Shown: positions 1 through 64,000 of the stretch, in pieces | Position numbering within the stretch: the stretch's first letter is position 1 | Layout of the letters: every line of letters begins with the position of its first letter | From: Rhodopseudomonas palustris HaA2 | Lineage (GTDB): Bacteria > Pseudomonadota > Alphaproteobacteria > Rhizobiales > Xanthobacteraceae | Direction of reading: 5' to 3' | Assembly (NCBI RefSeq): GCF_000013365.1 | Contig: NC_007778.1 | Span: 3,472,001 to 3,536,000, forward strand | Length of the DNA stretch: 64,000 nucleotides | Translations under genes and position numbers: made by a program | Notes under the pieces: model-generated | Told to the model about the DNA's origin: nothing | The model's input: the letters and a program-made list of their open reading frames with translations, nothing else | Database searches by the model: none

Positions 1-307
1 CCTGCGGCCGGATCAATACGGATATTTTTCATCCGCCGTCGGGAAACGGCTAAACCGCGACATCAAGAGCGCTGGCGCGAAAACCGACGATACCTCGTTC
101 TACAGTCTCCGCCACAATTTCGCGGCTGCATTAGAGCGGGCGCTTGTGCCCCATCGCACGAAAGACAGGATCATGGGCCACCTCGTCGTCGGAGCCCAAG
201 GTCACTACACCGATCCCGAACTTGAGGATGTCGAAACCGCAGTCATCGAGCGCGTCAGCTTTCCGGGTGTCGACATCGCTCCATATCTTTCCCAAAAACG
301 CTTGTAA
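1..307 (+). CDS. Tyrosine recombinase (phage-type integrase), C-terminal part
   Basis: The reading frame enters from the left edge (codons from base 2) and stops at TAA 305-307. About 101 C-terminal residues are visible. They carry the box II signature of tyrosine recombinases: YSLRHNFAAAL supplies the H-x-x-x pocket after the Arg, MGHLVVGAQGHYTD supplies the GH dyad, and the nucleophile Tyr lies nine residues after that His. Such enzymes insert and excise genomic islands or phages. Here it sits 0.5 kb upstream of a plasmid-like replication and mobilisation module reading the same way, so it may be the integrase of that element. No tRNA or obvious attachment repeat is visible beside it; the catalytic N-terminal Arg would lie outside the window. 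Confidence 0.85.
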   Translation, partial: LRPDQYGYFSSAVGKRLNRDIKSAGAKTDDTSFYSLRHNFAAALERALVPHRTKDRIMGHLVVGAQGHYTDPELEDVETAVIERVSFPGVDIAPYLSQKRL

Positions 308-859
308 GACCGAGCAAACAGAACGCGGTTGACGGTCGCGAGGGCCGCCTACACTCGTCCCTGCGTCGAGCCCAAGGGGCTCGACGGCAGCGCCTTCTTA
401 GGCGCGCGCTCTTGCGCGGGGCGAGCGGCCCGAACGACTAGTCACCGAGCGACGGGGCCCCATGACTATCCGAGAGTGGCGGTGCGCCGGCACGGCGCAC
501 GAAGGCCGGGACCCGTGGCCCGGCCGAGAGCCACGAAGAATCGTCATGGGGGGAGCGAGGGAGACCGCGCTCGATCCAGCTTTGCATCGGAGCACCCAAG
601 AAAGTATTGGCGTTCTTCCGTTCTGAAGATTCCAACTTTTGCATGACGATCGGTCATATGCTGTCGGCTGCCGACCCGTTTACCGCGATCCTCCCGAAAA
701 TATTCTTTCCCAATGAATCGTTGGGATTTTGCGCGTTGAGCCGACCGGCACGGTCCGAGCGCGTTTGACCTGCGCGTGAGTTGATACCCACCATTGATGA
801 CAACCCCTGGGTCTTCGCGCTTCGCAGGCGCTCGCCAGGGGTCATCAACGGGTGAGATC
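308..859. other. Integrase-rep spacer with several inverted repeats
   Basis: I find no convincing gene in these 550 bases. They hold several inverted repeats: a 9-bp stem with a 3-base loop at 365-385, a 15-base palindrome at 643-657 (ATGAC, 5-base centre, GTCAT), a TCCCAA/TTGGGA stem at 708-726 followed by TTTT, and the larger repeat at 794-848. Rolling-circle replicons normally have their nicking hairpin close to rep, so one of these could be origin or operator DNA; that is inference only. Confidence 0.4.
794..848. repeat. Inverted repeat just upstream of rep
   Basis: The left arm 794-810 reads TTGATGACAACCCCTGG and the right arm 835-848 reads CCAGGGGTCATCAA. They are complementary except for two extra A residues in the left arm, with a 24-base loop. 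The right arm ends 11 bases before the preferred rep start, so the hairpin could act on rep transcription or translation, or be part of a double-strand origin. Confidence 0.5.
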
Positions 860-2545
860 ATGGTCACTACAAATCTAGGATATGTCAACAATAGTCGTGG
901 CGGTGATATCAGCCGCGATGGTTTCGATCGCGACCTCTCGATCGATGCATGCAGTCGCCCGTTTATCACATTGCCCGCCGGAATCGCCGCTGGAATCGAT
1001 CTGCTTTGGGGTGATACCGACACGACCGCCGACAGGCGGTCGCTTGCCAGTAGAGGAGCTACATTCGCGGACAACGAAAACATCAACAATCAATTGGACA
1101 ATGCCAACGAAGGACGAGGCAACGCGAAAATAGAGGAATCCAACGCCGAGGTTTCTGAGACTAAGCACCGGTACGATTTGAAACACGCCGTGGTCCGGAT
1201 GCTCCGCACCGGTCTCAGCGAAGACGAGCGCTCTCACGCAGTCTGCGGCTGCGGTGCTGCCGCTTACGACCGCGATGAAGACGACGGTGCCCGTCTCCAA
1301 ATCCCGGTTCATCGTAACGACGCAGGCCGCGCCTGGGTTTCTGGCGTCTATCGCTGCAAATCGGGCTGGCTATGTCCAACCTGCGCACCGGCCGTCGCCA
1401 GGAAGCGCCAGGAGGCTGTCCGGGAGGTCGTTAAGGCGACGACGGAAGCCGACGGCATGTTTCTGATGGGTCTGGTTACCGTACATCACGTGAAGAAGGA
1501 CAAGCTTGCGGACGTTAAGAAGCTCGTGACGGACTCTTTCGCCGCCGCGCGCCGCCAGAAGAACTGGGCGCGCGCTGCGGAAGAAGCGGGGGTTGCCGGA
1601 GTTCTAGTCGCTCCCGAGGTTACCTACGGTCGCCACGGCTGGCATTTTCACTTGCACTTCGGAGTCTCGTGCATTTCCTGCGATGGCGACGACGAACTGA
1701 CCGACGCAGAGTCGGAAGCCATTGAGGACGCAGCACTCGCCGCTGGACGCATTCTCATCGAGAATTTCCGCGCTCAAGTCGCTAAACGCGGCGGAACGAC
1801 TGTCATCGATGGCCAGGGCATCGAGATCGCCGCTAGCCCGGAGGCAGCAAGCGATTACATCGCAAAGGGGACGTCATGGGAACTGGCTGGCGGCGTCGCA
1901 CATAAGAGCGATGCCAAGGGCCAAACGATTTGGCAAATTGTCGAAGACGCCGACGCAGGCGATACCGACGCTTACGCGCGTTTCCGCGAGTACGCTGAGG
2001 TGATGCCAGGAACTCGGTCATGCGTCATTACCGCGAAACTCCGGGAGACTCTGAATCTTCCCGCAGACGACGAACTCGGCGGCGATCAGCAGTTCGAAGA
2101 CGGCGGACAAGTCGTCGGACACCTCGACACTTTCACTTGGCTCCGCTTTCTGCGAACAAAACTGGCCGGGACATTCTTGTCCCGGATCGAGACGGTCTCG
2201 GGAGACATCTCCGGAGACGGGTTTGAACGTCTCGTCGCCGAAACAACCGCTGATGCAGACCGGCAGGAAGGCATCATCATTCTAAAACGCGCCGCGAAAG
2301 TCCAGAGAAACGCCGCCGACGAAGCCGCCGGACACGCGGAGGTTCGACGCATCATCACGCGCAACATCGCTTATCATGTATTGCACAGCGCAAAACGAGA
2401 CCCGCTCAGCATCAATAGAATGATTGAACAGCGCATCGCATCACTACGGGCTGACGGTCACCCGGAAGCAGCAATGCCGCTCCTTAGAGGCGTGCTAGCT
2501 GATTTGTTTCAAATGAGGGAATGCGTGGTTCAACGCGCAGCCTGA
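860..2545 (+). CDS. Rolling-circle replication initiator (Rep_1-like HUH endonuclease)
   Basis: The protein is about 561 residues from ATG 860, which has a GGTGAG ribosome site just upstream; the frame is open back to TTG 794. An N-terminal Cys cluster (HAVCGCGAAAY, then YRCKSGWLCPTC) resembles the zinc-ribbon start of pUB110/pC194-type Rep proteins. The metal-binding motif HFHLH, the core of GWHFHLHFG, lies near residues 262-266. A candidate catalytic Tyr with a following Lys (SDYIAKG) is near residue 333. Proteins of this class nick the double-strand origin and stay covalently bound to the 5' end. Neighbours include an integrase remnant and relaxase genes, so this looks like an integrated mobilisable plasmid or a rolling-circle integrative element. 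The long C-terminal part is not recognised. Confidence 0.8.
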   Translation: MVTTNLGYVNNSRGGDISRDGFDRDLSIDACSRPFITLPAGIAAGIDLLWGDTDTTADRRSLASRGATFADNENINNQLDNANEGRGNAKIEESNAEVSETKHRYDLKHAVVRMLRTGLSEDERSHAVCGCGAAAYDRDEDDGARLQIPVHRNDAGRAWVSGVYRCKSGWLCPTCAPAVARKRQEAVREVVKATTEADGMFLMGLVTVHHVKKDKLADVKKLVTDSFAAARRQKNWARAAEEAGVAGVLVAPEVTYGRHGWHFHLHFGVSCISCDGDDELTDAESEAIEDAALAAGRILIENFRAQVAKRGGTTVIDGQGIEIAASPEAASDYIAKGTSWELAGGVAHKSDAKGQTIWQIVEDADAGDTDAYARFREYAEVMPGTRSCVITAKLRETLNLPADDELGGDQQFEDGGQVVGHLDTFTWLRFLRTKLAGTFLSRIETVSGDISGDGFERLVAETTADADRQEGIIILKRAAKVQRNAADEAAGHAEVRRIITRNIAYHVLHSAKRDPLSINRMIEQRIASLRADGHPEAAMPLLRGVLADLFQMRECVVQRAA

Positions 2546-2600
2546 CACCGGCTCTGCGACCCGTGACCGCGTCATCCAATGAATTCATTTTCTAACCGCA

Positions 2601-2699
2601 CGACTCCTTGTCAACAATTTCGACTCCTTCCCGACAATCCATCGATTCCTTGTCAACAATTGGCGAGTCTTTACGAGTGCGCCAATCGAATCCTTGGCC
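2601..2699 (+). repeat. Iteron-like array of about 21-bp repeats downstream of rep
   Basis: Direct repeats begin at 2601, 2621, 2643, about 2664 and 2687, spaced 20-23 bp, or two helical turns. The best copies are CGACTCCTTGTCAACAATTT (2601-2620) and CGATTCCTTGTCAACAATTG (2643-2662). The copy at 2621 is diverged in the middle, and those at 2664 and 2687 keep only the CGAnTC(C/T)TT core. The array begins 55 bases after the rep stop. Phased repeats like this usually bind a replication or partition protein. Rolling-circle replicons rarely use iterons, so a partition or regulatory role is equally possible. Confidence 0.6.
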
Positions 2700-2810
2700 T
2701 GAGTTCTTGATGATCAATTTCGATTAGTTACGCGACATCCAGTCCCTGGACTCATAGATGGCGCTGACGTAGCACGGATACCCATGTTCTTTCACTACAG
2801 GAGAGACGCA

Positions 2811-3080
2811 GTGACCATCATGACTTTGCAGCCCCAACCAGAACTCTCGCTTTGGACCGGCTGCGATGAAATTCAGTGCGCGGAGGCATCCACTTCTACC
2901 GTAGTCGTTGGGCTCGGCGTCGAAGCCGCCGAGCCAGATGGATGGTATTGGGAGATCGTCAATGTCGCGGATGACGTCATCGCCAGCGGCTTTGTCGACA
3001 CAATAAGTGCCGCAACAACTGTTGCGATTGCCGCTGCAACACGACACCTCGCTGAGAGGCATCATGATGGCGGGCGATAG
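2811..3080 (+). CDS. Small hypothetical protein
   Basis: About 89 residues from GTG 2811, chosen because AGGAGA lies six bases upstream; ATG 2820 is an alternative and the frame is open back to ATG 2784. The protein is acidic and Ala/Val rich, with a WYWEIVNVADDVIASGF stretch and a C-terminal helix rich in Ala and His. No signal peptide, membrane segment or known motif is visible. It lies in the same direction as rep and the relaxase genes, so it is probably cargo or a maintenance gene of the mobilisable element. Function unknown. Confidence 0.55.
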   Translation: MTIMTLQPQPELSLWTGCDEIQCAEASTSTVVVGLGVEAAEPDGWYWEIVNVADDVIASGFVDTISAATTVAIAAATRHLAERHHDGGR

Positions 3081-3226
3081 CTAGACGCACCGTCGCCCGC
3101 CTATGCCCGAAAAATAATCTTCATCGGCGATTCCTCAATCAATCCCCGGGATTTTCGTCGATTGCCTCCCTAGCGCTTCCGTCGAAGCAGTTGACTCTCT
3201 CTGCTGAGCGCGGACAGCATCTGTCT

Positions 3227-3251
3227 GTGAGTGACCTACTAAGTCATTCAC
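3227..3251. promoter_or_regulatory. Operator-like palindrome upstream of the 3286 gene
   Basis: GTGAGTGAC (3227-3235) and GTCATTCAC (3243-3251) form a 9-bp inverted repeat with one mismatch and a 7-base centre. It ends 34 bases before the start of the next gene, a typical operator position. The binding protein is unknown. Confidence 0.4.
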
Positions 3252-3285
3252 TGCGGTAGGACACCAGTAGAAGGAGCTAACAACG

Positions 3286-3729
3286 ATGGCAAAGCGAATT
3301 TCAGGACTCGCGGTGACGGACGTCGCATCGCTTGAAACGCACATTGATAAAGTCCGCGGAAAAGCGAGGTCCTGGACGCTTTCCGCGCCTGACGTCCGTC
3401 GCATCGCCGATCTGGCCGAGCAACGGCTCGAACAAATGTTCGTCGCGACGACCCACCGGCGCGGAGCTTGCGTCACGGCTCGCTCGGCTGGACCGGCGTC
3501 GACGGCGTACAAATATTCTGTGATCGGCGCGGAAGTCGTTCTGCGTCGCGCAAAGGACGGCTGGCGCATGACTGACTATAGTTGCTGTAATGTGTATCCC
3601 TGCACCGCCGAGCGGATCAGAATCGAAATCACACCCGCCCAGGCGGAAAAGTCGTTCGACACGATGCGACGTCGCCTGCGCGTGACGGTGAGGTCTCTGG
3701 TCGATTCCGACTTTGCGGCCGCAGCATAA
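3286..3729 (+). CDS. Hypothetical protein, 147 residues
   Basis: The start ATG 3286 is preceded by a good AAGGAG site. The sequence opens with a basic, probably helical region (MAKRISGLAVTD) and has LSAPDVRRIADLAEQRLEQM in the first half. A Cys pair in YSCCNVYPC follows, then an Arg-rich C-terminus. The central part contains a short aromatic-rich segment, but no catalytic motif is recognised. It belongs to the run of small plus-strand genes between rep and the mobilisation genes and is preceded by a 25-base operator-like palindrome. Role unknown; a plasmid accessory gene is the likeliest reading. Confidence 0.6.
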   Translation: MAKRISGLAVTDVASLETHIDKVRGKARSWTLSAPDVRRIADLAEQRLEQMFVATTHRRGACVTARSAGPASTAYKYSVIGAEVVLRRAKDGWRMTDYSCCNVYPCTAERIRIEITPAQAEKSFDTMRRRLRVTVRSLVDSDFAAAA

Positions 3730-3827
3730 GTGCGAGGGAAGGATGTCAAGAATGACGCCCACAGCCCGGCTGCGATCCGAGAAGGCCAAGCTAGCTGGAA
3801 ACGAGTGAACTAGAGGGAAATCATGTG

Positions 3828-4115
3828 ATGAAGTTCGAGCGAATTCACACCGACGGGCTTGCGTTTTCGGAGTTGCCAGATGACAAGAAGCCCATCACAC
3901 ACGAACGAGTGGTTGCGCTTGCTGACGACCTCAGAGACGTAGCGCATGCGTACAACGCTCTCGTTCATCGTCGCACGGTCGATATTGATGAAGCTGCAAC
4001 GTGCTTCGCACTCGGCAGACTTGCTTACGAGGTTCACGATAAACTCCAAGAACTCCGCTTTGCTATTACCGACGCGCAGAGGGGCACCCTAGATCATCAT
4101 TCCCGGAATGCGTAG
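3828..4115 (+). CDS. Hypothetical protein, 95 residues
   Basis: ATG 3828 (or the overlapping GTG 3825) follows an AGAGGGA site. The protein is mainly helical by eye: ITHERVVALADDLRDVAHA, then CFALGRLAYEVHDKLQELRF. There is no signal peptide or metal motif. It is the last small gene before the terminator at 4154, so it may end a transcription unit with the 2811 and 3286 genes. The gap to the previous gene is about 100 bases. Function unknown. Confidence 0.55.
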   Translation: MKFERIHTDGLAFSELPDDKKPITHERVVALADDLRDVAHAYNALVHRRTVDIDEAATCFALGRLAYEVHDKLQELRFAITDAQRGTLDHHSRNA

Positions 4116-4153
4116 TACGAACGCGAGCTGTACAATGTAAACGAGACGAAGAT

Positions 4154-4181
4154 GGCCCCGGTATAGGGGCCGTTTTCTTTT
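4154..4181 (+). terminator. Rho-independent terminator
   Basis: A perfect GGCCCC (4154-4159) / GGGGCC (4166-4171) stem with a six-base loop is followed by GTTTTCTTTT. It lies 38 bases after the 3828 gene and closes the small-gene unit before the oriT-like region. Confidence 0.8.
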
Positions 4182-4354
4182 GAACCGCCCCACCGTCATA
4201 TAACATGGCTTACTGATCATTCCTGACTATCGAACTCGAAGATAGCCAGCCATAGTGTCATACGCTTCGCGATGACCCCAAGCTGGCTAGGGGGAGGCGT
4301 GCCCCCCCATGGACCCCCACCAGACGGCTTCAGAGAGCCCTTTCCGTCGTCACC

Positions 4355-4442
4355 GTATGACGACATGGGTGCGCTATCTCACCGCTGTCGTCATACACCA
4401 TGGCTTGTCTGGCACACGCGTCGGACGACATGGCTTGTCCGA
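4355..4442 (+). other. Putative origin of transfer (oriT) upstream of mob genes
   Basis: Three repeat structures lie directly upstream of the MobC-like gene. The first is a perfect 11-bp inverted repeat, GTATGACGACA (4355-4365) and TGTCGTCATAC (4386-4396). The second is a direct repeat CATGGCTTGTC at 4399-4409 and 4429-4439. The third is a 6-bp inverted repeat TCGGAC/GTCCGA at 4421-4426 and 4437-4442. The 20-base loop of the first repeat contains GGGTGCGCTA, faintly like the conserved core beside nic in IncQ-type oriTs. The position, 50 bases before mobC, and the architecture fit oriT; the nick site cannot be fixed by eye. The flanking 4182-4350 bases hold C-rich runs but no gene. Confidence 0.55.
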
Positions 4443-4492
4443 TTTCCGCCGGTGATCTCATCATGACGTAGTACTCATCAAGAGGCCGCGTC

Positions 4493-4891
4493 ATGTCCAT
4501 CCCTCCCGTTCTATTTTTTCGCGCGGATTTGCCGACCCGCACAGCAGTCCAGGAGGCCGCACGCGCCGCAGGCACCACAGTGTCCGGCTGGCTCCGCGCC
4601 GCCGCCCGGATGCGCCTTCCGGACGGCGGCGCGACACTTCCGCCGTTGCCGCCGAGCCCGCGTCGCCGTCCTGTCCGCATCCCGTCTGATGACGTTGCCG
4701 CCGTCTCTCGCCTCACCGGTGAAGTCGGCAGACTGACAGGCGCGACGATTCAACTCGCGCGATCACTGCGTGAGACGGGCTGCGCTCCGGAGCATGAGAC
4801 GACTGAGACGATTCTGCGCGATTTGCGCGCAACGCAGGCCGATCTGGTCAGCGTCGTCGATCGTCTCCGAGCGGCAGAGGCGACCGAGTGA
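4493..4891 (+). CDS. mobC: MobC-like relaxosome accessory protein
   Basis: 132 residues starting at ATG 4493. The N-terminal third looks like a ribbon-helix-helix DNA-binding fold: LFFRADLPTRTAVQEAARAA, then TTVSGWLRAAARMRL. The second half has LTGEVGRLTGATIQLARSL, which resembles the conserved helix of MobC/MobS proteins that help the relaxase open oriT. A Pro/Arg linker separates the two parts. The stop overlaps the relaxase GTG (GTGA at 4888-4891), indicating translational coupling. The assignment rests on these patterns and on position beside the relaxase; no alignment was run. Confidence 0.7.
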   Translation: MSIPPVLFFRADLPTRTAVQEAARAAGTTVSGWLRAAARMRLPDGGATLPPLPPSPRRRPVRIPSDDVAAVSRLTGEVGRLTGATIQLARSLRETGCAPEHETTETILRDLRATQADLVSVVDRLRAAEATE

Positions 4892-7014
4892 TCGCAGGCG
4901 CAACCCGAGGTTCCGGCGGCCCCGCCCTTGCTCGACATCTCATGTCCCGCAAAGGCGGCCAAACGGTTGAAGTCATGCCCGCACGCGGGCTGGCGGCGGA
5001 GCATCTGCGCGATCAGCTTCGGGAGCTTGTAGCGTCATCCGCTCACGGCCGGACGGATCGTCCGGTGCACCACGTGCATATCGATCCTCCGCCGGACTGC
5101 TCCGATCCGGACGCGGTTATCGCGACATTTCTCGATCGTTACGAAGCCGAATTCGGGCTACAAAACTCGCAGCGCGCGGGTGTTTATCACGTCAAGGCCG
5201 GTCGCAAACACGCTCACGTCGTCTGGTCTCTCGTTCGTGACGACGGCTCCGTTGTCTCGCTCGCGCACGATCACGCGCGAAGAGAAAAAGTCAGCAGAAT
5301 CGTGGAGTTTGAATGCGGTTTGCCGTTCACGAAGGGCAAACACAATCGCAGTGCGGCGGCAGCGCTCCTGAAAGAGGGCCGCGCCGACGTTTCCGACGCA
5401 ATGCTTGCTGCCGGTTTGCTCGATGGTCGCCGACCGGTGGCGCATTCGACGCCGCGCCAACGCGCCCAAGCCGAGCGCACTGCCGTGCCGCTCGACGAAA
5501 TCCGGACGCAAGCTCTCGCAGCGTGGCAAGCATCGGACGACGCGCGGTCGTTCGCCGTCGCGCTCCACTCCTTTGATTTTTCGGTCGCGACCGGCGAGAG
5601 CGGCTACGTCCTGATCGACCGGTCCGGGAGCGTGCATAGCCTGAATCGCGTCCTCGCTGCAGCTGCACGTGCAGAAGGCGTGGAAAAGATCACCTCCGCG
5701 GCTGTCCGCTCACGCTTGCGCGGCATCAACTTTCAAAATGTGGAGGAAGCCAAAAATGCCCGATCAGAACGACGCAATACTAACTCAGGCGACCGGCGCG
5801 CGGGAGGCATCGGAGCGCCTGTTACCGCTCCTGAGCCTCCTCGACGAGCAGACCGGCGAGACGAGCCCGTTGGACGAGCTCAAGGGCTTGTTGCAGGCGA
5901 TCGTCGAGATTTTGGGTCATCACACGAGCGCGTTGCAGCGGCTCGAAAGCGCATCCGTGACCACGCCGCCGCGCAACGCATAGGCGACATCGATCTGCAA
6001 GACTTAATTCGTAACAAGGGGGAAGTGATGGCAAAGATAAGAGCTCAGAACTTTAAGGCGAAAATCCTCGCAGAAGTCGCCCCCGCGGGGTTCAACGCGC
6101 ATGCATTTTCCGATGATCTGCGCATGATTCAGAAACCGACGCCCGCGCGACCGGCGGCTCGGATTATGATGATCGATGGCGGCTGGCTTGAGTACGATGC
6201 AGCCGGGCGTAGCATCCGAACATGGGGTCCCACCGGCCGCGCGCAAATACTCGCCGCCGCGCTCGCCGATAAGCTCGGCGTCGAGCCGGAGCATCTGGCG
6301 AAAACCGCATCAGTCGGAGCCGATGTCGACGCTCTGAAAGTGACAAAAGTGTCGGAAGACACAGTCAACTCGCTGGTTTTGTGGTGGACCGCTCGTGGCT
6401 ATTCGGCGACCGACGGCCCAGACGGATGCTGGGTCACGGCAGGCTACGCTCGCATCCGAGACACTGGCGATCAGCTTGAGATTCACGGCGGCCTGACGGT
6501 CAAAGTCATCGATGCAACGATCCTGAAAGCAAAGGAAGCTTGGGGCGGCGGCGTGTATCTCGACGGCGACTGGACTCAAGATGAGCAAGATAAGCTCTGG
6601 ATCGCCGCCCAGCGCGCGGGCGTAAAAGTCGAAAATTGCCAGCCGTCGCTGTCGATTCAAGATGCGTGGCAGCGGGAGCAAGCCGCATCCGCGAAATCCA
6701 TAAAAACGATTTGCGCCGCGCGATCCGCAATCGCAGAAGCTACAGACGTTCGCGATGCCGCCGCCGGTGATCTCGAAGCTATGCACCGGCTTCCGCAGCC
6801 GTTGCAGGCCTTCGTCGTCTCACACCTCGACGACGATCAGCGCAGGCATCTGTCTGGGCAGTCCGTCGCCGACATCACCGCCGCCTTGCCGCGCTTCCGC
6901 GACCTCGGTCAGTCTGAACTCGAGGAATACGAGCGCACCGGCCGCACGTTCACGCCGCCGAAGCCGCGTCGCGATGATCGCGACCGCAACGCCGCGCACA
7001 CGTATTCGCAATGA
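4888..7014 (+). CDS. Relaxase/mobilisation nuclease with LPD7-like C-terminal domain
   Basis: 708 residues starting at GTG 4888. The N-terminus (RGSGGPALARHLM, then VMPARGL) matches a relaxase family common in Rhizobiales. His clusters at HHVHIDP (about residues 61-64) and GRKHAHVVWS (His 108 and 110), with YHV just before, would bind the metal. Residues about 290-370 are an Arg-rich linker that also encodes a nested gene in another frame. A region from about residue 420 to 590 (RIMMIDGGWLEYDAAG, later WIAAQRAGVKVENCQP) resembles the large polyvalent protein domain LPD7 found at relaxase C-termini. The enzyme would nick oriT and pilot the strand during mobilisation. No Tyr is present in the first 80 residues, so the usual N-terminal nucleophile is not evident. 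Confidence 0.8.
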   Translation: MIAGATRGSGGPALARHLMSRKGGQTVEVMPARGLAAEHLRDQLRELVASSAHGRTDRPVHHVHIDPPPDCSDPDAVIATFLDRYEAEFGLQNSQRAGVYHVKAGRKHAHVVWSLVRDDGSVVSLAHDHARREKVSRIVEFECGLPFTKGKHNRSAAAALLKEGRADVSDAMLAAGLLDGRRPVAHSTPRQRAQAERTAVPLDEIRTQALAAWQASDDARSFAVALHSFDFSVATGESGYVLIDRSGSVHSLNRVLAAAARAEGVEKITSAAVRSRLRGINFQNVEEAKNARSERRNTNSGDRRAGGIGAPVTAPEPPRRADRRDEPVGRAQGLVAGDRRDFGSSHERVAAARKRIRDHAAAQRIGDIDLQDLIRNKGEVMAKIRAQNFKAKILAEVAPAGFNAHAFSDDLRMIQKPTPARPAARIMMIDGGWLEYDAAGRSIRTWGPTGRAQILAAALADKLGVEPEHLAKTASVGADVDALKVTKVSEDTVNSLVLWWTARGYSATDGPDGCWVTAGYARIRDTGDQLEIHGGLTVKVIDATILKAKEAWGGGVYLDGDWTQDEQDKLWIAAQRAGVKVENCQPSLSIQDAWQREQAASAKSIKTICAARSAIAEATDVRDAAAGDLEAMHRLPQPLQAFVVSHLDDDQRRHLSGQSVADITAALPRFRDLGQSELEEYERTGRTFTPPKPRRDDRDRNAAHTYSQ
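5756..5983 (+). CDS. Nested out-of-frame gene inside the relaxase (MobB-like arrangement)
   Basis: A 75-residue frame starts at ATG 5756 with GGAGG at 5742-5746, nine bases upstream. It lies entirely inside the relaxase gene in a different frame. The product begins MPDQNDAILTQATG and has a strongly amphipathic helical core (LLPLLSLLDEQTG, then LLQAIVEILGHHTSALQRL). The same DNA in the relaxase frame encodes a low-complexity Arg/Ala linker, the kind of segment that tolerates a second reading. In IncQ plasmids mobB is likewise nested in mobA; that is established for RSF1010, and the analogy here is my inference. The product could be a small relaxosome or coupling accessory. Confidence 0.65.
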   Translation: MPDQNDAILTQATGAREASERLLPLLSLLDEQTGETSPLDELKGLLQAIVEILGHHTSALQRLESASVTTPPRNA

Positions 7015-7445
7015 CCGTCGCCCCGCATATCCTGCGGCGGTACGTGCTCGACCGAGCCGCCGGACGCATGCCCCGCCCGGAATGGTCATACTACGCGCCG
7101 GACATTGGCGCTTGGATCCTCGCTGTCGAGGCGTCCGCGCGACGTTACGAGCATCACCGGCGAGTCCGGATCGACGGGGTACCGTGGTGCGACGTCCTCG
7201 GTCATCGCACTGAGGTGGCGGACGACCTGCAATTGCAGACGTATTTTCTCACAATCGCGTCGGATGGCTGGTCTCGCCTCGCGATCGAGGTCATGCAGCA
7301 TCCGACCCGCTGCCTGAAGTCCTGGCGCGCCGCCGGCGCGCTCATCCTCGCCGCCGTCGATCCGAACACGGAGGCTTTCGGAGGACCACTATCCGACTGG
7401 CCGGAGTCTCGCGGCACCGGTCCGCGCAGCATGCTGCCGCGTTGA
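7011..7445 (+). CDS. Hypothetical protein coupled to the relaxase
   Basis: 144 residues starting at ATG 7011, whose ATGA overlaps the relaxase stop at 7012-7014, so it is the last gene of the mob operon. It starts MTVAPHILRRYVLDRAAG and contains PEWSYYAPDIGAWILAVEAS, a basic patch RRYEHHRRVRIDG and many Trp residues. It has no signal peptide, clear membrane segment or known motif. Coupling to the relaxase suggests a mobilisation-linked role, but nothing in the sequence proves it. Confidence 0.6.
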   Translation: MTVAPHILRRYVLDRAAGRMPRPEWSYYAPDIGAWILAVEASARRYEHHRRVRIDGVPWCDVLGHRTEVADDLQLQTYFLTIASDGWSRLAIEVMQHPTRCLKSWRAAGALILAAVDPNTEAFGGPLSDWPESRGTGPRSMLPR

Positions 7446-7574
7446 TCTGATGGGTTCGTTTTCGGGATGAGCAATCATCCACGCCCCCCTCGTGGAGGCC
7501 AAGAAACACAAGCGCAAATGCTTCGAATTGTGGCAGGCTTCCGCCACATTTTTCGAATTGGTCTTTGAGTACCG

Positions 7575-7760
7575 CTTTCCCATCGCATCACTCGCCCCTT
7601 CCTCGACCTGGCACATCGGCACGCCGGGCGGCCCCTGCTGGGCCTCGCAAGGGGACCGAGGCTCCTCCGGCCTTCGGCCTACGTGCGCCCGCACCACTCC
7701 CCTTGCGCCGACGCACCGGCGCGCCTTCACGGTCGCGGGGCGAGCGATGCGATGGGAAAG
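7575..7760. repeat. Large nested imperfect palindrome, possible single-strand origin
   Basis: The outer arms 7575-7598 and 7737-7760 are complementary over 24 bases with one mismatch. Inside them, CGCAAGGGGA (7646-7655) pairs with TCCCCTTGCG (7698-7707), and the centre has GGCC-TTC-GGCC. A 186-base strand could therefore fold into one long branched hairpin. Reading frames exist on both strands here but look like by-products of the symmetry. Rolling-circle plasmids need a highly structured single-strand origin, which this could be; a structured RNA or an attenuator are alternatives. Confidence 0.55.
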
Positions 7761-7847
7761 GTCATCACCGCTGGGAGATGACTGCCGCACCGGCGGCAGG
7801 ACGACAGAGGGGGGAATGGGCTCGCTCCGCTCAGGGAAAGACGATAG

Positions 7848-8102
7848 CAGGCGGCTGAGAACGAGCGCGAAACGCTCCAAGCCTTCCGCCGTGACCGCGC
7901 GGAAAAGGACGCACTTGTCCTGAAGAACCTCGAAGATCGCCAGGCACTCCAGCAAGATATCAAAGCACGGCGCACGATTGCGCATCAGGAGTTGATGCGG
8001 CTGCGCAAAACCAGATGCGGTTGGCTTCGTTGCCAACGCATTTATTTCTCGGATGGTCGGTTGCCCTGCAACCGGACTAGGCCCGCGCCAATGCGCCAAT
8101 GA
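7848..8102 (+). pseudogene. Remnant resembling a relaxase C-terminal tail
   Basis: An 85-codon open stretch without its own start runs to TGA 8100-8102. Its product is a charged helix (ERETLQAFRRDRAEKDALVL, then DRQALQQDIKARRTIAHQ) that resembles the coiled tail of Rhizobiales relaxases. It then degenerates into a Cys/Arg-rich end. An in-frame stop at 7845 cuts it off from any upstream coding sequence. It probably records an older mob gene displaced by the insertion of other DNA. The rest of 7446-8366 outside the palindrome shows no gene. Confidence 0.4.
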
Positions 8103-8366
8103 GCGGGGGGAAGCCGTCAAAACTGCCGCCAGCGGAGGGGTCACCCGTCATGCACAAGCGAAGCGCGGAAGGTCGGGGAAACCGCTAGCTGCGCCGAAGT
8201 GAACGCCAAGGCTTGCTCTTGACGGAGGACGGAGCCGCAGACCCCTTAAACCAGACACAGAAAACGCCAGCCCGCCTGCTGGCATCCATTCACCCACAAA
8301 ACTCGAATGAAACCTTCCCAAGTGCGAGAAGTGCGCCGAACAATACTCGTCCGAGAATACTTCCAA

Positions 8367-11300
8367 TTAGATTTTTCCACCAACACCTTTAAACTTTTCA
8401 ACGAAAGCAGAAATGCGCTGGAACACGTTGCGTTTCTTGTTGAGATACTCCGGATTGAGGGGGCTCATTTTTGGCAGGATCGAATTCAGCTCCGTACCGT
8501 TCTCGCTCGCATACTCTCGCTTAATTGATGTCGCGATATAGCGCTTCGCAGCGTCCGGATTCAGCTTTTCGCCGATAATGAGCTCTTCCGCTTCGCGGCG
8601 TTGTTCCGCTTGTGCGAATGCAAAGAAGGCCTCGATCACCCCCGCTTTGTCCCCGAGTTCATCGAGATTTGTCTGATTTATGAAATCGACGATGAGGCTT
8701 TCCTTTGCACGGTTGCCGATACTCGCGCGGATGACGCGGCGAATTTCACCGACGAGCTCAGACTTGCTTTTCGTCTTTTTATTATGCTCAAAAATGAGCT
8801 CAAGAATGTAATCAAGATTGATTTCCTGGGATTTCAGCAGATCAACCTCGAAGACAACATCGCCCCAATCAATATTCGACTCGACTTGCTCAGAGCTTGC
8901 CTTTTCTCGGCGAAGCCAGTCCCGGATATCGTTGTAGGTCGAACGGTAGTCCTGGATCCTCCGGTCTTCGGGCATTTTGACAGTCTTCAGGTTTTCAACG
9001 TCATCATCGCTCAGATGATGCCGTTCTTTGAAGGCTGTTAGAGCTTCGGCATCCCTCTGATCGATCTCCTGAAGCTCTCTGAGGTTGGCAAATTCATCGT
9101 AGTTCTGCAGGATATTCTCAACACGGAGATACTCACCGAAGAGCTTCGCAAAGGCCTTTTTGTCAGCCTCCTTTGCAATCGCCGAGGGGTCGGGGAAACG
9201 CTCTTCAAGCTCCTTCACAACATCCATGAAGCCGCGTCTTGCTTCTCCGGTCGTCTGGTCCGTAAAGCCCTCCATGTATTCCGAGTAGCTTTTTTCGAGG
9301 ACGACGTTCCTGGTGTTCGCATTACCGAACAGCGTAATCGCTTTGACGGTCGCCTCTTCAAGGTCGCGGAAGGTGACGATGTTTCCGAATGACTTGGTCG
9401 CATCATAAATGCGGTTGGTACGGGAATAGGCCTGAATGAGACCATGAAAGCGCAGGTTCTTGTCCACGAACAGCGTGTTGAGCGTCGGCGCATCAAAGCC
9501 AGTCAGGAACATGCCCACCACAATGAGCAGATCCACTTCTTTGGACTTCACCCGCTTGGCCAGATCCCGATAATAGTTCTGGAAGCCTTTGCTATCGACG
9601 CTGAAGTTCGTTTTGAAAAACGCATTGTAATCCGCGATGGCCGCGCTCAGGAACTCCTTGGCGCTGCTGTTTAGCGCGGAAACCTCAAAGCTCTCGTCGG
9701 GAATGTCGCCAATTGCGTCCTGCTCCTCATTAGCCGCAAATGAAAAGATCGTCGCGATTTTCAATGTTTTATCGCTGTCTGCCTGCAGCTTGTTCAGGCT
9801 CTCATAATAGAGCTTTGCCGCCTCGACACTGCTCACGGCAAACATGGCATTGAAGCCCTTATTGTCCCCATACAGTCGATGCGTTTTGCGGCGAAAGTTG
9901 TCTAGGATGTACTGGGAAATCTCGCCGATGCGCTGAGGATTCTGAAGCGCCTGCCTATTCTCAGCGGCAGTCAGCTTCTTCTCATCCTGCTCGGTCTCAA
10001 TGACCTTAAATTGCGGGCGCACATCGTTATAATCAACCTTGAATTTCAGCACCTTTTCGTCACGGATGGCGTCGGTGATGACGTAGGAGTGAAGCTCGCT
10101 CCCGAAGACGCTGGCCGTTGTCTCCCCACCCGAAGCATTTTCAGGGAAGATCGGCGTGCCAGTGAAGCCAAACTGGCAGAAGGATTTGAATTTGCGTTTG
10201 AGGTTCTTCTGCGCCTCACCAAACTGGCTGCGGTGACACTCATCGAAAATGACGACAACGCGCTGGCTATAGACAGGCAGGTCGCCTTCGCTTTTCATCA
10301 GATTGTTGAGCTTCTGAATCGTCGTCACGATGATTTTGTTGTCGTCCTTGGACAGATTGCGCTTCAAACCGGCGGTACTGTCTGAACCGTTCACGCTGTC
10401 CGGAGAGAAGCGCTGATACTCCTTCATCGTCTGGTAATCGAGATCTTTGCGGTCGACCACGAAAAAGACCTTGTCGATGAAGTCGAGCTGTGTGGCGAGG
10501 CGCGCCGCCTTAAAGCTGGTCAGCGTCTTGCCTGAACCTGTCGTGTGCCAGATAAATCCGCCGCTTTCGGGCTTGCCCAAAATCTTGCCTTCAGAGGTCT
10601 TGGCTTCGAAGGAGCTTCTGATTTTCCTTAGGATGCGTTCTGTCGCCGCGATCTGGTAGGGGCGCATCACCAAAAGGGTATCGCTTACATCAAACACGGA
10701 ATAGTCCAGCAACACCTTCAAAAGGGTGCGCTTCTCGAAGAAGGTCGCTGTGAAATCCTTTAAGTCCCGGATCAGACTGTTGTCAGCCTGCGCCCAGTTC
10801 ATCGTGAAATCGAAGCTGTTCTTGTCGCGCTTGGTCGTGTTGGCAAAATAGCGCGTGTCGGTGCCATTGGAGATCACGAAGATCTGGAGATATTTGAAAA
10901 GCGAGCTGTCAGAGTTGAAGCTCTCTTTGCTGTAGCGGTGAATCTGATTGAACGCTTCGCGGATGGCAACGCCGCGCTTTTTCAGCTCGACCTGCAGCAG
11001 CGGCAGACCGTTCACGAGGATCGTTACATCATAGCGATTCGCATGCGTTCCTGCCTGCTCGAACTGCTTGATGACCTGAACCTTGTTGCGGCTGACATTG
11101 CCCTTGTCGACGAGGTAGATATTCTGAATCCGCCCATTGTCGAAGACGAAATCGAAGATGTAGTCGTCATGGAGCTTGCGGGCCTTGTCCGTTGCGCTGT
11201 CGCTTGGATTGTCCAAATAGGTTTCGACGAAGCGCGCCCATTCCTTATCAGTAAACTGAACATCATTGAGCGCTTGCAACTGAACACGCACATTGGCCAG

Positions 11301-11483
11301 CATGGCGTGTGTTGACTTCAGATCGGCCCGAACTTCATAGCCCTGATTGCGTAGGTCCTGGATCAGCTCGCGTTCAAGATCGGCCTCGGACTGATAGCTG
11401 TCAGCGGCTTCCCAGGCGCGCACATATTTATCGAGCACGATGAAGCGATTGGTCTCAGCTATGGGAGTGGTCTGCTCAGGCAT
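8367..11483 (-). CDS. hsdR: Type I restriction enzyme, R (motor/endonuclease) subunit
   Basis: About 1038 residues from ATG 11483, chosen because GGAAGGTGAAA precedes it; the frame stays open to 11522. The N-terminal nuclease domain shows [10 protein letters not shown] and [10 protein letters not shown] (the D...ExK motif, about residues 150-167). Helicase motor motifs follow: TTGSGKT (Walker A, about 315), FDECH (about 412) and GFTGTP. HsdR translocates DNA and cuts it far from an unmethylated site when bound to the HsdM-HsdS complex. The start overlaps the prrC stop by eight bases (ATGCCTGA), so it is the last gene of the hsd-prrC operon. The length is normal for type IC R subunits and the gene looks intact. 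Confidence 0.95.
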
Positions 11484-12681
11484 TTTCACCTTCCCAATGC
11501 CAACTTTGATAATTCTTGGCAATATTCTTGACTAAGTATCGAAAAACCCGCTTGTCATCATCGCTTATGTACTGAATCTCTTCGCCAGATTGCTTGGAGT
11601 GGCTCGAAATATTTAGAATTCTTGATTGATAAGGATTTGGCCTACCGTCGGCGGTCTTGGGAAGAAGTTCATTCCAACGATTATGACCGAGAAATGTCGA
11701 GCTTTTTTCCAAAATATTCCGTATGAAGTTGAAGTGATACTTTTTTATTTCCCCATTTTCTGAAGCTGCTTGAAGCTCTCGGAGCAAGTACAGGTGATAC
11801 GAAAACGGGGAGTCGTTCGGCTGTGGCGACAAACTGAAAGTTCCATCTCCTTCTTTTTCAAGGCGGTATTTTGAGTACGTCTTTCCCTTGTAGCTCAGTG
11901 CTTTGTCATCACCATTTAATTCATTGTGAAGTACATTAAAGAATAATGGGTTGTGCGTTGTAATGACAAACCTCAAACCTACGCCTTCGACATAAGCACT
12001 CCTTTTTACGAGGTGAGCTACATCGACCGCAAGCTGGATGAGGTGGTTCTCATCGAGGGAGCTGACAGGATCATCGATGAATATGTACTCGAGGTTATTG
12101 AATTGATCCGTCTCACGCTCGTCCACGTCGACGACGTTTCGAGTACTGATGACCTGATCCAGCAGGCAATAGAACACGCTCCAAATGAAATTGCTTTCTT
12201 CACCCTTCGAGATTTTCAGATTTCCGACGCTTTCGTCGTCGCCGCGTTCGAGTGAGAAAGTTACTTCAGAAAACGCAGGCACGGTGACCTCGTTGCCATC
12301 CCTGCCTTTGGCTTTGTACTCCTCGTTGAAGCGGGGCGTCAGATTCGGCTGAGTGTAACGCTGAAATTCGGTGATGACGTTGATGTCGAGCCCAAGATCT
12401 TCAAAGGCGGATTTGGTGAACGCATTCGGCTGGATACAAAGCTTCCGCTCGACATCGCCAGTCAGATCATTGTCCCAATAGAACAGGTCTTCGGTGAAGG
12501 CGTTGTAGTAGAGCACCTTCGGGCGATAATCGTCGTCCCGTTCCTCGGTCTTCGGGTCGATCAGTTCCCTGAATTCGCGCGACAGTCGCGTCTTGCCGGA
12601 GGCATTGAACGCATAGATCAGCTGCACCTTCTTGTCGGCATCTCGCAGCGTTTTAGCAATTTCGGTCAGCGTCTGTCCCAT
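11476..12681 (-). CDS. prrC: PrrC-type anticodon nuclease
   Basis: 401 residues, close to the 396 of Escherichia coli PrrC. The N-terminus ([12 protein letters not shown], then [19 protein letters not shown]) strongly resembles PrrC, with the P-loop NASGKT near residue 30. A Walker B/signature region [14 protein letters not shown] lies near residue 205. In PrrC a C-terminal Arg320-Glu324-His356 triad cleaves tRNA-Lys; here Arg321-Glu325 (FIRNILE) and His361 (NISSHS) occupy matching positions. PrrC is held silent by the type I restriction complex and released when a phage disables that complex. The gene starts directly after the hsdS stop (TAA-ATG) and overlaps hsdR, the same order as the EcoprrI locus. 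The substrate tRNA is not established for this copy. Confidence 0.88.
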
Positions 12682-13917
12682 TTAGAAAGCCTCCGCGTCC
12701 GGCTTGGGGAAGCTCAGCAGCTGATCGCGGTAATAGGCATACTGCTTTTCACGCAGCTCGATTTCACGCGGCAGGATCTCAGTGAGGGAAGTCGTCAGCG
12801 CATCCAACTTGTCGAGGATGGCGGCGACGCGCTTTTGGGCTTCTAGCGATATTTTAGGGTCATCTGGAAAGGGAATCGGGATTGGTATTTTCTCGACTTG
12901 ATGACTCATCAGCTTCGGGTTGCCCATTCCACTGTAAACATGCTTCTTGGCCTCCGTCGAAAGCCAAAAAGATAAAAATTTTAGGTCCAGCGGGCACGTT
13001 CCATTTTCTTTTATTACGCCGCAAACGTTAGTAATCGAGAATTTTTCGTTTCTATAGAATACAGTTCCGGCGTTTGCTCCGTCTGTGGTCCAACTGACGT
13101 ACTCACCGTCAAAGTCAAACGTGTCGATCTGGCCAATCATGCCGTTGTTTGCAGTTTGGGAGCTGTAGACCGGGTACACACCGGCGTTATCTCGCAGGTA
13201 GCCCTTCGACATAACTCGCCCTCGGCGTAGAGTCGCGATATCCCCCAGCGTCTTCCACTCCACCTCATCTTCATTGAAGGTCAAGAGCTGGTCGCGGTAG
13301 TGGCTGTATTGTTTTTTGCGCTGGGCAAGCTCGGCGGCAAGCCCCGCGGTAAGCTCAGCGGTAAGCTCGGTGAATGTGTCCAGTATTCGGACGATCTCCC
13401 CCTGTATCGCCAGCGACTTCTCCGGATCATCCGGGCATGGAATGGGAATTTTGAACGCTTTCACCTTGCCGTCTGATATCGCTGGGTATGCAGCCCCACT
13501 CTGATTCTCCTCGACGTAATTCTTGAATTCTGTTGTGCCAAGCCAGTGCAAAATCCACTTAGGTAGTACCTGATCCTTCTTTGCTCTGAGCACGCAGTAA
13601 CCCGTGCTGGCGACGTTTCCGGCCAGTTCGGAGTCGATTAGGCAGTATCGTTGTTGAGCGGGGCGCGTCGTAGCGAAAATGACGTCATTTTCTTTAACGA
13701 GCTTCTGCGCTCTGCTTGGCGCGGTCTCGGCTGTAATCTCGCTTGCCTCGGTAACGCGTTTGGTTTTGATGTCGACGGAGGTGAGATCAATATATTGGTA
13801 AACGCCGTCGGCTTGTGACCATTTGATGTTCGCTGTTGGTTGAGTGACCTCCCCCAATGGTTCCCACTCCACATCAGCCCCATCCAGCAGCTCCTCCAGA
13901 AACCCTGCCGCGCTCAT
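12682..13917 (-). CDS. hsdS: Type I restriction-modification specificity subunit
   Basis: 411 residues with two target-recognition domains. Each is followed by a helical spacer ending in QY(S/A)(H/Y)YRDQLL, at about residues 183-214 and at the C-terminus. The first domain begins [16 protein letters not shown], the second [20 protein letters not shown]. HsdS reads the bipartite DNA site for both methylation and cleavage. Its central spacer carries TAEL-like four-residue repeats, a type IC feature. ATG 13917 overlaps the hsdM stop (ATGA). The TRDs do not let me predict the recognition sequence. Confidence 0.93.
13327..13374 (-). repeat. hsdS: Four 12-bp repeats encoding the TAEL-like HsdS linker
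   Basis: On the plus strand four 12-base units start at 13327, 13339, 13351 and 13363, each beginning AAGC. Read as protein they give repeated L-(T/A)-A-(E/G) blocks in the central HsdS spacer. In EcoR124-type enzymes, gain or loss of one such unit changes the spacing between the two half-sites recognised. The same slippage is possible here. Confidence 0.7.
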
Positions 13918-15461
13918 GCGTCAATCTCCGCAATGATGGCGTCGATGTCGGCGCGCAGCTGGTCGATCCGCAGAACCGTGGTTCTGATCTTCGCATTCAG
14001 CTCACCAATACTGACAATCTCGCGCGTGTCGCGCGGCTCGACATAGGAGCTGACCGAGAGGTTATAGCCGCGCTCCACGATGATCTCATACTGCACCGAG
14101 GCGGCGACATGATCGACGTCTTCCTTACGATCAAAAATCTCCATCACCCGCGCGATGTGATCGTCCGTCATCAGATTGGTGTTGGTGGCCTTCTTGAAAA
14201 ACTCTTCGCCGCTGGCGTCGATGAACTGGATGGCCGTGTCCGTCTTGTTCTTGGCGAGGACAAGGATCGTCACGGCGATGGTCGTGCCATAGAAGAGGTT
14301 GGAGGCGAGCGCTATCACTGTCTCAACGTAATTGTTATCGACCAGATATTGTCGGATCTTCTTCTCCGCCCCGTCGCGATAGAAAATGCCCGGAAAGCAG
14401 ACGATCGCCGCGCGGCCCTTGGCCGAGAGATAGCTAAGCGCATGGAGCACAAAGGCGAAATCGGCCTTTGATTTGGGTGCCAACACCCCCGCCGGAGCAA
14501 AGCGGTCATCGTTGATTAGGGTCGGATCGTCTGAGCCGATCCACTTTACCGAATAAGGCGGGTTGGAGACGATGGCGTCAAAGGGTTTGTCGTCCTGGAA
14601 ATGCGGCTGGGTCAGCGTATCGCCGCGCTGGATATTGAACTTGTCGTAGTTGATGTTGTGCAGGAACATGTTCATGCGGGCGAGGTTGTAGGTCGTGTGG
14701 TTGATCTCCTGCCCAAAGAAACCCTCTTCGATGATATGTTCGTCAAAATGCTTCTTCGCCTGCAACAGTAGCGAGCCGGAGCCGCAGGCCGGGTCGTAAA
14801 TCTTGTTAACTTGTGTTTGCCCGTGCATGGCGAGCTGCGCGATGAGCTTTGAGACATGTTGAGGCGTGAAGAACTCCCCGCCGGACTTGCCCGCATTGGC
14901 GGCGTAGTTCGAGATCAGGAATTCGTAGGCATCGCCGAACAAATCAATCTGGCTGTTGTGGAAGTCGCCGAAATCGAGCTCTGCAACGCGTTTCAGGACC
15001 TTGGCTAATCGGCTGTTCTTTTCCGAGACGGTATGGCCAAGACGCGTGCTGGTCGTGTCGAAATCGGCGAAAAGACCTCTGATGTCCTGCTCGGAAGGGT
15101 AGCCATTGGCCGATGATTCAATCGCCGCGAAGATGTGCGCTAGGTCGGTGTTCAGGCTGTGATTGATGTTGGCGTTCTTCGCGACATTCACGAACAGCTG
15201 GCTGGGATAGATGAAATAGCCCTTGGTCTTGATGGCATCATCCTTGATGTCATCGGTGATGACGTCATCGGATAGAGCCGCATAATCGATGCTCTCATCA
15301 TCCGCCTCGATATAAGCGGCGAAGTTCTCGCTGATGAACCGATAGAAGAGTGTACCTAGGACATATTGCTTGAAGTCCCAGCCATCAACGGAGCCGCGAA
15401 CATCGTTTGCGATATCCCAGATTTTCCGTTGTAGCGCCGCGCGTTGTTCTTGCCCCGTCAT
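13914..15461 (-). CDS. hsdM: Type I restriction-modification DNA methyltransferase subunit
   Basis: 515 residues. An N-terminal helical domain ([18 protein letters not shown]) precedes the catalytic domain. Motif I is [13 protein letters not shown] near residue 225 and motif IV is NPPYSVKW near residue 300, the signature of N6-adenine methyltransferases. The product methylates the host site and anchors HsdR and PrrC. ATG 15461 overlaps the stop of the small upstream gene, and its own stop overlaps hsdS. Length and motifs are those of an intact type IC HsdM. Confidence 0.95.
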
Positions 15462-15736
15462 GTTTTCTTATCCCTTTTCGCGCTGGCCACTCGATTGATG
15501 TTGTCCTTAGTACTCACACGCAGAAACCGCCCGGTGTCGCCAACGTTGAACCTGGGCTGTTTGTTGTCGTGAGCGGCTGAGTGGTGGCTTCGTGCTCGCG
15601 GCGCATGTGCACCGACATACGAGCGCATGAACTCACGCAGGACTTGGGCGGCGGGTTTGTCTTCCGCCTTGCAAGCGGCAACGAATTGCTCCCGCAATTC
15701 CCGCTGCACCCTGATTCTGATACCGACATCCTTCAT
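15458..15736 (-). CDS. Small ribbon-helix-helix-like protein, first gene of the hsd operon
   Basis: About 92 residues from ATG 15736; the frame stays open to GTG 15793, and neither start has a clear ribosome site. The product opens [18 protein letters not shown], a beta strand followed by a helix, then [15 protein letters not shown], the usual RHH pattern of plasmid and antitoxin repressors. A basic tail follows. Its stop overlaps the hsdM start (ATGA), so it is translated with the restriction genes. It may be an autoregulator that controls the order of expression after transfer into a new host; that role is inferred. Confidence 0.7.
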
Positions 15737-16628
15737 AGCGTGAGCGGTGTAGCCAATGGATACACGTATGTGAAGGCTCTTTCGCACTACCACAGATGTC
15801 GGTCAGTCAGAATCTGGGCGGGGTAAAGCACAGACAACCGAGTTCATCTTTGGCAAGATGGTGGATCCAATCGGCGTCGATTTTGCCGCTCAACGGGTGG
15901 TCGAAATTTGCTTACGCAAAGGCGGTCTCCGTAGCAGGGCGCTACCCGTCCCGACTCGCCAGCCGACGAACAGCAGATCCCACCTCTGCAGGAAAATACA
16001 ATACCATCTTCAGAATGTTGACATTCGACGCTCGAAATGGAACACAAGCTTGTAACAGAATCGAACGTCGAATTCCTGCTTTATCGTCAGATATCAATGG
16101 GTTACACGAAGAATGGCGGTGCATCCCACCCCTTCCGCCATAAACTGTTGATTGTAATTTGCAAAATCTGTTGACGGGCAAACATACGTTTTACAACCAT
16201 AACGCGAAAGTGCATTTCGACCTGCAACAATGCTGCAACAAGTTTTCTTGTTGCAGAGGATCTCTCCGGCGCCGACTTTGCCGCAACCGAGCGGTCGTCT
16301 CTGAATCGTTGGCTGCCACCCCAACCGCAACGTTCTTGAATATCCCTACCGTTGCGCTTTGAGGATCGGAGAATCGGGATGGCCGCCTGACTGGCCCAGC
16401 CGCGGTCCTCACCGCATGCTTACGCGATGTTCGCTCGGATCGGACTCCTACGGCCGCTCACGGGAACCCGATAGCGGACAGTAGATCTGGTCCGGCACCC
16501 GATCTTCCTAGTTCGAGATAATCAGGTTGCGATTGTGGAGGCCTAATTCGGCATATCGTTATAGCCTTTCAAGCAGCATCGGCCGGCATCGATCACCCCA
16601 CTCCGAATCACATGAATCAATTGTCTTT
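15737..16628. other. Spacer between the hsd operon and the Fic gene
   Basis: This roughly 900-base gap holds no convincing gene on either strand. It should contain the promoter of the minus-strand hsd operon near 15740-15830, though I cannot assign its -35 and -10 boxes. Its clearest feature is the perfect hairpin at 16233-16256. An 8-bp inverted repeat ATTCGACG/CGTCGAAT spans 16022-16072. Confidence 0.4.
16233..16256. repeat. Perfect 10-bp inverted repeat with extra half-site
   Basis: CTGCAACAAG (16233-16242), a TTTT loop and CTTGTTGCAG (16247-16256) form a perfect hairpin. A third copy of the half-site, CTGCAACAA, lies at 16222-16230. No U-tract follows, so this is more likely a protein-binding site than a terminator. 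Confidence 0.5.
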
Positions 16629-16721
16629 ACTCAGCCGAAAATAATTGCAATTTTACGGCCTAAAGAATTGCCCTCACTCGCACAAAATAATTGTTTCTTC
16701 ACTGCACAAAACAATTGCATC
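16629..16721 (+). promoter_or_regulatory. Four imperfect repeats directly upstream of the Fic start
   Basis: Units start at 16629, 16655, 16676 and 16701. Each has the form AC(T)...C(A)CAAAATAATTGC; the cleanest are ACTCGCACAAAATAATTG (16676) and ACTGCACAAAACAATTGC (16701). Spacing is 21-26 bases and the last unit abuts the ATG. AT-rich repeats in GC-rich DNA at this position look like operators, perhaps for autoregulation by the AbiEi-like domain of the Fic protein. Confidence 0.55.
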
Positions 16722-18347
16722 ATGCCAGAAGTTGTTCCTCTAAAGGCGAATCCATCCGTGGCTGCTCCAAATGAAAAGCTGGAGAAGTCGCTATCCGCTC
16801 TCAAAAAGCTGACGAGCGACGGGGCCCGACGCGTTTTTAAGACGGCGGAGATCGGACGCACGGACCGTGAGCGGCTTGTGAAAAACGGGTTCCTCAAAGA
16901 GGTCATGAACGGCTGGCTGATGTTGGCCCGCACCGGCGACAGCACATCTTGGTACTCGTCTTACTGGGAGTTTTGCAGAAGCTACCTCGACGAGCGTTTT
17001 GGGGATGATTGGGTACTCTCCCCCGAGAGCACCATCCCCTTGTTGGCCGGCAACACGAACGTTCCGGCTCAGATCGTCGTTCAGGCCCCAAACGCAAACA
17101 ATCTTGCGGTCAAACTTCCGCACGACACCTCCATTTTTGCCTACAAAACCAAGATCCCGACAGCTGCTCCGGCAGCCTTCGCGGGCATGCGCGTCTATCC
17201 GACCGTGGAAGCTATATGCAACGCCGCCCCAAACTTCTGGAGCACCAACAAAACGGATATGGTAGCCCTGCTTGGCTCAATTCGGGACCGCTCGTCTATC
17301 CTCAAAGTTCTGCTCGGGAGTGGAAAGACCACTGCAGCCGGCAGGATTGCAGGCGCGTATCGCCAGTTAGGTAAGCCTGCGATCGCGGACGAGATCGTCG
17401 CCACCATGAAAAGTGCCGACTACCAGGTTCGCGAAGAAGCGGATCCCTTCCGGGGCGTTGTCGAAATCACTCTGGGCGCTGGCAAACCCGTCGCACCAGT
17501 CGTGACGCGTGTGCGCCTGATGTGGGCTCAAATGCGGGATGCAGTTCTCGCCGTTTTCACTGCCGAACCCAGCAAGGTCGACGACATCGACGCCTATATC
17601 GATGCGGTCAACGAACGCTACACGTCGGACGCATACCATTCGCTATCCATCGAAGGATATTCGGTCAGCGAAGAGCTCATCGAGAGAGTCAAAAAGGGCC
17701 AATGGAGCCCTGAGACAAACGAAGGTGACAAGAAGCAGACCGACGCGATGGCGGCCAAAGGATATCAGTTGGCATTCGACGAGGCCGTCAAATCGGTTCG
17801 GCGGGTGCTCGAGGGTGCGGATGCGGCAACGGTCGCCGAAGAAGATCACCTCAAATGGTTTCGTGCGCTGTTCCAACCGTCCATCGCCGCGGGTCTCCTC
17901 AAAGCAGAGCGTCTTTCTGGTTACCGGCAACATTTCATATTCATCAAGAATTCCGGACACTCGCCGACAGCCTGGGAATCCTTGCCCGATGCGATGGAGA
18001 CGTTCTTTGAATGCATCAGAGAGGAAAAGGACCCACGGGTTCGTGCCGTTCTCGGGCATTTCTTGTTCACGTTCATCCACCCTCTCCCAGACGGCAACGG
18101 CCGCTCGGGACGCTTCCTGATGAACGTCATGCTTGCGGAAGGCGGATATCCCTGGACGATCATTCCCGTCGATCGGCGCAACGAGTACATGCAGGCCCTA
18201 GAGAAAGCGAGCGTTCAAGGCGACATCACGCCGTTCGCGCAATTCGTGGCCGACTGCGCGCGGCTCGAGCCTCCACCACCGCGGCGATTGAAGGCCGGTG
18301 AAGTCCAGGCAGAAATCCCAGAAGCCGCGGCAGCACCAAGCCCATGA
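16722..18347 (+). CDS. AbiEi-like/Fic domain fusion protein
   Basis: 541 residues from ATG 16722; the frame is open to 16527 but that stretch is the repeat region. The N-terminal 230 residues resemble AbiEi-type antitoxin domains, with a winged-helix start (GRTDRERLVKNGFLKEVMNG). The C-terminal half is a Fic domain with HPLPDGNGRSGR at residues 453-464, the motif that transfers AMP to target hydroxyl groups. An inhibitory motif [ST]xxxE[GN] is present as SLSIEG (307-312) ahead of the core, marking a class II, self-restrained Fic protein. It may be a single-chain toxin-antitoxin or phage-defence factor next to the restriction locus; the target is unknown. No separate antitoxin gene is seen. 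Confidence 0.85.
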   Translation: MPEVVPLKANPSVAAPNEKLEKSLSALKKLTSDGARRVFKTAEIGRTDRERLVKNGFLKEVMNGWLMLARTGDSTSWYSSYWEFCRSYLDERFGDDWVLSPESTIPLLAGNTNVPAQIVVQAPNANNLAVKLPHDTSIFAYKTKIPTAAPAAFAGMRVYPTVEAICNAAPNFWSTNKTDMVALLGSIRDRSSILKVLLGSGKTTAAGRIAGAYRQLGKPAIADEIVATMKSADYQVREEADPFRGVVEITLGAGKPVAPVVTRVRLMWAQMRDAVLAVFTAEPSKVDDIDAYIDAVNERYTSDAYHSLSIEGYSVSEELIERVKKGQWSPETNEGDKKQTDAMAAKGYQLAFDEAVKSVRRVLEGADAATVAEEDHLKWFRALFQPSIAAGLLKAERLSGYRQHFIFIKNSGHSPTAWESLPDAMETFFECIREEKDPRVRAVLGHFLFTFIHPLPDGNGRSGRFLMNVMLAEGGYPWTIIPVDRRNEYMQALEKASVQGDITPFAQFVADCARLEPPPPRRLKAGEVQAEIPEAAAAPSP

Positions 18348-19291
18348 CTCGCGCGGGCGCGCGATGCACACCATCGCCGTCATCCCGACGCACAGCAGCA
18401 GCACCATCATGGTGGTGCTGAGACGACCACCGATCGAAGAAATGCTCGCTCATGACGTCGAAGACACCGTCATCTTCGCCGCCTGCTCCGATGGCTTGAA
18501 AAGTAGACCTTGCCCGGACAACGCCGAAATACTTCGAGATTCGCCTCCACCGGCGCCAACGCGAACGGCACTGAACCGCCCCCCACCTCTCAATCAATAG
18601 GATGGGAAGGACGACGATAGAACTTGCTCACAACGTCTTTTCGGTTGTCCGCAACGCGATAACAGTTGCGATAAACTGATTCAGATCTCCAGATTTCCGT
18701 TTCAATCTTCACGAACAGCGATTCGAACTTCGACAATTCCGATTCAAAAGCCTCAGTTAACGTTGCAAACCTCAACGCCGTTGACCGATTGCCAAGCCCC
18801 AAGGGTATTGCAAGGACGGCACGGACGGAAGACCGGCATTGCCGTCGCCCCACCTCCGCCTCATGCCCATCAACTTGCGTTATCGGCAATCTGGAAGACG
18901 TTCCAAGTACTTCGCTTGCAGTTACCGGCAACGCCGATGCAGTTGCGCATTTTTGATTCAAAGCTCTAAATTTCCGATTCGGTGTTCGATATTTTCGATT
19001 CAAAGACCGGCGTTGTGAGAACCCAGCAACAACAATTGGAAGACCGGCGCGCCGAGGTGCCTCACAGGAGGCCGCCTCCGCTTCTTGCATCGTCGTCACT
19101 TTGTGAGCAACGAACGTCACCACTCGATAGTGGCACCATTCGTTCTCAAAACGTGATCATATTCGGTGGAAACGGATCACTTCACCGGCGGGATTTGTCT
19201 CTTGCAACGCCCTGCGTCAGACTGGAAAGGCTGGAAGTGCGTCTCGCGAAGGGGGCATAACGACCGGCACCGCAGATCGCGAGGAGTTGAG
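18348..19291. other. Gene-poor stretch with GATTC-rich repeats
   Basis: No supported gene lies in these 940 bases. A 26-base sequence at 18678-18703 recurs at 18955-18980 with 21 of 26 matches, both containing GATTCA and ATTTCCG. Shorter relatives, GATTCAAA(A)G, occur at 18741 and 18998. This looks like decayed repeat DNA or diverged binding sites upstream of the next gene cluster. Confidence 0.4.
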
Positions 19292-19663
19292 ATGAGTAAA
19301 TCGACCAAAACACGCCGCATCCATCAGGCAGACTATCAGCGCGCATACCGCGAGCAGCAGAAGGCGATTCGGAAACCAACCCGTGACGACGTCGCGCGTC
19401 TAGCGCTGTACTTCATGATCAGAGAGGGGCTAAAGGATGGCCATGAACGCAGCCTCGCCGATTGGTGCGAAACCTTGACGAACGGGTTGGTCGAACAGGG
19501 TTTCGATCCGGAAGCCACATTGCATCGGCTCCATCAGCTCATCGACCGCTACGCCGATGGCTGGAGCTTCCAGCTCAAACGGCACTTGACGCAGCACACC
19601 GTTAGGCAACCTCAATCAAACTGTATTCCCCCCATTACTCCGTCAAACGCCGTTGATGTCTGA
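19292..19663 (+). CDS. Hypothetical protein, 123 residues
   Basis: ATG 19292 follows GAGGAG at a good distance. The N-terminus is strongly basic (MSKSTKTRRIHQADYQRAYR, then EQQKAIRKPTRDDVARLAL) and could bind DNA. The middle is helical, with SLADWCETLTNGLVEQGF and ATLHRLHQLIDRYADGW, ending in a Pro/Asn tail. There is no known motif. It opens a plus-strand group with a sigma-like factor and two NTPases, though a 260-base gap separates it from them. Function unknown. Confidence 0.65.
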   Translation: MSKSTKTRRIHQADYQRAYREQQKAIRKPTRDDVARLALYFMIREGLKDGHERSLADWCETLTNGLVEQGFDPEATLHRLHQLIDRYADGWSFQLKRHLTQHTVRQPQSNCIPPITPSNAVDV

Positions 19664-19922
19664 ATCGCTTAGCACCTCCGCAGCCACAAGCGATGCAAGC
19701 GCGGTACAGACCTCATCACGTCCTTCACTTGGGAATTCACCATCCAATCGGTGTAAGAGCCGCCGGCGAAGGTCAATCGCGAGGCGTCGAGGCTGTCGGC
19801 GACAGTGCCAAGCTTGTTGACCTGAACCGGAGAGCAAACGGCCCGTCCACAAAATAGGAAAAAGATCCTCGACAAGAAGCCGGGATCCTGCCAGGTTGCC
19901 GTCGTCACGAGAGGAGCCATCC

Positions 19923-20492
19923 ATGTCCCACAAGCTTGCGGGCGAATTCATCGACCGCATCATCGCGCTGCGTCCCGTCTTGCTTCGGCATGCCGCTTTC
20001 CTGATCGGGAGTCGTGCCGACATTGGATCGCCGGAGGATTTTGTCCAGGACACTCTGGTCACTGCCTTCCAGCACGGCAATCGCTTCGACGATGGAAGTC
20101 TATCGGGATGGCTGACTGCGATCCTGCGCAATCACATCAGCAATGCGCGTCGACGAGCTAACCGGCGCAACTTGGTCCTGGAGCCTCTGGACGCAACCGG
20201 CGGCGGCGCGGGGATGAACGACTTTCCCGTCGTCGCAACGCAGGGACTTGCACTCGACCTCGAGGACGCCATGGCCGCGCTGAGTACGCTGTCGTCCATC
20301 GATCAGGAAATCATCTGGCTGGCCCGGGTCGACGGCTTATCGCCCGAGGAAATCGGGGCGCGTCTTGGATTGGCCGCGGGCAGCGTCTACTCGCGCCTTT
20401 CGCGTGCAACGACCAAGCTCCGCGCCACGTATGACGCACCTCCGGCCGCATCCCTGATGCGGCCGCGCGTTCCTTTTCGTCATGCGGCTTGA
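19923..20492 (+). CDS. ECF-like sigma-70 family factor
   Basis: 189 residues from ATG 19923, preceded by GAGAGGAG; the frame is open to 19896. Region 2 is visible (SPEDFVQDTLVTAF, then FDDGSLSGWLTAILRNHI followed by an Arg-rich stretch). Region 4 has a helix-turn-helix, IDQEIIWLARVDGLSPEEI followed by LGLAAGSVYSRLSRA. It would direct RNA polymerase to a small regulon. No anti-sigma factor with a membrane segment is adjacent. Instead a ParA-like gene follows 10 bases later, so regulation may use an unusual partner. Sequence similarity is clear but the target promoters are not. Confidence 0.85.
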   Translation: MSHKLAGEFIDRIIALRPVLLRHAAFLIGSRADIGSPEDFVQDTLVTAFQHGNRFDDGSLSGWLTAILRNHISNARRRANRRNLVLEPLDATGGGAGMNDFPVVATQGLALDLEDAMAALSTLSSIDQEIIWLARVDGLSPEEIGARLGLAAGSVYSRLSRATTKLRATYDAPPAASLMRPRVPFRHAA

Positions 20493-20502
20493 GGATGCCG
20501 TG

Positions 20503-21282
20503 ATGCCCCTGAGAGTTCATCTGGTCGCCGGCTTCAACGGCGGCTCGGGCCGCACCCTGACGGCGGCGTTGCTGGCGTACGGATTCCATCTTCAGGCTCG
20601 CCGAACGCTGTTGGTGCGGCAGACTTACGCCGGCTCTGTCTCGGCGATCGACCCGATCGGAGCGACGCTGCCATTGCCCTGTTGCGAATTGTCGCTGCCA
20701 AAGCCCTACGAGCTTCCGGCCGATCTTACCGCCGGGTTAGCGACGACGATCCATGATGCCGACGGAAGGTTCATGACTGCCCTGACGGATCTAGCGACGG
20801 CCGAAATCGGCGCAGACGGCGACGTCGTTGTGGACCTCTGCTGCCATGAACGCGCCTGCAACGCAGCGACCATCCGCTATGGTGCCGTGATCCTCGTCCC
20901 GGTGCGGGCGTCGGTGCTCGAGATCGATTGGGCCGTTCGCAGCTTCAGCCATATCCTCGATTCGCAGCGTTATCGCGACACCCCGGTGCCAACGTTGCTT
21001 GCGGCCATAGCTCCCGACAGCGAACGAGCCGGCCAGACGGCATTTCTGAGTGGCATGCTGCGCGACTTCGATCCGGAGCGCGAGTTCGTGCCGGACGAAC
21101 CAAGGGAAGTCATTGTGGAGGTGCCGTTTCTCGACGGAGCCTCTCTGACCGCCCTCTTGATTGAACGTCCCATTTGGCAGGATCCGACACTGTTCGAGCG
21201 CTGCCGCATCTTTGCAGCTGCAGTGGCCCTTCACGCCGACGCGTGCATGACCGTACCGACGGAGGATGCGGATGACCTCTGA
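20503..21282 (+). CDS. ParA/MinD-like P-loop protein with altered Walker A
   Basis: 259 residues from ATG 20503, with GAGG in the end of the sigma gene as ribosome site; ATG 20482 is possible but overlaps. The start VHLVAGFNGGSGRTLTAALL is a ParA-type deviant P-loop in which the final Lys is replaced by Arg. A Walker B-like strand DVVVDLCCHE follows near residue 115. ParA-like ATPases position or switch partner proteins; the Lys-to-Arg change may slow or abolish hydrolysis. It lies in an operon-like row with a sigma factor and a Lon-like ATPase. The precise role is unknown. Confidence 0.6.
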   Translation: MPLRVHLVAGFNGGSGRTLTAALLAYGFHLQARRTLLVRQTYAGSVSAIDPIGATLPLPCCELSLPKPYELPADLTAGLATTIHDADGRFMTALTDLATAEIGADGDVVVDLCCHERACNAATIRYGAVILVPVRASVLEIDWAVRSFSHILDSQRYRDTPVPTLLAAIAPDSERAGQTAFLSGMLRDFDPEREFVPDEPREVIVEVPFLDGASLTALLIERPIWQDPTLFERCRIFAAAVALHADACMTVPTEDADDL

Positions 21283-21741
21283 TCGTCAGGCCCCCTCCTT
21301 TAGCCTCGATAGATCGGTCACCAGAGCAGAGGTTGGGGGGTGCTGCGTTGGCTTGAGCCGATGCCCTCGCGTTCAGGGAGGGCAAGGTTGCATTAGCCCC
21401 TTCCAACTCTGGAACATGGGTCCGCCGTCCCGAGACCGACCAAGCCACGGCCACCCCGGCGGGGCCTTTCAATGCAGTGGCAACCGGGATGGCTGGCTCC
21501 GGCGCCCGCGAGCCGCGCATGAACGCACGACGGTCCGGCGACCGGGGTGTCGAATATCAGGGAGTGCGTCCACTCGATGCCATCCGGCTCTCGCCAATAG
21601 CGTTCCGCTACTGCTGCCTTAGCGATAAGGCTCGCGCGACCACCGGCGGCACGTTGGCCGTCTTGAGGCGGGCCGTCTGCCTTCGTCGCCTCCTACCAGC
21701 GCCGATCCCCCAATCTTCCACCACAAACCCACGAGCACGCA
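21283..21741. other. Spacer within the sigma/AAA cluster
   Basis: About 460 bases without a convincing gene. Open frames exist on both strands but have Arg/Pro-rich shadow composition and no ribosome site. A 7-bp inverted repeat TGCCCTC/GAGGGCA spans 21362-21384. A decayed gene cannot be excluded. Confidence 0.35.
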
Positions 21742-22149
21742 ATGCTGACTCGCGTCTTCCCTTTTCTCGACCCAGGCATGATCACCCACGAGTTCTCCGA
21801 GCGGCTGAATTCATTGGCTAGGGATTGCGCCCTTCTCGAACACGACCTTTCCTTCGTCGAATCCAGATTGTGGACGGCGCCAACTCTGGATCTCTATGTC
21901 CCTCTGCTGACGCCCCTCGGCCTGCATCTGGTCGGCCAGGTCACGCACCATCCGCTTCTGGGATCGCGCAAGATCGTCACCTCGCAGCTATGGTGGGCCG
22001 ATCCCGAGGGCCGCTGGGCTCGCACGTTGTCGCGCTTCTACCTCCTCGGCCGCCCCGCCGATCCCGATGGTCGGGAGCACATCACAAGCACGTCTTTGTT
22101 TACTTACGATGACCGAGACCTGGACGGCTGGCCCGGAGATTACGATTGA
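21742..22149 (+). CDS. Hypothetical protein, 135 residues, coupled to the AAA+ gene
   Basis: ATG 21742 opens a frame encoding a mixed alpha/beta protein. The first half is helical (MITHEFSERLNSLARDCALL). The second half has hydrophobic strands (PLGLHLVGQVTHHPL, then IVTSQLWWADPEGRWARTLS). It ends in an acidic tail GWPGDYD. Its stop overlaps the TTG start of the AAA+ ATPase gene (TTGA at 22146-22149), so the two products are probably made together and may interact. No family recognised. Confidence 0.6.
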   Translation: MLTRVFPFLDPGMITHEFSERLNSLARDCALLEHDLSFVESRLWTAPTLDLYVPLLTPLGLHLVGQVTHHPLLGSRKIVTSQLWWADPEGRWARTLSRFYLLGRPADPDGREHITSTSLFTYDDRDLDGWPGDYD

Positions 22150-23732
22150 TCGGAAACGATGATGACGGTGACGTTCCGCCGTCTCCCGATGCCGTCGATC
22201 TGGACGCTACCGTCGACGGTGCCGCAGCAGACTCGGCCGATAGCGACCAAGAGCACTTTCAAGGACTGCCGAGGCTGCTGCGCTACGCAATGCTGGCCAG
22301 GGACAACGTCGACGACACCGTCGTGCATCGCCTGATCGCGGAGATCGATGAGCTTTCGCCGAAGCTGCCCCAGAACGCCGACTGGGCGGCCGCGCAGAAT
22401 TCCGAAACCGGCTTTGCCCTTGCTGCTGAACTCGATCAGCTGGCAGTGGTCCGTGACCTGCCCTTATTGCGCAGCCTCAGTGACTGCGTTCGGTTGCTCA
22501 CCCTGACGCTGCCATGCGACCCGAAACGGTTCGGGGCGTATCGGCGCGTGGCGCGGGCCATGATCTTTGCCTTCCGCCAGATCGAGGCGAGCCTCGACGA
22601 CGAGCGCTGCGCCGAGCTTGAGCGAATTGTCTATGGCTTTGCGGCATTGCCGGCAGCAATCGGGGCAAACGACAGCGCCCGCTCATGGCCGGCTATTTCC
22701 AGCGCCGCGCATCTGGGCGAGCAATCGGTGCGTCACCGCCTGCGGGCAGTTGTCGTGAGAACCTCCCAGAGCGTCCGACGTCAGATAGAACGGCAAACGG
22801 AGCCGAAGAAACCAAAAGATACTCCCTCGATCGACGCCACCACGCCCCATCCGCCAGTCAACGAACCAATAGCGCCCAACCACGTCATTGTGGCCCGGAT
22901 CGAACAGACGGAGCTCAAGAACCTCAAGTTCATCGAGCCGTTCCGACATGTGCTCAACAATGCCCTGCCGCTGGTCGAGGCAACCGCTCTCGACCGGGTC
23001 CGCACCACCTTGGCGGCCGAGTTTCCTTATGCTGTCGAAGTGGTGGACTTCATGCTCACCGACTTGATTGGCCGTCCGACTATACGGCTGCGACCATTGC
23101 TGCTGGTCGAAGCACCCGGCAGTGGAAAATCACGTTTCGCACGCAGACTTGGCGAACTGCTGGGAGTCGCAATCTGGCGGACCGACGCATCTCAATCCGA
23201 CGGGAACGTATTTGCCGGCACAGACCGGCGTTGGAATTCGGCCGAACCCTGCCATCCGCTGCTCGCAATCGCACGCGGCAAGATTGCGAACCCGATCGTC
23301 ATAATCGACGAGATCGAAAAAGCCGGCACGCGCAGCGACAATGGTAGGCTTTGGGACTGCCTGCTCGGCCTTCTGGAGCCAGAGACCAACGCGCGATATC
23401 CCGATCCAGCGCTGCAAACTCCCCTCGACCTCAGCCACGTCAGCTACGTCGCCACGGCAAACACTCTCGATCCATTGCCATCACCGCTGCTGGACCGTCT
23501 CCGGATCATCGCGTTCCCGAAGCCGACCCTGGACGATCTCAATGCCCTGTTGCCGGGTTTGATTGAGGCCATTGCTGAGGACCGTGGTGTCGACGGACGT
23601 TGGATTGCCCCCCTGGACGCCCATGATTGCGCTGCAATCGCCGCTGTTTGGCCCGGCGGATCGGTGCGCCGGCTACGCCGGGCTGTCGAATTTATCCTTC
23701 AGCAGCGAGATCGCACCGCGCCGAGACATTGA
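22146..23732 (+). CDS. Lon-like AAA+ ATPase lacking a protease domain
   Basis: 528 residues from TTG 22146; no downstream ATG fits well. Residues 1-260 are an acidic helical region of unknown fold. The AAA+ module follows: Walker A LLLVEAPGSGKSRFARRLG near residue 320, Walker B IVIIDEIEKAG near residue 382, sensor 1 YVATANTLD near residue 440, then an LLDRLRII arginine-finger region. This order matches the ATPase of Lon, but the chain ends soon after the small AAA domain, with no Ser-Lys protease. It could remodel a partner such as the coupled 135-residue protein or the sigma factor. Function inferred only. Confidence 0.75.
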   Translation: MIGNDDDGDVPPSPDAVDLDATVDGAAADSADSDQEHFQGLPRLLRYAMLARDNVDDTVVHRLIAEIDELSPKLPQNADWAAAQNSETGFALAAELDQLAVVRDLPLLRSLSDCVRLLTLTLPCDPKRFGAYRRVARAMIFAFRQIEASLDDERCAELERIVYGFAALPAAIGANDSARSWPAISSAAHLGEQSVRHRLRAVVVRTSQSVRRQIERQTEPKKPKDTPSIDATTPHPPVNEPIAPNHVIVARIEQTELKNLKFIEPFRHVLNNALPLVEATALDRVRTTLAAEFPYAVEVVDFMLTDLIGRPTIRLRPLLLVEAPGSGKSRFARRLGELLGVAIWRTDASQSDGNVFAGTDRRWNSAEPCHPLLAIARGKIANPIVIIDEIEKAGTRSDNGRLWDCLLGLLEPETNARYPDPALQTPLDLSHVSYVATANTLDPLPSPLLDRLRIIAFPKPTLDDLNALLPGLIEAIAEDRGVDGRWIAPLDAHDCAAIAAVWPGGSVRRLRRAVEFILQQRDRTAPRH

Positions 23733-24353
23733 TCGACTCTATAACCCCGGCAGCACATCAAAGTCGAAGCTTAGCGACCTGCCTAAGACCAAGCAGCCGC
23801 CGACAAACACGGCCAGGCGCGGCGAGCTACGTTGCAAACTGGCACTTGTTTGAAGTGCTATAGCTACGGAAGTACAACTGGGTGCTCCTGATTATGCCGG
23901 CTGACTGGGGTTGTTGAAAATGCTCGCATAGGATGGATTGTGTTGCGGAGTTGCAGTTTGGAGTCATCCAGACGAGCGTCTGGCCAACTAAAGTAGCTTG
24001 CTTCGGGGCCGCGCTGCAAGTCTCGTGAAGCACGCTATCCGTTTCGCTCGTCGGACGCCACTGGCCGGACGACCCTCGGCGCTATACGAACGTTTAGTCC
24101 TCCGGTCCGAGCGCCGACGAGCCGCCTCCTTCGTTCCTGTCGGCCCTTTGCACTGTCGAATCCAATCATGGCAGCGATCATTCATCTCGAATAAAGTTTC
24201 GCGTAAGGACAGGTGCGCCGCCGATGTGGACGACGCGGCTTCTGCTCTTTACATAGAACGAGCCGACCGTTCGGACCGACGAACAGCGCCCTCCCGGATC
24301 TTCGGCTCTCGACCACTCCAGGCGCAAGGCGGCTCCGTGACGGATTCCAGACC
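23733..24353. other. Spacer before the two-component system
   Basis: About 620 bases with no supported gene; frames here are short and Arg-rich. The promoter of the sensor-kinase operon should lie in the right half, but I cannot assign it. Confidence 0.35.
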
Positions 24354-26759
24354 ATGACGATCTTCTTCTGGAATCCGATTTCGCTGACCTATCTGACCCA
24401 GCTGGTCCTGGTGCTGGTGATCGCGGCCCTGCTCGTCAAGACGCAGCTCAGGCGAGATTCGCACGCCGAGACGCCACGTTCGACCATCCTGCTGGCGAGC
24501 AGCTTTGGCTTTTATGGCAGCTACAGCGTCTTGAGTTTCCTTCGGGCGATACTGCGCACGGACCTCCAAGCCTGGGTCGAACCACCGATCAGCGTCCTGT
24601 CGTCCATCGCGATCGTGCTCTTCGTCCAATTCGCTCATCACTTCCCAGAACCGTTCGCGCGCGAGCGGGTCGAGCGCCGCATCGTAACGGCTCTGTCCAT
24701 TGTCTTCGTCGCCGTCGAGGTCGGCTTCGCGATCTATCGCTACCAAGAACTCGGCCTCGGGCATGTCGAGTACCGGCCGGCGTTCATGGATCTGCCCGCC
24801 TTCGCGGCGATGGGTTGGCTGTTCGTACTGGCTTTTCGTCGGGCTCTTCGCGCTGCGACGGATCGCGATCGAAGCTGTCCACCGGACGCGCCGAAGCGCG
24901 AATGGTCGAACAATCCGGCCGCTGCCGCCCGCGCGGTGCTGCTGTTCGCCATCGTGCCTTTGCTGTTGGTGATCGTCACCCTGTTGCAGGCCTATCACCT
25001 GATCGGTGTCGAGACGCGGGAGGTTGCCGCCGCCTTGCTGAACCTCGCGGGGCTTCTCGGTTTCCTTCTTCTCTATTTGAACTACTTCGTGACCGAAGGG
25101 TCGTTCTCGATCAAACTGAGCAGCACCGCGCTCGCTCTCGTTCTGGGAGGCTTCACCAGCGTCGCCTGGATCATCGGCTTCGACTTTTCCGGCGCCTACA
25201 AGGGCGACACTTCCAGACTCAGATATCAGACCCACGTCTTCCGCCCCACGGCCGAGGGCGGCTACAACGTTTCTCGCGTCGACTATGCGTTCGTCCCGGT
25301 CGAGGCACAGGTCCGCCAGCCCGGAGCCTTCCGAATCGAGTTGCCGTTCGACTTTCCGTTCTTTTCGAAAGTCCACCGCGAGGCCTTCATCCGCGAGGAC
25401 GGCATGGTGGGATTCGACTCCGTCCCAACCTGGCCCGACACGGTGTTCCGGAATGGCGCGCAACCGGCGATCTTTCCACTAGCGGTCGATCTCGCCGAGC
25501 CGGCGTCGAACGTGTCCGCGGAGGAGGGAATTCACCTGTCCACCTCTCCGGAGGAGGTGGTCGTCACATGGTCAGGCTGGTCCCGCGCCGGGGAGACGGG
25601 CGATCACTACGTGTTCCAAATGATCTTGCGGCCATCGGGCGAGATCCAATTCTCCTATCAGGAGCTACCGCGGATTCTGCTCAACGATCTGTTCATGCCC
25701 AACCGGGTGCCGATGCTCATGGGAGTGACCCCTGGATTCTCCAACGGCGAGACGCGGCTCGTACACTTCCAGCGGGGACAACCCTTGCACGGACCGCCAG
25801 GGACCGGCCTGATCGAGAACTTTCGGTTGGACTACCTCGCCTATCTGAACGGGATCTACACCCCTCTCGCCTGGCTGATCCTGGTCACCTCGCCGGCAAC
25901 GTTGCTGGTGTTTCAAGCTTTGTTCCGGACCAACCTCGTGCGTCCGCTCGACGCGCTGCTCGCCGGCGTCGGACGGTTTCGCGAGGGGACGCTCTCCCGG
26001 CGCCTGCCGATCCACTTCCCCGACGAGATCGGCTATCTGACTCGATCCTTCAACGAGATGGCCGAGAAGCAGAACGATCTGCTGAACGGTCTGGAAGACC
26101 GCGTCACGGAACGCACCGCGGAGGTCACGATCCTGGCCGACCGCAATGCCCGGCTCGAGGAGCGCAGCCGGATTTCGAGCGACCTCCACGACGCCGTCAG
26201 CCAGACCCTGTTTTCTGCAGTGCTGATTGCCGAAACCCTGCCCGAGCAGTGGAAGCGTGACAGGACCAAGGCCGAGGCTCTGCTTACCGACCTCGCCCGG
26301 CTGAACCGTTCGGCACTTGATGAGATGCGCGACCTCCTGAGCCGCGTCCGGTCGCGGGATCTCATCGACCCTGTCCTCGGGACGCTCCTTCGCGGCCTCG
26401 TCGCGCGGTTCGAGGAACGCCACGCTCTCGGAATCAGCTTGACGGTAGGCAGCGACGCTCGCCTGGACGAAGACGTTCAGATCGCCTTCTTTCGGATCGC
26501 ACAGGAAGGACTGAACAACGTCATGAAACACGCCTCCTCCTCGACCGTGCGGCTGTTCTACGAGGCGCTCGAAGGTCAGGCAATCCTGACGATCGAGGAC
26601 GACGGCAACGGATTCGACACCGCTCACCTTCGCGAAGGCAGCATGGGCCTGCAGATCATGGCGGAGCGGGCAAGAAAGATCGGCGCCGTTCTCGAGACGA
26701 CGTCGAGTCCGGGCCACGGGACGCAGATCACGCTCATCTGGAATCAAAACGATGCCTGA
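24354..26759 (+). CDS. Membrane sensor histidine kinase (NarX/DegS-type)
   Basis: 801 residues from ATG 24354; the frame is open to 24213 but that part is Arg-rich and unlikely. About eight hydrophobic segments fill the first 290 residues. A roughly 220-residue extracytoplasmic beta-rich domain follows (FRIELPFDFPFFSKVHREAF, then VVVTWSGW and FQMILRPSGEIQFSYQ). Next are another membrane helix, a HAMP-like linker (RPLDALLAGVGRFREGTLSR), a HisKA_3 box with His612 (RISSDLHDAVSQT), and a HATPase with an N-box (QEGLNNVMKHA) and DDGNGFD. It should autophosphorylate and pass phosphate to the regulator whose gene overlaps its stop (ATGCCTGA). The sensor domain resembles adhesion-type beta modules, which suggests a surface or polymer signal. 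Confidence 0.9.
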   Translation: MTIFFWNPISLTYLTQLVLVLVIAALLVKTQLRRDSHAETPRSTILLASSFGFYGSYSVLSFLRAILRTDLQAWVEPPISVLSSIAIVLFVQFAHHFPEPFARERVERRIVTALSIVFVAVEVGFAIYRYQELGLGHVEYRPAFMDLPAFAAMGWLFVLAFRRALRAATDRDRSCPPDAPKREWSNNPAAAARAVLLFAIVPLLLVIVTLLQAYHLIGVETREVAAALLNLAGLLGFLLLYLNYFVTEGSFSIKLSSTALALVLGGFTSVAWIIGFDFSGAYKGDTSRLRYQTHVFRPTAEGGYNVSRVDYAFVPVEAQVRQPGAFRIELPFDFPFFSKVHREAFIREDGMVGFDSVPTWPDTVFRNGAQPAIFPLAVDLAEPASNVSAEEGIHLSTSPEEVVVTWSGWSRAGETGDHYVFQMILRPSGEIQFSYQELPRILLNDLFMPNRVPMLMGVTPGFSNGETRLVHFQRGQPLHGPPGTGLIENFRLDYLAYLNGIYTPLAWLILVTSPATLLVFQALFRTNLVRPLDALLAGVGRFREGTLSRRLPIHFPDEIGYLTRSFNEMAEKQNDLLNGLEDRVTERTAEVTILADRNARLEERSRISSDLHDAVSQTLFSAVLIAETLPEQWKRDRTKAEALLTDLARLNRSALDEMRDLLSRVRSRDLIDPVLGTLLRGLVARFEERHALGISLTVGSDARLDEDVQIAFFRIAQEGLNNVMKHASSSTVRLFYEALEGQAILTIEDDGNGFDTAHLREGSMGLQIMAERARKIGAVLETTSSPGHGTQITLIWNQNDA

Positions 26760-27405
26760 GACCTCGATCCGCCTGCTGATCGCCGACGATCATCCGGTCG
26801 TAAGGGCCGGCCTGCGCCTCGTGCTCGGCACCATTTCCGGATTGTCCGTCGTCGCGGAGGCGGAATCTGGAGAGGAAGCCCTCTACTTGTGCTCAAAGCA
26901 CCGTCCAGACATCGTTATCATGGACGTGAAGATGGCCGGCATCGGAGGCACTTCATCCACCCGCGCGATCTGCCAGACCTATCACCCCGGCACCCGGGTT
27001 CTCGGTCTCACGACCGAGGCGGATACGACCACGGTGTCCCAGATGATCGACGCGGGGGCGAGCGGGCTGCTGCTCAAGACCTGCACCGTGAACGAACTCG
27101 AGACCGCGATCCGCGACGTCTTGGCGGGCCGCATCGTCCTCGACCCCCTGCTGCAGAAGGGCGCACCCCGGGCACGAACGGCGGCAGCGGAAAGCGAGAT
27201 CACCCTCGGCAGCCAGCAGAAGAAGGTGCTGGCGCTACTCGTCAAGGGCTTCACCAATTCCGAGATCGCCGAGCGGCTCGGCATCTCGCTGCCGACCGCG
27301 CGCTATCACGTCAGCGCAATTCTGGTGAAGTTGGGAGCCTCGAACCGAGCCGAAGCAGCGGGATTGGCGGTCCGCTTGAACATCGTTGGGGCCGACGATT
27401 ATTGA
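26752..27405 (+). CDS. NarL/FixJ-type response regulator
   Basis: 217 residues starting at ATG 26752, overlapping the kinase stop by eight bases. The receiver domain has LLIADDHPVVRAG (acidic pocket), the phospho-acceptor Asp in IVIMDVKMAG, Thr in GLTTEAD and Lys in GLLLKTC. The C-terminal LuxR-type helix-turn-helix is QQKKVLALLVKGFTNSEIAE followed by LGISLPTARYHVSAIL. It is the cognate partner of the adjacent kinase. The nearest plus-strand targets are the exported-protein genes that begin 300 bases downstream, but no binding site was identified. Confidence 0.93.
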   Translation: MPETSIRLLIADDHPVVRAGLRLVLGTISGLSVVAEAESGEEALYLCSKHRPDIVIMDVKMAGIGGTSSTRAICQTYHPGTRVLGLTTEADTTTVSQMIDAGASGLLLKTCTVNELETAIRDVLAGRIVLDPLLQKGAPRARTAAAESEITLGSQQKKVLALLVKGFTNSEIAERLGISLPTARYHVSAILVKLGASNRAEAAGLAVRLNIVGADDY

Positions 27406-27701
27406 CCCGCTTGGGGGCTGGCGGATGAGGGCCGCTCGACGCCCGTCGCCTGCTCCCGACGCTTACCGCGAGGCCGTCGCCAGCCTCGCCGATGAGGCCC
27501 TCTATCTTCGTACAGTCCAAACTGGCCGACCGTCTCATTCCCGTCCCCCCGCCCCCGAATTAGGTTGATCGGGCGGCGCGGTTCACCCTTGCTGATTGCC
27601 CGGTCGGATCGACGTCGGACAACTCTCTTTCGGCCCCGCTGGTCGAAAGGGTTCGTCGTATATCCGCACACAACATCACAACAACTCGAAAGGAAATCTC
27701 G

Positions 27702-28019
27702 ATGAAGCTCTCTTGGAATGCTGCGATCGTCGCCGGCACCGTACTCGGCGTCGTCCTGTCGTCCGGCGTGGCTCTCGCCAAGGCCGGAAGCTGTAATGGC
27801 GTGAGCGGATATTACGGCACCAACACCGCAATCGTCGTCGGCGCTGACGGAAAGACCGTGAATGTCGTTGTCGCCAACGGCACCCGCCCGAACGCCTACG
27901 GCACCTGCGACGGCAACCAACTGGCCGTCAATTTCCCGGATGACCATACGATCAAGGCCACCTTCGACGGCAAGGTCATCAAGTGGGACAACAACACGAC
28001 CTGGACCAAGGCCAAGTAA
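27702..28019 (+). CDS. Small exported protein, 105 residues
   Basis: ATG 27702 follows AAGGAAA. A Sec signal peptide (MKLSWNAAIVAGTVLGVVL, then SSGVALAKA) is followed by a mature domain of about 78 residues. That domain has two Cys residues (SCNGVSGYYGTN and YGTCDGNQL) and beta-strand-like sequence ending KVIKWDNNTTWTKAK. It probably folds with one disulfide in the periplasm or outside the cell. It is the first of several exported proteins downstream of the two-component system. The 296-base gap before it may hold its promoter. No family recognised. Confidence 0.75.
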   Translation: MKLSWNAAIVAGTVLGVVLSSGVALAKAGSCNGVSGYYGTNTAIVVGADGKTVNVVVANGTRPNAYGTCDGNQLAVNFPDDHTIKATFDGKVIKWDNNTTWTKAK

Positions 28020-28441
28020 GCCGATATGTATTGAACGTACTTGCCGGGACGTGCCCGGCAAGTGCGCTGCGCGACTCGAGCCTGCCCCGAAATTCGACGC
28101 CGTCGACGCTTGCCCGCAAGGGAGATTGCAGAGCCGATCTCACTTTCCTATCACGCGGGACGCCTTGCTGAGACTCGACGAAATTGCGTAAAGTGCGTAC
28201 GTCAGGGACTAAAACGAGGGACTTAATGCGGTGACCAACGGCCGGCGCGCCCAGTCGGTGCTCGACAACCACGCCGTCGAAGCCCTGATGAACGCCAAAG
28301 GTTCGATCGTGGTCGAGCTGGTCGCCATCATTATGCTTGGTCGATCAGTCGAACCGACATGATCGAGATATTCGTCAAGATAGAAGATTGCGTGAAGGCT
28401 CGGAGTCGCTGAAAACTGTCGTCGAAACGAGGACCCACCAG
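28020..28441. other. Spacer between exported-protein genes
   Basis: 420 bases without a supported gene. A GTG-started 43-codon frame at 28231-28362 has no ribosome site and is not called. GCCGGGACGTGCCCGGC near 28043 forms a weak hairpin after the preceding gene. Confidence 0.3.
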
Positions 28442-28912
28442 ATGAAACTTCGCATTGCTCTCGCCGTCGGCGCCTTCGCGTGCCTTACAACCGTCGCGCC
28501 GCTGGCTTTCGCCGATGCAACCACCCAGATAATGCACGCCAATGCGCAGTGCTACGTTACGGCCAAAGGTGGATCGGGAGTCGATTGCCAGCCAAACAAG
28601 AAATTCCCCAACAAGAAAATAGACTTCACAATCGTCGGCACATTTGAGGACGGTAAACCGGTCAAATTCCGCAATCCCACGGCGATGTGCATGCTCAGCT
28701 GGTTCGACGGCAAGATGGGCTGCTACGCGCAGCCCAACGATCCATCGGACAAGACCATGATCTGGAAGACCTTCAATCGAGACGGCAAGGGCTATCAGAT
28801 CCAGAATGTCGGTGCGAACTGCTGGCTGCACATCAATCCCGACGGTTTGGACTGCTCACCAGACAAGCCGGATCCCCGCGAGGACGCCTATTACTGGAAT
28901 CTTCTCGGATAA
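28442..28912 (+). CDS. Exported Cys-rich protein, 156 residues
   Basis: ATG 28442 follows GAGGA at good spacing; the frame is open to 28337. The signal peptide (MKLRIALAVGAFACLTTVAP) ends near LAFADA. The mature part has Cys residues in AQCYVTAKGG, VDCQPNK, AMCMLSWFDGKMGCYAQP, ANCWLHINPDGLDC and others, probably paired as disulfides. Repeated G-x-D/C-x motifs with Trp (WKTFNRDGKGYQIQNVG, then CWLHINPDGLDC) suggest a repeated beta structure. Exported, function unknown; it reads in the same direction as the neighbouring exported genes. Confidence 0.7.
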   Translation: MKLRIALAVGAFACLTTVAPLAFADATTQIMHANAQCYVTAKGGSGVDCQPNKKFPNKKIDFTIVGTFEDGKPVKFRNPTAMCMLSWFDGKMGCYAQPNDPSDKTMIWKTFNRDGKGYQIQNVGANCWLHINPDGLDCSPDKPDPREDAYYWNLLG

Positions 28913-29018
28913 CTTCGTCGAGCCGGAATAATCACCTACACGACGGGCGGATACCGCCCGATCGCTTGTTTCGGCGCATACCCGGACTCCTGACCGTCTC
29001 CAATTGAAAGACCAACAG

Positions 29019-29309
29019 ATGCCCGCCAAGCTCATCCTGCTCGCTTTCGTTGCCCTGCTCTCCCTTGTGCCGGCGGTCTCCGGCATCGCCGCCGGACTCA
29101 AATCCACGCCACAACAGGGCGGCGTCGGGACGCCCCAGAGCAATGTCGTCCCAGAACCGCCGATCATCCACATGGGCACTAAATTCTCGGCACCGTCGCA
29201 AAATTCCAATTCTATCGGCGCTCATCCGTCGCCCAACAACCAGCAACAACTTCAGCTGGACCTCCAACAGACGACGTCGCAGCCAATGCAGAATTTCGGC
29301 ATCAAGTAG
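29019..29309 (+). CDS. Small exported Gln/Asn/Pro-rich protein
   Basis: About 96 residues from ATG 29019; a TTG at 29004 is an alternative start and no strong ribosome site is visible. A signal peptide (MPAKLILLAFVALLSLVPAV, then SGIAA) precedes a low-complexity mature part: QQGGVGTPQSNVVPEPP, then NNQQQLQLDLQQTTSQP. Such composition suggests an unstructured surface or matrix peptide. Cys is absent, unlike the neighbours. Function unknown. Confidence 0.6.
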   Translation: MPAKLILLAFVALLSLVPAVSGIAAGLKSTPQQGGVGTPQSNVVPEPPIIHMGTKFSAPSQNSNSIGAHPSPNNQQQLQLDLQQTTSQPMQNFGIK

Positions 29310-29481
29310 CAAGCGCTCCAAGCCATCGATGGTATGCAGCCCGGATGCGACGCGCCACCCGAGATGACACGGCACGGTGGAAGCTAATCCACCGTCACCG
29401 TGATTGGCATACACGGTGTGGATCGGTGCGGGGTCCCGGCGCCGATCGGCGTGGCAAGCCCCTTGGGTCGATTGAATTATA

Positions 29482-29580
29482 GAACATGATCACGCAAAGT
29501 GAATTCCGGCTTTCGGAAACGATCATACTCAAACAAGTAGTTTGAGCATGATGACGATTCGTCGATACGTCATCATGCTC
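29482..29580. repeat. Dispersed palindromic repeat with 13-bp hairpin
   Basis: The left part (29482-29530) contains the imperfect palindrome AACATGATCA...GATCATACTC around a TTCCGGCTTTCGGAA core. It is followed by CTCAAAC/GTTTGAG and a perfect 13-bp stem GAGCATGATGACG (29544-29556) / CGTCATCATGCTC (29568-29580). Sequences of the GAGCATGAT...ATCATGCTCAAAC form are, as I recall, scattered through Bradyrhizobium and Rhodopseudomonas genomes. The adjoining stretch 29310-29481 has no gene. Confidence 0.55.
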
Positions 29581-29605
29581 GAGTCGTGGACTTATAAGCT
29601 CTGTG

Positions 29606-29775
29606 TCAAAGTCTCGTAGAGACCATCAGGACATCAGCGAGGAAGTTTCTCGCGAGCTTGTAGAAGTACGTGGCAATTCGCCGGAAGTATTCGAGCTCGC
29701 AGAACAAGCGTTCGATCAGGTTGCGCTGGCGATAGATACACGGATCGACCGAGAGTTTGCCGCCATCCTTCTTTC
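29606..29775 (-). pseudogene. IS5-family transposase remnant, C-terminal end
   Basis: Read on the minus strand, the frame ending at TGA (29606-29608) gives YRQRNLIERLFCELEYFRRI, then ATYFYKLARNFLADVLMV and STRL. This is the conserved E-region and tail of IS5-type DDE transposases (the Y...R...E block). No start or upstream domains are present; the fragment ends against the stop of the 29780 gene. It is a truncated relic, and a separate N-terminal fragment of a similar transposase lies at 33909. Confidence 0.7.
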
Positions 29776-29779
29776 AGTG

Positions 29780-30592
29780 TCATTCCTTCGCGAAGATAAA
29801 CTTCGCGTCTTGCGCCGGGTCGGCGTCGCAAGGTGCAGCGAGCATCGCGAATGGAAACGGCGCGTTTTCGTCCTTCGGCGCATCGACCTTCCAGCACAGC
29901 CCCTCGGCCGAGCGGATGGCCGCGGAATCGGTGGAGGCGGCTTTCGACTGCCACCGCGCCGCCGTGCGGTCGCAAGCTTCGAGCACCAGTTTCGCGGCGC
30001 CTCCGTTTGGCGCCGACTGCGCGTCGATGCAGAGGCCGGGATGCTGGTCGAGCGTCAAGGCGCCGTCGGCGCGAATGAAAACCTTGTCGGCGGGCAGCTT
30101 GCAATTGCGCAGCACCAGGTCGACGCCGGCCTCCCAGCGCTGGTCGCGCGCGCCGACACAGCTCGACGATGCGCCGGGCAAATCCGGATTGATCATCTCG
30201 CCGCCTGGACGGCTTGCCTGCGCCGCGGCAAGTTTTTCCGGCGACAGATTGCGAGCACAGATCTCGACGCCGCGACCGACCCAGCAGGCGCCCTTGCGCG
30301 TCAGTTCGCCGAGTGGAGCGTGCGCGTGGATCGATGCCGGATCCGCGTTCCAGCTCGCTTCCGCCCGGTTCTTCCCGGTGACGTTGACATAGGCGAAGTA
30401 ATCGCCGCCGCTGATCCGGAATGAGCCGTCCTTGTCGGCGTCGAAGTCGCAGACCCCACTGATATAGGTCTTGCCGTTCACCACCAGCGTGCAATCGGCT
30501 GGACGTGGCGCCGCGACGGCGGGACCGGCCACCGAAAGGGCGAACAGGCCCGCGCACGCCGCGAGCATCGTCGTTGCGGTCATAGCTCTCAT
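29780..30592 (-). CDS. Exported protein with ricin-type beta-trefoil-like domain
   Basis: 270 residues from ATG 30592, whose ATGA overlaps the stop of the gene before it. The signal peptide is MRAMTATTMLAACAGLFALS followed by VAGPAVAA. The mature region begins with DCTLVVNGKTYISGVCDFDA, a Cys-linked beta segment. The C-terminal half has VLRNCKLPADKVF, PGLCIDAQSAPNGG, LVLEACDRTAARWQSK and GLCWKVD, the repeated C...W blocks of ricin-B/RICIN lectins. It may bind carbohydrate at the cell surface. It is the last gene of a minus-strand group of exported proteins that starts near 33351. Confidence 0.65.
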   Translation of the reverse strand: MRAMTATTMLAACAGLFALSVAGPAVAAPRPADCTLVVNGKTYISGVCDFDADKDGSFRISGGDYFAYVNVTGKNRAEASWNADPASIHAHAPLGELTRKGACWVGRGVEICARNLSPEKLAAAQASRPGGEMINPDLPGASSSCVGARDQRWEAGVDLVLRNCKLPADKVFIRADGALTLDQHPGLCIDAQSAPNGGAAKLVLEACDRTAARWQSKAASTDSAAIRSAEGLCWKVDAPKDENAPFPFAMLAAPCDADPAQDAKFIFAKE

Positions 30593-31146
30593 TTCGGTGC
30601 CCTCCTTGGCAGCTCTACGCCTGTAACACGGGCTTCATCGGCACGAAAACACCGCGCTGGTGTAGAGCTCGCGCGTGGTGTGTCGGTCACCGGCGACTTG
30701 CCCCTCTGATAGCGCAGCGTGCAGGCGCGGGTGGTGGCCGGCAGTGCTTTCTGCAGCGCATAGCCGCCTTCGTAGCGGCAGGTGATCGCCGACGGCGACT
30801 CCGGGGCCGGCTGGCCCTCGCCCCACAATGTGTAAACCAACGGTTCGCCGGCCTTCGCCTCTTCGCCGTTGTCGGCCATGCCGCTCATCATCTCGTTCTT
30901 GTTGTCCGCCAGCGGTGTGACATCTGGATCGATCAGCCGGACGATAGTGGGCCCGAAGCTCGGCTGCATACCGTTCAGATCGTATTCCTTGCCCTCGAAC
31001 GGCAGCCGTTTGATCGCGGTATATGTCAGCTCGATCGTCGGCGGACAGGCGATCGTCGCGCCGCCGTCCTGCGCTTGCGCGGGCACAGCGCCGCCGAGGA
31101 TGCCGATTGCAAGCACTGAGGTGCAACAGATGATCATGCGGGCCAT
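30589..31146 (-). CDS. Exported protein, about 185 residues
   Basis: ATG 31146 follows AGGAG; the frame is open further upstream but that DNA belongs to a decayed gene. The signal peptide is MARMIICCTSVLAIGILGGA with a QAQDGGA cleavage region. The mature part begins ACPPTIELTYTAIKRLPFEG and carries further Cys residues (AITCRYEGGY, TRACTLRYQRG and ARCFRADE). The ACPPTIEL opening resembles the ACPERLQT opening of the 31523 gene product, so the two may share a fold. The gene is translationally coupled to the 29780 gene. Function unknown. Confidence 0.6.
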   Translation of the reverse strand: MARMIICCTSVLAIGILGGAVPAQAQDGGATIACPPTIELTYTAIKRLPFEGKEYDLNGMQPSFGPTIVRLIDPDVTPLADNKNEMMSGMADNGEEAKAGEPLVYTLWGEGQPAPESPSAITCRYEGGYALQKALPATTRACTLRYQRGKSPVTDTPRASSTPARCFRADEARVTGVELPRRAPK

Positions 31147-31195
31147 GGTCGGCTCCTGGCTGGTCAGGTCTGGCGGCCGCGACCGCCGGTGAATA

Positions 31196-31514
31196 CTTGC
31201 AGTCGCACATGTAGGTGGTAACGCGGATTTCCTTGCCGCCCCAAGGTACCATTCAGGCGTTATTCCAGTTCGGCGCGAGATTGTAGCCGGGGCGCATGCC
31301 TTCGCTGTTCGCCGCGCAGACGTAGTAAGCCTCGCCCTGCCCGCTTCCCTTCGGCTGGAAACGACCGGACGAGATCGGAGCGGCCGGCCTTGCCGCAGGT
31401 GACGTCGCACGGCCGGCCGCTTGCCGGCTGCCAGTTGACCTCGTCCGCTTTGGCCGACAGGCCGCCAAGAACGACGGTCGCGGCTAGTGCCGCGAAACCG
31501 TTTGTGCATTTCAT
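31196..31514 (-). pseudogene. Exported Cys-rich protein gene broken by a frameshift and a TGA
   Basis: From ATG 31514 the product is a signal peptide (MKCTNGFAALAATVVLGGLS, then AKADE) and VNWQPASGRPCDVTCGKAG. The frame then loses sense. Another frame picks up immediately with SSGRFQPKGSGQGEAYYVCA and MRPGYNLAPNWNNA, reaches an in-frame TGA, and continues coherently as MVPWGGKEIRVTTYMCDCK. The joined pieces read as one Cys-rich exported domain, so the gene has suffered one frameshift and one stop. The stop may replace a Cys codon. Sequencing error is an alternative for the frameshift. Confidence 0.55.
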
Positions 31515-31522
31515 CGATGCTG

Positions 31523-31975
31523 TCAGTTGCATTTGAAGGATGCCAGATCCATGCCCCAGCTGCCGCCGCCTGGATCCTTGCTGCGCAGGATCGCCGCGGT
31601 GCAGCTCTTCGGCCGTCCGACGGACCGGTGCAGCGTGACGCCGGCCTCGTACACGCAACCGATCCAGACCTCGATCTGCCCGTCGAACCGCCAGTCGAGA
31701 CGTTTCTTTCCTTTGGGGGTCCCCGGCACGAGCACGGTCTGACCGGCGGTCCGGCCGAACACCGCGACGTCCTGCAGCCAGGTTTGCGACGAGGTGTCGC
31801 CGCCGATCACCGGCGTGAAGCCGGCGATCTGCTCAGGCTTCGCGAGCGTCACCGAAAGTGTCTGCAACCGCTCCGGGCACGCGATTGCGCTCTGGGCATG
31901 CAACGCCCCCGGCGCCGCTCCGATCAACGCCGCTACGAGCGCTATGATGCGCGTGCTTCGCCGCAACGACGGCAT
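31523..31975 (-). CDS. Exported protein, STY0301-like
   Basis: 150 residues starting at ATG 31975. The signal peptide is MPSLRRSTRIIALVAALIGA followed by APGALHAQS. The mature part starts AIACPERLQTLSVTLAKPEQ. It contains GFTPVIGGDTSSQTWL, WIGCVYEAGVTLHRSVG and PKSCTAAILRSKD and ends FKCN, giving four Cys likely in two disulfides. The layout (CPE near the start, a G-x-C-x-Y strand in the middle, a C-terminal C) recalls the STY0301 family of periplasmic proteins, which I suggest with moderate confidence. It sits 26 bases after the next upstream exported gene on the same strand. Confidence 0.65.
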   Translation of the reverse strand: MPSLRRSTRIIALVAALIGAAPGALHAQSAIACPERLQTLSVTLAKPEQIAGFTPVIGGDTSSQTWLQDVAVFGRTAGQTVLVPGTPKGKKRLDWRFDGQIEVWIGCVYEAGVTLHRSVGRPKSCTAAILRSKDPGGGSWGMDLASFKCN

Positions 31976-32001
31976 CGCTCCTCCAACTCTGACCGACAGG
32001 C

Positions 32002-32775
32002 TCAGTGCTCACCGCTCTGCATCGTGCAGGCTCCCAGATCTTGCACCACGCGGCGGACGTTTCCGAGTTGGAAATCAACCTTCTTGCCGCGCTCCTGCCA
32101 GTGCAGGACCGGGCCGTTCAGAAGTTCATCGGACCATGGCGTTCGCAGCGAGCCGCCGGCGTGTTCGATCGTTGCCATCACCTGGCGCACCGGACCATTG
32201 CCGATGCTGAAGCTGGCCGGCTGCTGGCCACCGCCAGCGCGCGCCGCGCCGCTCTTGTCGAACACGTAGGTTTCTTTGCCGGTCAGCACCCTGGTGTAGT
32301 TCGGACCGGCCTTGTAGCTCTGTGAAATCCGCAATTTCCAACTCGGCGCCGCGGTCAGATCGGCAAAACAGGAATTGAATTGGCCGGTCTTGTCGGTCTG
32401 GATCTGAACCTTCCATGCGCCCACGCTCGACCAGGTGACTTGCTGACCGCTGATCAATTTTCGGTTCTGGGTATTGTCGCCGACTGCGACGCAGCGAATC
32501 GTTGTCGGCGGCTTTTGACAGCCGTCCCTGAACCAGGCCACCTCGTTGTTGAGCGGCACTTTCTTGCCACAACTGTTGTTGCAGGCGCAGGTCTTGGGAT
32601 TGCTGAGCACGCAGAACGGCTGGTTGCTCTTATACGGCTTGCTGGCGTATGAACCGCCGACCTCGATCCATCCCAGCGTGTATTGTTGGGCCTGCGCCGG
32701 CACCGACGCGGCAACGAACGGCAGCGCCGCAGCGAAGGCGACCCCAACGAGATTGCGAAACAGCATGATTTTCAT
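32002..32775 (-). CDS. Exported Cys-rich protein, 257 residues
   Basis: ATG 32775 starts a clear signal peptide (MKIMLFRNLVGVAFAAALPF, then VAASVPAQAQ). The mature domain begins QYTLGWIEVGGSYASKPYKS. It has a tight Cys block (PFCVLSNPKTCACNNSCGKK), then DGCQKPPTTIRC, NSCFADLT and a final ACTMQSGEH. The C-terminal half is beta-rich (FSIGNGPVRQVMATIEHAGG). It is probably secreted and held by disulfides. It lies in a minus-strand series of exported genes with short gaps of 26-72 bases. No family recognised. Confidence 0.65.
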   Translation of the reverse strand: MKIMLFRNLVGVAFAAALPFVAASVPAQAQQYTLGWIEVGGSYASKPYKSNQPFCVLSNPKTCACNNSCGKKVPLNNEVAWFRDGCQKPPTTIRCVAVGDNTQNRKLISGQQVTWSSVGAWKVQIQTDKTGQFNSCFADLTAAPSWKLRISQSYKAGPNYTRVLTGKETYVFDKSGAARAGGGQQPASFSIGNGPVRQVMATIEHAGGSLRTPWSDELLNGPVLHWQERGKKVDFQLGNVRRVVQDLGACTMQSGEH

Positions 32776-32847
32776 AGCTTCACTGATGGTGTGGCGTGCG
32801 CCGCGGCGAGCAGGGCTTTGATGGAATTGCGCGATCGGTCGAAACAA

Positions 32848-33351
32848 TCAGGTATTACCGGAAGCCCGAGCGACGCAACTGTCGAGACCGTTCATCACGC
32901 TCTCCATCGAGGTGTTTCCGATCGGCCATGCAAAGCTCTTCAGGCCGGTGGAGATCAGGATGTTGTTCTTGATCTTCAGAGCCGACTGAAATCCGGCCAT
33001 GTCGATCACGGCCCAGGAGCGAATGCCGTTGGTAGTGCCGGGATAGCTTTTCTTGCGGGTGAAATCGAAACTGATGGTCATCGCGATCGGCCCTTTGAGT
33101 CCCGGCGTCGGCGGCACGCTGACGCTGTATTTCTGGGCGAGATTCTGGGCGATCCGCAACATGCCGACCTTGCCCTTGAGAGTTGCCGCGCAGCGATCGA
33201 AGCGGCCGTTCTCGTTGATACTGTCGATCGTAAATGGACCGATCTTCTGCACGGTTCTTTCCGCGTATTGCGACCACGCCGGCACCGCTGCGAACGACAA
33301 CATCATGACGGCGGCAATCAGACTTCCAAGCACGGCGGCTGCGGTTTTCAC
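32848..33351 (-). CDS. Exported protein, 167 residues
   Basis: GTG 33351 is chosen because AGGAGAACTGAA precedes it and a signal peptide begins there (VKTAAAVLGSLIAAVMMLSF, then AAVPAWSQ). The open frame extends to 33531 with poor coding sense. The mature part has RTVQKIGPFTIDSINENGRF, a Cys in FDRCAATLKG, a beta-rich centre (GPIAMTISFDFTRK) and a C-terminal LDSCVARASGNT. Two Cys could form one disulfide. It is the first gene of the minus-strand exported group. Function unknown. Confidence 0.65.
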   Translation of the reverse strand: MKTAAAVLGSLIAAVMMLSFAAVPAWSQYAERTVQKIGPFTIDSINENGRFDRCAATLKGKVGMLRIAQNLAQKYSVSVPPTPGLKGPIAMTISFDFTRKKSYPGTTNGIRSWAVIDMAGFQSALKIKNNILISTGLKSFAWPIGNTSMESVMNGLDSCVARASGNT

Positions 33352-33908
33352 TTCAGTTCTCCTGGTGCATGCGGACGATCGTCCGCCGAAGGGCGGGTCG
33401 TGAACAATCAGGGATGTGCTGTAGCGTATGCCAAAGCACCGCTTCGAAATCGGAAGGCGGGAGGTGAGCCGCTGAACCAGCTTGCGCCTGTTCCTATGCA
33501 GATTGCAGCTCGTGGTGACATGCCGATACACGCAGTCGATGGTGCAGACCGGCCTGCTTAGATAAGGCGGGCAAAGGCCCGCATACGGCGGTCAAGTTGA
33601 CCAGCCTAACTAAAAGGCATCATTCTACGTCCCCCTCGCCTGCCGCATGGCACCTTCGCTCGCTCGGCTAGCGCTCCCGAGTTCCAATCTTATGAGGGTT
33701 CTGAAACGTAATCAATCGCCGCGAAAAGAAATGATGGGTAGCTGGTCGGCCGTGAAATATTCCCAAGCGCCTAAGATGTAAGATGAACCGCTCTATTCCC
33801 GGGAAATCGCCGTCTGAACAGCGATTTTATTGCAAGTTCAGGTTGGCGATTCCCTCGAATCTGAAGTTGTGATTTCCTTCGCTAAAGGGATCTGGCGGAA
33901 GGATTTCG
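33352..33908. other. Spacer with hairpin before IS remnants
   Basis: No supported gene. GCGGGC (33567-33572) and GCCCGC (33577-33582) form a stem with an AAAG loop but no U-tract. The promoter of the minus-strand exported-protein group should lie at about 33360-33450. AT-richer sequence at 33680-33850 precedes the transposase relic. Confidence 0.35.
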
Positions 33909-34330
33909 ATGCGGCGGCGGGAGAGCGGCGAGCAGGATCTGTTTCGGTCGCGGCTCGATTAGGTGATCGGCATGGAGCGCGCGCTAGTGAAACTCGCGCG
34001 GACGATCGACTGGCGATTTCTGGAAGACTAATGTGGCGCGGTCTACGACGACGATCCCGGGCGGCGCGCCGATGCCGACGCGACTAGTGGCGGGACTCGC
34101 GATCCTCAAGCACTCCTACAATGTCAGCGACGAGGTGTTGTGCGAATCGTGGCTGGAGACCCTTACTACCAATATTATTGCGGCGAGGATTTCTTCCGCA
34201 CCGCTGCCGCTGTACCGTTCCTCGATGACCCACTGGCGCAATCGGATGGGCGAAGAGCGGCTGCAGGCGCTGCTGCAGGAGAGCTTGGCGGTCACCACCA
34301 AGACCTGCGCGATACGGCTCGTAATCGCCC
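33909..34330 (+). pseudogene. IS5-family transposase remnant, N-terminal end
   Basis: ATG 33909 begins MRRRESGEQDLFRSRLD then hits TAG. The frame continues as MERALVKLARTIDWRFLED to a TAA. Another frame then gives [20 protein letters not shown], a third gives [13 protein letters not shown], and the second returns with [19 protein letters not shown]. Joined, these match the N-terminal half of an IS5-type transposase. At least two stops and several frameshifts make it inactive. The C-terminal half is absent here. Confidence 0.7.
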
Positions 34331-34413
34331 CTCGAGCAGACCGCTATCGCCAGCGGACAGGCCAGGCGGGAGGCTTGCAGTTTTGTCCGTAAATGGCGCC
34401 CGAAGAGATTCAA

Positions 34414-34658
34414 ACAGGCCTGCTTCCCGCTGTCGACTTCCGCCTTCTTGACCCAGTCATGCAGCGTCTGCGGCGTGCAGCCGATCTTGGCCGCGATCGA
34501 CGTCACCGCCACCCAGCGCAACGGATGCTCGCTCGCATGGTCCAGCACCATCCGAACCGCACGGGCCCGAACTTCGGGTGAGAACTTGTTCGTCGTTTTG
34601 CTCGTCATGGCTCCATCCTCTCAGGAGTTGGAGCCTCCGGCAAACCCGGGGCGGTTCA
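34414..34658 (-). mobile_element. IS3-family orfA fragment with one IS end
   Basis: From ATG 34608 the product ([20 protein letters not shown], then [20 protein letters not shown]) is the helix-turn-helix start of an IS3-family OrfA, cut after about 65 codons. Upstream, the sequence ends at TGAACCGCCCCGGG (complement of 34645-34658), which looks like the terminal repeat of such elements. orfB and the other end are missing. The fragment abuts the IS5 relic, a pile-up of dead elements. Confidence 0.6.
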
Positions 34659-35063
34659 AACGGATAGGACGAGCCGCTTCTCGCCCAAAGCATCGAGATG
34701 GGATTTCGCAAGGGTCGTCCCAAAACTGCGCTCAGGTCACCTAGTCGCGCCCCACCGCTTAGTGGCCGAGATGGCGCCACAGGCACTACTGTCCAACAGC
34801 AGAGAGAATGACACCAACGACGAGCATGAGTGATTCACGAATGACCGCAGTCCACCCCACTGACGCATCGATCAATGCTGTGATGCTCGATTGGAGCGTT
34901 GTCGCGAAGTCTTTTGAGCAGCGACGTAGTCACGACTTTCACGATCAAAGGCCGTGACTACGATGTTTCTAATGCCACCCAAATATCCAACGGGCAGTCT
35001 CAATCGAACATGGGTAAAAGCCGGTACGGCAGTTTCTCCAACCCGCGATTACCCCATACTAGA
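34659..35063. other. Spacer with 10-bp inverted repeat
   Basis: About 400 bases without a supported gene. CGTAGTCACG (34925-34934) and CGTGACTACG (34953-34962) are perfectly complementary with an 18-base loop. The structure lies about 100 bases past the stop of the minus-strand operon. No U-tract is evident on either strand. Confidence 0.35.
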
Positions 35064-35828
35064 TCAGAGCCTTTGCCCGCCCGAGGCGTCGATTCGCTGG
35101 CCAGTGATCCATCCACCAGCATCCGACAGCAGCATCAGCACCACTCCCGCAATGTCGTTCGGTCGACCGAGGCGCTGGAGTGTAATTGTCTCGGTAGCAG
35201 CGGCAGCACGCGCCTGATCCTTGTCGAGCGGGTTCATGTCCGTCACCGTCGCGCCGGGCAAGACAGCATTGACGGTGATGCCGCGGCGACCCAGCTGCTT
35301 GGCCAGGACCACGCTTAGAGTCTCCAATGCCGCCTTCGACGGCGCGTAAATGCTCATATCGGGAAACGCCGCCCGGGTTCCCATTGACGAGACGTTGACG
35401 ATGCGACCGCCGTCTCTGATCGCTGGATGAAGCGCGCGGGTCAGAAAGAACGGCGCCCGGAAATTGACCGCGATCATGCGATCAAAGATCTCGTCGTCGA
35501 CCTGGTCGATCCGGTAGCGCCCGCCATAACCGGCATTGTTGACCAATAGGTCGAAGCTGCGCTGTCCGGTGCGCTGTTCGACTTCGTCGAGAAATTTCGC
35601 CGCCAGCGCGTCGGGGCCGCCCCGCTCGGACAGATCGGCCTGAAGCAGAAAGCCGTCGCCGCCCCCGGCCCGGATCGCATCGAGAGTCTCCCCGGCCGCA
35701 TCGGCGCCACCGGCATAGTGCACGCCGACAACCGCGCCTTCGCGCGCAGCAGCGATCGCGATCGCCCGTCCGATGCCGCGGCTCGAGCCGGTGACCAGCG
35801 CCGTCTTACCAACCAATGCCCCGCTCAT
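35064..35828 (-). CDS. Short-chain dehydrogenase/reductase (SDR)
   Basis: 254 residues from ATG 35828, overlapping the ligase stop (ATGA). Classical SDR features are all present: TGSSRGIGRA (cofactor-binding glycines, near residue 13), LVNNAGYGG, the Ser in NVSSMG, and YAPSK, the catalytic Tyr and Lys, near residues 155-159. The C-terminus GGWITGQRIDASGGQRL is typical. It probably oxidises or reduces a hydroxyl or keto group of an acyl-CoA intermediate made by the adjacent synthetase. Last gene of the minus-strand catabolic operon; substrate unknown. Confidence 0.9.
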   Translation of the reverse strand: MSGALVGKTALVTGSSRGIGRAIAIAAAREGAVVGVHYAGGADAAGETLDAIRAGGGDGFLLQADLSERGGPDALAAKFLDEVEQRTGQRSFDLLVNNAGYGGRYRIDQVDDEIFDRMIAVNFRAPFFLTRALHPAIRDGGRIVNVSSMGTRAAFPDMSIYAPSKAALETLSVVLAKQLGRRGITVNAVLPGATVTDMNPLDKDQARAAAATETITLQRLGRPNDIAGVVLMLLSDAGGWITGQRIDASGGQRL

Positions 35829-37363
35829 GCGGCGGCTTCGGCGTGGGAGGAAACCGACCAGCCATTGGTGGCTTCCAGTTGCTTGGCCTCGCGGATCAGC
35901 GCCGCGCGATCGATCTTGTTGGTGCCGGCCCACGGCAGATCGGCCACGAAGCTGACGCGGCGCGGATGCTGATAGGTCGGCCCGTTGCGCAGCGCGTAGG
36001 CCTTGATGTCTTCGGTCGTGGCACTTTGGCCGTCGGCCAACACGAGGAAAGCCACCGGCATCTGTCCGCGCTCCTCGTCGGCGAGAGGAACGACCGCGGC
36101 CTGGCGCACTGCCGGATGCGTCTCCAGCATCTTCTCGACGTCGCCGGGATAGATGTTCTCGCCGCCGCAGACGAACATATCGTCGGCCCGGCCGATGAAA
36201 TAATAGAAGCCGTCCTCGTCGCGACGCATGACATCGCCGCTGTAGTACCAGCCGTCACGCATCACCGAGGCGGTCTTGTCCGGCATGCCGCGATAGCGCG
36301 TCATCAGCGCCGGATTGCGCATCAGCAGCACGCCCTCGTTGTCGTTCGGGCCGTCGACCAGCTTCACCATCGACGGGTCGATCGGATAGCCGATCGTGAG
36401 CGGCGGCAGCGGCTTGCCCTCCGGATGAGGGCCGAACACGGACGGGCCGGCCTCCGTGGTGCCGTAGCCGTGAGTCAGCATGGCATGCGGAAACGCCGCC
36501 TGAATCTTGTCGGCCATGGCCCTGGTGATCGGCGCAGAGGCCAGCGCCAGCCGCTTCAGCCGGCTATAATCGTTGGCGGCCAAGAGGTCGGGCTCGCGCA
36601 GCAGCCGCGCGAACATTGTCGGCACCGCAGTAACCGCGGTGACGCCATGATCCGCCATGGCCTGCAGATAGCGCCGGCTGTCGAAGCCCGGCATCAGAAC
36701 CATGCTCGCATTGCTGGCGAAGATGCTCTTGGCGCCGAACAGACCGTTCATGTGGAACAGCGGCTGGGCGATGATGTAGACCTCGTCGCAGGTGTCGGCG
36801 CTGACGCCCTTGGCGGCAAGCGCCCACAGTTGGCTGTCGTGGCTGAGCTCGACGCCCTTCGGCCGTCCGGTGGAGCCGGAGGTGTAGAGGATCTGTCCAA
36901 GTTCGCCCCGCTGCGCCTCCACCGTTTCGAATTCGCCCGGCACGATGCGCGCGGCAAAACCTTCGGGTCCCGCCTCGTCGAAGTCGAGGAACGCTAAGCC
37001 CGCCGGCAGAAGCTGACGCGAGGCTGTATCGACGAAGGCAAACTTGGTGTCGGAGTCGCGCAGCACAAAATCGATCGTTTCGGCCGGCTGCTTGGTGTTG
37101 ACCGGCAGCGCGACGAAGCCGGCGCGCATGATGCCGAAATACGCCGCAATGTACTCCGCACGGTTGAGCGAGAGAATGGCGACCGTCGTTCCACGCGCCA
37201 AGCCAAGCCCGGTCAAATAAGACGCCACGCCATTTCCGAGCCTATCGATCTCGCTATGGGTCCAGACCCTCGGCTCCGGGGACCGCAGATCGATGATCGC
37301 GGGACGATCGAGACCGCGCGAGCGATCCACCAAATCTCCGAGGTTCTTCCATCGGAAGCTCAT
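35825..37363 (-). CDS. Acyl-CoA synthetase (AMP-forming)
   Basis: 512 residues from ATG 37363, preceded by AGGAG. The ANL superfamily motifs are clear: YTSGSTGRPKGVELSH (phosphate binding, near residue 155), YGTTEAGPSVF (near 300), YYSGDVMRRDEDGFYYFIGR (adenylate hinge, near 380) and a C-terminal TNKIDRAAL with the catalytic Lys. It activates a carboxylic acid to its CoA thioester through an acyl-adenylate. Its start overlaps the transporter ATPase stop, so import and activation are coupled. The acid is not predictable; aromatic or branched acids are plausible in this family. Confidence 0.92.
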   Translation of the reverse strand: MSFRWKNLGDLVDRSRGLDRPAIIDLRSPEPRVWTHSEIDRLGNGVASYLTGLGLARGTTVAILSLNRAEYIAAYFGIMRAGFVALPVNTKQPAETIDFVLRDSDTKFAFVDTASRQLLPAGLAFLDFDEAGPEGFAARIVPGEFETVEAQRGELGQILYTSGSTGRPKGVELSHDSQLWALAAKGVSADTCDEVYIIAQPLFHMNGLFGAKSIFASNASMVLMPGFDSRRYLQAMADHGVTAVTAVPTMFARLLREPDLLAANDYSRLKRLALASAPITRAMADKIQAAFPHAMLTHGYGTTEAGPSVFGPHPEGKPLPPLTIGYPIDPSMVKLVDGPNDNEGVLLMRNPALMTRYRGMPDKTASVMRDGWYYSGDVMRRDEDGFYYFIGRADDMFVCGGENIYPGDVEKMLETHPAVRQAAVVPLADEERGQMPVAFLVLADGQSATTEDIKAYALRNGPTYQHPRRVSFVADLPWAGTNKIDRAALIREAKQLEATNGWSVSSHAEAAA

Positions 37364-38391
37364 GCTCGTGCTCCTACCTTGTACTTCTCTTCGGCTTTCC
37401 GACTGAGCGACGAAACAGACGCGCTCGCCGCGCTCTCGATCTGATCGACGAGATCGTAGTGACAGGCCGTCCTGCGATTTTCGCCGAGCGGCCGGAGGAT
37501 CGGCCTCTCCTGCCGGCAGTGATCCGTCGCGAACGGACAACGCGTCGAGAACGCGCAACCTTCCGGAAGATCGGTCGGGCTGGGCAGATCGCCCTGCAGC
37601 ACGAAGCGCTTGCGGCTGCGCATGACGTGCGGGTCTGCCACCGGCGCGGCGGCGAGCAGCGCCTGGGTGTATGGATGTGCGGGGTGCTTCCAGATCGTCT
37701 CGGCGGAGCCCGTCTCGACGATCCGGCCGAGGTACATCACGATCAGCTTGTTGGCGATGTGCTGGACCATTGTCAGGTCGTGCGAGATGAACAGGTATGA
37801 CACGCCGAGCTTGTCCGACAGATCCTGCAGCAGGTTGATCACCTGCGCCCGGATCGATACGTCGAGCGCCGACACCGGCTCATCGCAGATCACCAGCTTG
37901 GGCTTCAACGCGAGCGCACGGGCGATGCCTATGCGCTGCCGCTGGCCGCCGGAAAACTCGTGCGGATAGCGAGATGCCGCATCCGGCGGCAGACCGACTT
38001 GAGTCATCAGTTCGGCGACGCGCGCCGAGATGGCGGCCTTGTCGTAGCCCGCGACCTGCAACGGCTGCGCGATCAAATTGCCGACCGTGCGCCGCGGATT
38101 GAGCGAATTGTGCGGATCCTGGAAGATCATCTGCATCTTCGAGCGGATCGGACGCATCGCCGACGGCGACAGGCTGGTGATGTTCTGGCCGTCCAGCACG
38201 ATCTGCCCGTTGTTGGCCGGGATCAGGTGCATGATGGCCTTGCCCAGCGTGGATTTGCCACAGCCGGATTCCCCGACGAGGCCCACCGTTTCACCCGGCT
38301 CGATCTCCAGGCTGACGTCGTTCACCGCGTGGACGACGCCGGACGACGTTTGATAATCGACGACGAGACTACGCACCGACAGAAGCGACAT
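37360..38391 (-). CDS. Oligopeptide/dipeptide-type ABC transporter ATPase (DppF/OppF-like)
   Basis: 343 residues from ATG 38391, preceded by GGAGG. Walker A is GESGCGKST, the signature is EFSGGQRQRIGIARAL, and Walker B is LVICDEPVSALDVS. The C-terminal region AFSTRCPFATDHCRQERP is the Cys-bearing oligo_HPY extension found in peptide importers. It works as a heterodimer with the product of the next gene upstream to power import. It overlaps that gene by 23 bases. Confidence 0.93.
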   Translation of the reverse strand: MSLLSVRSLVVDYQTSSGVVHAVNDVSLEIEPGETVGLVGESGCGKSTLGKAIMHLIPANNGQIVLDGQNITSLSPSAMRPIRSKMQMIFQDPHNSLNPRRTVGNLIAQPLQVAGYDKAAISARVAELMTQVGLPPDAASRYPHEFSGGQRQRIGIARALALKPKLVICDEPVSALDVSIRAQVINLLQDLSDKLGVSYLFISHDLTMVQHIANKLIVMYLGRIVETGSAETIWKHPAHPYTQALLAAAPVADPHVMRSRKRFVLQGDLPSPTDLPEGCAFSTRCPFATDHCRQERPILRPLGENRRTACHYDLVDQIESAASASVSSLSRKAEEKYKVGARA

Positions 38392-39373
38392 TGTAGTCCT
38401 CCGTTTCGGTAGCCAGGAAGCAGGCAGCCTCGTGGCCCGCACCCTGATTGATCAAAGCCGGATGTTCGACGCGGCAACGCTCGAACACCAGCGGACAGCG
38501 GTTGGCGAAAGCGCAGCCTTTCGGACGGTCCGATAAGCCCGGCACGGTCCCGGGAATTTCGACGAGCCGCCGCCGCCGTTCCTCGCCCGGCTTCGGCGTG
38601 GCGCCGATCAGACCCCGCGTATAGGGATGGCGTGGATCGTCGAAGAGTACGCCAACCGGTGCCTCCTCGGCCTTCTTGCCCGCGTACATCACGGTGACGC
38701 GGTCGGCGACATCGGCGATCACCCCGAGATCGTGGGTGATGAAGATCATCCCCATCCGGGATTCGCGCTGGATGTCCTTGAGCAGTTCGATGATCTGTGC
38801 CTGGATGGTGACGTCGAGCGCCGTGGTCGGTTCGTCGGCGATCAGCAACTTCGGCTCGCACGCGATCGCCATGGCGATGACGACGCGCTGATTCATGCCG
38901 CCGGACAATTCGTGCGGATAGGCATCGAAGCGACGCCGGGCATCCGGAATGTGCACCCGGTCCAGCAATTCCAACGCCCGCCTGTCCGCGGCGCGTCGAT
39001 CCAGCTTGAAATGCCGGCGGAGCACCTCGGTGAGCTGATAGCCGACGGTGTAGACCGGGTTCAGCGAGCTCATCGGGTCCTGGAAGATGATCCCGATCTC
39101 GCGTCCCCGCACCGCTTGCATCCTGGTGTCGCTCAAGCCGATGAGATCGCGGCCTTCGAGCAGAATGGCGCCGCCCGTCACCTTTGCCGGCGGCATCGGT
39201 AGCAGCCCCATGATCGCCAGCGAAGTCATGGATTTGCCGCAGCCGGACTCACCGACCAGGCCAAGCGTCTGCCCGTGTTCGACGGTGAGGGAAAAGCGGT
39301 CGATCGCGCGCATCACGCCGCGCCGCGTGAACAGATCAACTTCGAGATCGCGAATTTCGAGCAGCGCCGCCAT
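38369..39373 (-). CDS. Oligopeptide/dipeptide-type ABC transporter ATPase (DppD/OppD-like)
   Basis: 334 residues starting at ATG 39373. Walker A is GESGCGKSM (Met instead of the usual Thr/Ser after Lys-Ser), the signature is [17 protein letters not shown], and Walker B is [14 protein letters not shown]. The oligo_HPY tail [14 protein letters not shown] is present and, in related importers, holds an iron-sulfur cluster. It pairs with the DppF-like ATPase. The permease stop lies two bases before its start. Confidence 0.93.
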
Positions 39374-39374
39374 C

Positions 39375-40232
39375 TCAGCGGTCCCTCAGCTTGGGATTGA
39401 GCGCGTCATTCAGCCCATCGCCGATCAGGTTCATCGCCAGCACCGTCAGCATGATCGCAACGCCGGGGATCGCGCAGATGTACCAGGAGCGGCGGATCAA
39501 CGTGCGGCCGTCGCCGATCAGCGCGCCCCAGCTCGCGACATTGGGATCGCCGAGACCGAGAAACGAGATCGCGCTCTCGAACAGGATCGAGCTGCCGATG
39601 ATCACCGAGGCGAGCACGATCACCGGCGGAATCGCGTTGGGCAGGATTTCGCCCGCCATGATCCTGATGTTGCTCATGCCCATCGAACGGCACGCCAGCA
39701 CGAATTCACGGTTCTTCAGCGTAAGGAATTCGGCTCGCGTCAGCCGGGCGATGCCCGGCCACATCGTGACGCCGATCGCCATCGTGATGTTGTCGATGGT
39801 CTGGCCCAGGATCGCCACCACCGTCATGATCAACAGGATGTTCGGGACCGTCTGAAACAGCTCCGTGATCCGGGTCAGGACCTCGTCAATCCAGCCACCG
39901 AACCATGCCGCGGCGGCACCGATCACGACGCCGATGGCGGTCGCAGTCAGCGCCGCGACGATGCCGATCATCAGCGTCGTTCGAGCACCGTAGGCTATCA
40001 TCGCCAGAATGTTCCGGCCGATCGAGTCGGTGCCGAGCGGGTAGCGCGGGTTGGTGAACGGCCAGACCTCCGGCCGCGAGACGATGCGCAGCGGATTCTG
40101 TTCGATCAGCCAGGGTGCGGCGAGAGCGAGTCCCAACACGACGACAATGATGATAATTCCGAGCAGCGCGCCGCGGTTACGGGCGAAGCGCAAGGCAAAC
40201 TCGGCAAAAGCGGATCGATCTTTCATGTTCAT
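39375..40232 (-). CDS. Dipeptide-type ABC transporter permease (DppC-like)
   Basis: 285 residues. A cytoplasmic N-terminus (FAEFALRFARNRGALLG) is followed by six hydrophobic segments. The first is IIIVVVLGLALAAPWLI. The EAA-type loop reads CRSMGMSNIRIMAGEILPNA. The periplasmic stretch PRYPLGTDSIGRNILAMIAY is characteristic of DppC/OppC permeases. ATG 40232 overlaps the stop of the DppB-like gene (ATGA). With that gene it forms the membrane channel of the importer. Confidence 0.93.
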   Translation of the reverse strand: MNMKDRSAFAEFALRFARNRGALLGIIIIVVVLGLALAAPWLIEQNPLRIVSRPEVWPFTNPRYPLGTDSIGRNILAMIAYGARTTLMIGIVAALTATAIGVVIGAAAAWFGGWIDEVLTRITELFQTVPNILLIMTVVAILGQTIDNITMAIGVTMWPGIARLTRAEFLTLKNREFVLACRSMGMSNIRIMAGEILPNAIPPVIVLASVIIGSSILFESAISFLGLGDPNVASWGALIGDGRTLIRRSWYICAIPGVAIMLTVLAMNLIGDGLNDALNPKLRDR

Positions 40233-41197
40233 CGGCTCCGGATTCGCGGATCAAGCCGGTAGTAGGCAAGATCGACCAGCAGATTGGCGACGGCGACGAC
40301 GACCGCCGACAGAACGAAGACGCCCAACACGACCGGGTAATTGCGACTCATCACGCTATCGAGCATCAAGCTGCCGATGCCCGGCCAGGAGAACACCGCC
40401 TCGATCACCACCGAGCCGCCGAGGACAGTCCCGAGCTGCAGGCCGAGCAGCGTGACGACCGGCAGCAGCGCGTTGCGGAAGACGTGCGCCAGGATCACGC
40501 GGGTCTTGCTCAGGCCCTTGGCGCGCGCGGTGCGGACGAAGTCGAGCGAGAACACCTCGAGCATCGAGGCACGCATCACCCGCGTGTAGATCGCGGCGTA
40601 GAACAGGCCGAGCGACAGCGCCGGCAGGATCAGGTGGCGGATCACGTCGACCACCTGCCCGACCGGCCCGAACTTCCCACCGATCGTGGTCATGCCGCCA
40701 ACCGGCAGCCAATCGAGATGTACGGCGAAGAAGATGATCAGCATGATTCCGAGCCAGAACGTCGGCGCGGCGAAGAAGAACACCGCTGCCAGTGAGATCA
40801 CCACGTCCCAGGCCGTGTTGACCTTCACCGACGCGATGACGCCGGCGATCATCCCGAGCGTCACCGCCACCCCGAGCGACGTCAGCATCAGCAGCAGCGT
40901 CGAGGGCAGCTGCGCCATGATGATGTCGAACACCGGCGCGTTCTGGCGATACGAATAGCCGAGGTCGAAGCTGAACACCGACCAGGTGTAGCGCAGCAGC
41001 TGCACGATCGCCGGCTGATCGAGGCCGTACAAATGCTTGAGGTGCTGCAACGTCGCCGGATCGGTGACCTGCTGCTCGGACGTCATGATGTCGAGCAGCG
41101 ATCCCGGCGCCATCTGGATGAGCGTGAAATTCATCACGATGACGCCGAGGATGAGCGAGATGATCTGAAACAGTCGCCGCACGATCGAACGTTTCAT
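40229..41197 (-). CDS. Dipeptide-type ABC transporter permease (DppB-like)
   Basis: 322 residues from ATG 41197, preceded by AGGAGATGACGTG; the frame is open to 41233. It has the DppB/OppB layout: an N-terminal helix (IVRRLFQIISLILGVIVMNF), a long periplasmic loop with QHLKHLYGLDQPAIVQLLRY, then five more membrane segments. The EAA loop is ARAKGLSKTRVILAHVFRNA. The start lies 20 bases past the stop of the substrate-binding protein gene. It forms the permease pair with the DppC-like protein. Confidence 0.93.
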   Translation of the reverse strand: MKRSIVRRLFQIISLILGVIVMNFTLIQMAPGSLLDIMTSEQQVTDPATLQHLKHLYGLDQPAIVQLLRYTWSVFSFDLGYSYRQNAPVFDIIMAQLPSTLLLMLTSLGVAVTLGMIAGVIASVKVNTAWDVVISLAAVFFFAAPTFWLGIMLIIFFAVHLDWLPVGGMTTIGGKFGPVGQVVDVIRHLILPALSLGLFYAAIYTRVMRASMLEVFSLDFVRTARAKGLSKTRVILAHVFRNALLPVVTLLGLQLGTVLGGSVVIEAVFSWPGIGSLMLDSVMSRNYPVVLGVFVLSAVVVAVANLLVDLAYYRLDPRIRSR

Positions 41198-41217
41198 CAC
41201 GTCATCTCCTCTACAAA

Positions 41218-42825
41218 TCAGACGTCGAGCCAAACGTCCGACAGGCTGTCCGCCGAAATATCGGCGCGATTGCCGACGCCCTTGACCTTCTTCGACATCA
41301 TCGTCGTCGGGATCAGTTCGACCAGAACGGTGATCGGCAGATCTCGCGCTGCAATCTCTTGCAATTTGAAGGCCAAGTCCTTCCGCTTGGCTTCGTCGGA
41401 CTCCACCGACATCTTGGCGACGATGTCGTCGACTTCGGGATTGGAATAGCCGGTGGCGTTGCGGAAGGCCGCGCCCTTCACAATCCCGCTCGTGCTGAGG
41501 TAGTCGGTCTGCTGGGGAACCAGCTCGACCCGCGCCGCGTAGTTCGACAGCGCGATGTCGTAGTCGTAATCGCCGTAGATCTGCTTCAGCGAAGTCGCTC
41601 GGTCGGGCACGGTGAGCGTCACTTCGACGCCGATGTCTTCCAGATTCTGCTTCACGAACTGGCCGACCTTGCCGTTCTCCTCGAACCAGCCGGCCGCAAG
41701 CAAGTGAACCTTGAAGCGCGACTTGCCCTTCTTCGGGTAGCCGGCATCGTCGAGCATCTTGGCGGCTTTCTTCGCGTCGAACTCGTATCGCGGCAGGTTC
41801 GGATTGTAGAATTTCGGGTTTGTCGAGCTGACGAAGGACGTGCCGGGCTTGGCGCGGCCGAAATACACAACGTCCGAGATGGTCGCCCGGTCGATGGCGG
41901 TGAGTAGTGCGCGGCGCACGGCCGGGTCCTTGACGATATCACGGCGGCTGTTGAATTCGATGGTCGAAGCCCAGGCCGCGCCGAGATAGCCGTCGTTCGA
42001 TGCGACGAACTTGCCGGACTTGGACAGCCGGTCGATGTCCGGGGTCGGGATCGGGTTGAAGATGCCGAGCTGCAGTTCGTCGGCTTCCAAGGCCGCGGTG
42101 CGCGATGCGGCGTCGCGCCAGTAGCGCATCACCAGGCCGTTGAGATAGGGCTTGCCCGCATCCCAATATTTGTCGTTGGCGGCATATTCAATATGGCTGC
42201 CGCGCACCCACTGCTTGAACTTGAACGGACCGGTGCCGATCGGCGCGTTATTGGCGGGGTTGGTAACGATCTCCGAGCCGTCGTAGACGTGCTTCGGAAT
42301 GACCAGCGAGGTCGCCAGCACCGACTTGAAGAAGAACTCCGGCGTCGGCTCTTTGAAGCTCACGCGCACCCCGCCTTCGGTCACCTCGGCCCCGGAGAAA
42401 TTCTTCAGCGCCGCCTTGGCGATCGTCTGCAGCCAGTATTTTTCGATGCTGAAGACCACGTCGTCTGCGGTGAACGGCTTGCCGTCGTGCCACGTCACGC
42501 CTTTACGGAGCACGATGTCGTACGACTTGAAATCGGCCGAAGGCTTGACCTCGGTGGCCAGCACGGGAAGGAAGCCGGCCTGGCTGTCCTGGCGCAGCAG
42601 CGGCTCCAGGATCTTGGTCGAGCTGATCAGCGGGCTGGAGCCACCGCCGCCGGGAACGAACACGGCCTGCGGCTCGAAGCCACCCCAGGTCGCTACCAGC
42701 ACGCCGCCCTTCTTCGGCTTCTCCTGCGCGAGTGCAGCAGGTGGAAAGCAAAGTGACGTTCCGGCGGCGATCGCCGCAAGGGCGGACGTACCCAGAAACA
42801 CTCGTCTGTTGATGTGGCTAGTCAT
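41218..42825 (-). CDS. Extracellular solute-binding protein, family 5
   Basis: 535 residues from ATG 42825. A twin-arginine type leader (MTSHINRRVFLGTSALAAIA, ending near ALAQE) directs export. The mature protein has the family 5 pattern: ILEPLLRQDSQAGFLPVLAT, then VLRKGVTWHDGKPFTADDVV and NAPIGTGPFKF. It binds a peptide or other medium-sized solute in the periplasm and feeds the DppBCDF-like importer encoded directly downstream. The ligand cannot be read from the sequence; the enzyme neighbours argue for an amide or peptide conjugate rather than a general peptide. Confidence 0.92.
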   Translation of the reverse strand: MTSHINRRVFLGTSALAAIAAGTSLCFPPAALAQEKPKKGGVLVATWGGFEPQAVFVPGGGGSSPLISSTKILEPLLRQDSQAGFLPVLATEVKPSADFKSYDIVLRKGVTWHDGKPFTADDVVFSIEKYWLQTIAKAALKNFSGAEVTEGGVRVSFKEPTPEFFFKSVLATSLVIPKHVYDGSEIVTNPANNAPIGTGPFKFKQWVRGSHIEYAANDKYWDAGKPYLNGLVMRYWRDAASRTAALEADELQLGIFNPIPTPDIDRLSKSGKFVASNDGYLGAAWASTIEFNSRRDIVKDPAVRRALLTAIDRATISDVVYFGRAKPGTSFVSSTNPKFYNPNLPRYEFDAKKAAKMLDDAGYPKKGKSRFKVHLLAAGWFEENGKVGQFVKQNLEDIGVEVTLTVPDRATSLKQIYGDYDYDIALSNYAARVELVPQQTDYLSTSGIVKGAAFRNATGYSNPEVDDIVAKMSVESDEAKRKDLAFKLQEIAARDLPITVLVELIPTTMMSKKVKGVGNRADISADSLSDVWLDV

Positions 42826-42901
42826 CTCGAATCTCCGATCCCTAACTGTTGGACGTTGTCAGTTGGCCGCCGAGCAGCGCTCGGCGGGGATAATTTGAAG
42901 A

Positions 42902-43339
42902 TCAGTTGACCGACGCGGGGATCGCATAGGATCCGCGGCCGATCGCGACCAGGACACCCTTGTCGTTGAATAGATCGATATCGGCGACGCCCACCGTGCG
43001 GCCGACGCGGCGCACCGTCGCTTTGGCGACGAGCTTGGTGTCGACGGCGGGGCGCAGATAGTCGACCCGAAAATTGATCGTCGGGATGCCTCCGCCGACC
43101 AGCATCGCGATCGCAAAATCGCCGACGGTGTCGATGATCGAGGCCAGCGGTCCGCCATGCCATTGCTTGGTGCCCGGACCACGCTCGAATTCGGGACGGA
43201 ATGGCGCCTCCATCGTCAGCACCTGCTGCTCGATATCGGCCTCCGTCACCTTCAACTGGCAGAACGCGATGAAAGGGGCGCGGTCGGCCATCACCTGCAG
43301 CTCGGCAATGCCGAGCGTCTTCACCGCGGCGGTGCTCAT
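42902..43339 (-). CDS. Hotdog-fold acyl-CoA thioesterase (PaaI-like)
   Basis: 145 residues from ATG 43339, which overlaps the oxidoreductase stop. The hotdog core motif QWHGGPLASIIDTVGDFAI is the PaaI-type HGG signature in which a following Asp is catalytic. The second half has INFRVDYLRPAVDTKLVAKA, a typical strand. It would hydrolyse an acyl-CoA, perhaps the product or a dead-end of the synthetase pathway in this operon. A 76-base gap separates it from the substrate-binding protein gene. Confidence 0.88.
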   Translation of the reverse strand: MSTAAVKTLGIAELQVMADRAPFIAFCQLKVTEADIEQQVLTMEAPFRPEFERGPGTKQWHGGPLASIIDTVGDFAIAMLVGGGIPTINFRVDYLRPAVDTKLVAKATVRRVGRTVGVADIDLFNDKGVLVAIGRGSYAIPASVN

Positions 43340-44349
43340 GGTGTCACCACGAGCTTGCCGAGCACCTTGCGGTCTTCGAGAACGCCCATCGCCTCGATCG
43401 CGCCCTCGAGCGGGAACGTGCGATCGATGACGGCCTTCATCTTGCCGGCGCGGATGAGCTCGAACAGCTTGAGAATGTCCTCGCGCTCCCAGCCGTTCGA
43501 ACCGAGGATCTGCAGTTCGAAGGTCCAGATGAAGCGGATGTCCTCGGTCGGATCGAACCCCGCGGTGGCGCCGCAAGTCACCAGCCGGCCGCCTTTCCGC
43601 AGGCACTTCAGCGAAGGCACCCAGCTGTCGCCGCCGGTGAAGTTGACGACCATGTCGACCCCCGCCCCTTTCGAAGCCTTGCCGGCACGCGGCTTGCCGT
43701 GGCGGGCGCGGCATTCCTGCATGAAGTCGACTTCGTTGTAGAGAATGACCTCGTCGGCGCCGATCTCCATCAGGCGCTCGCCCTTCTCCGCCGATCCAGC
43801 ACAGGCGATCACATAGGCGCCCGCCGCCTTGGCGAGTTGCACGCAGCAGATGCCGACGCCGCCGGACGCGCCGAGGATCAGCACCTTCTCGCCCGCCGAG
43901 ACATGGCCGATGGTGGTCATCATCCGCAGCGCGGTGCCGTACGCCACCGGCAGGCACGATGCCTGCTCGAACGAGATATCGTCGGGCAGCGCGATCAGCT
44001 GGTGCGCACGCGTGACGCAGTATTCGGCGAGACCGCCATCGCGCGTTTCGCCCATCAAACCGCCTTCGACCCGGTTGATCGGATCGATCAACACGCGGTC
44101 GCCGACATTCCAGCCTTCGACCCCCGCGCCGAGCGCAGCGACTTCGCCGGCGATGTCGATTCCCATGATGATAGGCATTGGAATGCGGATGCCGGGCATC
44201 CCGCGGCGCGTGAAGATGTCGTGATAATTGTAGGACGTCGCCTTGACCTTGATCAGCACGTCGCCTTCGCCGGGCTCCGGAGTGGCGAAATCCTCGACAT
44301 GAGCCATCTGGTCGAGACCGCCGTGGTCACGAAGCAGCACTGCACGCAT
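43336..44349 (-). CDS. Medium-chain dehydrogenase/quinone-oxidoreductase family protein
   Basis: 337 residues starting at ATG 44349. The N-terminal GroES-like domain (EGDVLIKVKATSYNYHDIFT) and Rossmann domain (EKVLILGASGGVGICCVQLA) mark the MDR superfamily. The catalytic zinc ligands are not the standard Cys-His-Cys: the first position reads NYHD, and GHE is replaced by GIDIAGEV. It therefore looks zinc-free and quinone-oxidoreductase or enoyl-reductase-like, using NADPH. It probably reduces an alpha,beta-unsaturated intermediate. Its stop overlaps the thioesterase start. Confidence 0.85.
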   Translation of the reverse strand: MRAVLLRDHGGLDQMAHVEDFATPEPGEGDVLIKVKATSYNYHDIFTRRGMPGIRIPMPIIMGIDIAGEVAALGAGVEGWNVGDRVLIDPINRVEGGLMGETRDGGLAEYCVTRAHQLIALPDDISFEQASCLPVAYGTALRMMTTIGHVSAGEKVLILGASGGVGICCVQLAKAAGAYVIACAGSAEKGERLMEIGADEVILYNEVDFMQECRARHGKPRAGKASKGAGVDMVVNFTGGDSWVPSLKCLRKGGRLVTCGATAGFDPTEDIRFIWTFELQILGSNGWEREDILKLFELIRAGKMKAVIDRTFPLEGAIEAMGVLEDRKVLGKLVVTP

Positions 44350-44412
44350 TCATTTCTCCTTTTTCGCTTTGTCTGTTGCGGCGCTCTGGCGCGCCGGAGG
44401 CGGTGGCTTGGA

Positions 44413-45276
44413 TTATTCAGAGAACTCGATGACCACGCCGAAGCTGGACGACGCCCCGACGCGCAAGCGGCCATCAGTTGCGGTGAACGGCACGCCGCCC
44501 GCCTGCAATGCCGCCTGTGCTTGCGCGATCGACGCGGTCTTGAAGCCGAGCCCGATCATCTGCGTCTTGCCTGGTTCGGGAAGCGGCGCATCGGCTCCGA
44601 GACGCTGCGTCGCAGCCTCGCGCGTCAGCGCGACTACGCGCGCTTCGGCTGCGTCGAAGCCGTAACCGCCAGGAATCTCCTTCAGCAGCCCCGGGCCGAA
44701 CATCCGCTCGAACAGACCGAGCGCAGAACGCGGATCGTCGCCGCAGAAAACGAACTCGGAGATGTTCTGCACGCCGTTCGGATGCGTCTGCCATTCCGGA
44801 CGCCACACCAGCTCGGGCGTTTTATGGTGACAGAAGAAGGTCCGCCCGTAGTCGAAACCGAGCTTCGGCAAATGCAGCACCGTGAATGCCGCGTCGAACG
44901 TTCCCGCACCGGTCTCGACCGGCCTGACGAAATCGAGCGGCGTTTCGGCGGTCACGCCGGCGTGCGACGCGTTGAGTTGCGCGCAGGCCGGATCTGGGCA
45001 GCGCCAGACGATGCCGGACAGTCCTTTTGGATCGTGCCACTGTTCGGGGCGCTGCTGTTTCTTTCCGGGCTCGTAGCCAAGCAGCTCGAGATAGTTATTG
45101 TTGAAGATCGCGAGATTGTTGGACGACCCCAGCGAATGGTGACCACGCGGTGTCAGATAGAAGCCGAGTGCCTGGTAGGCCGCAGCTGCTTGATCGAGCT
45201 CACCGTGAACAAGCACGATGACATGATCGAGCTCGGCGGGCAGTCTGCGCGGATGACCATCCTCTACGTCAGTCAT
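44413..45276 (-). CDS. VOC superfamily protein (glyoxalase-like domain)
   Basis: 287 residues starting at ATG 45276. The first module opens LPAELDHVIVLVHGELDQAA with YQALGFYLTPRGHHSLGSSN and YLELLGY, the glyoxalase_3-like pattern with possible metal ligands His17 and Glu. A second module contains GVQNISEFVFCGDDPRSAL and GLGFKTASIAQAQAAL. VOC proteins include dioxygenases, isomerases and lyases acting on vicinal oxygen groups. Its place between the amidohydrolase and the oxidoreductase suggests a step in the same pathway. Substrate unknown. Confidence 0.85.
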   Translation of the reverse strand: MTDVEDGHPRRLPAELDHVIVLVHGELDQAAAAYQALGFYLTPRGHHSLGSSNNLAIFNNNYLELLGYEPGKKQQRPEQWHDPKGLSGIVWRCPDPACAQLNASHAGVTAETPLDFVRPVETGAGTFDAAFTVLHLPKLGFDYGRTFFCHHKTPELVWRPEWQTHPNGVQNISEFVFCGDDPRSALGLFERMFGPGLLKEIPGGYGFDAAEARVVALTREAATQRLGADAPLPEPGKTQMIGLGFKTASIAQAQAALQAGGVPFTATDGRLRVGASSSFGVVIEFSE

Positions 45277-45478
45277 TCGACTTCCTTTTTTTGTTGGCTG
45301 GGTGATGCGGCAGTCATTCTTGTTCGGTTGCCATCGACTCGTTCCTACCCAAGGAACGGAGGCCGCCGAGGTATCGCAAAAATCCGAGGACGCTGTTCTC
45401 CAAATTTGTCGGCGTTCCGAGATAGACGATCTCTGCGCGCTGCATTTTTCAGAATGTCCGTTCTTCGATGCACCGCGT

Positions 45479-46648
45479 TCAGACCAACGGCATGCGCTGG
45501 CGGACCAAGGCGGTCCAATACGAACAGCCCCACGGGATGACGTCGTCGTTGAAATCGAAGCGCGGATGATGCAGCGGGGCGCTATCGCCGTTACCGATCA
45601 TGATCATCGCGCCAGGCCGCTCGTTCAGCATGAACGCGAAGTCCTCGCCGCCCAGCGTCGGAGCCATTGTGGCGTCGACGTGCGCGACGCCGGCCACTTC
45701 TCCGGCCGCCGCGACCGCGCGGTCGACGCCGACTTCGGAATTTCTCATCACAGGGTAGTGCCGCAGATAAGACAGCGTACCGACAGCGCTGAACCCCGCC
45801 GAAATACTCTCGGTGAGTTCGCGCAGCCGCTTTTCAACCATGTCGCGGGTCGGCTCGTCCAGCGTGCGAACCGTGCCGCGCAATGTCACCGTTTGAGGAA
45901 TGACGTTGAACGCGTCACCGGCGGTCATCTGTGTGATCGAAATAACCGCGGATTGCAGTGGATCGAGATTGCGCGAGACGATCGCCTGAGTCGCCTGAAT
46001 CAACGCCGCGGCAACGACCACCGGATCGACCGTGGCATGCGGCTGAGCGGCGTGGCCGCCGCGACCTTCGATCGAGATGATGATCTCGTCGACCGAACCC
46101 ATTTGCGGCCCTGGGCCCGTCGCAAACGTCCCCAAGGGAAGTCCCGGGCGGTTGTGCATCCCGTAGAATTCCTGGATCGGAAAGCGCTGCAGCAGGCCAT
46201 CATCGAGCATGGCCTTGGCGCCCGCACCGCCTTCTTCGGCGGGCTGGAAGATCAGCGCGACGCCGCCGTCGAAGGCCCGGCTCTCGACGAGGCCAAGCGC
46301 CGCACCCAACAGCATGGTGGTGTGGCCGTCGTGGCCGCATGCGTGCATCTTGCCGGGGACTTGCGAGGCCCATTCCGCGCCAGTTGCCTCGAGAATGGGC
46401 AAAGCATCCATATCGGCGCGCAGCCCGATCATCCGGCCGGAACTACGCGATTGGCCGTAAATGATTCCGACGACGCCCGTTCCGCCGATGCCTTCGTGCA
46501 CCTCGTCGACGCCGGCTTCGCGCAACCGCGCCGCGACCCGCTCGGCGGTGCGATGAACGTCGTACAGCAACTCGGGGTTGCGGTGCAGATCGTGACGAAA
46601 CTCCTTGAGTTCGTCCAGGTAGCGCGCGGTCCAGTTCTCAATCGGCAT
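45479..46648 (-). CDS. M20 family metallo-amidohydrolase
   Basis: 389 residues from ATG 46648, preceded by AGGAACC; the frame is open further upstream into the next gene. Motifs of M20D amidohydrolases (IAA-amino acid hydrolase, hippurate hydrolase, N-acyl amino acid hydrolases) are clear: FRHDLHRNPEL near the start, GLRADMDALPI, then MHACGHDGHTTMLLGAA near residues 98-112, EEGGAGAKAML, and a C-terminal GGEDFAFML with the last metal ligand region. It cleaves an amide between an acyl group and an amino acid. It lies 40 bases after the PLP-enzyme gene. An N-acyl-cysteine or an aryl-acyl amino acid is a reasonable substrate guess. Confidence 0.92.
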   Translation of the reverse strand: MPIENWTARYLDELKEFRHDLHRNPELLYDVHRTAERVAARLREAGVDEVHEGIGGTGVVGIIYGQSRSSGRMIGLRADMDALPILEATGAEWASQVPGKMHACGHDGHTTMLLGAALGLVESRAFDGGVALIFQPAEEGGAGAKAMLDDGLLQRFPIQEFYGMHNRPGLPLGTFATGPGPQMGSVDEIIISIEGRGGHAAQPHATVDPVVVAAALIQATQAIVSRNLDPLQSAVISITQMTAGDAFNVIPQTVTLRGTVRTLDEPTRDMVEKRLRELTESISAGFSAVGTLSYLRHYPVMRNSEVGVDRAVAAAGEVAGVAHVDATMAPTLGGEDFAFMLNERPGAMIMIGNGDSAPLHHPRFDFNDDVIPWGCSYWTALVRQRMPLV

Positions 46649-46688
46649 TTGAGGTTCCTGAGGTTCGCCAATCACAGCAAGGTCAAAT

Positions 46689-47996
46689 TCACACGCCGTC
46701 TTCGCTCGCATTGCGCGCGCGTGGGGTCGGCCGGCTCGCACATTCAAATCCCGCGCCATCAGCCGGCATCTCGAACACGCCGGAGTCGAGAAACCGCTCG
46801 ATCGCCGCGACATAGGGCGCAATGACGATGTCCTGCTCTTTCAACCAGTCGTCGTTGTAGTACGTGTCCGAATAACGCTCGCCGTCGTCGCACAGAACAG
46901 TCACCAGCGATCCAGAAAGCCCCTCACGCAGCATCGCGGCCGCGCACCAGCACAATCCGATGAAGTTGGCGCCGGTCGATCCGCCGACCCGATGCGACAG
47001 CCGCGACGTCAGCACCCGCGTCGCAGCGATCGACGCGGCATCGGGGACTCGCATCATCTGATCGATCACGGAGGGCACGAAGGACGGCTCGACGCGCGGA
47101 CGTCCGACGCCCTCGATGCGCGAGCCACGGATGCAATTGGCGGTGCGGCTGCTCGACTTATAGGCTTCGAAGAAGCAGGAGTTCTCGACGTCGACTCCGC
47201 AGAGCCGCGTCTTCTGTCTGCTGAATCGAATGTAGCGGCCGATCGTCGCAGAAGTGCCGCCCGTGCCGGTGCTCATCACGATCCATTCGGGCACCGGGTG
47301 ACGCTCGCCGGCCATCTGCTTGAAGATGCTCTCGGCGATATTGCCGGTGCGCCAGTCGATCGCGCGCTCGGCATAGGTGAACTGGTCGAGATACAGACCA
47401 CCGAGATCGGCGGCGATCATCTGGGCCGCGCCGTAAACCTCCGACGACCTGTCGACAAAGTGGCATCGGCCGCCGAACCGTTCGATCGCCGTGACCTTCT
47501 GGCGCGACGTTGAACGCGGCACCACGGCGATAAAGGGCAGGCCGAGCAGCTCGGCGAAGTATGCTTCCGATACGGCCGTCGACCCCGATGACGCCTCCAC
47601 CAGAGCGGTCCCCGGTCCGATCAAACCATTGCACAGTCCGAACATGATCAGCGACCGCGCCATGCGATGCTTCAGGCTGCCGGTCGGATGCGTGCTCTCG
47701 TCCTTGAAATAGACGTCGATGCCGTCGAGGCCCGGAAAGCGCAGCTTGAAGAGATGCGTGTCGGCCGAGCGCCTCGCATCCGCTTCGAGAATGTCGACAG
47801 CGTTTCTCACCCACTCCTGCTCGGCGATCTCACCGCCGAACAGACCCAAGACCCGCTTGGGCTCCGCGGGAAGATTTCGCGCTGTCGCAACTTGAATAAT
47901 CGTCATCAGTCCACGCACCCCAAGCGCCTTCGGAACAGCGAGCCAGGCGCGAACGCCTGACGTCTGCATCGGCGAGACGAGGTACGCCTCGATCAT
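46689..47996 (-). CDS. PLP-dependent cysteine synthase/desulfhydrase-fold enzyme
   Basis: 435 residues from ATG 47996; ATG 47906 is an alternative start. Fold type II PLP motifs are present: DESTHPTGSLKHRMA with the Schiff-base Lys109, VEASSGSTAVSEAYFA for substrate binding, and STGTGGTSATIGRYI for phosphate binding. An N-terminal extension and a long C-terminal part set it apart from CysK and bring it near L-cysteine desulfhydrases of the Cds1 kind. It probably performs a beta-elimination on cysteine or an S-substituted cysteine. First gene of the minus-strand operon, divergent from an Lrp-type regulator. Confidence 0.85.
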   Translation of the reverse strand: MIEAYLVSPMQTSGVRAWLAVPKALGVRGLMTIIQVATARNLPAEPKRVLGLFGGEIAEQEWVRNAVDILEADARRSADTHLFKLRFPGLDGIDVYFKDESTHPTGSLKHRMARSLIMFGLCNGLIGPGTALVEASSGSTAVSEAYFAELLGLPFIAVVPRSTSRQKVTAIERFGGRCHFVDRSSEVYGAAQMIAADLGGLYLDQFTYAERAIDWRTGNIAESIFKQMAGERHPVPEWIVMSTGTGGTSATIGRYIRFSRQKTRLCGVDVENSCFFEAYKSSSRTANCIRGSRIEGVGRPRVEPSFVPSVIDQMMRVPDAASIAATRVLTSRLSHRVGGSTGANFIGLCWCAAAMLREGLSGSLVTVLCDDGERYSDTYYNDDWLKEQDIVIAPYVAAIERFLDSGVFEMPADGAGFECASRPTPRARNASEDGV

Positions 47997-48107
47997 CGCC
48001 CCGAGGTCGCTGCGTCGCTTGCTGCAGCGGCCATCATGGGGGTGAGATTAATGATTGAAATGGCAAGAATGTTCACTTATTTTACCATCTAGCAGACTCA
48101 ATTTGGT
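47997..48107. promoter_or_regulatory. Divergent promoter region between PLP-enzyme and Lrp genes
   Basis: This 111-base intergenic region must carry promoters for the catabolic operon and the Lrp-type gene. Its right half (48045-48105) is clearly AT-rich compared with the flanks, including TTCACTTATTTTACCATCTA, suitable for -10 regions and for binding an Lrp/AsnC octamer. Exact boxes are not assigned. Confidence 0.5.
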
Positions 48108-48590
48108 ATGTTTGACCCAATAATGACCCAAAAAATCGATCAAATCGATCTTCGCATTCTTGCCGCCATGCAAGCTGACTCTTCGCGTTCGCAACGCGAG
48201 CTCGCGGAGGAAGTCGGTCTGTCGCAGAATGCGTTCTGGCGGCGCCTGAAGGCGCTCGAGGCGAGCGGCGCGATCACCGGTTACGGCGCACGCGTCTCAC
48301 AGGAAGCCGTCGGTGTGCCGATGACTGTCTTCGTGATGGTTCGAACCCGGCGGCATTCCGCCGAATGGCTCAAGCGCTTCCGGGCGCAGATCGAATCGAT
48401 CTCAGAAATCGTCGCGTTCTATCGGATCAGCGGAGACTTCGATTACATGTTGAAGATTGCCGCCCGCGATATGGGCAACTACGACAAGGTGTATCAGACC
48501 ATCATCAACAAGACCGAGCTGGAAACCGTGACGTCGTACTTCTCGATGGAAGCCATCATCGACGGCCGGCCGCTTCCGATCGGACGCTGA
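48108..48590 (+). CDS. Lrp/AsnC family transcriptional regulator
   Basis: 160 residues starting at ATG 48108 (ATG 48123 possible). The N-terminal helix-turn-helix is IDLRILAAMQADSSRSQREL, then AEEVGLSQNAFWRRLKALEA. The C-terminal RAM/Lrp ligand-binding domain contains MTVFVMVRTRRHSAEWLKRF and AFYRISGDFDYMLKIAARDM. Lrp-type regulators near cysteine desulfhydrase genes often sense cysteine or a related amino acid. It is divergent from the PLP-enzyme gene and is the likely local regulator of the operon. Confidence 0.93.
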   Translation: MFDPIMTQKIDQIDLRILAAMQADSSRSQRELAEEVGLSQNAFWRRLKALEASGAITGYGARVSQEAVGVPMTVFVMVRTRRHSAEWLKRFRAQIESISEIVAFYRISGDFDYMLKIAARDMGNYDKVYQTIINKTELETVTSYFSMEAIIDGRPLPIGR

Positions 48591-48759
48591 GGCACGCTGG
48601 TTGTGACTGGCTCCGCGCCAGTTGCGTGCGGCACGCTGGCTGCGTTCGGCGGCCGGCGCTGCGTTCGCTCACCTCGCAGGGCCTGAACGGCCGCGTCGCC
48701 GAGATGGTCGCCCGAAACCACCCGCGCTGCTGCAGCAGCCGGCGCGGAAGGCCAACCGC

Positions 48760-48785
48760 AAAACGAAAAGCCCGCAACGGCGGGC
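48760..48785 (-). terminator. Rho-independent terminator (minus direction)
   Basis: GCCCGC (48770-48775) and GCGGGC (48780-48785) form a 6-bp stem with a 4-base loop. Read on the minus strand it is followed by TTTTCGTTTT. It would stop transcription from the istB remnant side toward the Lrp gene. Confidence 0.7.
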
Positions 48786-48788
48786 CAT

Positions 48789-49290
48789 TCAAGACACGGA
48801 GTGTGTATAAAATTTGTAGCGAGAGAGGGACTCGAACATGGTCGGCCATTCGCCGAACGCCAGGTTGGTGGTGACGATGATCGAAGTGCGTTCGTACAGC
48901 CGGCTGATCAGGTGGAACAGGAGTTGGCCGGCCTGGGCGAAGGGCAGATAGCCGAGTTCGTCGAGGATGACGAAGTCCAGGCGGGTGAGATAGTCGGCGA
49001 GCCTCGCCTGGCGGCCGGAGCGGGCCTCGGTCTCCAGCCGATTGACCAGGTCGACGGTGGTGAAGAAGCGGCCGCGGGCGCCGGCGCGGATGCAATTGCG
49101 GGCGATCGCGATCGCCAGATGGGTCTTGCCGGTCCCGGTGCCGCCGATCAGCACGACGTTGCGCTGCTGGCGATGAAGCCGCGGCCTGCGAGGTCGCGGA
49201 CCAGCATCTCGTTGATCGGCGTGTCCTTGAGCCTTGGCTGAAATACGCCCCGGCGAGTCTTGGCGATCGTCTCCACAACCAGCATCCCAA
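48789..49290 (-). pseudogene. istB: IS21-family istB remnant
   Basis: On the minus strand, DTPINEMLVRDLAGRGFIA is the N-terminal part of IstB. A frameshift near 49165 separates it from the ATPase core (QRNVVLIGGTGTGKTHLAIA, FVILDELGYLPFAQ and SIIVTTNLAFGEWPTMF). The last roughly 30 residues of IstB, with its DRLTHH block, are missing and replaced by unrelated codons. No istA is present. It is a dead fragment that separates the two catabolic loci. Confidence 0.8.
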
Positions 49291-49337
49291 TCGCGGCCTC
49301 CAGATGTCCTGAAGGCCAGTGTGGACCCGTCGCGACC

Positions 49338-49395
49338 GGGGTCCCGATTGGATGAAAATCAGCCCCGTAGCGGGGTCCCTATTCCATGAAAAATC
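49338..49395. repeat. Two direct repeats at the IS21 relic edge
   Basis: GGGGTCCCGATTGGATGAAA (from 49338) and GGGGTCCCTATTCCATGAAA (from 49372) are imperfect copies 34 bases apart. IS21-family ends often carry multiple short terminal repeats, so this is probably the surviving end of the element. Confidence 0.5.
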
Positions 49396-49474
49396 ACAAT
49401 CAGCCTCAATTCCCGACCCGCGATTGCCTTCGACCGAAGACTTCTGTTGAATACCCATTCAACAGGACAACAAC

Positions 49475-51256
49475 ATGAGGGCAGTTGTGGATCGGACCGT
49501 CAGGACAATTGCGAGCCCTCATCAGCTCGGCGACATCGCCGAGAGCGGCTCATTCGACGTGATCGTGGTCGGCGCCGGCGCGGCGGGAATGTCGGCGGCG
49601 TTGTTCGCGGCGATGGCCGGGCTGAAGCCGCTGCTGGTCGAGCGTACCGACCGGATCGGCGGCACCAGCGCCTATTCGGCCGGCAGCGCCTGGATTCCCA
49701 ATACGCATCACGCAGCGTTAGTCGGCGCGGACGACAGCATCGACAAGGCCGCTCTTTATCTGCGGCATTCCGTCGGCAAGGAATCTCCGGAATCGATGCG
49801 CCTGGCGTTCCTTGCCGACGGACCGAGAGCGGTCGCCGATCTGGAGCAGCATTCCCACGTGCAATTCCGCGCCCGCAAATTGCACCCTGACTACAACAGC
49901 GACCTGCCGGGAGCCACGCTGAAGGGACGCGTCCTCGAGGCCGCGCCGTTCGACGGCCGCAAACTCGGCGATCTGTTCGATCTGGTGCGGGAACCGATCC
50001 CGGAATTCACGGTGCTTGGCGGCATGATGGTCAATCAGGAGGACGTGCTGAACTTCCTCGCAGCCGGCCGCTCCTGGAAGGCGTTCCGGCACTCTGCCGC
50101 CCTGCTCGCCCGGCACGCGATCGATCGCCGCTCGCATCGTCGCGGCACGCGGCTGATGATGGGCAATGCGCTGACAGCACGGCTGTTGCTGTCGCTGCGG
50201 GATCGCGCAGTGCCGATGCTGTTGAACACGTCGGTCACGGCGATCGAGACGCGCGATGGCGGTCCGTTATCAGTGACGATCGTGCAGGGCGGCTTGAGCC
50301 GCACGCTGACCTGTCGCGGCGGCCTGATCAGTGCCACCGGCGGCTTCAACCGGCATCCGCGCCTGCGGACTGAGCTGCTTCGAAAGCCCGTGGCGCAGTA
50401 CTGCCCAGGCGCGCCGGGGCACACCGGACAGCTGCACGATCTGCTGTCGGAACTGGGCGCGCACTACGGAGCGGACGACCGCGACAGCGCGTTCTGGGCG
50501 CCGGTGTCGGTTCGCAAGCGAGCCGACGGCGAGACGGCAGTGTTCCCTCATTTCATCTTCGATCGCGGACGGCCGGGGACGATCACCGTCAACCAGAGCG
50601 GACGCCGCTTCGTCAATGAGGCCCTGTCCTATCATCCCTTCACGCAGGCGATGCTCGACGCCGATCCAATCTCACCGTCGATCCCGGCATTTCTGATCGC
50701 CGACGAGACGGCGCTGCGGAAATATGGACTCGGCATCGTGAGGCCGGGTCGCTGGGGTCGCGCTCTGTTCATCAGGGATGGTTACCTGACGCGTGCCGAA
50801 ACTCTCGCCGAGCTTGCCACCAAATTGGGCATCTCACCCGCCGACCTCACCGAGACAGTACGCCGCTTCAATCAGTTCGCCCGAACCGGGATCGATCAGG
50901 ACTTCGGCCGTGGATCGACCGATTATCAGCGTATCACCGCGGGCGACATGAGCCACGGGCCGAATCCGTGCCTCGGCGCCTTGGAGACCGCGCCGTTCTA
51001 CGCCGTGCGTCTGTTCCCCGGCGATATCGGCGCTGCGACAGGCTTCGTGACCGACGAGACCGCCTGCATGCTGCGTCAGGATGGAAGCCGCATCGAAGGG
51101 CTCTACGCCTGCGGCAACGACATGCATTCGGTGATGGGCGGAAACTATCCCGGGCCCGGCATCACTTTGGGCCCGGCGATCGTATTCGCGCATATCGCGA
51201 TTCGGGATATCGCGAGCCGCGTCACCGCAGGCACTGAGCCGGCCGCTGCGGCATGA
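49475..51256 (+). CDS. FAD-dependent 3-ketosteroid-dehydrogenase/fumarate-reductase-like flavoprotein
   Basis: 593 residues starting at ATG 49475. The FAD-binding motif FDVIVVGAGAAGMSAALFAA is near residues 28-47, followed by LVERTDRIGGTSAYSAGSAW, as in 3-oxosteroid 1-dehydrogenases. The C-terminal region YACGNDMHSVMGGNYPGPGI and TLGPAIVFAHIA is the conserved FAD-contacting end of this family. It should oxidise or desaturate a cyclic ketone or a related substrate. It reads toward the plus-strand ABC importer 100 bases downstream, so it may belong to the same catabolic locus. The substrate is not established; steroid activity is only one option. Confidence 0.85.
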   Translation: MRAVVDRTVRTIASPHQLGDIAESGSFDVIVVGAGAAGMSAALFAAMAGLKPLLVERTDRIGGTSAYSAGSAWIPNTHHAALVGADDSIDKAALYLRHSVGKESPESMRLAFLADGPRAVADLEQHSHVQFRARKLHPDYNSDLPGATLKGRVLEAAPFDGRKLGDLFDLVREPIPEFTVLGGMMVNQEDVLNFLAAGRSWKAFRHSAALLARHAIDRRSHRRGTRLMMGNALTARLLLSLRDRAVPMLLNTSVTAIETRDGGPLSVTIVQGGLSRTLTCRGGLISATGGFNRHPRLRTELLRKPVAQYCPGAPGHTGQLHDLLSELGAHYGADDRDSAFWAPVSVRKRADGETAVFPHFIFDRGRPGTITVNQSGRRFVNEALSYHPFTQAMLDADPISPSIPAFLIADETALRKYGLGIVRPGRWGRALFIRDGYLTRAETLAELATKLGISPADLTETVRRFNQFARTGIDQDFGRGSTDYQRITAGDMSHGPNPCLGALETAPFYAVRLFPGDIGAATGFVTDETACMLRQDGSRIEGLYACGNDMHSVMGGNYPGPGITLGPAIVFAHIAIRDIASRVTAGTEPAAAA

Positions 51257-51311
51257 CGTCTCGCCTGATCTCTTCTATGGCATGGTTGTTGCTTAGCAAG
51301 GTGGACATGAG

Positions 51312-51331
51312 TTGACTAACTAGACAGTCAA
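51312..51331. promoter_or_regulatory. Operator-like palindrome upstream of the ABC importer
   Basis: TTGACT (51312-51317) and AGTCAA (51326-51331) form an inverted repeat containing CTAGACAGTC. A closely similar CTAGACAAGTC lies upstream of the second importer operon (complement near 61402-61412). The TetR-type gene at 61562 is a candidate binding protein. Confidence 0.45.
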
Positions 51332-51358
51332 GCCATAGGATGGAGGCAAGGTGATCCG

Positions 51359-52447
51359 ATGACGATCTCGAAGTCCGTGAAATCACCATCAACTGGGTTG
51401 TTTGGGGAGGGAGCCGTGCCCGCTAGTTCCGGATCGAACGCGCGCCTGTCACGCCGCACACTGATCGGCGGCGCTCTCGCCGCTCCGTTTGTGCTGCGCA
51501 GCGGACGGGCGTTGGCCGACGAACCCCTGTCGGTTCGCGTCGACTTCGCACCCTGGGGGGTGCACTCCGGTTTGCATCTGTCGAAAGCGAAGGGATGGTT
51601 CAAGGAAGACGGCCTAAACGTCGACCTGCAGGACGGAACCGGCACGCTCAACACCATCAATCTGGTCGCCGCCGGCAATGTCGATGTCGGACTGGTTCAG
51701 CTCGGGATGCTGGCGATCGCGCGGTCGCAGGGACTGCCCGTCACGTCGTTCGCCGGCTTCCTGCGCAAGGGCGATCTCGCGACCTTGGTTGACGCCAAGG
51801 CCGGGCCGAAGACCCCGCAGGACCTCGCCGGCAAGAAGATCGTCTGTTTCGCCAACAGCCCCTGGGCGCCGTTCGTCGACGTGTACTTGAAGCGCATCGG
51901 CCTTTCGCGCGGCGAAGGACCCGACAAGGTCAATGTCGTCATGGTGTCGCCGGCGGCGATGGTTTCGACCTATGCGTCGGGCGCGGCGGACGGCTTCATG
52001 TCGCTCAAGGAATTCGGCGAGCCTTATGTCGAACAGGCCCGGCCTGCTCGCTCGCTGCTGGCGGCCGATGTCGGCATCGCGTTTCCGAGCTACGGTCTGA
52101 TCGCCACCGATGCGACGCTCGCGAAACGCAAGGATCTGCTCGCCAAGCTCGTCGCCAATCAGCGTCGGGCCTGGGACTACATCTTCGCGGACCCGTCCCA
52201 CATCGACGAAGGCGTGCGCGCCATCATCGCCAACCGTCCGGACAAGCAGCTCAACTTCGACATCCTCAAGGGGCAGACCGCACTCTGCAAGGAGTTCGTC
52301 GACACCGAAAACACCAAGGGCAAGCCGCTCGGCTGGCAGTCGCCTGCCGATTGGAAGGCCACGATCGCGATGATGGCGGAAGCCGGTCAGGCCAAGGCGG
52401 ACGCCGACGTCTCCGGATTCTTCACCAACGATCTGGTCGGGGCATGA
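51359..52447 (+). CDS. ABC importer substrate-binding protein (NMT1/SsuA-type)
   Basis: 362 residues from ATG 51359, with GGAGG and AAGGTG just upstream. The leader contains SRRTLIGGALAAPFVLRSGR, a Tat-like signal ending near ALADE. The mature part has the NMT1 pattern LSVRVDFAPWGVHSGLHLSK, then AKGWFKEDGLNVDLQDGTG and GNVDVGLVQLGMLAIAR. Such proteins capture sulfonates, thiamine precursors, nitrate or aromatic acids. Its stop overlaps the ATPase gene, placing it first in an importer operon ahead of a molybdenum hydroxylase. Confidence 0.92.
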   Translation: MTISKSVKSPSTGLFGEGAVPASSGSNARLSRRTLIGGALAAPFVLRSGRALADEPLSVRVDFAPWGVHSGLHLSKAKGWFKEDGLNVDLQDGTGTLNTINLVAAGNVDVGLVQLGMLAIARSQGLPVTSFAGFLRKGDLATLVDAKAGPKTPQDLAGKKIVCFANSPWAPFVDVYLKRIGLSRGEGPDKVNVVMVSPAAMVSTYASGAADGFMSLKEFGEPYVEQARPARSLLAADVGIAFPSYGLIATDATLAKRKDLLAKLVANQRRAWDYIFADPSHIDEGVRAIIANRPDKQLNFDILKGQTALCKEFVDTENTKGKPLGWQSPADWKATIAMMAEAGQAKADADVSGFFTNDLVGA

Positions 52448-53271
52448 CGGCGCGGCCTGCCGGTGCCCGGTCGGTCGAACGGCTCGGCGCCCCTGGCGGC
52501 TCCGCCTACATCTCGATCACCGACGTCGACAAAAGCTATGGCGCCGAGAGCCCCATCGCCGCGCTGAAGGACATCAATCTCGATATCAAGGCCGGCGAAT
52601 TCATCAGCATCGTCGGCCCGTCTGGGTGCGGCAAGAGCACGCTGCTCAAATGCATCGCCGGCCTGCAGCCGATCAGCGCCGGATCGATTTCGATCCGCAA
52701 TCAGCCGGTGAACGCGCCGCCGGAGGATATGGCGATCGTATTCCAGCGCGACGTGCTGTTCGACTGGCGCACTGTGCTCGACAACGTACTGATGCTGGTC
52801 GAATTCAAGGGACTGCGGCGCAAGGACTATCACGAACGCGGGCTCAAGCTGCTGCGCGAGTACGGACTCGACGGCTACGCGCAGCGCTTTCCGTGGGAAC
52901 TGTCCGGAGGCATGCGCCAGCGCGTGGCGATCTGCCGCGCAATAATCGTCGATCCAGACCTGCTTCTCATGGACGAGCCGTTCGGCGCGCTCGACGCGAT
53001 GACCCGCGACGACTTGAACGCGGAACTCGAGCGATTGTGGTACGAGACGCGCAAGACCGTCGTCTTCATCACTCACGGGATCGACGAGGCCGTCTATCTC
53101 GGAGACCGCGTCGTGGTGATGGCGCGCAATCCCGGCCGGATCGCCGAGATCGTCGAGATCGATATTCCGCGACCGCGCCCGCTCAGCATTCGTCAAACCG
53201 AGGACTTCGGCAAATATGTCCAGCACATCCGTCATCTCTTCGCATCGATGGGGCTCGTCAAAGCTGAGTAA
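52444..53271 (+). CDS. ABC importer ATPase (nitrate/sulfonate/taurine type)
   Basis: 275 residues from ATG 52444, overlapping the binding-protein stop (ATGA). Walker A is GPSGCGKST, the Q-loop is IVFQRDVLFDWRTVLDNVL, the signature is ELSGGMRQRVAICRAI, and Walker B is LLLMDEPFGALDAMT. FQ...L-W-TVL is the pattern of SsuB/TauB ATPases. It energises the permease encoded next. Confidence 0.95.
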   Translation: MTARPAGARSVERLGAPGGSAYISITDVDKSYGAESPIAALKDINLDIKAGEFISIVGPSGCGKSTLLKCIAGLQPISAGSISIRNQPVNAPPEDMAIVFQRDVLFDWRTVLDNVLMLVEFKGLRRKDYHERGLKLLREYGLDGYAQRFPWELSGGMRQRVAICRAIIVDPDLLLMDEPFGALDAMTRDDLNAELERLWYETRKTVVFITHGIDEAVYLGDRVVVMARNPGRIAEIVEIDIPRPRPLSIRQTEDFGKYVQHIRHLFASMGLVKAE

Positions 53272-53275
53272 TGGT

Positions 53276-54055
53276 GTGAGCTATTGGCGCAGGACGGAGC
53301 CCGCGCGAACCATCGTCGTGGTGCTGGCGGTTCTCACCGCGATCTGGGAACTGTCGGTTCACCTGTTCGGGATCCGCGCCTTCCTGTTGCCCGCGCCGTC
53401 CATCGTGATTGCCGACATCGTCGCCAATCCCGTGTTTTTCGGACGGCAGTCGCTGTACACGCTGTACGTCACCACGGCCGGATTCCTGATCGCGCTGATC
53501 GGCGGCGTGCTGGCTGCGATCGCCATCGTGTCGTCGAGCTTCATCGATCGCACCTTCTACACGCTGCTGGTGGCGACCAATTCGATCCCGAAGGTCGCAC
53601 TGGCGCCGCTGTTCGTGATCTGGCTCGGGACCGGCGGCGCGCCGAAGATCGCGATCGCCGCGATCATCGCGATCTTCCCGATCGTGATCAACACCACCGT
53701 CGGCCTGCGGGCGATCGACCACGACATGATCGACCTCGCGCGATCGGCGAGGGCCTCGCGGCTCGACATCATGATGAAGGTCCGCTTTCCCAACGCGCTG
53801 CCGAGCCTGTTCGCGGGCGCCAAGATCGGCGTCTCATTCGCGCTGATCGGCGCGATCGTCGGCGAGTTCGTCGCCGGAGAACAAGGGCTCGGCTACGTCA
53901 TCCTCACCAGCCAAGCGACCTTCAACAGCACGCGCGCCTTCGCGGCGATCGTGGTGCTGGGCATCCTCGGCACGATCATGTTCTTCGCCATCGAATGGAT
54001 CGAGCGCTGGATGCTCCCCTGGCACGTCTCGCAGCGCGCCAAAACGGGACACTGA
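53276..54055 (+). CDS. ABC importer permease (nitrate/sulfonate/taurine type)
   Basis: About 259 residues from GTG 53276, just after the ATPase stop; ATG 53216 would overlap the ATPase by 56 bases and adds an unlikely polar N-terminus. Six hydrophobic segments are visible, beginning IVVVLAVLTAIWELSVHLFG. The EAA loop is ARSARASRLDIMMKVRFPNA followed by LPSLFAGAKIGVSFALIGAI, as in SsuC/TauC. It completes the first importer. Confidence 0.88.
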   Translation: MSYWRRTEPARTIVVVLAVLTAIWELSVHLFGIRAFLLPAPSIVIADIVANPVFFGRQSLYTLYVTTAGFLIALIGGVLAAIAIVSSSFIDRTFYTLLVATNSIPKVALAPLFVIWLGTGGAPKIAIAAIIAIFPIVINTTVGLRAIDHDMIDLARSARASRLDIMMKVRFPNALPSLFAGAKIGVSFALIGAIVGEFVAGEQGLGYVILTSQATFNSTRAFAAIVVLGILGTIMFFAIEWIERWMLPWHVSQRAKTGH

Positions 54056-54177
54056 TCGCGGTGGCGATAAATCCGGTCGATCACGGCTGAGCGCGCCCGT
54101 CCCTCCACGAAAGCGGCGCTCCGAAGCGCCGTGACGATCCACTTCGAGTCCTCGATGTCACTCCTGCTGGAACCTGC

Positions 54178-55038
54178 ATGAAGCCCGCGGCTTTCGACTA
54201 TCACGCTCCCACCACGATCGCGGAGGCGCTGGTGCTGCTCGAACAGCACGGCAGCGACGCGCGGCTGCTGGCCGGCGGCCAGACGCTGCTGCCGATGATG
54301 AATTTTCGCCTGGTCGCGCCCGAAGTGGTGATCGATCTCAACCGGATTCCCGACCTCGCCTTCATCGAAGCCGACGGCAGGCATGTCCGGATCGGCGCGA
54401 TGACGCGGCAGCGCGCATTGGAGTTCTCGCCCGTCATCGCGCGTGACCTTCCGCTGCTGCACGAGGCCATCAAGATGGTCGGCCATCTCCCCACCCGCTC
54501 GCGCGGGACGATCGGCGGGTCGCTCGCCAATGCGGATTCCTCCGCCGAGATTCCGATGGTGCTGCAGGTGCTGGAGGGCGAGATGCTGGTGCGAGGACCG
54601 CACGGCGAACGAACCAGCTCCGCGGCCGATTTCGTGGTCGATGCCATGACCACGAGCCTGGCCGAGCACGAGATGCTCGTCGAAATCCGCGTGCCTGTGA
54701 TGCCGCAAGGAGCGCGGTTTGCGGTCGAGGAATTCTCGCGACGGCGCGGAGATTTCGCGATCGCAGCGGTGGCCGCGATGGTGGTGATGCAGGATGGCAT
54801 TTGCCGGAGTACGCGACTGGCGACCGCCGGCGTGTCGCCGGCTTCGAGCCGCCTGCGCGCAGCCGAGCAATTGCTCGAAGGCACAGCGCTCGACGAGGCA
54901 GCGATCGAGCGCGCCGCAAAGGCCGCCTCCGAGGCCGTCGAACCAAGTGCCGATCGCAACGGCAGCGAACGCTATCGCCGGCACCTCACCAAGGTGCTGA
55001 CCAGGCGGGTGTTGCAGCGCGCCAAACAACAAGCCTGA
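54178..55038 (+). CDS. Molybdenum hydroxylase FAD-binding subunit (CoxM-like)
   Basis: 286 residues starting at ATG 54178. It begins MKPAAFDYHAPTTIAEALVL. The FAD-binding motif LLAGGQTLLPMMNFRLVAPE is near residues 31-50, and a second, GTIGGSLANADSSAEIPMVL, is near 110. This is the medium subunit of xanthine-dehydrogenase-family enzymes; its FAD passes electrons from the iron-sulfur subunit to an acceptor. It is the first of three structural genes in the order M-S-L. Confidence 0.93.
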   Translation: MKPAAFDYHAPTTIAEALVLLEQHGSDARLLAGGQTLLPMMNFRLVAPEVVIDLNRIPDLAFIEADGRHVRIGAMTRQRALEFSPVIARDLPLLHEAIKMVGHLPTRSRGTIGGSLANADSSAEIPMVLQVLEGEMLVRGPHGERTSSAADFVVDAMTTSLAEHEMLVEIRVPVMPQGARFAVEEFSRRRGDFAIAAVAAMVVMQDGICRSTRLATAGVSPASSRLRAAEQLLEGTALDEAAIERAAKAASEAVEPSADRNGSERYRRHLTKVLTRRVLQRAKQQA

Positions 55039-55066
55039 TAGCCCCACTGCCGGAAAGCAACGAACG

Positions 55067-55561
55067 ATGTCGAGATCAATCGAGGTCAAGCTCAAGGTCA
55101 ACGGCAAGAGTTATGTGGGCCATTGCGAGTCCCGGACGCTGATGGCCGATTTCCTGCGCGATCACCTGAACCTGACCGGGACGCATGTCGGATGCGAGCA
55201 TGGCGTCTGCGGCGTCTGCACCATCCTGGTCGACGGCGAAGCGGTGCGCTCCTGCATCATGCTGGCGGCGCAGGCCGACGGCGCCGACGTGGTGACGATC
55301 GAAGGGTTGTCGCAGGCGGGCGCGTACCATCCGGTCCAGAAGGCGTTTCACGATCACCACGCCCTGCAGTGCGGCTTCTGCACGCCGGGCATGCTGGCCA
55401 CCGCGATCGATTTTCTCAACACCAATGCTTCCCCGACCGAACAGGAAGTGCGCGAGGCGCTATCGGCGGTGCTGTGCCGCTGCACCGGCTATCAGAACAT
55501 CGTCACCGCGGTGCTGGAAGCGGCTGCGGCCATGCGCGGCGACGCAAAGGCGGGAGCGTAG
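55067..55561 (+). CDS. Molybdenum hydroxylase [2Fe-2S] subunit (CoxS-like)
   Basis: 164 residues starting at ATG 55067. The plant-ferredoxin-type cluster site is GCEHGVCGVCTILVDG. The second cluster domain has QCGFCTPGMLATAI and CRCTGYQNIV. All eight expected Cys ligands are visible. It relays electrons between the molybdenum and FAD subunits. The stop lies three bases before the large-subunit ATG, so the three genes form one operon. Confidence 0.95.
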   Translation: MSRSIEVKLKVNGKSYVGHCESRTLMADFLRDHLNLTGTHVGCEHGVCGVCTILVDGEAVRSCIMLAAQADGADVVTIEGLSQAGAYHPVQKAFHDHHALQCGFCTPGMLATAIDFLNTNASPTEQEVREALSAVLCRCTGYQNIVTAVLEAAAAMRGDAKAGA

Positions 55562-55564
55562 ACC

Positions 55565-57913
55565 ATGGCCGAGACGGGCGGATTCATTGGAAAGTCGGTT
55601 CCGCGGCGCGAAGACAAGCGGCTTCTGACCGGCAAGGGCGAGTTCGTCGCGGACCTCAAGCTGCCGTCGATGCTGCACGCGGCGTTCGTTCGCAGCCAGG
55701 TCGCCCATGGCCGGATCAAATCGGTCGATCTGTCGCGCGCCCTGCGGTCACCGGGCGTCGTCTATGCGATCTCCGGGCCGGATCTCGCCAAGCTGCTGCC
55801 ACCCGTGCCCGACACGCAACTGTCGCTGCCGAAGAAATGGACGACGCGGGTCCAGCACACCTTCCTCAATCCGCAGCAACCGCTGCTCGCTTACGACAAG
55901 GTCCGGCATGTCGGCGAGGCCGTCGCGGTCATTCTCGCAGAGAGCCGCTACCTCGCTGAAGACGCCGCCGAGCTGGTGACCATGGAGATCGAGCCGCTGC
56001 CGGCCGTGGTAGATCCGGAAGCCGGGCTCACCCGCGACAGCGCCGTGTTGCACGAACAATACGACACCAATCTGATCGGCGATTTCGCCATTGCCAAAGG
56101 CGACGTCGAGACAGCGCTGGCGAACGCGCCGCACCGCATGAAGCGCCGCTTCTATCATCATCGCTACGCCGCGATCCCGATGGAGGGCCGCGGCGTCGCC
56201 GCCAACTACGACGCACGCACGGATTCGATCAACATCTGGTCGGCGTGCCAGGTCATTCACTGGCTCCGCCGCGAGGCGTCGACGGTGCTCGGCATGCCCG
56301 AAGCTCGCATTCGCTGCGTCGCGCTCGACGTCGGCGGCGGCTTCGGCGTCAAGGGCCACGTCTATCCCGAAGAATTGCTGATTCCTTATCTTGCGCGCGA
56401 AGTCGGCCGCCCGGTGAAATGGATCGAGGATCGGCACGAGCATTTCATGAGCGCCTGCCATTCCCGCGACCAGACCCACGATGTAGAGTTCGGGTTCGAC
56501 GACGACGGTCGTCTGCTAGCGTTCCAGGACGAATTCCTCGTCGATTGCGGCGCCTGGAATCCGATCGGCTCCGGCATCGCCTACAACACTGCGGTGCATT
56601 TGCCCGGCCCCTACAAATTCGAGCACTTCGCGGTGCGATCGAAGATCGTCGCCACCAACAAAGTGCCCAACGCGCCCTATCGCGGTGCCGGCCGCCCCGA
56701 AGCGACGTTCGCGATGGAGCGGGTGATCGATCTGATCGCGGCCGAACTCGGCCTCGATCCGGCCGACGTCCGCATGCGCAACATGATTCCGGCTTCCGAG
56801 ATGCCGTATCGTCTCGGCCTTCCCTACCGGGACGGCGAGCCGATCGTCTACGACAGCGGCGACTATCCGGAATCGCTGCGCCAGGCATTGGCGGCACTAG
56901 GAGGTGTCGACGCCTTCCGCGATCGGCAGCGGGCCGCACGGGCGCAAGGTCGATATTTCGGCCTCGGACTCGGATGCTACGTCGAAGGCACCGGCGTCGG
57001 ACCGTTCGAAAGCGCTACCGTCCGCGTAGACCCGACCGGCAAGATCTATCTCGCAGGCGGCGCCTGCCCGCAGGGACAAGGCATGGAAACGATCTTCTCG
57101 CAGATCGTCGCGGATGCCTGGCAGGTTCAACCCGATGACGTCGTCGTAGCATTGGCGGACACGAGCGTGATCTCGATCGGCTTCGGCACCATCGCGAGCC
57201 GCAGCACCGTGAACTTGTCGGGCGCAATCCACACCGCGAGCCAATCGCTGCAGAAGAAGGTCTTCGCGATCGCAGCAGACATGCTCGAATGCTCGCCGGC
57301 CGACCTCGAGCTGCGCAACGGAACCGTCGGCCTCGTCGGCGTACCGGGCAGAGAGATTCCCCTCGCCCGCATCGCCAAAGCGGCGATGCCCGGCTGGGAC
57401 AACAAGCGACCCGCCGGTGTTTCAGCGGGGCTGGAGGAAACCGCCTACTTCGAGCCGCCGACCGTGACCTGGGCTTACGCGACGCACGCCGCGATCGTCG
57501 AGCTCGATGTCGAACTCGGCCGCGTCGAGATCGAGAAATACGTCATCGTGCATGATTGCGGCGTGGTGGTGAATCCGATGCTGGTCGACGGGCAGATTAA
57601 CGGCGGCGCCGTGCAGGGCCTCGGCGGCGCGCTGCTGGAGGAACTAAGCTACGATTCGGAAGGCCAGTTGCTGGTTGGATCGTTCATGGACTATCTAGTA
57701 CCGGGCGCGAGCGACGTGCCGCATTTCGAGCTGAAGCACATGCACTTCCCCTCGCCGCTGAATCCCTATGGCGTGAAAGGCGTCGGAGAAGGTAGCGCGA
57801 TCGCGCCGCCGGTGGTCATCGCCAATGCGGTCTCCGATGCACTCTCTCACCTCAAGGTCGAATTCAATTCGACGCCGATCAGGCCTGAGCACATCGTCAC
57901 AGCGTTCGGATAA
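55565..57913 (+). CDS. Molybdenum hydroxylase large subunit (CoxL form II-like)
   Basis: 782 residues starting at ATG 55565. It has the Mo-cofactor domains of the family: GGGFGVKGHVYPEELLIPYL near residue 260, APYRGAGRPEATFAMERVI near residue 375, and the C-terminal GVGEGSAIAPPVVIANAV with the catalytic Glu. True CO dehydrogenases carry AYXCSFR at the active-site loop; here the loop reads PYRGAGR, as in CoxL form II proteins, whose substrates are usually aromatic or N-heterocyclic. It probably hydroxylates the ligand imported by the flanking transporters. Confidence 0.9.
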   Translation: MAETGGFIGKSVPRREDKRLLTGKGEFVADLKLPSMLHAAFVRSQVAHGRIKSVDLSRALRSPGVVYAISGPDLAKLLPPVPDTQLSLPKKWTTRVQHTFLNPQQPLLAYDKVRHVGEAVAVILAESRYLAEDAAELVTMEIEPLPAVVDPEAGLTRDSAVLHEQYDTNLIGDFAIAKGDVETALANAPHRMKRRFYHHRYAAIPMEGRGVAANYDARTDSINIWSACQVIHWLRREASTVLGMPEARIRCVALDVGGGFGVKGHVYPEELLIPYLAREVGRPVKWIEDRHEHFMSACHSRDQTHDVEFGFDDDGRLLAFQDEFLVDCGAWNPIGSGIAYNTAVHLPGPYKFEHFAVRSKIVATNKVPNAPYRGAGRPEATFAMERVIDLIAAELGLDPADVRMRNMIPASEMPYRLGLPYRDGEPIVYDSGDYPESLRQALAALGGVDAFRDRQRAARAQGRYFGLGLGCYVEGTGVGPFESATVRVDPTGKIYLAGGACPQGQGMETIFSQIVADAWQVQPDDVVVALADTSVISIGFGTIASRSTVNLSGAIHTASQSLQKKVFAIAADMLECSPADLELRNGTVGLVGVPGREIPLARIAKAAMPGWDNKRPAGVSAGLEETAYFEPPTVTWAYATHAAIVELDVELGRVEIEKYVIVHDCGVVVNPMLVDGQINGGAVQGLGGALLEELSYDSEGQLLVGSFMDYLVPGASDVPHFELKHMHFPSPLNPYGVKGVGEGSAIAPPVVIANAVSDALSHLKVEFNSTPIRPEHIVTAFG

Positions 57914-58021
57914 TCACCAAATCCAGGGCGCCAGATCTCGCTCATGTGGCGCCGCTCCCGTGGTCTTCGAGACACGCAGCGGCGGCGCCCGGCAAGTGGC
58001 ATCGCCGCACCTCAGCGGCAC

Positions 58022-58465
58022 TCAACGCTGAACGATGGCGGCGAATTTCGTGAAGAACTCGTCAGCAAGCTTCTTCGCTGCGCCGTTGATCAACCGTTGG
58101 CCGAGCTGAGCCACTTTACCGCCGACGTGAGCTTCGACCAGATATTTCAGTAGCGTGCCGTCTTCGTGCTCCGTCAGCGCCATCGACGCGCCACCTTTGG
58201 CGAAGCCGGCGACTCCGCCCTCACCTTCACCGGAGATCTTGTAGGCGCTGGGCGGATCGAGATCACTCAACCTTACCTTGCCCTTGAACCGCGCGGACAC
58301 CGGCCCGACCTTCATCTTCGCGACCGCGTCGAAGCCGTCGTCGGTCCGCTCCAGCTGTTCACAGCCGGGAATGCACTCCTTCAGCACGGCCGGATCGTTG
58401 AGCCTTTCCCAAACCGTCTCCCGCGGCGCCTCGAGCAGATACTCGCCGCTCATCGTCATTGCCAT
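58022..58465 (-). CDS. CoxG-like SRPBCC protein
   Basis: About 147 residues from ATG 58465. It contains MSGEYLLEAPRETVWERLND, CIPGCEQLERTDDGF and GEGEGGVAGFAKGGASMALT, the CoxG pattern within the SRPBCC lipid-binding fold. CoxG proteins are linked to molybdenum hydroxylase maturation or membrane anchoring. It lies convergent with the large subunit and downstream of the second importer on the minus strand. Confidence 0.9.
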   Translation of the reverse strand: MAMTMSGEYLLEAPRETVWERLNDPAVLKECIPGCEQLERTDDGFDAVAKMKVGPVSARFKGKVRLSDLDPPSAYKISGEGEGGVAGFAKGGASMALTEHEDGTLLKYLVEAHVGGKVAQLGQRLINGAAKKLADEFFTKFAAIVQR

Positions 58466-58559
58466 CAATCATGTCCTCAATCATGCGTCGAGAGCACCGT
58501 CCGCCCGGACGCGAGAGATCTTGCTCACGTCCCTCGCGTCGCGCGCGTTCGACGACTCG

Positions 58560-59654
58560 TCAGTCCAGCTTTGAGACGTCTGTCTTCTTGGCGTCGGCGA
58601 TCACCGCCTGGCGGTCGTAGCTGTTGGCATCCTTGACGAACTGGTTGGTGATGACGCGGTCCACCGGAACTGCCCCCGGCAGCACCTTCTGGGCGACGAA
58701 AAAATCGACCAAGCGCTGCCAATCCGCTTCGATCAGGCGGCCGTGCTGATCCTCGGTCTTCGGCGAATTCCAGATGCGGAGCCGCGCCTGATTGACGGTG
58801 ATGCCTTCCTCGAGCGCAGCCGCGGGGTCGGGATTCTTCGATTTCGCCTCCGGATACGCCTTCCAGGTGATCAGCACTGCGGCCCTCGGATTGGCCATCG
58901 AGTAGTCGTAACCCTTGGCAACGCCGCGGGAGACGCCAATCAGCATCTTCGGCTTCTTGGCGATCGTGTCGCTGGTGGCGAGCAGCCCGACGTCCGGTAG
59001 CGAACGGATTCCTTCCGGTGCCGGGACCTCGCGCAGATCGAGCCCGGAGAACTTGAACTTGGCGAGCGCGGCGTCCCAATACACCACCGCGTCGACGAAC
59101 TTCTGGCGGACCGACGTCACCGCTTGCGCACCCACGCCGACCGGCAGGAACGCGACGTCTGTCTGCGGATCGAGGCCGGCCTGCTGCACGAACGCCTTGC
59201 CGAACGTCGTGCCGGCGCTGCCGAGCGACTGCACGCCGAGCTTCTTGCCCTTGAGGTCGGCGATGGCCTTGATCGGACTGTCCGGCAGCACGGCGACGTG
59301 CCAGATATTCTGATAGTAAAGGCTGTAGAAATAGCGCACGTCGAGCTTGCCGGCCTGAATGCCGACCAGCGCCTCGCCGGGCGACGCCGCGCCGACATCG
59401 CCATTGCCGGCTGAGACTTGAATGGCGGACTCATTGGAGCCGCCAACCGCGATCAAGGTCACGTCCAGGCCCTCCTCGGCGAAGTAGCCCTTCTCCTTCG
59501 CGACCACGAAGGGTGAGAACGCCTCGTCGATGTTCCTCACCGGGATCAGCACCCGCACCTTCTCGAGCGCTGCGGCGGTGTCGACGCCGCCCAGGCAGAC
59601 GGCGACGCTCGCGACCACAGCGACCAGAGTTCGTCCGAAATTCAGGCCAGGCAT
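58560..59654 (-). CDS. ABC importer substrate-binding protein (NMT1/SsuA-type), second system
   Basis: 364 residues starting at ATG 59654. A signal peptide (VAVVASVAVCLGGVDTAAAL) precedes KVRVLIPVRNIDEAFSPFVV, AKEKGYFAEEGLDVTLIAVG and GDVGAASPGEALVGIQAG. Later segments include KAIADLKGKKLGVQSLGSAG and VDAVVYWDAALAKFKFSG. It serves the permease and ATPase encoded just upstream on the minus strand. It differs clearly from the 51359 protein, so the two importers probably take different ligands. Confidence 0.92.
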   Translation of the reverse strand: MPGLNFGRTLVAVVASVAVCLGGVDTAAALEKVRVLIPVRNIDEAFSPFVVAKEKGYFAEEGLDVTLIAVGGSNESAIQVSAGNGDVGAASPGEALVGIQAGKLDVRYFYSLYYQNIWHVAVLPDSPIKAIADLKGKKLGVQSLGSAGTTFGKAFVQQAGLDPQTDVAFLPVGVGAQAVTSVRQKFVDAVVYWDAALAKFKFSGLDLREVPAPEGIRSLPDVGLLATSDTIAKKPKMLIGVSRGVAKGYDYSMANPRAAVLITWKAYPEAKSKNPDPAAALEEGITVNQARLRIWNSPKTEDQHGRLIEADWQRLVDFFVAQKVLPGAVPVDRVITNQFVKDANSYDRQAVIADAKKTDVSKLD

Positions 59655-59688
59655 GTCTATCTCCGATGCAGGATGGATGACGGCTCGA

Positions 59689-60474
59689 TCAGGGAATCAC
59701 CGGCGCATCGCTGCGCCTGATCCAGAAAATGTAGCGGCGCGCGGCGTAGCGGGTGATCGCGTGCATCGCCAGGCCAATCGCCGACAGCACGATGAGCACC
59801 GCGAATACGCCAGCGACGTCGAGGCTGAAGTTCAGCGTCACCACGAGATAGCCGAGACCAACCTGCGCGCCGACGAACTCGCCAACGATCGCACCGATCA
59901 CGGCGAGCACCGCCGCGATCTCGAGCCCCGCGAAGATCAGCACCAGCGCCGACGGAATCCGCAGCCGCACCAGCGTCTGCCATTTCGTCGCCCCGAACGC
60001 CTTCATCATGTCGAGCTGGTCCTTGTCGGTGGAATGGAAGCCCGCGATCACGCTGACCAGCACTGGGAAAAAGCAGACCAGCGCGGTGATCACCACCTTC
60101 GAGGTGAGCCCGTAGCCGAACCAGATGATGAACAGCGGCGCGATCGCCACCTTCGGCAGGGTCTGCAACGCCACCAGATACGGATAGATCAGCCGCTCCA
60201 GCACCGGAATCAGCGAGATCAGCGCGCCCACGACGAGACCGGCCAGCACACCGAGGACGAAGCCGCTGAGGATCTCGAACAATGTCGCCCACAGATGCGG
60301 CCAGATCGTTCCGCCGAACACCAGCGACTGCAGCCGGACCGCGATCGCGCTGGGCGGCGGCAGCACCAGCTGCGAGATGCCGAACAGCCGGCAACAGCCT
60401 TCCCAGACAGAGACGAACAGCACCGCCAACAGCAGCGATTGCAACAGATGAGACGTCTTCCGGCTGGACTTCAT
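59689..60474 (-). CDS. ABC importer permease, second system
   Basis: 261 residues from ATG 60474, overlapping the ATPase stop (ATGA). Membrane segments include LLQSLLLAVLFVSVWEGCCR, FVLGVLAGLVVGALISLIPV and VVITALVCFFPVLVSVIAGF. The EAA loop reads AFGATKWQTLVRLRIPSALV. It fits the SsuC/TauC permease family and lies 34 bases before the binding-protein gene. Confidence 0.92.
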   Translation of the reverse strand: MKSSRKTSHLLQSLLLAVLFVSVWEGCCRLFGISQLVLPPPSAIAVRLQSLVFGGTIWPHLWATLFEILSGFVLGVLAGLVVGALISLIPVLERLIYPYLVALQTLPKVAIAPLFIIWFGYGLTSKVVITALVCFFPVLVSVIAGFHSTDKDQLDMMKAFGATKWQTLVRLRIPSALVLIFAGLEIAAVLAVIGAIVGEFVGAQVGLGYLVVTLNFSLDVAGVFAVLIVLSAIGLAMHAITRYAARRYIFWIRRSDAPVIP

Positions 60475-61301
60475 AGCGAGGTCGCCGTCATCGATTGCGC
60501 ACCGAAGATCGCGCGGATGCGGTCGCACAGCTCGCCGAACCGCGGAGTCGCCATCGTGTGAAGAGTGCGCGGGCGACCGAGATCGACGTCGATCACCTCA
60601 GAAATCCGCCCCGGCCGCGGCGACATCACCACCACGCGGTCGCCGAGCAGGACCGCCTCCGGGATGCTGTGGGTGATGAACACTACGGTCTTGCGCTCCT
60701 CCGACCATACCCGCATCAGCTCCATGTTCATCGACTCACGAGTCATCGCGTCCAGCGCGCCGAACGGCTCGTCCATCAGCAGGATGCGGGGGTTGCGCAT
60801 CAAGGCGCGGCAGATCGCAACGCGCTGCTGCATGCCGCCCGACAATTCGAACGGGTACTTTTGCGCGAAGTCCCGAAGCCCCATGAATGCGAGCAGGCGC
60901 TCCGCCTGCGCGACCGCCTCCGCGGATTTGTCGTGCTTGAGCTGTGCGGGCAGCATCACGTTCGACAGCACCGTGTTCCACGGCAGCAACGTCGCCTGCT
61001 GAAACACTACGCCGACATCCGGGCGCGGGCCGGCAATCTCGGTGCCGTCGCATCGCACGACGCCCGACGACGCGCGCTCCAGGCCCGCGAGGATCCGCAG
61101 CAGCGTCGTCTTGCCGCATCCGCTCGGACCGACCACCGAGACGAACTCGTTCTCGCGAATGGTGAGATCGACTTTGGTCAGCGCATTGACGATATCGCCG
61201 GAGCGGGTCGCGAACCTCTTCTCCAGACCACCGATCTCGATGATCGGTCGCTGCTCCGGCAGAGCAGAAATCCCGCTTCGCAAAGGTTGAACAGCGGCCA
61301 T
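60471..61301 (-). CDS. ABC importer ATPase, second system
   Basis: 276 residues starting at ATG 61301. Walker A is GPSGCGKTT, the Q-loop is VFQQATLLPWNTVLSNVM, the signature is ELSGGMQQRVAICRAL, and Walker B is LLMDEPFGALDAM. It is the first gene of the minus-strand importer operon (ATPase, permease, binding protein), which reads toward coxG. Upstream lie operator-like motifs shared with the other importer. Confidence 0.95.
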   Translation of the reverse strand: MAAVQPLRSGISALPEQRPIIEIGGLEKRFATRSGDIVNALTKVDLTIRENEFVSVVGPSGCGKTTLLRILAGLERASSGVVRCDGTEIAGPRPDVGVVFQQATLLPWNTVLSNVMLPAQLKHDKSAEAVAQAERLLAFMGLRDFAQKYPFELSGGMQQRVAICRALMRNPRILLMDEPFGALDAMTRESMNMELMRVWSEERKTVVFITHSIPEAVLLGDRVVVMSPRPGRISEVIDVDLGRPRTLHTMATPRFGELCDRIRAIFGAQSMTATSL

Positions 61302-61372
61302 CGTGAGTTCCTGCGATGCGTTGGAGCCGACCGAACCGGAGACAAGGCTCGCTCTCGCGCGAGCGACCGTTG

Positions 61373-61414
61373 TTGACTATTCCGTTAACTGTCATTCGCA
61401 GGACTTGTCTAGTC
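61373..61414. promoter_or_regulatory. Operator-like motifs upstream of the second importer
   Basis: TTGACT (61373-61378) with ACTGTCAT about 9 bases on, and the palindrome GACTTGTCTAGTC (61402-61414), lie 70-115 bases before the ATPase start. The latter reads as GACTAGACAAGTC on the minus strand, resembling CTAGACAGTC at 51320-51329. Confidence 0.45.
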
Positions 61415-61561
61415 AAAAGTCTTACGTCGAAGGCATGTATCAAGCGTGCATCGAATCTGGGCAGCGACTGCTAATTCGGACGCCGCGCAGCGCGCACGGC
61501 GTCACAGTCGCATGCCGAAGCGGCACGCGCCGCACGGACCGCATTCATGTGCGTTGAAAGA

Positions 61562-62269
61562 CTACGCGTCTGCGTCGGACGTCGCGCGTTGCCGCATCAC
61601 GGCGGTCTTCGCCGCGGTCGTGCTCGGCACTTCTGCTGTGCAGTACAGCAGCACGATGTTGCCGACGTGTTCGACCCAGGCCTTGCGCGAGGCTGCCGAG
61701 GCGAGATCCTTGCCCAACGCGATTTCGAGCGTGTAGCGGTTGGACAGATAATGATAACACAGCGACGACAGCGTCATGTAGACGACCGCCGAGTCGAGGC
61801 CAGGCCGGAACACGCCTTCCACCCGGCCGCGTTCGAGGATGAAGCTGATCGTTTCCACCAGCGGATTGTAGAGATCGCGGATCCGCTTGGATTTTCGCAG
61901 AAACCGGCCGCGCTGCTTGTTCTCTTCGTTCATCAGCCGGATCGCGTTCGGATTGCTCTCGAGCGCCTGGAAGGTGTGTTCGACGAGTTGCTTCATCGCC
62001 AGGATCGGGTCATGGGCGCGGACGGACAGCTCGCGCTGCTGGTCGCGCACCTCCTCGTACATCCGCTCCAGCGCCGCGACGAACAGCCCTTCCTTCGACT
62101 TGAAGTAGTAATACAGCATGTTCTTGCTGACCTTGGATCGCTCCGCGATCCGGTCGACCCGCGCGCCGTCGAAGCCGGTGCGAGCGAATTCCTCCATGGC
62201 GAGCTTGAGTATCTTCTCGCGAACGCGAGCCGGATCACTGCTTCTGCGCGCCAAGCCGCTATCCTCCAT
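61562..62269 (-). CDS. TetR family transcriptional regulator
   Basis: About 235 residues from ATG 62269; the frame is open to 62311. The N-terminal DNA-binding domain is ILKLAMEEFARTGFDGARVD, then IAERSKVSKNMLYYYFKSKE, a canonical TetR helix-turn-helix. The C-terminal helical region is ligand-binding and variable. It lies between the second importer and the downstream molybdopterin gene and probably represses the locus until the substrate is present. Confidence 0.93.
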   Translation of the reverse strand: MEDSGLARRSSDPARVREKILKLAMEEFARTGFDGARVDRIAERSKVSKNMLYYYFKSKEGLFVAALERMYEEVRDQQRELSVRAHDPILAMKQLVEHTFQALESNPNAIRLMNEENKQRGRFLRKSKRIRDLYNPLVETISFILERGRVEGVFRPGLDSAVVYMTLSSLCYHYLSNRYTLEIALGKDLASAASRKAWVEHVGNIVLLYCTAEVPSTTAAKTAVMRQRATSDADA

Positions 62270-62344
62270 GGCCGAGCGGCGGCCGAAATAGGCGGCCCTG
62301 CCCGTCCGCAACTATGCTGGGCCGCGAGGAAAAATCAATCGAAC

Positions 62345-64000
62345 TTAGGACTTTGCACGAATCCTGCCCTCGGCATCCTGAACCATTTGCCAGATTCGCG
62401 GCGGCGACAGCGGCAGCTCCATCGGCTGAACGTCGAGGTGAGACAGCGCGTCCGCAACCGCGTTGGCCATGATGCCGCCGACCGGAATCAGCCCCCCTTC
62501 GCCCGCCCCCTTGGCGCCGAGCGGATTGTTCGGACACGGCTTCAGTTCCAGCGTGATCGACCGGATATTCGGAAAGTCGGAGGCGGTCGGCATCAAATAG
62601 TCGGCGAATGAACCGGTGAGCAGTTGGCCTTCATCGTCGTAGACCAGATGCTCCAGGAACGTTCCGCCCAGCCCCTGCACGATCGAGCCGATCGCCTGCC
62701 CGTGCAAGGTCAGCGGATTGATCATCCGGCCGACATCCTCGACCGACATGTAGTCGAGAACCTTGACGTGTCCGGTGCCCGGGTCGACCGCGACATGCGC
62801 CGCCTGCGTGCCGTAGGCCCAGGTGTATTTCTTGTTGAGAAATTCCGCCTCGACTTCGAGCGGCGTCTCGACCAGATCGGCGAACGCGAGATGCTTGGCC
62901 TCATGCCTCACGGTTTCGCCGTCGATCGTCACCTGCTCCAGCGAGCAGCCGAAGCGGGCGGCAGCCGTCTGCCGGATCAACAGCTTCAGCTTTTCGGCAG
63001 CGAGCAGGATCGCCGAGCCGCCCATCACCGTCGAGCGCGAATGGTAGGCGCCGTAGCCGTCCTTGACGTCGGTAGTCGAGCCGTGGCGGACCGTGATTCT
63101 GTCGTAGGCGATCTCGGTGGCGTCCGCGGCGATCTGTGCCATGATGGTCTCGAGCCCTTGTCCGACCGACGACGAGCCGAGATAGGCCGTCAGCCCGCCG
63201 CCAATTTCGAGCACCAGCCGCACCTCTTCTTTCGGGCCGGCAGCGCCGCCCTCGATGAAGCTGCCGACGGCGAGCCCGTGATAGTAGCCATCGATCAGCT
63301 TGCCGCTGAGGTGCTTCTTGTCGGCCCAGGCGAATTCCTTCAGGCAGCGATCGAACACGGCGTGGTAGTCGCCACTGTCGAGCTCGGTCGAGCTGTCATA
63401 GGGGGTGATCGACGCCAGCGGATACGGCATCTGGGCGTCGGCAACGAGATTGCGCCGCCGCAGCTCGACGCGATCGATGTTCAGATCGCGAGCCGCCAGA
63501 TCGATCATGCGCTCGCGAATGAAATCGGTCTCGAAGCGCCCGGGTCCGCGATAGGTCCCCGACGGGGTCTTGTTGGTGGTGAGCATCGAACTTTTCAGAT
63601 CGATGTGCTCGATCGCGTACGGCCCCGACATGTATTGCGCGACATTGCGCGGGCCGACCGATCCGTTAGTGCGGACATAGGCGCCGATGTCGGCCCAGAT
63701 TTGGCCACGCAGGCCGATGAAGCGCCCCTCCTTCGACATCGCGAACTCGACGTCGCATTCGATATCGCGCGCGTGGTTGGCGCTCATCATGTGTTCGCGG
63801 CGATCTTCGAGCCATTTGACCGGCCGCCCGACGATCTTGGCGGCCGCCGGAATCAGATAGTCCTCCGGATAGAATTCGCCGCGCGAGCCGAAGCCACCGC
63901 CGACATCGACCTCGATCAGGTCGACGGCCTCCAGCGCCAGCCCGAGCGCCGCGGCGAGCACGCGACGATTGTACCACGCCGTTTTCGCCGCGCCCCAGAC
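62345..64000 (-). CDS. Second molybdenum hydroxylase large subunit, 5'-truncated by the window
   Basis: The frame runs off the right edge; 551 codons and the stop are visible. Motifs match xanthine-dehydrogenase-family Mo subunits: GGGFGSRGEFYPEDYLIPAA, GTYRGPGRFETDFIRERMID, TAYLGSSSVGQGLETIMAQI, and C-terminal AKGAGEGGLIPVGGIMANAV with the catalytic Glu. The active-site loop TYRGPGR differs from both CoxL form I and the nearby form II-like enzyme, so it probably acts on another substrate. Its stop lies 75 bases before the TetR start, on the same strand. Confidence 0.9.
   Translation of the reverse strand, partial: VWGAAKTAWYNRRVLAAALGLALEAVDLIEVDVGGGFGSRGEFYPEDYLIPAAAKIVGRPVKWLEDRREHMMSANHARDIECDVEFAMSKEGRFIGLRGQIWADIGAYVRTNGSVGPRNVAQYMSGPYAIEHIDLKSSMLTTNKTPSGTYRGPGRFETDFIRERMIDLAARDLNIDRVELRRRNLVADAQMPYPLASITPYDSSTELDSGDYHAVFDRCLKEFAWADKKHLSGKLIDGYYHGLAVGSFIEGGAAGPKEEVRLVLEIGGGLTAYLGSSSVGQGLETIMAQIAADATEIAYDRITVRHGSTTDVKDGYGAYHSRSTVMGGSAILLAAEKLKLLIRQTAAARFGCSLEQVTIDGETVRHEAKHLAFADLVETPLEVEAEFLNKKYTWAYGTQAAHVAVDPGTGHVKVLDYMSVEDVGRMINPLTLHGQAIGSIVQGLGGTFLEHLVYDDEGQLLTGSFADYLMPTASDFPNIRSITLELKPCPNNPLGAKGAGEGGLIPVGGIMANAVADALSHLDVQPMELPLSPPRIWQMVQDAEGRIRAKS

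Follow-up and report, generated by a model that had tools for sequence, protein, structure and literature searches.

The restriction locus on the minus strand of the 64,000-nucleotide stretch of Rhodopseudomonas palustris HaA2 DNA analysed here (the window) is very probably a two-layer anti-phage guard of the EcoprrI type, in which the C-terminal domain of the anticodon nuclease PrrC has been replaced by recombination. The locus, at positions 8367-15736, is ordinary as such: it is a further member of the EcoprrI/PrrC kind, adding one more genome to a well-studied system. The mosaic matters more. Identity to an Alterinioella operon is 93% for HsdM, 92% for HsdR and 88% for the ATPase half of PrrC, but falls to 41% for its nuclease half.

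The order hsdM-hsdS-prrC-hsdR, proposed in a first-pass annotation of this DNA, is borne out by the coordinates (Table 1) and is common to 100 of 119 related loci. The junctions listed there (ATGA, ATGA, TAA-ATG and ATGCCTGA) were likewise found: a small ORF and hsdM overlap by 4 nt (15458-15461), hsdM and hsdS share an ATGA-type overlap (13914-13917), the hsdS TAA directly abuts the prrC ATG (12682/12681), and prrC and hsdR overlap by the 8 nt ATGCCTGA (11476-11483). An 8-nt overlap of the last two genes occurs in 31 of the 114 related loci that have prrC upstream of hsdR, with start codons chosen by script. The length of HsdR is counted from an ATG, a TTG start giving 1051 aa being an upstream extension only. 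The assignment to type IC also held, with HsdM matching TIGR00497 and HsdR carrying a C-terminal domain of the EcoR124 type (PF12008 in Pfam, E = 6.7e-71), EcoR124 being classed as type IC (PMC12707154). The N-terminal 40 aa of the small ORF that stands first in the operon resemble small plasmid proteins, and all four of those examined sit just upstream of restriction-modification (R-M) genes; we infer a regulator role for this ORF. The operon is carried on an island of about 17.6 kb inserted at tRNA-Ser, and tRNA-Ser immediately adjoins the flank holding the candidate attR in five of six genus loci.

Table 1. Features of the prrC-bearing type IC operon and its flank (positions in the window)
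Feature	Position	Strand	Evidence
candidate attR, 19-bp repeat of tRNA-Ser(UGA) 3' end, right island end	16123-16141	+	BLAST E = 5e-5
small ribbon-helix-helix-like ORF, 92 aa, first in operon	15458-15736	-	RHH_9, below cut-off
hsdM, type I methylation subunit, 515 aa	13914-15461	-	TIGR00497 E = 4.5e-193; N6_Mtase and HsdM_N
hsdS, specificity subunit, two target-recognition domains, 411 aa	12682-13917	-	Methylase_S in two stretches; PADLOC Specificity_I E = 1.3e-119
prrC, latent anticodon nuclease (by family), 401 aa, frame intact	11476-12681	-	PADLOC PrrC E = 1.4e-137; alignment with 396-aa E. coli PrrC
PrrC Walker A, aa 24-31, AFNASGKT	12589-12612	-	G29, K30 and T31 in 120/120 rows; A first in 116/120
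PrrC Walker B and D-loop, aa 199-210	12052-12087	-	D203, D204 and D210 in 120/120 rows
probable replaced tract: C-terminal tRNA-recognition/nuclease domain, about aa 230-395, class B	~11991-11500	-	nucleotide windows, GC, C-domain tree, AU test
Asp290, equivalent of E. coli PrrC Asp287	11812-11814	-	D in 118/120 rows
Arg321, catalytic triad by alignment	11719-11721	-	120/120 aligned rows
Glu325, catalytic triad by alignment	11707-11709	-	120/120 aligned rows
His361, catalytic triad by alignment	11599-11601	-	120/120 aligned rows
hsdR, type IC restriction/translocation subunit, 1038 aa	8367-11483	-	HSDR_N, SWI2_SNF2, T1R_D3-like, EcoR124_C

The identification of the third gene product as PrrC proved sound, as its best family match is PrrC and not a non-nuclease AAA protein; its length relative to E. 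coli PrrC (401 versus 396 aa) had also been given correctly. Pfam places AAA_13 on the protein (E = 4.3e-17), and an NCBIfam search returned no match. Arg321, Glu325 and His361 align column for column with R320, E324 and H356 of E. coli PrrC (L006), confirming the equivalence claimed for the triad. The Rx4-6H motif of the HEPN RNase superfamily, to which the PrrC/RloC branch belongs (PMC3710099), is present as R354-x6-H361, both residues being invariant in 73 of 73 rows. Of the residues of the ABC-type motifs (Walker A, signature, Walker B/D-loop and H-loop histidine), E161 and H243 are likewise present in all 120 rows, and S158 and G160 in 119. The description of the defence as intact is supported at the level of sequence. 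That the operon instead carries along an ABC ATPase that is dead or no nuclease is hardly credible in the face of a complete triad, an intact frame and the strong PrrC family match, even though the ATPase half by fold resembles Rad50/SMC heads, its nearest solved structures (structure searches covering mostly residues 1-293), a likeness also stated for PrrC/RloC in the literature (PMC3710099). Among the matches listed by these searches of mostly the ATPase half there was no HEPN entry. A phmmer search of solved structures with the 401-aa protein found no relative at E<=1, and a profile search yielded only two chains (E 0.055 and 0.08), both of them Rad50 entries.

The mosaic is apparent at several levels, identity along protein windows among them. 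HsdM is 90.7-93.4% identical to that of five related operons (L002, L061, L064, L071, L088), and HsdR is 91.0-92.7% identical to that of seven (L002, L060, L061, L064, L071, L088, L174). In 60-nt windows running from 11991 to 11512, the nucleotides are 28-65% identical to those of seven kin operons, and identity returns to 87-93% in the first hsdR window. The GC content of the replaced tract is 0.415 versus 0.519, and the step is abrupt. The trees were built by quick methods or with FastTree, and in that of the ATPase domain (N-domain) 42 of the 84 branches have support below 80. By its N-domain the window's PrrC falls inside a nine-row clade with a support of 100, and the HsdR and HsdM trees put the operon with the same kin; by its C-domain it lies in the other of two classes from these kin. 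An AU test against grouping the window's C-domain with those of its operon kin, a grouping picked after the pattern had been seen, gave p=1.99e-6, the held-together tree being 97 log units worse. The mismatch of the C-terminal third of PrrC with the rest of the operon is absent from the first-pass annotation.

These data also bear on the idea that rapid evolution of the C-terminal domain in the window's lineage, and no exchange, produced the pattern, which we consider very unlikely. Such a history would fit the long end branch of the window's C-domain (0.69 on the C-domain tree) and the generally lower conservation of C-domains (among 6555 pairs, 1037 change-points were strong, and N>C held in 1016 of these). 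It is at odds, however, with the abrupt GC step, with the mutual agreement of the kin C-domains, with the AU result, and with the states at the 32 diagnostic positions beyond aa 250, where the window's PrrC has those of class B at 23, those of class A at 3 and others at 6. Its C-domain is on average 38% identical to those of class A. Replacement by recombination is the reading retained here; a look for the donor turned up no close C-domain, the best match being 67% identical in the aligned set, 63.5% among plasmids and 62% among viral contigs. A search of the phage record collection at 1e-5 found no PrrC relative.

Conflict between the two halves recurs in the rows examined. Among 87 PrrCs, the class label changes 17 times on the N-domain tree; the HsdR tree gives 10 changes and the HsdM tree 11, as against the single change on the C-domain tree that follows by definition from defining the two classes on that domain. 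These parsimony counts stay or rise when weak branches are collapsed, and the collapsed-tree counts are not lower bounds because unresolved forks count against grouping. The scan for PrrC genes kept the 80 best matches out of at least 534. Together, the mosaic and the 17 changes on the N-domain tree make the PrrC nuclease domain look exchangeable, as HsdS DNA-recognition domains are known to be. A cluster of change-points near aa 250 was considered as a crossover hotspot and dropped, since it partly mirrors the lower general conservation of C-domains. No description of PrrC domain exchange was found in the accessible parts of the open-access literature (including PMC2610378, PMC3710099, PMC3014915, PMC11555353, PMC3874165, PMC12707154 and PMC9296519), a body of text that covers the primary PrrC literature partly and does not prove absence.

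By analogy with the mechanism of E. coli PrrC (PMC3014915 and PMC3710099), HsdM, HsdS and HsdR would make up a type IC restriction enzyme that keeps PrrC, made from the same operon, latent until a phage inhibits the enzyme and so sets PrrC free. The parts that presumably hold PrrC back and do the sensing, the Hsd subunits and the ATPase domain of PrrC, have very probably been retained from an alphaproteobacterial-type parent operon, and recombination has very probably swapped the tRNA-recognition/nuclease domain for that of a second, diverged class. The substrate is presumably tRNA-Lys, as in E. coli. The comparison of anticodon loops suggested in the first-pass annotation was run, and the loop of the host tRNA-Lys(UUU), CUUUUAA, is the same as that of E. 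coli, with 13 of 17 central bases identical. Asp287 of E. coli PrrC contacts the wobble base (PMC3014915, section 34). Class B proteins do not conserve the surrounding tRNA-contact peptide of E. coli PrrC (aa 284-294): the neighbours of Asp290 vary by class, and two residues are absent beside it, so the substrate could differ. On this basis the guard might be the same and the class B domain cut another tRNA, or another form of tRNA-Lys, than E. coli PrrC does, the swap having been selected for a changed RNA target or for escape from phage tRNA-Lys decoys or repair. A review on PrrC notes that substrates may vary since the tRNA-contact stretch varies, and 25 of 39 class-diagnostic positions fall in aa 301-400. 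We nevertheless regard a different target as rather unlikely: the Asp287 equivalent is nearly always kept, the host has the same loop and an MnmA/TrmU gene, PrrC170 still targets tRNA-Lys at 35% identity to EcoPrrC (PMC11555353), and four loci with the PrrC170-type gene order (L007-L010, likened to it by gene order, not PrrC170 sequence) also lack the two residues.

A tentative extension of the recombination reading is that the RNA-cutting module is traded among conserved type IC operons much as HsdS recognition domains are, with hsdS setting DNA specificity and the 3' third of prrC setting the RNA attack; the window's copy would then be the cleanest recombinant of the set, and a swap might alter what is cut or which phage countermeasures work. 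The mosaic suggests that the two halves of PrrC, an ATPase facing Hsd and a nuclease facing the tRNA, are separable and that many combinations have been tried in nature. Should the two nuclease classes prove to have different substrates, or to be unequally sensitive to the tRNA decoys and repair enzymes of phages, natural pairs such as the window's operon and its Alterinioella-type kin could tell the half that sets latency from the half that sets the target.

Among known systems, RloC shares the ABC ATPase motifs and the R-X3-E-...-H triad (PMC2610378), but it is about twice the size, has a zinc hook and is rarely linked to R-M genes. That the window's protein is a zinc-hook, wobble-excising nuclease of this type is scarcely conceivable: its 401 aa lie within the published range for PrrC (341-416 aa) and not that for RloC (658-897 aa; PMC2610378), it is without a coiled-coil/zinc-hook insert, a search of its sequence for CXXC found none, and it sits within a type IC operon. 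The PrrC170 system of Klebsiella quasipneumoniae, known here by description only, likewise pairs a PrrC with a type I R-M system and is active against phages T1 and T7 (PMC11555353), but its gene order is HsdR-HsdS-PrrC-HsdM. EcoprrI resembles the window's operon in gene order, size, ABC motifs, triad, the Asp287 equivalent and the 8-nt prrC/hsdR overlap; it differs in that the window's C-domain is of another class, lacking two residues in the tRNA-contact peptide, and in that the window's operon has a small ribbon-helix-helix-like ORF in front and rides on a tRNA-Ser-inserted island. Operons of the Alterinioella (L088) and Zymomonas pZZM405 (L002) type match that of the window with HsdM at 93.4%, HsdR at 92.0-92.2% and the PrrC N-domain at 80.9-87.7% identity, whereas their PrrC nuclease domains are of class A and only 39-41% identical to that of the window.

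The hsdM, hsdS, prrC and hsdR genes form an operon with two 4-nt overlaps, one TAA/ATG abutment and ATGCCTGA common to prrC and hsdR, all as the first-pass annotation had stated. The TIGR00497 match of HsdM and the EcoR124_C domain of HsdR are the grounds for treating the restriction-modification (R-M) system as type IC. The encoded PrrC, referred to here as the query, matches the PADLOC PrrC model (E = 1.4e-137) and Pfam AAA_13 (E = 4.3e-17), and has no match in NCBIfam. Judged by gene order, PrrC family match and alignment of the catalytic triad, the earlier reading of the locus as an EcoprrI-type guard is supported.

Features of the prrC locus and its right flank (window coordinates)
Feature	Position	Strand	Description
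hsdR	8367-11483	minus	EcoR124_C domain match
prrC	11476-12681	minus	PADLOC PrrC model match
hsdS	12682-13917	minus	specificity subunit
hsdM	13914-15461	minus	type I methylation subunit; TIGR00497 match
small ribbon-helix-helix-like ORF	15458-15736	minus	overlaps hsdM by 4 nt
candidate attR	16123-16141		19-bp repeat of tRNA-Ser(UGA) 3' end
Fic/DOC-domain protein	16527-18347	plus	606-aa frame, beside R-M operon

The yardstick for the triad was a 396-aa E. coli PrrC from a plasmid record annotated "anticodon nuclease" (L006, NZ_CP116245.1). At positions 320, 324 and 356 it has R, E and H, a numbering that agrees with the literature (PMC2610378). By alignment, their counterparts in the query are R321, E325 and H361, which bears out the proposed equivalence, and all three are kept in 120/120 rows of a PrrC alignment (query plus 119 fetched sequences, including two identical pairs, L184/L185 and L141/L158, the latter one gene fetched twice); Asp290 is kept in 118. 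In an AlphaFold2 model of the query (mean pLDDT 84.0, 73 sequences), R321 and E325 share a helix (314-331), and H361 comes after the next long helix (350-360). The fold resembles that of Rad50/SMC ATPase heads, chiefly within residues 1-293; the best match has Z 12.9, with 233 residues aligned at an rmsd of 5.1. Foldseek also returned chains of Septu PtuAB and retron complexes. The PrrC of the Alterinioella operon L088 was modelled with a mean pLDDT of 78.8 from 34 sequences. The yardstick operon itself is on an IncY plasmid, close to a Phd/Doc pair and a terminase gene, and its carrier is therefore apparently a P1-like phage-plasmid.

The order hsdM-hsdS-prrC-hsdR was found by tblastn with the window's proteins in 100 of the 119 fetched loci, the others showing hsdS-prrC-hsdR (10), prrC-hsdR (4), hsdR-prrC-hsdM (4) or prrC-hsdM (1); in 13 of the 14 loci lacking upstream genes only, prrC starts at most 1.4 kb from the end of the fetched stretch. 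Query PrrC is matched in 113 plasmid records (at least 80% of it covered in 105) and at 19 loci on viral contigs, with no match at 1e-5 in phage records. A scan of genome contigs gave at least 534 relatives, and the top 80 were retained; the ranking used an alignment with the query as its first sequence, which may favour query-like relatives. Within the genus, PrrC is present in 1/16 genomes, the present one. Matches to the PrrC model at E <= 0.001 occur in 31 of 385 genomes of the class; only 8, the present genome counted, are below 1e-100, and the remainder are weak and mostly in much longer frames. At phylum level, 19 of 398 genomes match the query protein at E <= 0.001.

The operon sits at the right-hand end of a ~17.6-kb island (window 1-16141 plus the 1.4 kb before it). 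The window start is preceded, at a distance of 1.4 kb, by a tRNA-Ser(UGA) gene (fetched locus L042). In 5/6 genus loci read, tRNA-Ser(UGA) directly borders the counterpart of the DNA found from 16142 on in the window, which makes the intervening stretch an insertion. The tRNA gene is followed by an open frame with DUF6538 at its start, presumably an integrase from its place and this domain; its 480 residues, which run off the fetched stretch, gave no recombinase domain match. The island also has a relaxase, plus two sub-threshold matches, a weak one to Rep_1 and one that is NikA-like. The Fic/DOC frame is not counted as part of the island because it lies just outside the candidate attR; a 75% identical stretch occurs in 1/16 genus genomes (G398). 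The small ribbon-helix-helix-like ORF has no relative at 1e-4 among 92 PrrC loci. Four plasmid relatives, picked non-randomly from the top of the list, sit a short way upstream of R-M genes that differ in type (Sphingobium type I, Paraburkholderia NotI type, Pseudomonas XamI type, Acidovorax NgoI type), and some weaker matches are annotated as YacA or VbhA-type antitoxins. The ORF may be a regulator heading R-M operons on mobile elements.

Comparison with the closest operons (L088 Alterinioella, L060 Paracoccus, L064 Marinicaulis, L071 Rhodobiaceae, L002 Zymomonas plasmid, L061 Komagataeibacter and L070 Caulobacter; no HsdM for L060) revealed a mosaic along prrC. HsdM and HsdR are ~70-100% identical in nearly all 50-residue windows, the lowest being 54% (L070 HsdM 451-500). 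PrrC identity is 62-98% over residues 1-120 and 161-200, 52-80% over 121-160, 68-78% over 201-240, and only 28-48% over 241-400. At the DNA level (60-nt windows), identity in the N part is mostly 68-95%, with isolated low windows in L070 (50 and 63%) and L071 (37 and 57%), and window 12291-12232 is at 55-78% for all kin. Identity is 28-65% over 11991-11512, 60-70% at 11511-11452 and 87-93% in the first hsdR window (11451-11392), later hsdR windows being at 58-95%. GC content drops within the query gene from 0.519 (N part) to 0.415 (C part); the C part of the kin has 0.507-0.529 in six of seven and 0.459 in L061, and DNA to the right of the island has 0.623.

Trees were built from 87 of the 120 rows. 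The 33 left out had 80% or more identity with a retained row, were shorter than 340 aa, or were among L007-L010, L192 and L145. In the N-domain tree the query falls inside a nine-row clade (support 100). The C-domain tree is split by a branch of 0.8 (support 100) into class A (25 rows, including E. coli PrrC and the query's eight kin) and class B (62 rows, including the query); in the trees of HsdR and HsdM, the query sits beside the same class A kin. Forcing the query together with its eight kin, a group named after the pattern was seen, costs 97 log-likelihood units on the C-domain data (AU p = 1.99e-6), and the N-domain data reject class A as a single clade (p = 1.2e-4). The tRNA-cutting domain of the query thus appears, from these sequence comparisons, to have been exchanged, which adds to the first-pass reading.

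Class labels were initially set by the presence of Tyr at residue 324 (26 rows), giving 18 changes on the N, 2 on the C, 11 on the HsdR and 12 on the HsdM tree; one row, L115, was reassigned to class B following the C tree. On the N tree the final label switches 17 times, against a mean of 21.9 and a minimum of 17 in 500 shuffles. The HsdR tree (74/87 rows) shows 10 changes, against a shuffled mean of 14.6 and minimum of 11, and the HsdM tree (68/87 rows) 11 changes, against a shuffled mean of 14.5 and minimum of 9. On the C tree there is one change, by definition. In this sample the nuclease domain is therefore only weakly linked to the ATPase domain, and conflicts between the two domains recur among the rows examined. 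The number of exchanges is uncertain since support falls short of 80 on 42/84 N-tree branches and all trees are either quick or FastTree builds; the exchange in the query rests on its own test. A reverse conflict is seen inside class B, where L083, L075, L099 and L112 have C-domains 89-93% and N-domains 58-60% identical. The plasmid operons of Klebsiella (L004) and E. coli (L006) share 96.5% identity in HsdM and 88% in HsdR, versus 49% in PrrC N and 35% in PrrC C, which suggests a whole-gene exchange of prrC.

Around Asp287 the class A consensus is K.GDsNkSFsYHL (28 rows), versus q.nDs--PFsYHL in class B (86 rows). There are 39 class-diagnostic positions, 32 of them from residue 251 on; of the query's residues at these 32, 23 match class B, 3 match class A and 6 match neither. 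The exchange may alter the tRNA target. The genome has 49 tRNA matches, among which ARAGORN calls two tRNA-Lys genes, UUU and CUU, and calls no tRNA in one weak match (L059). The proposed check of the tRNA-Lys anticodon loop gave CUUUUAA for the UUU gene, whose stem-loop of 17 nt is identical to that of E. coli K-12 tRNA-Lys at 13 central bases. The genome also has an MnmA/TrmU gene. An E. coli-like tRNA-Lys is thus available as a putative substrate.
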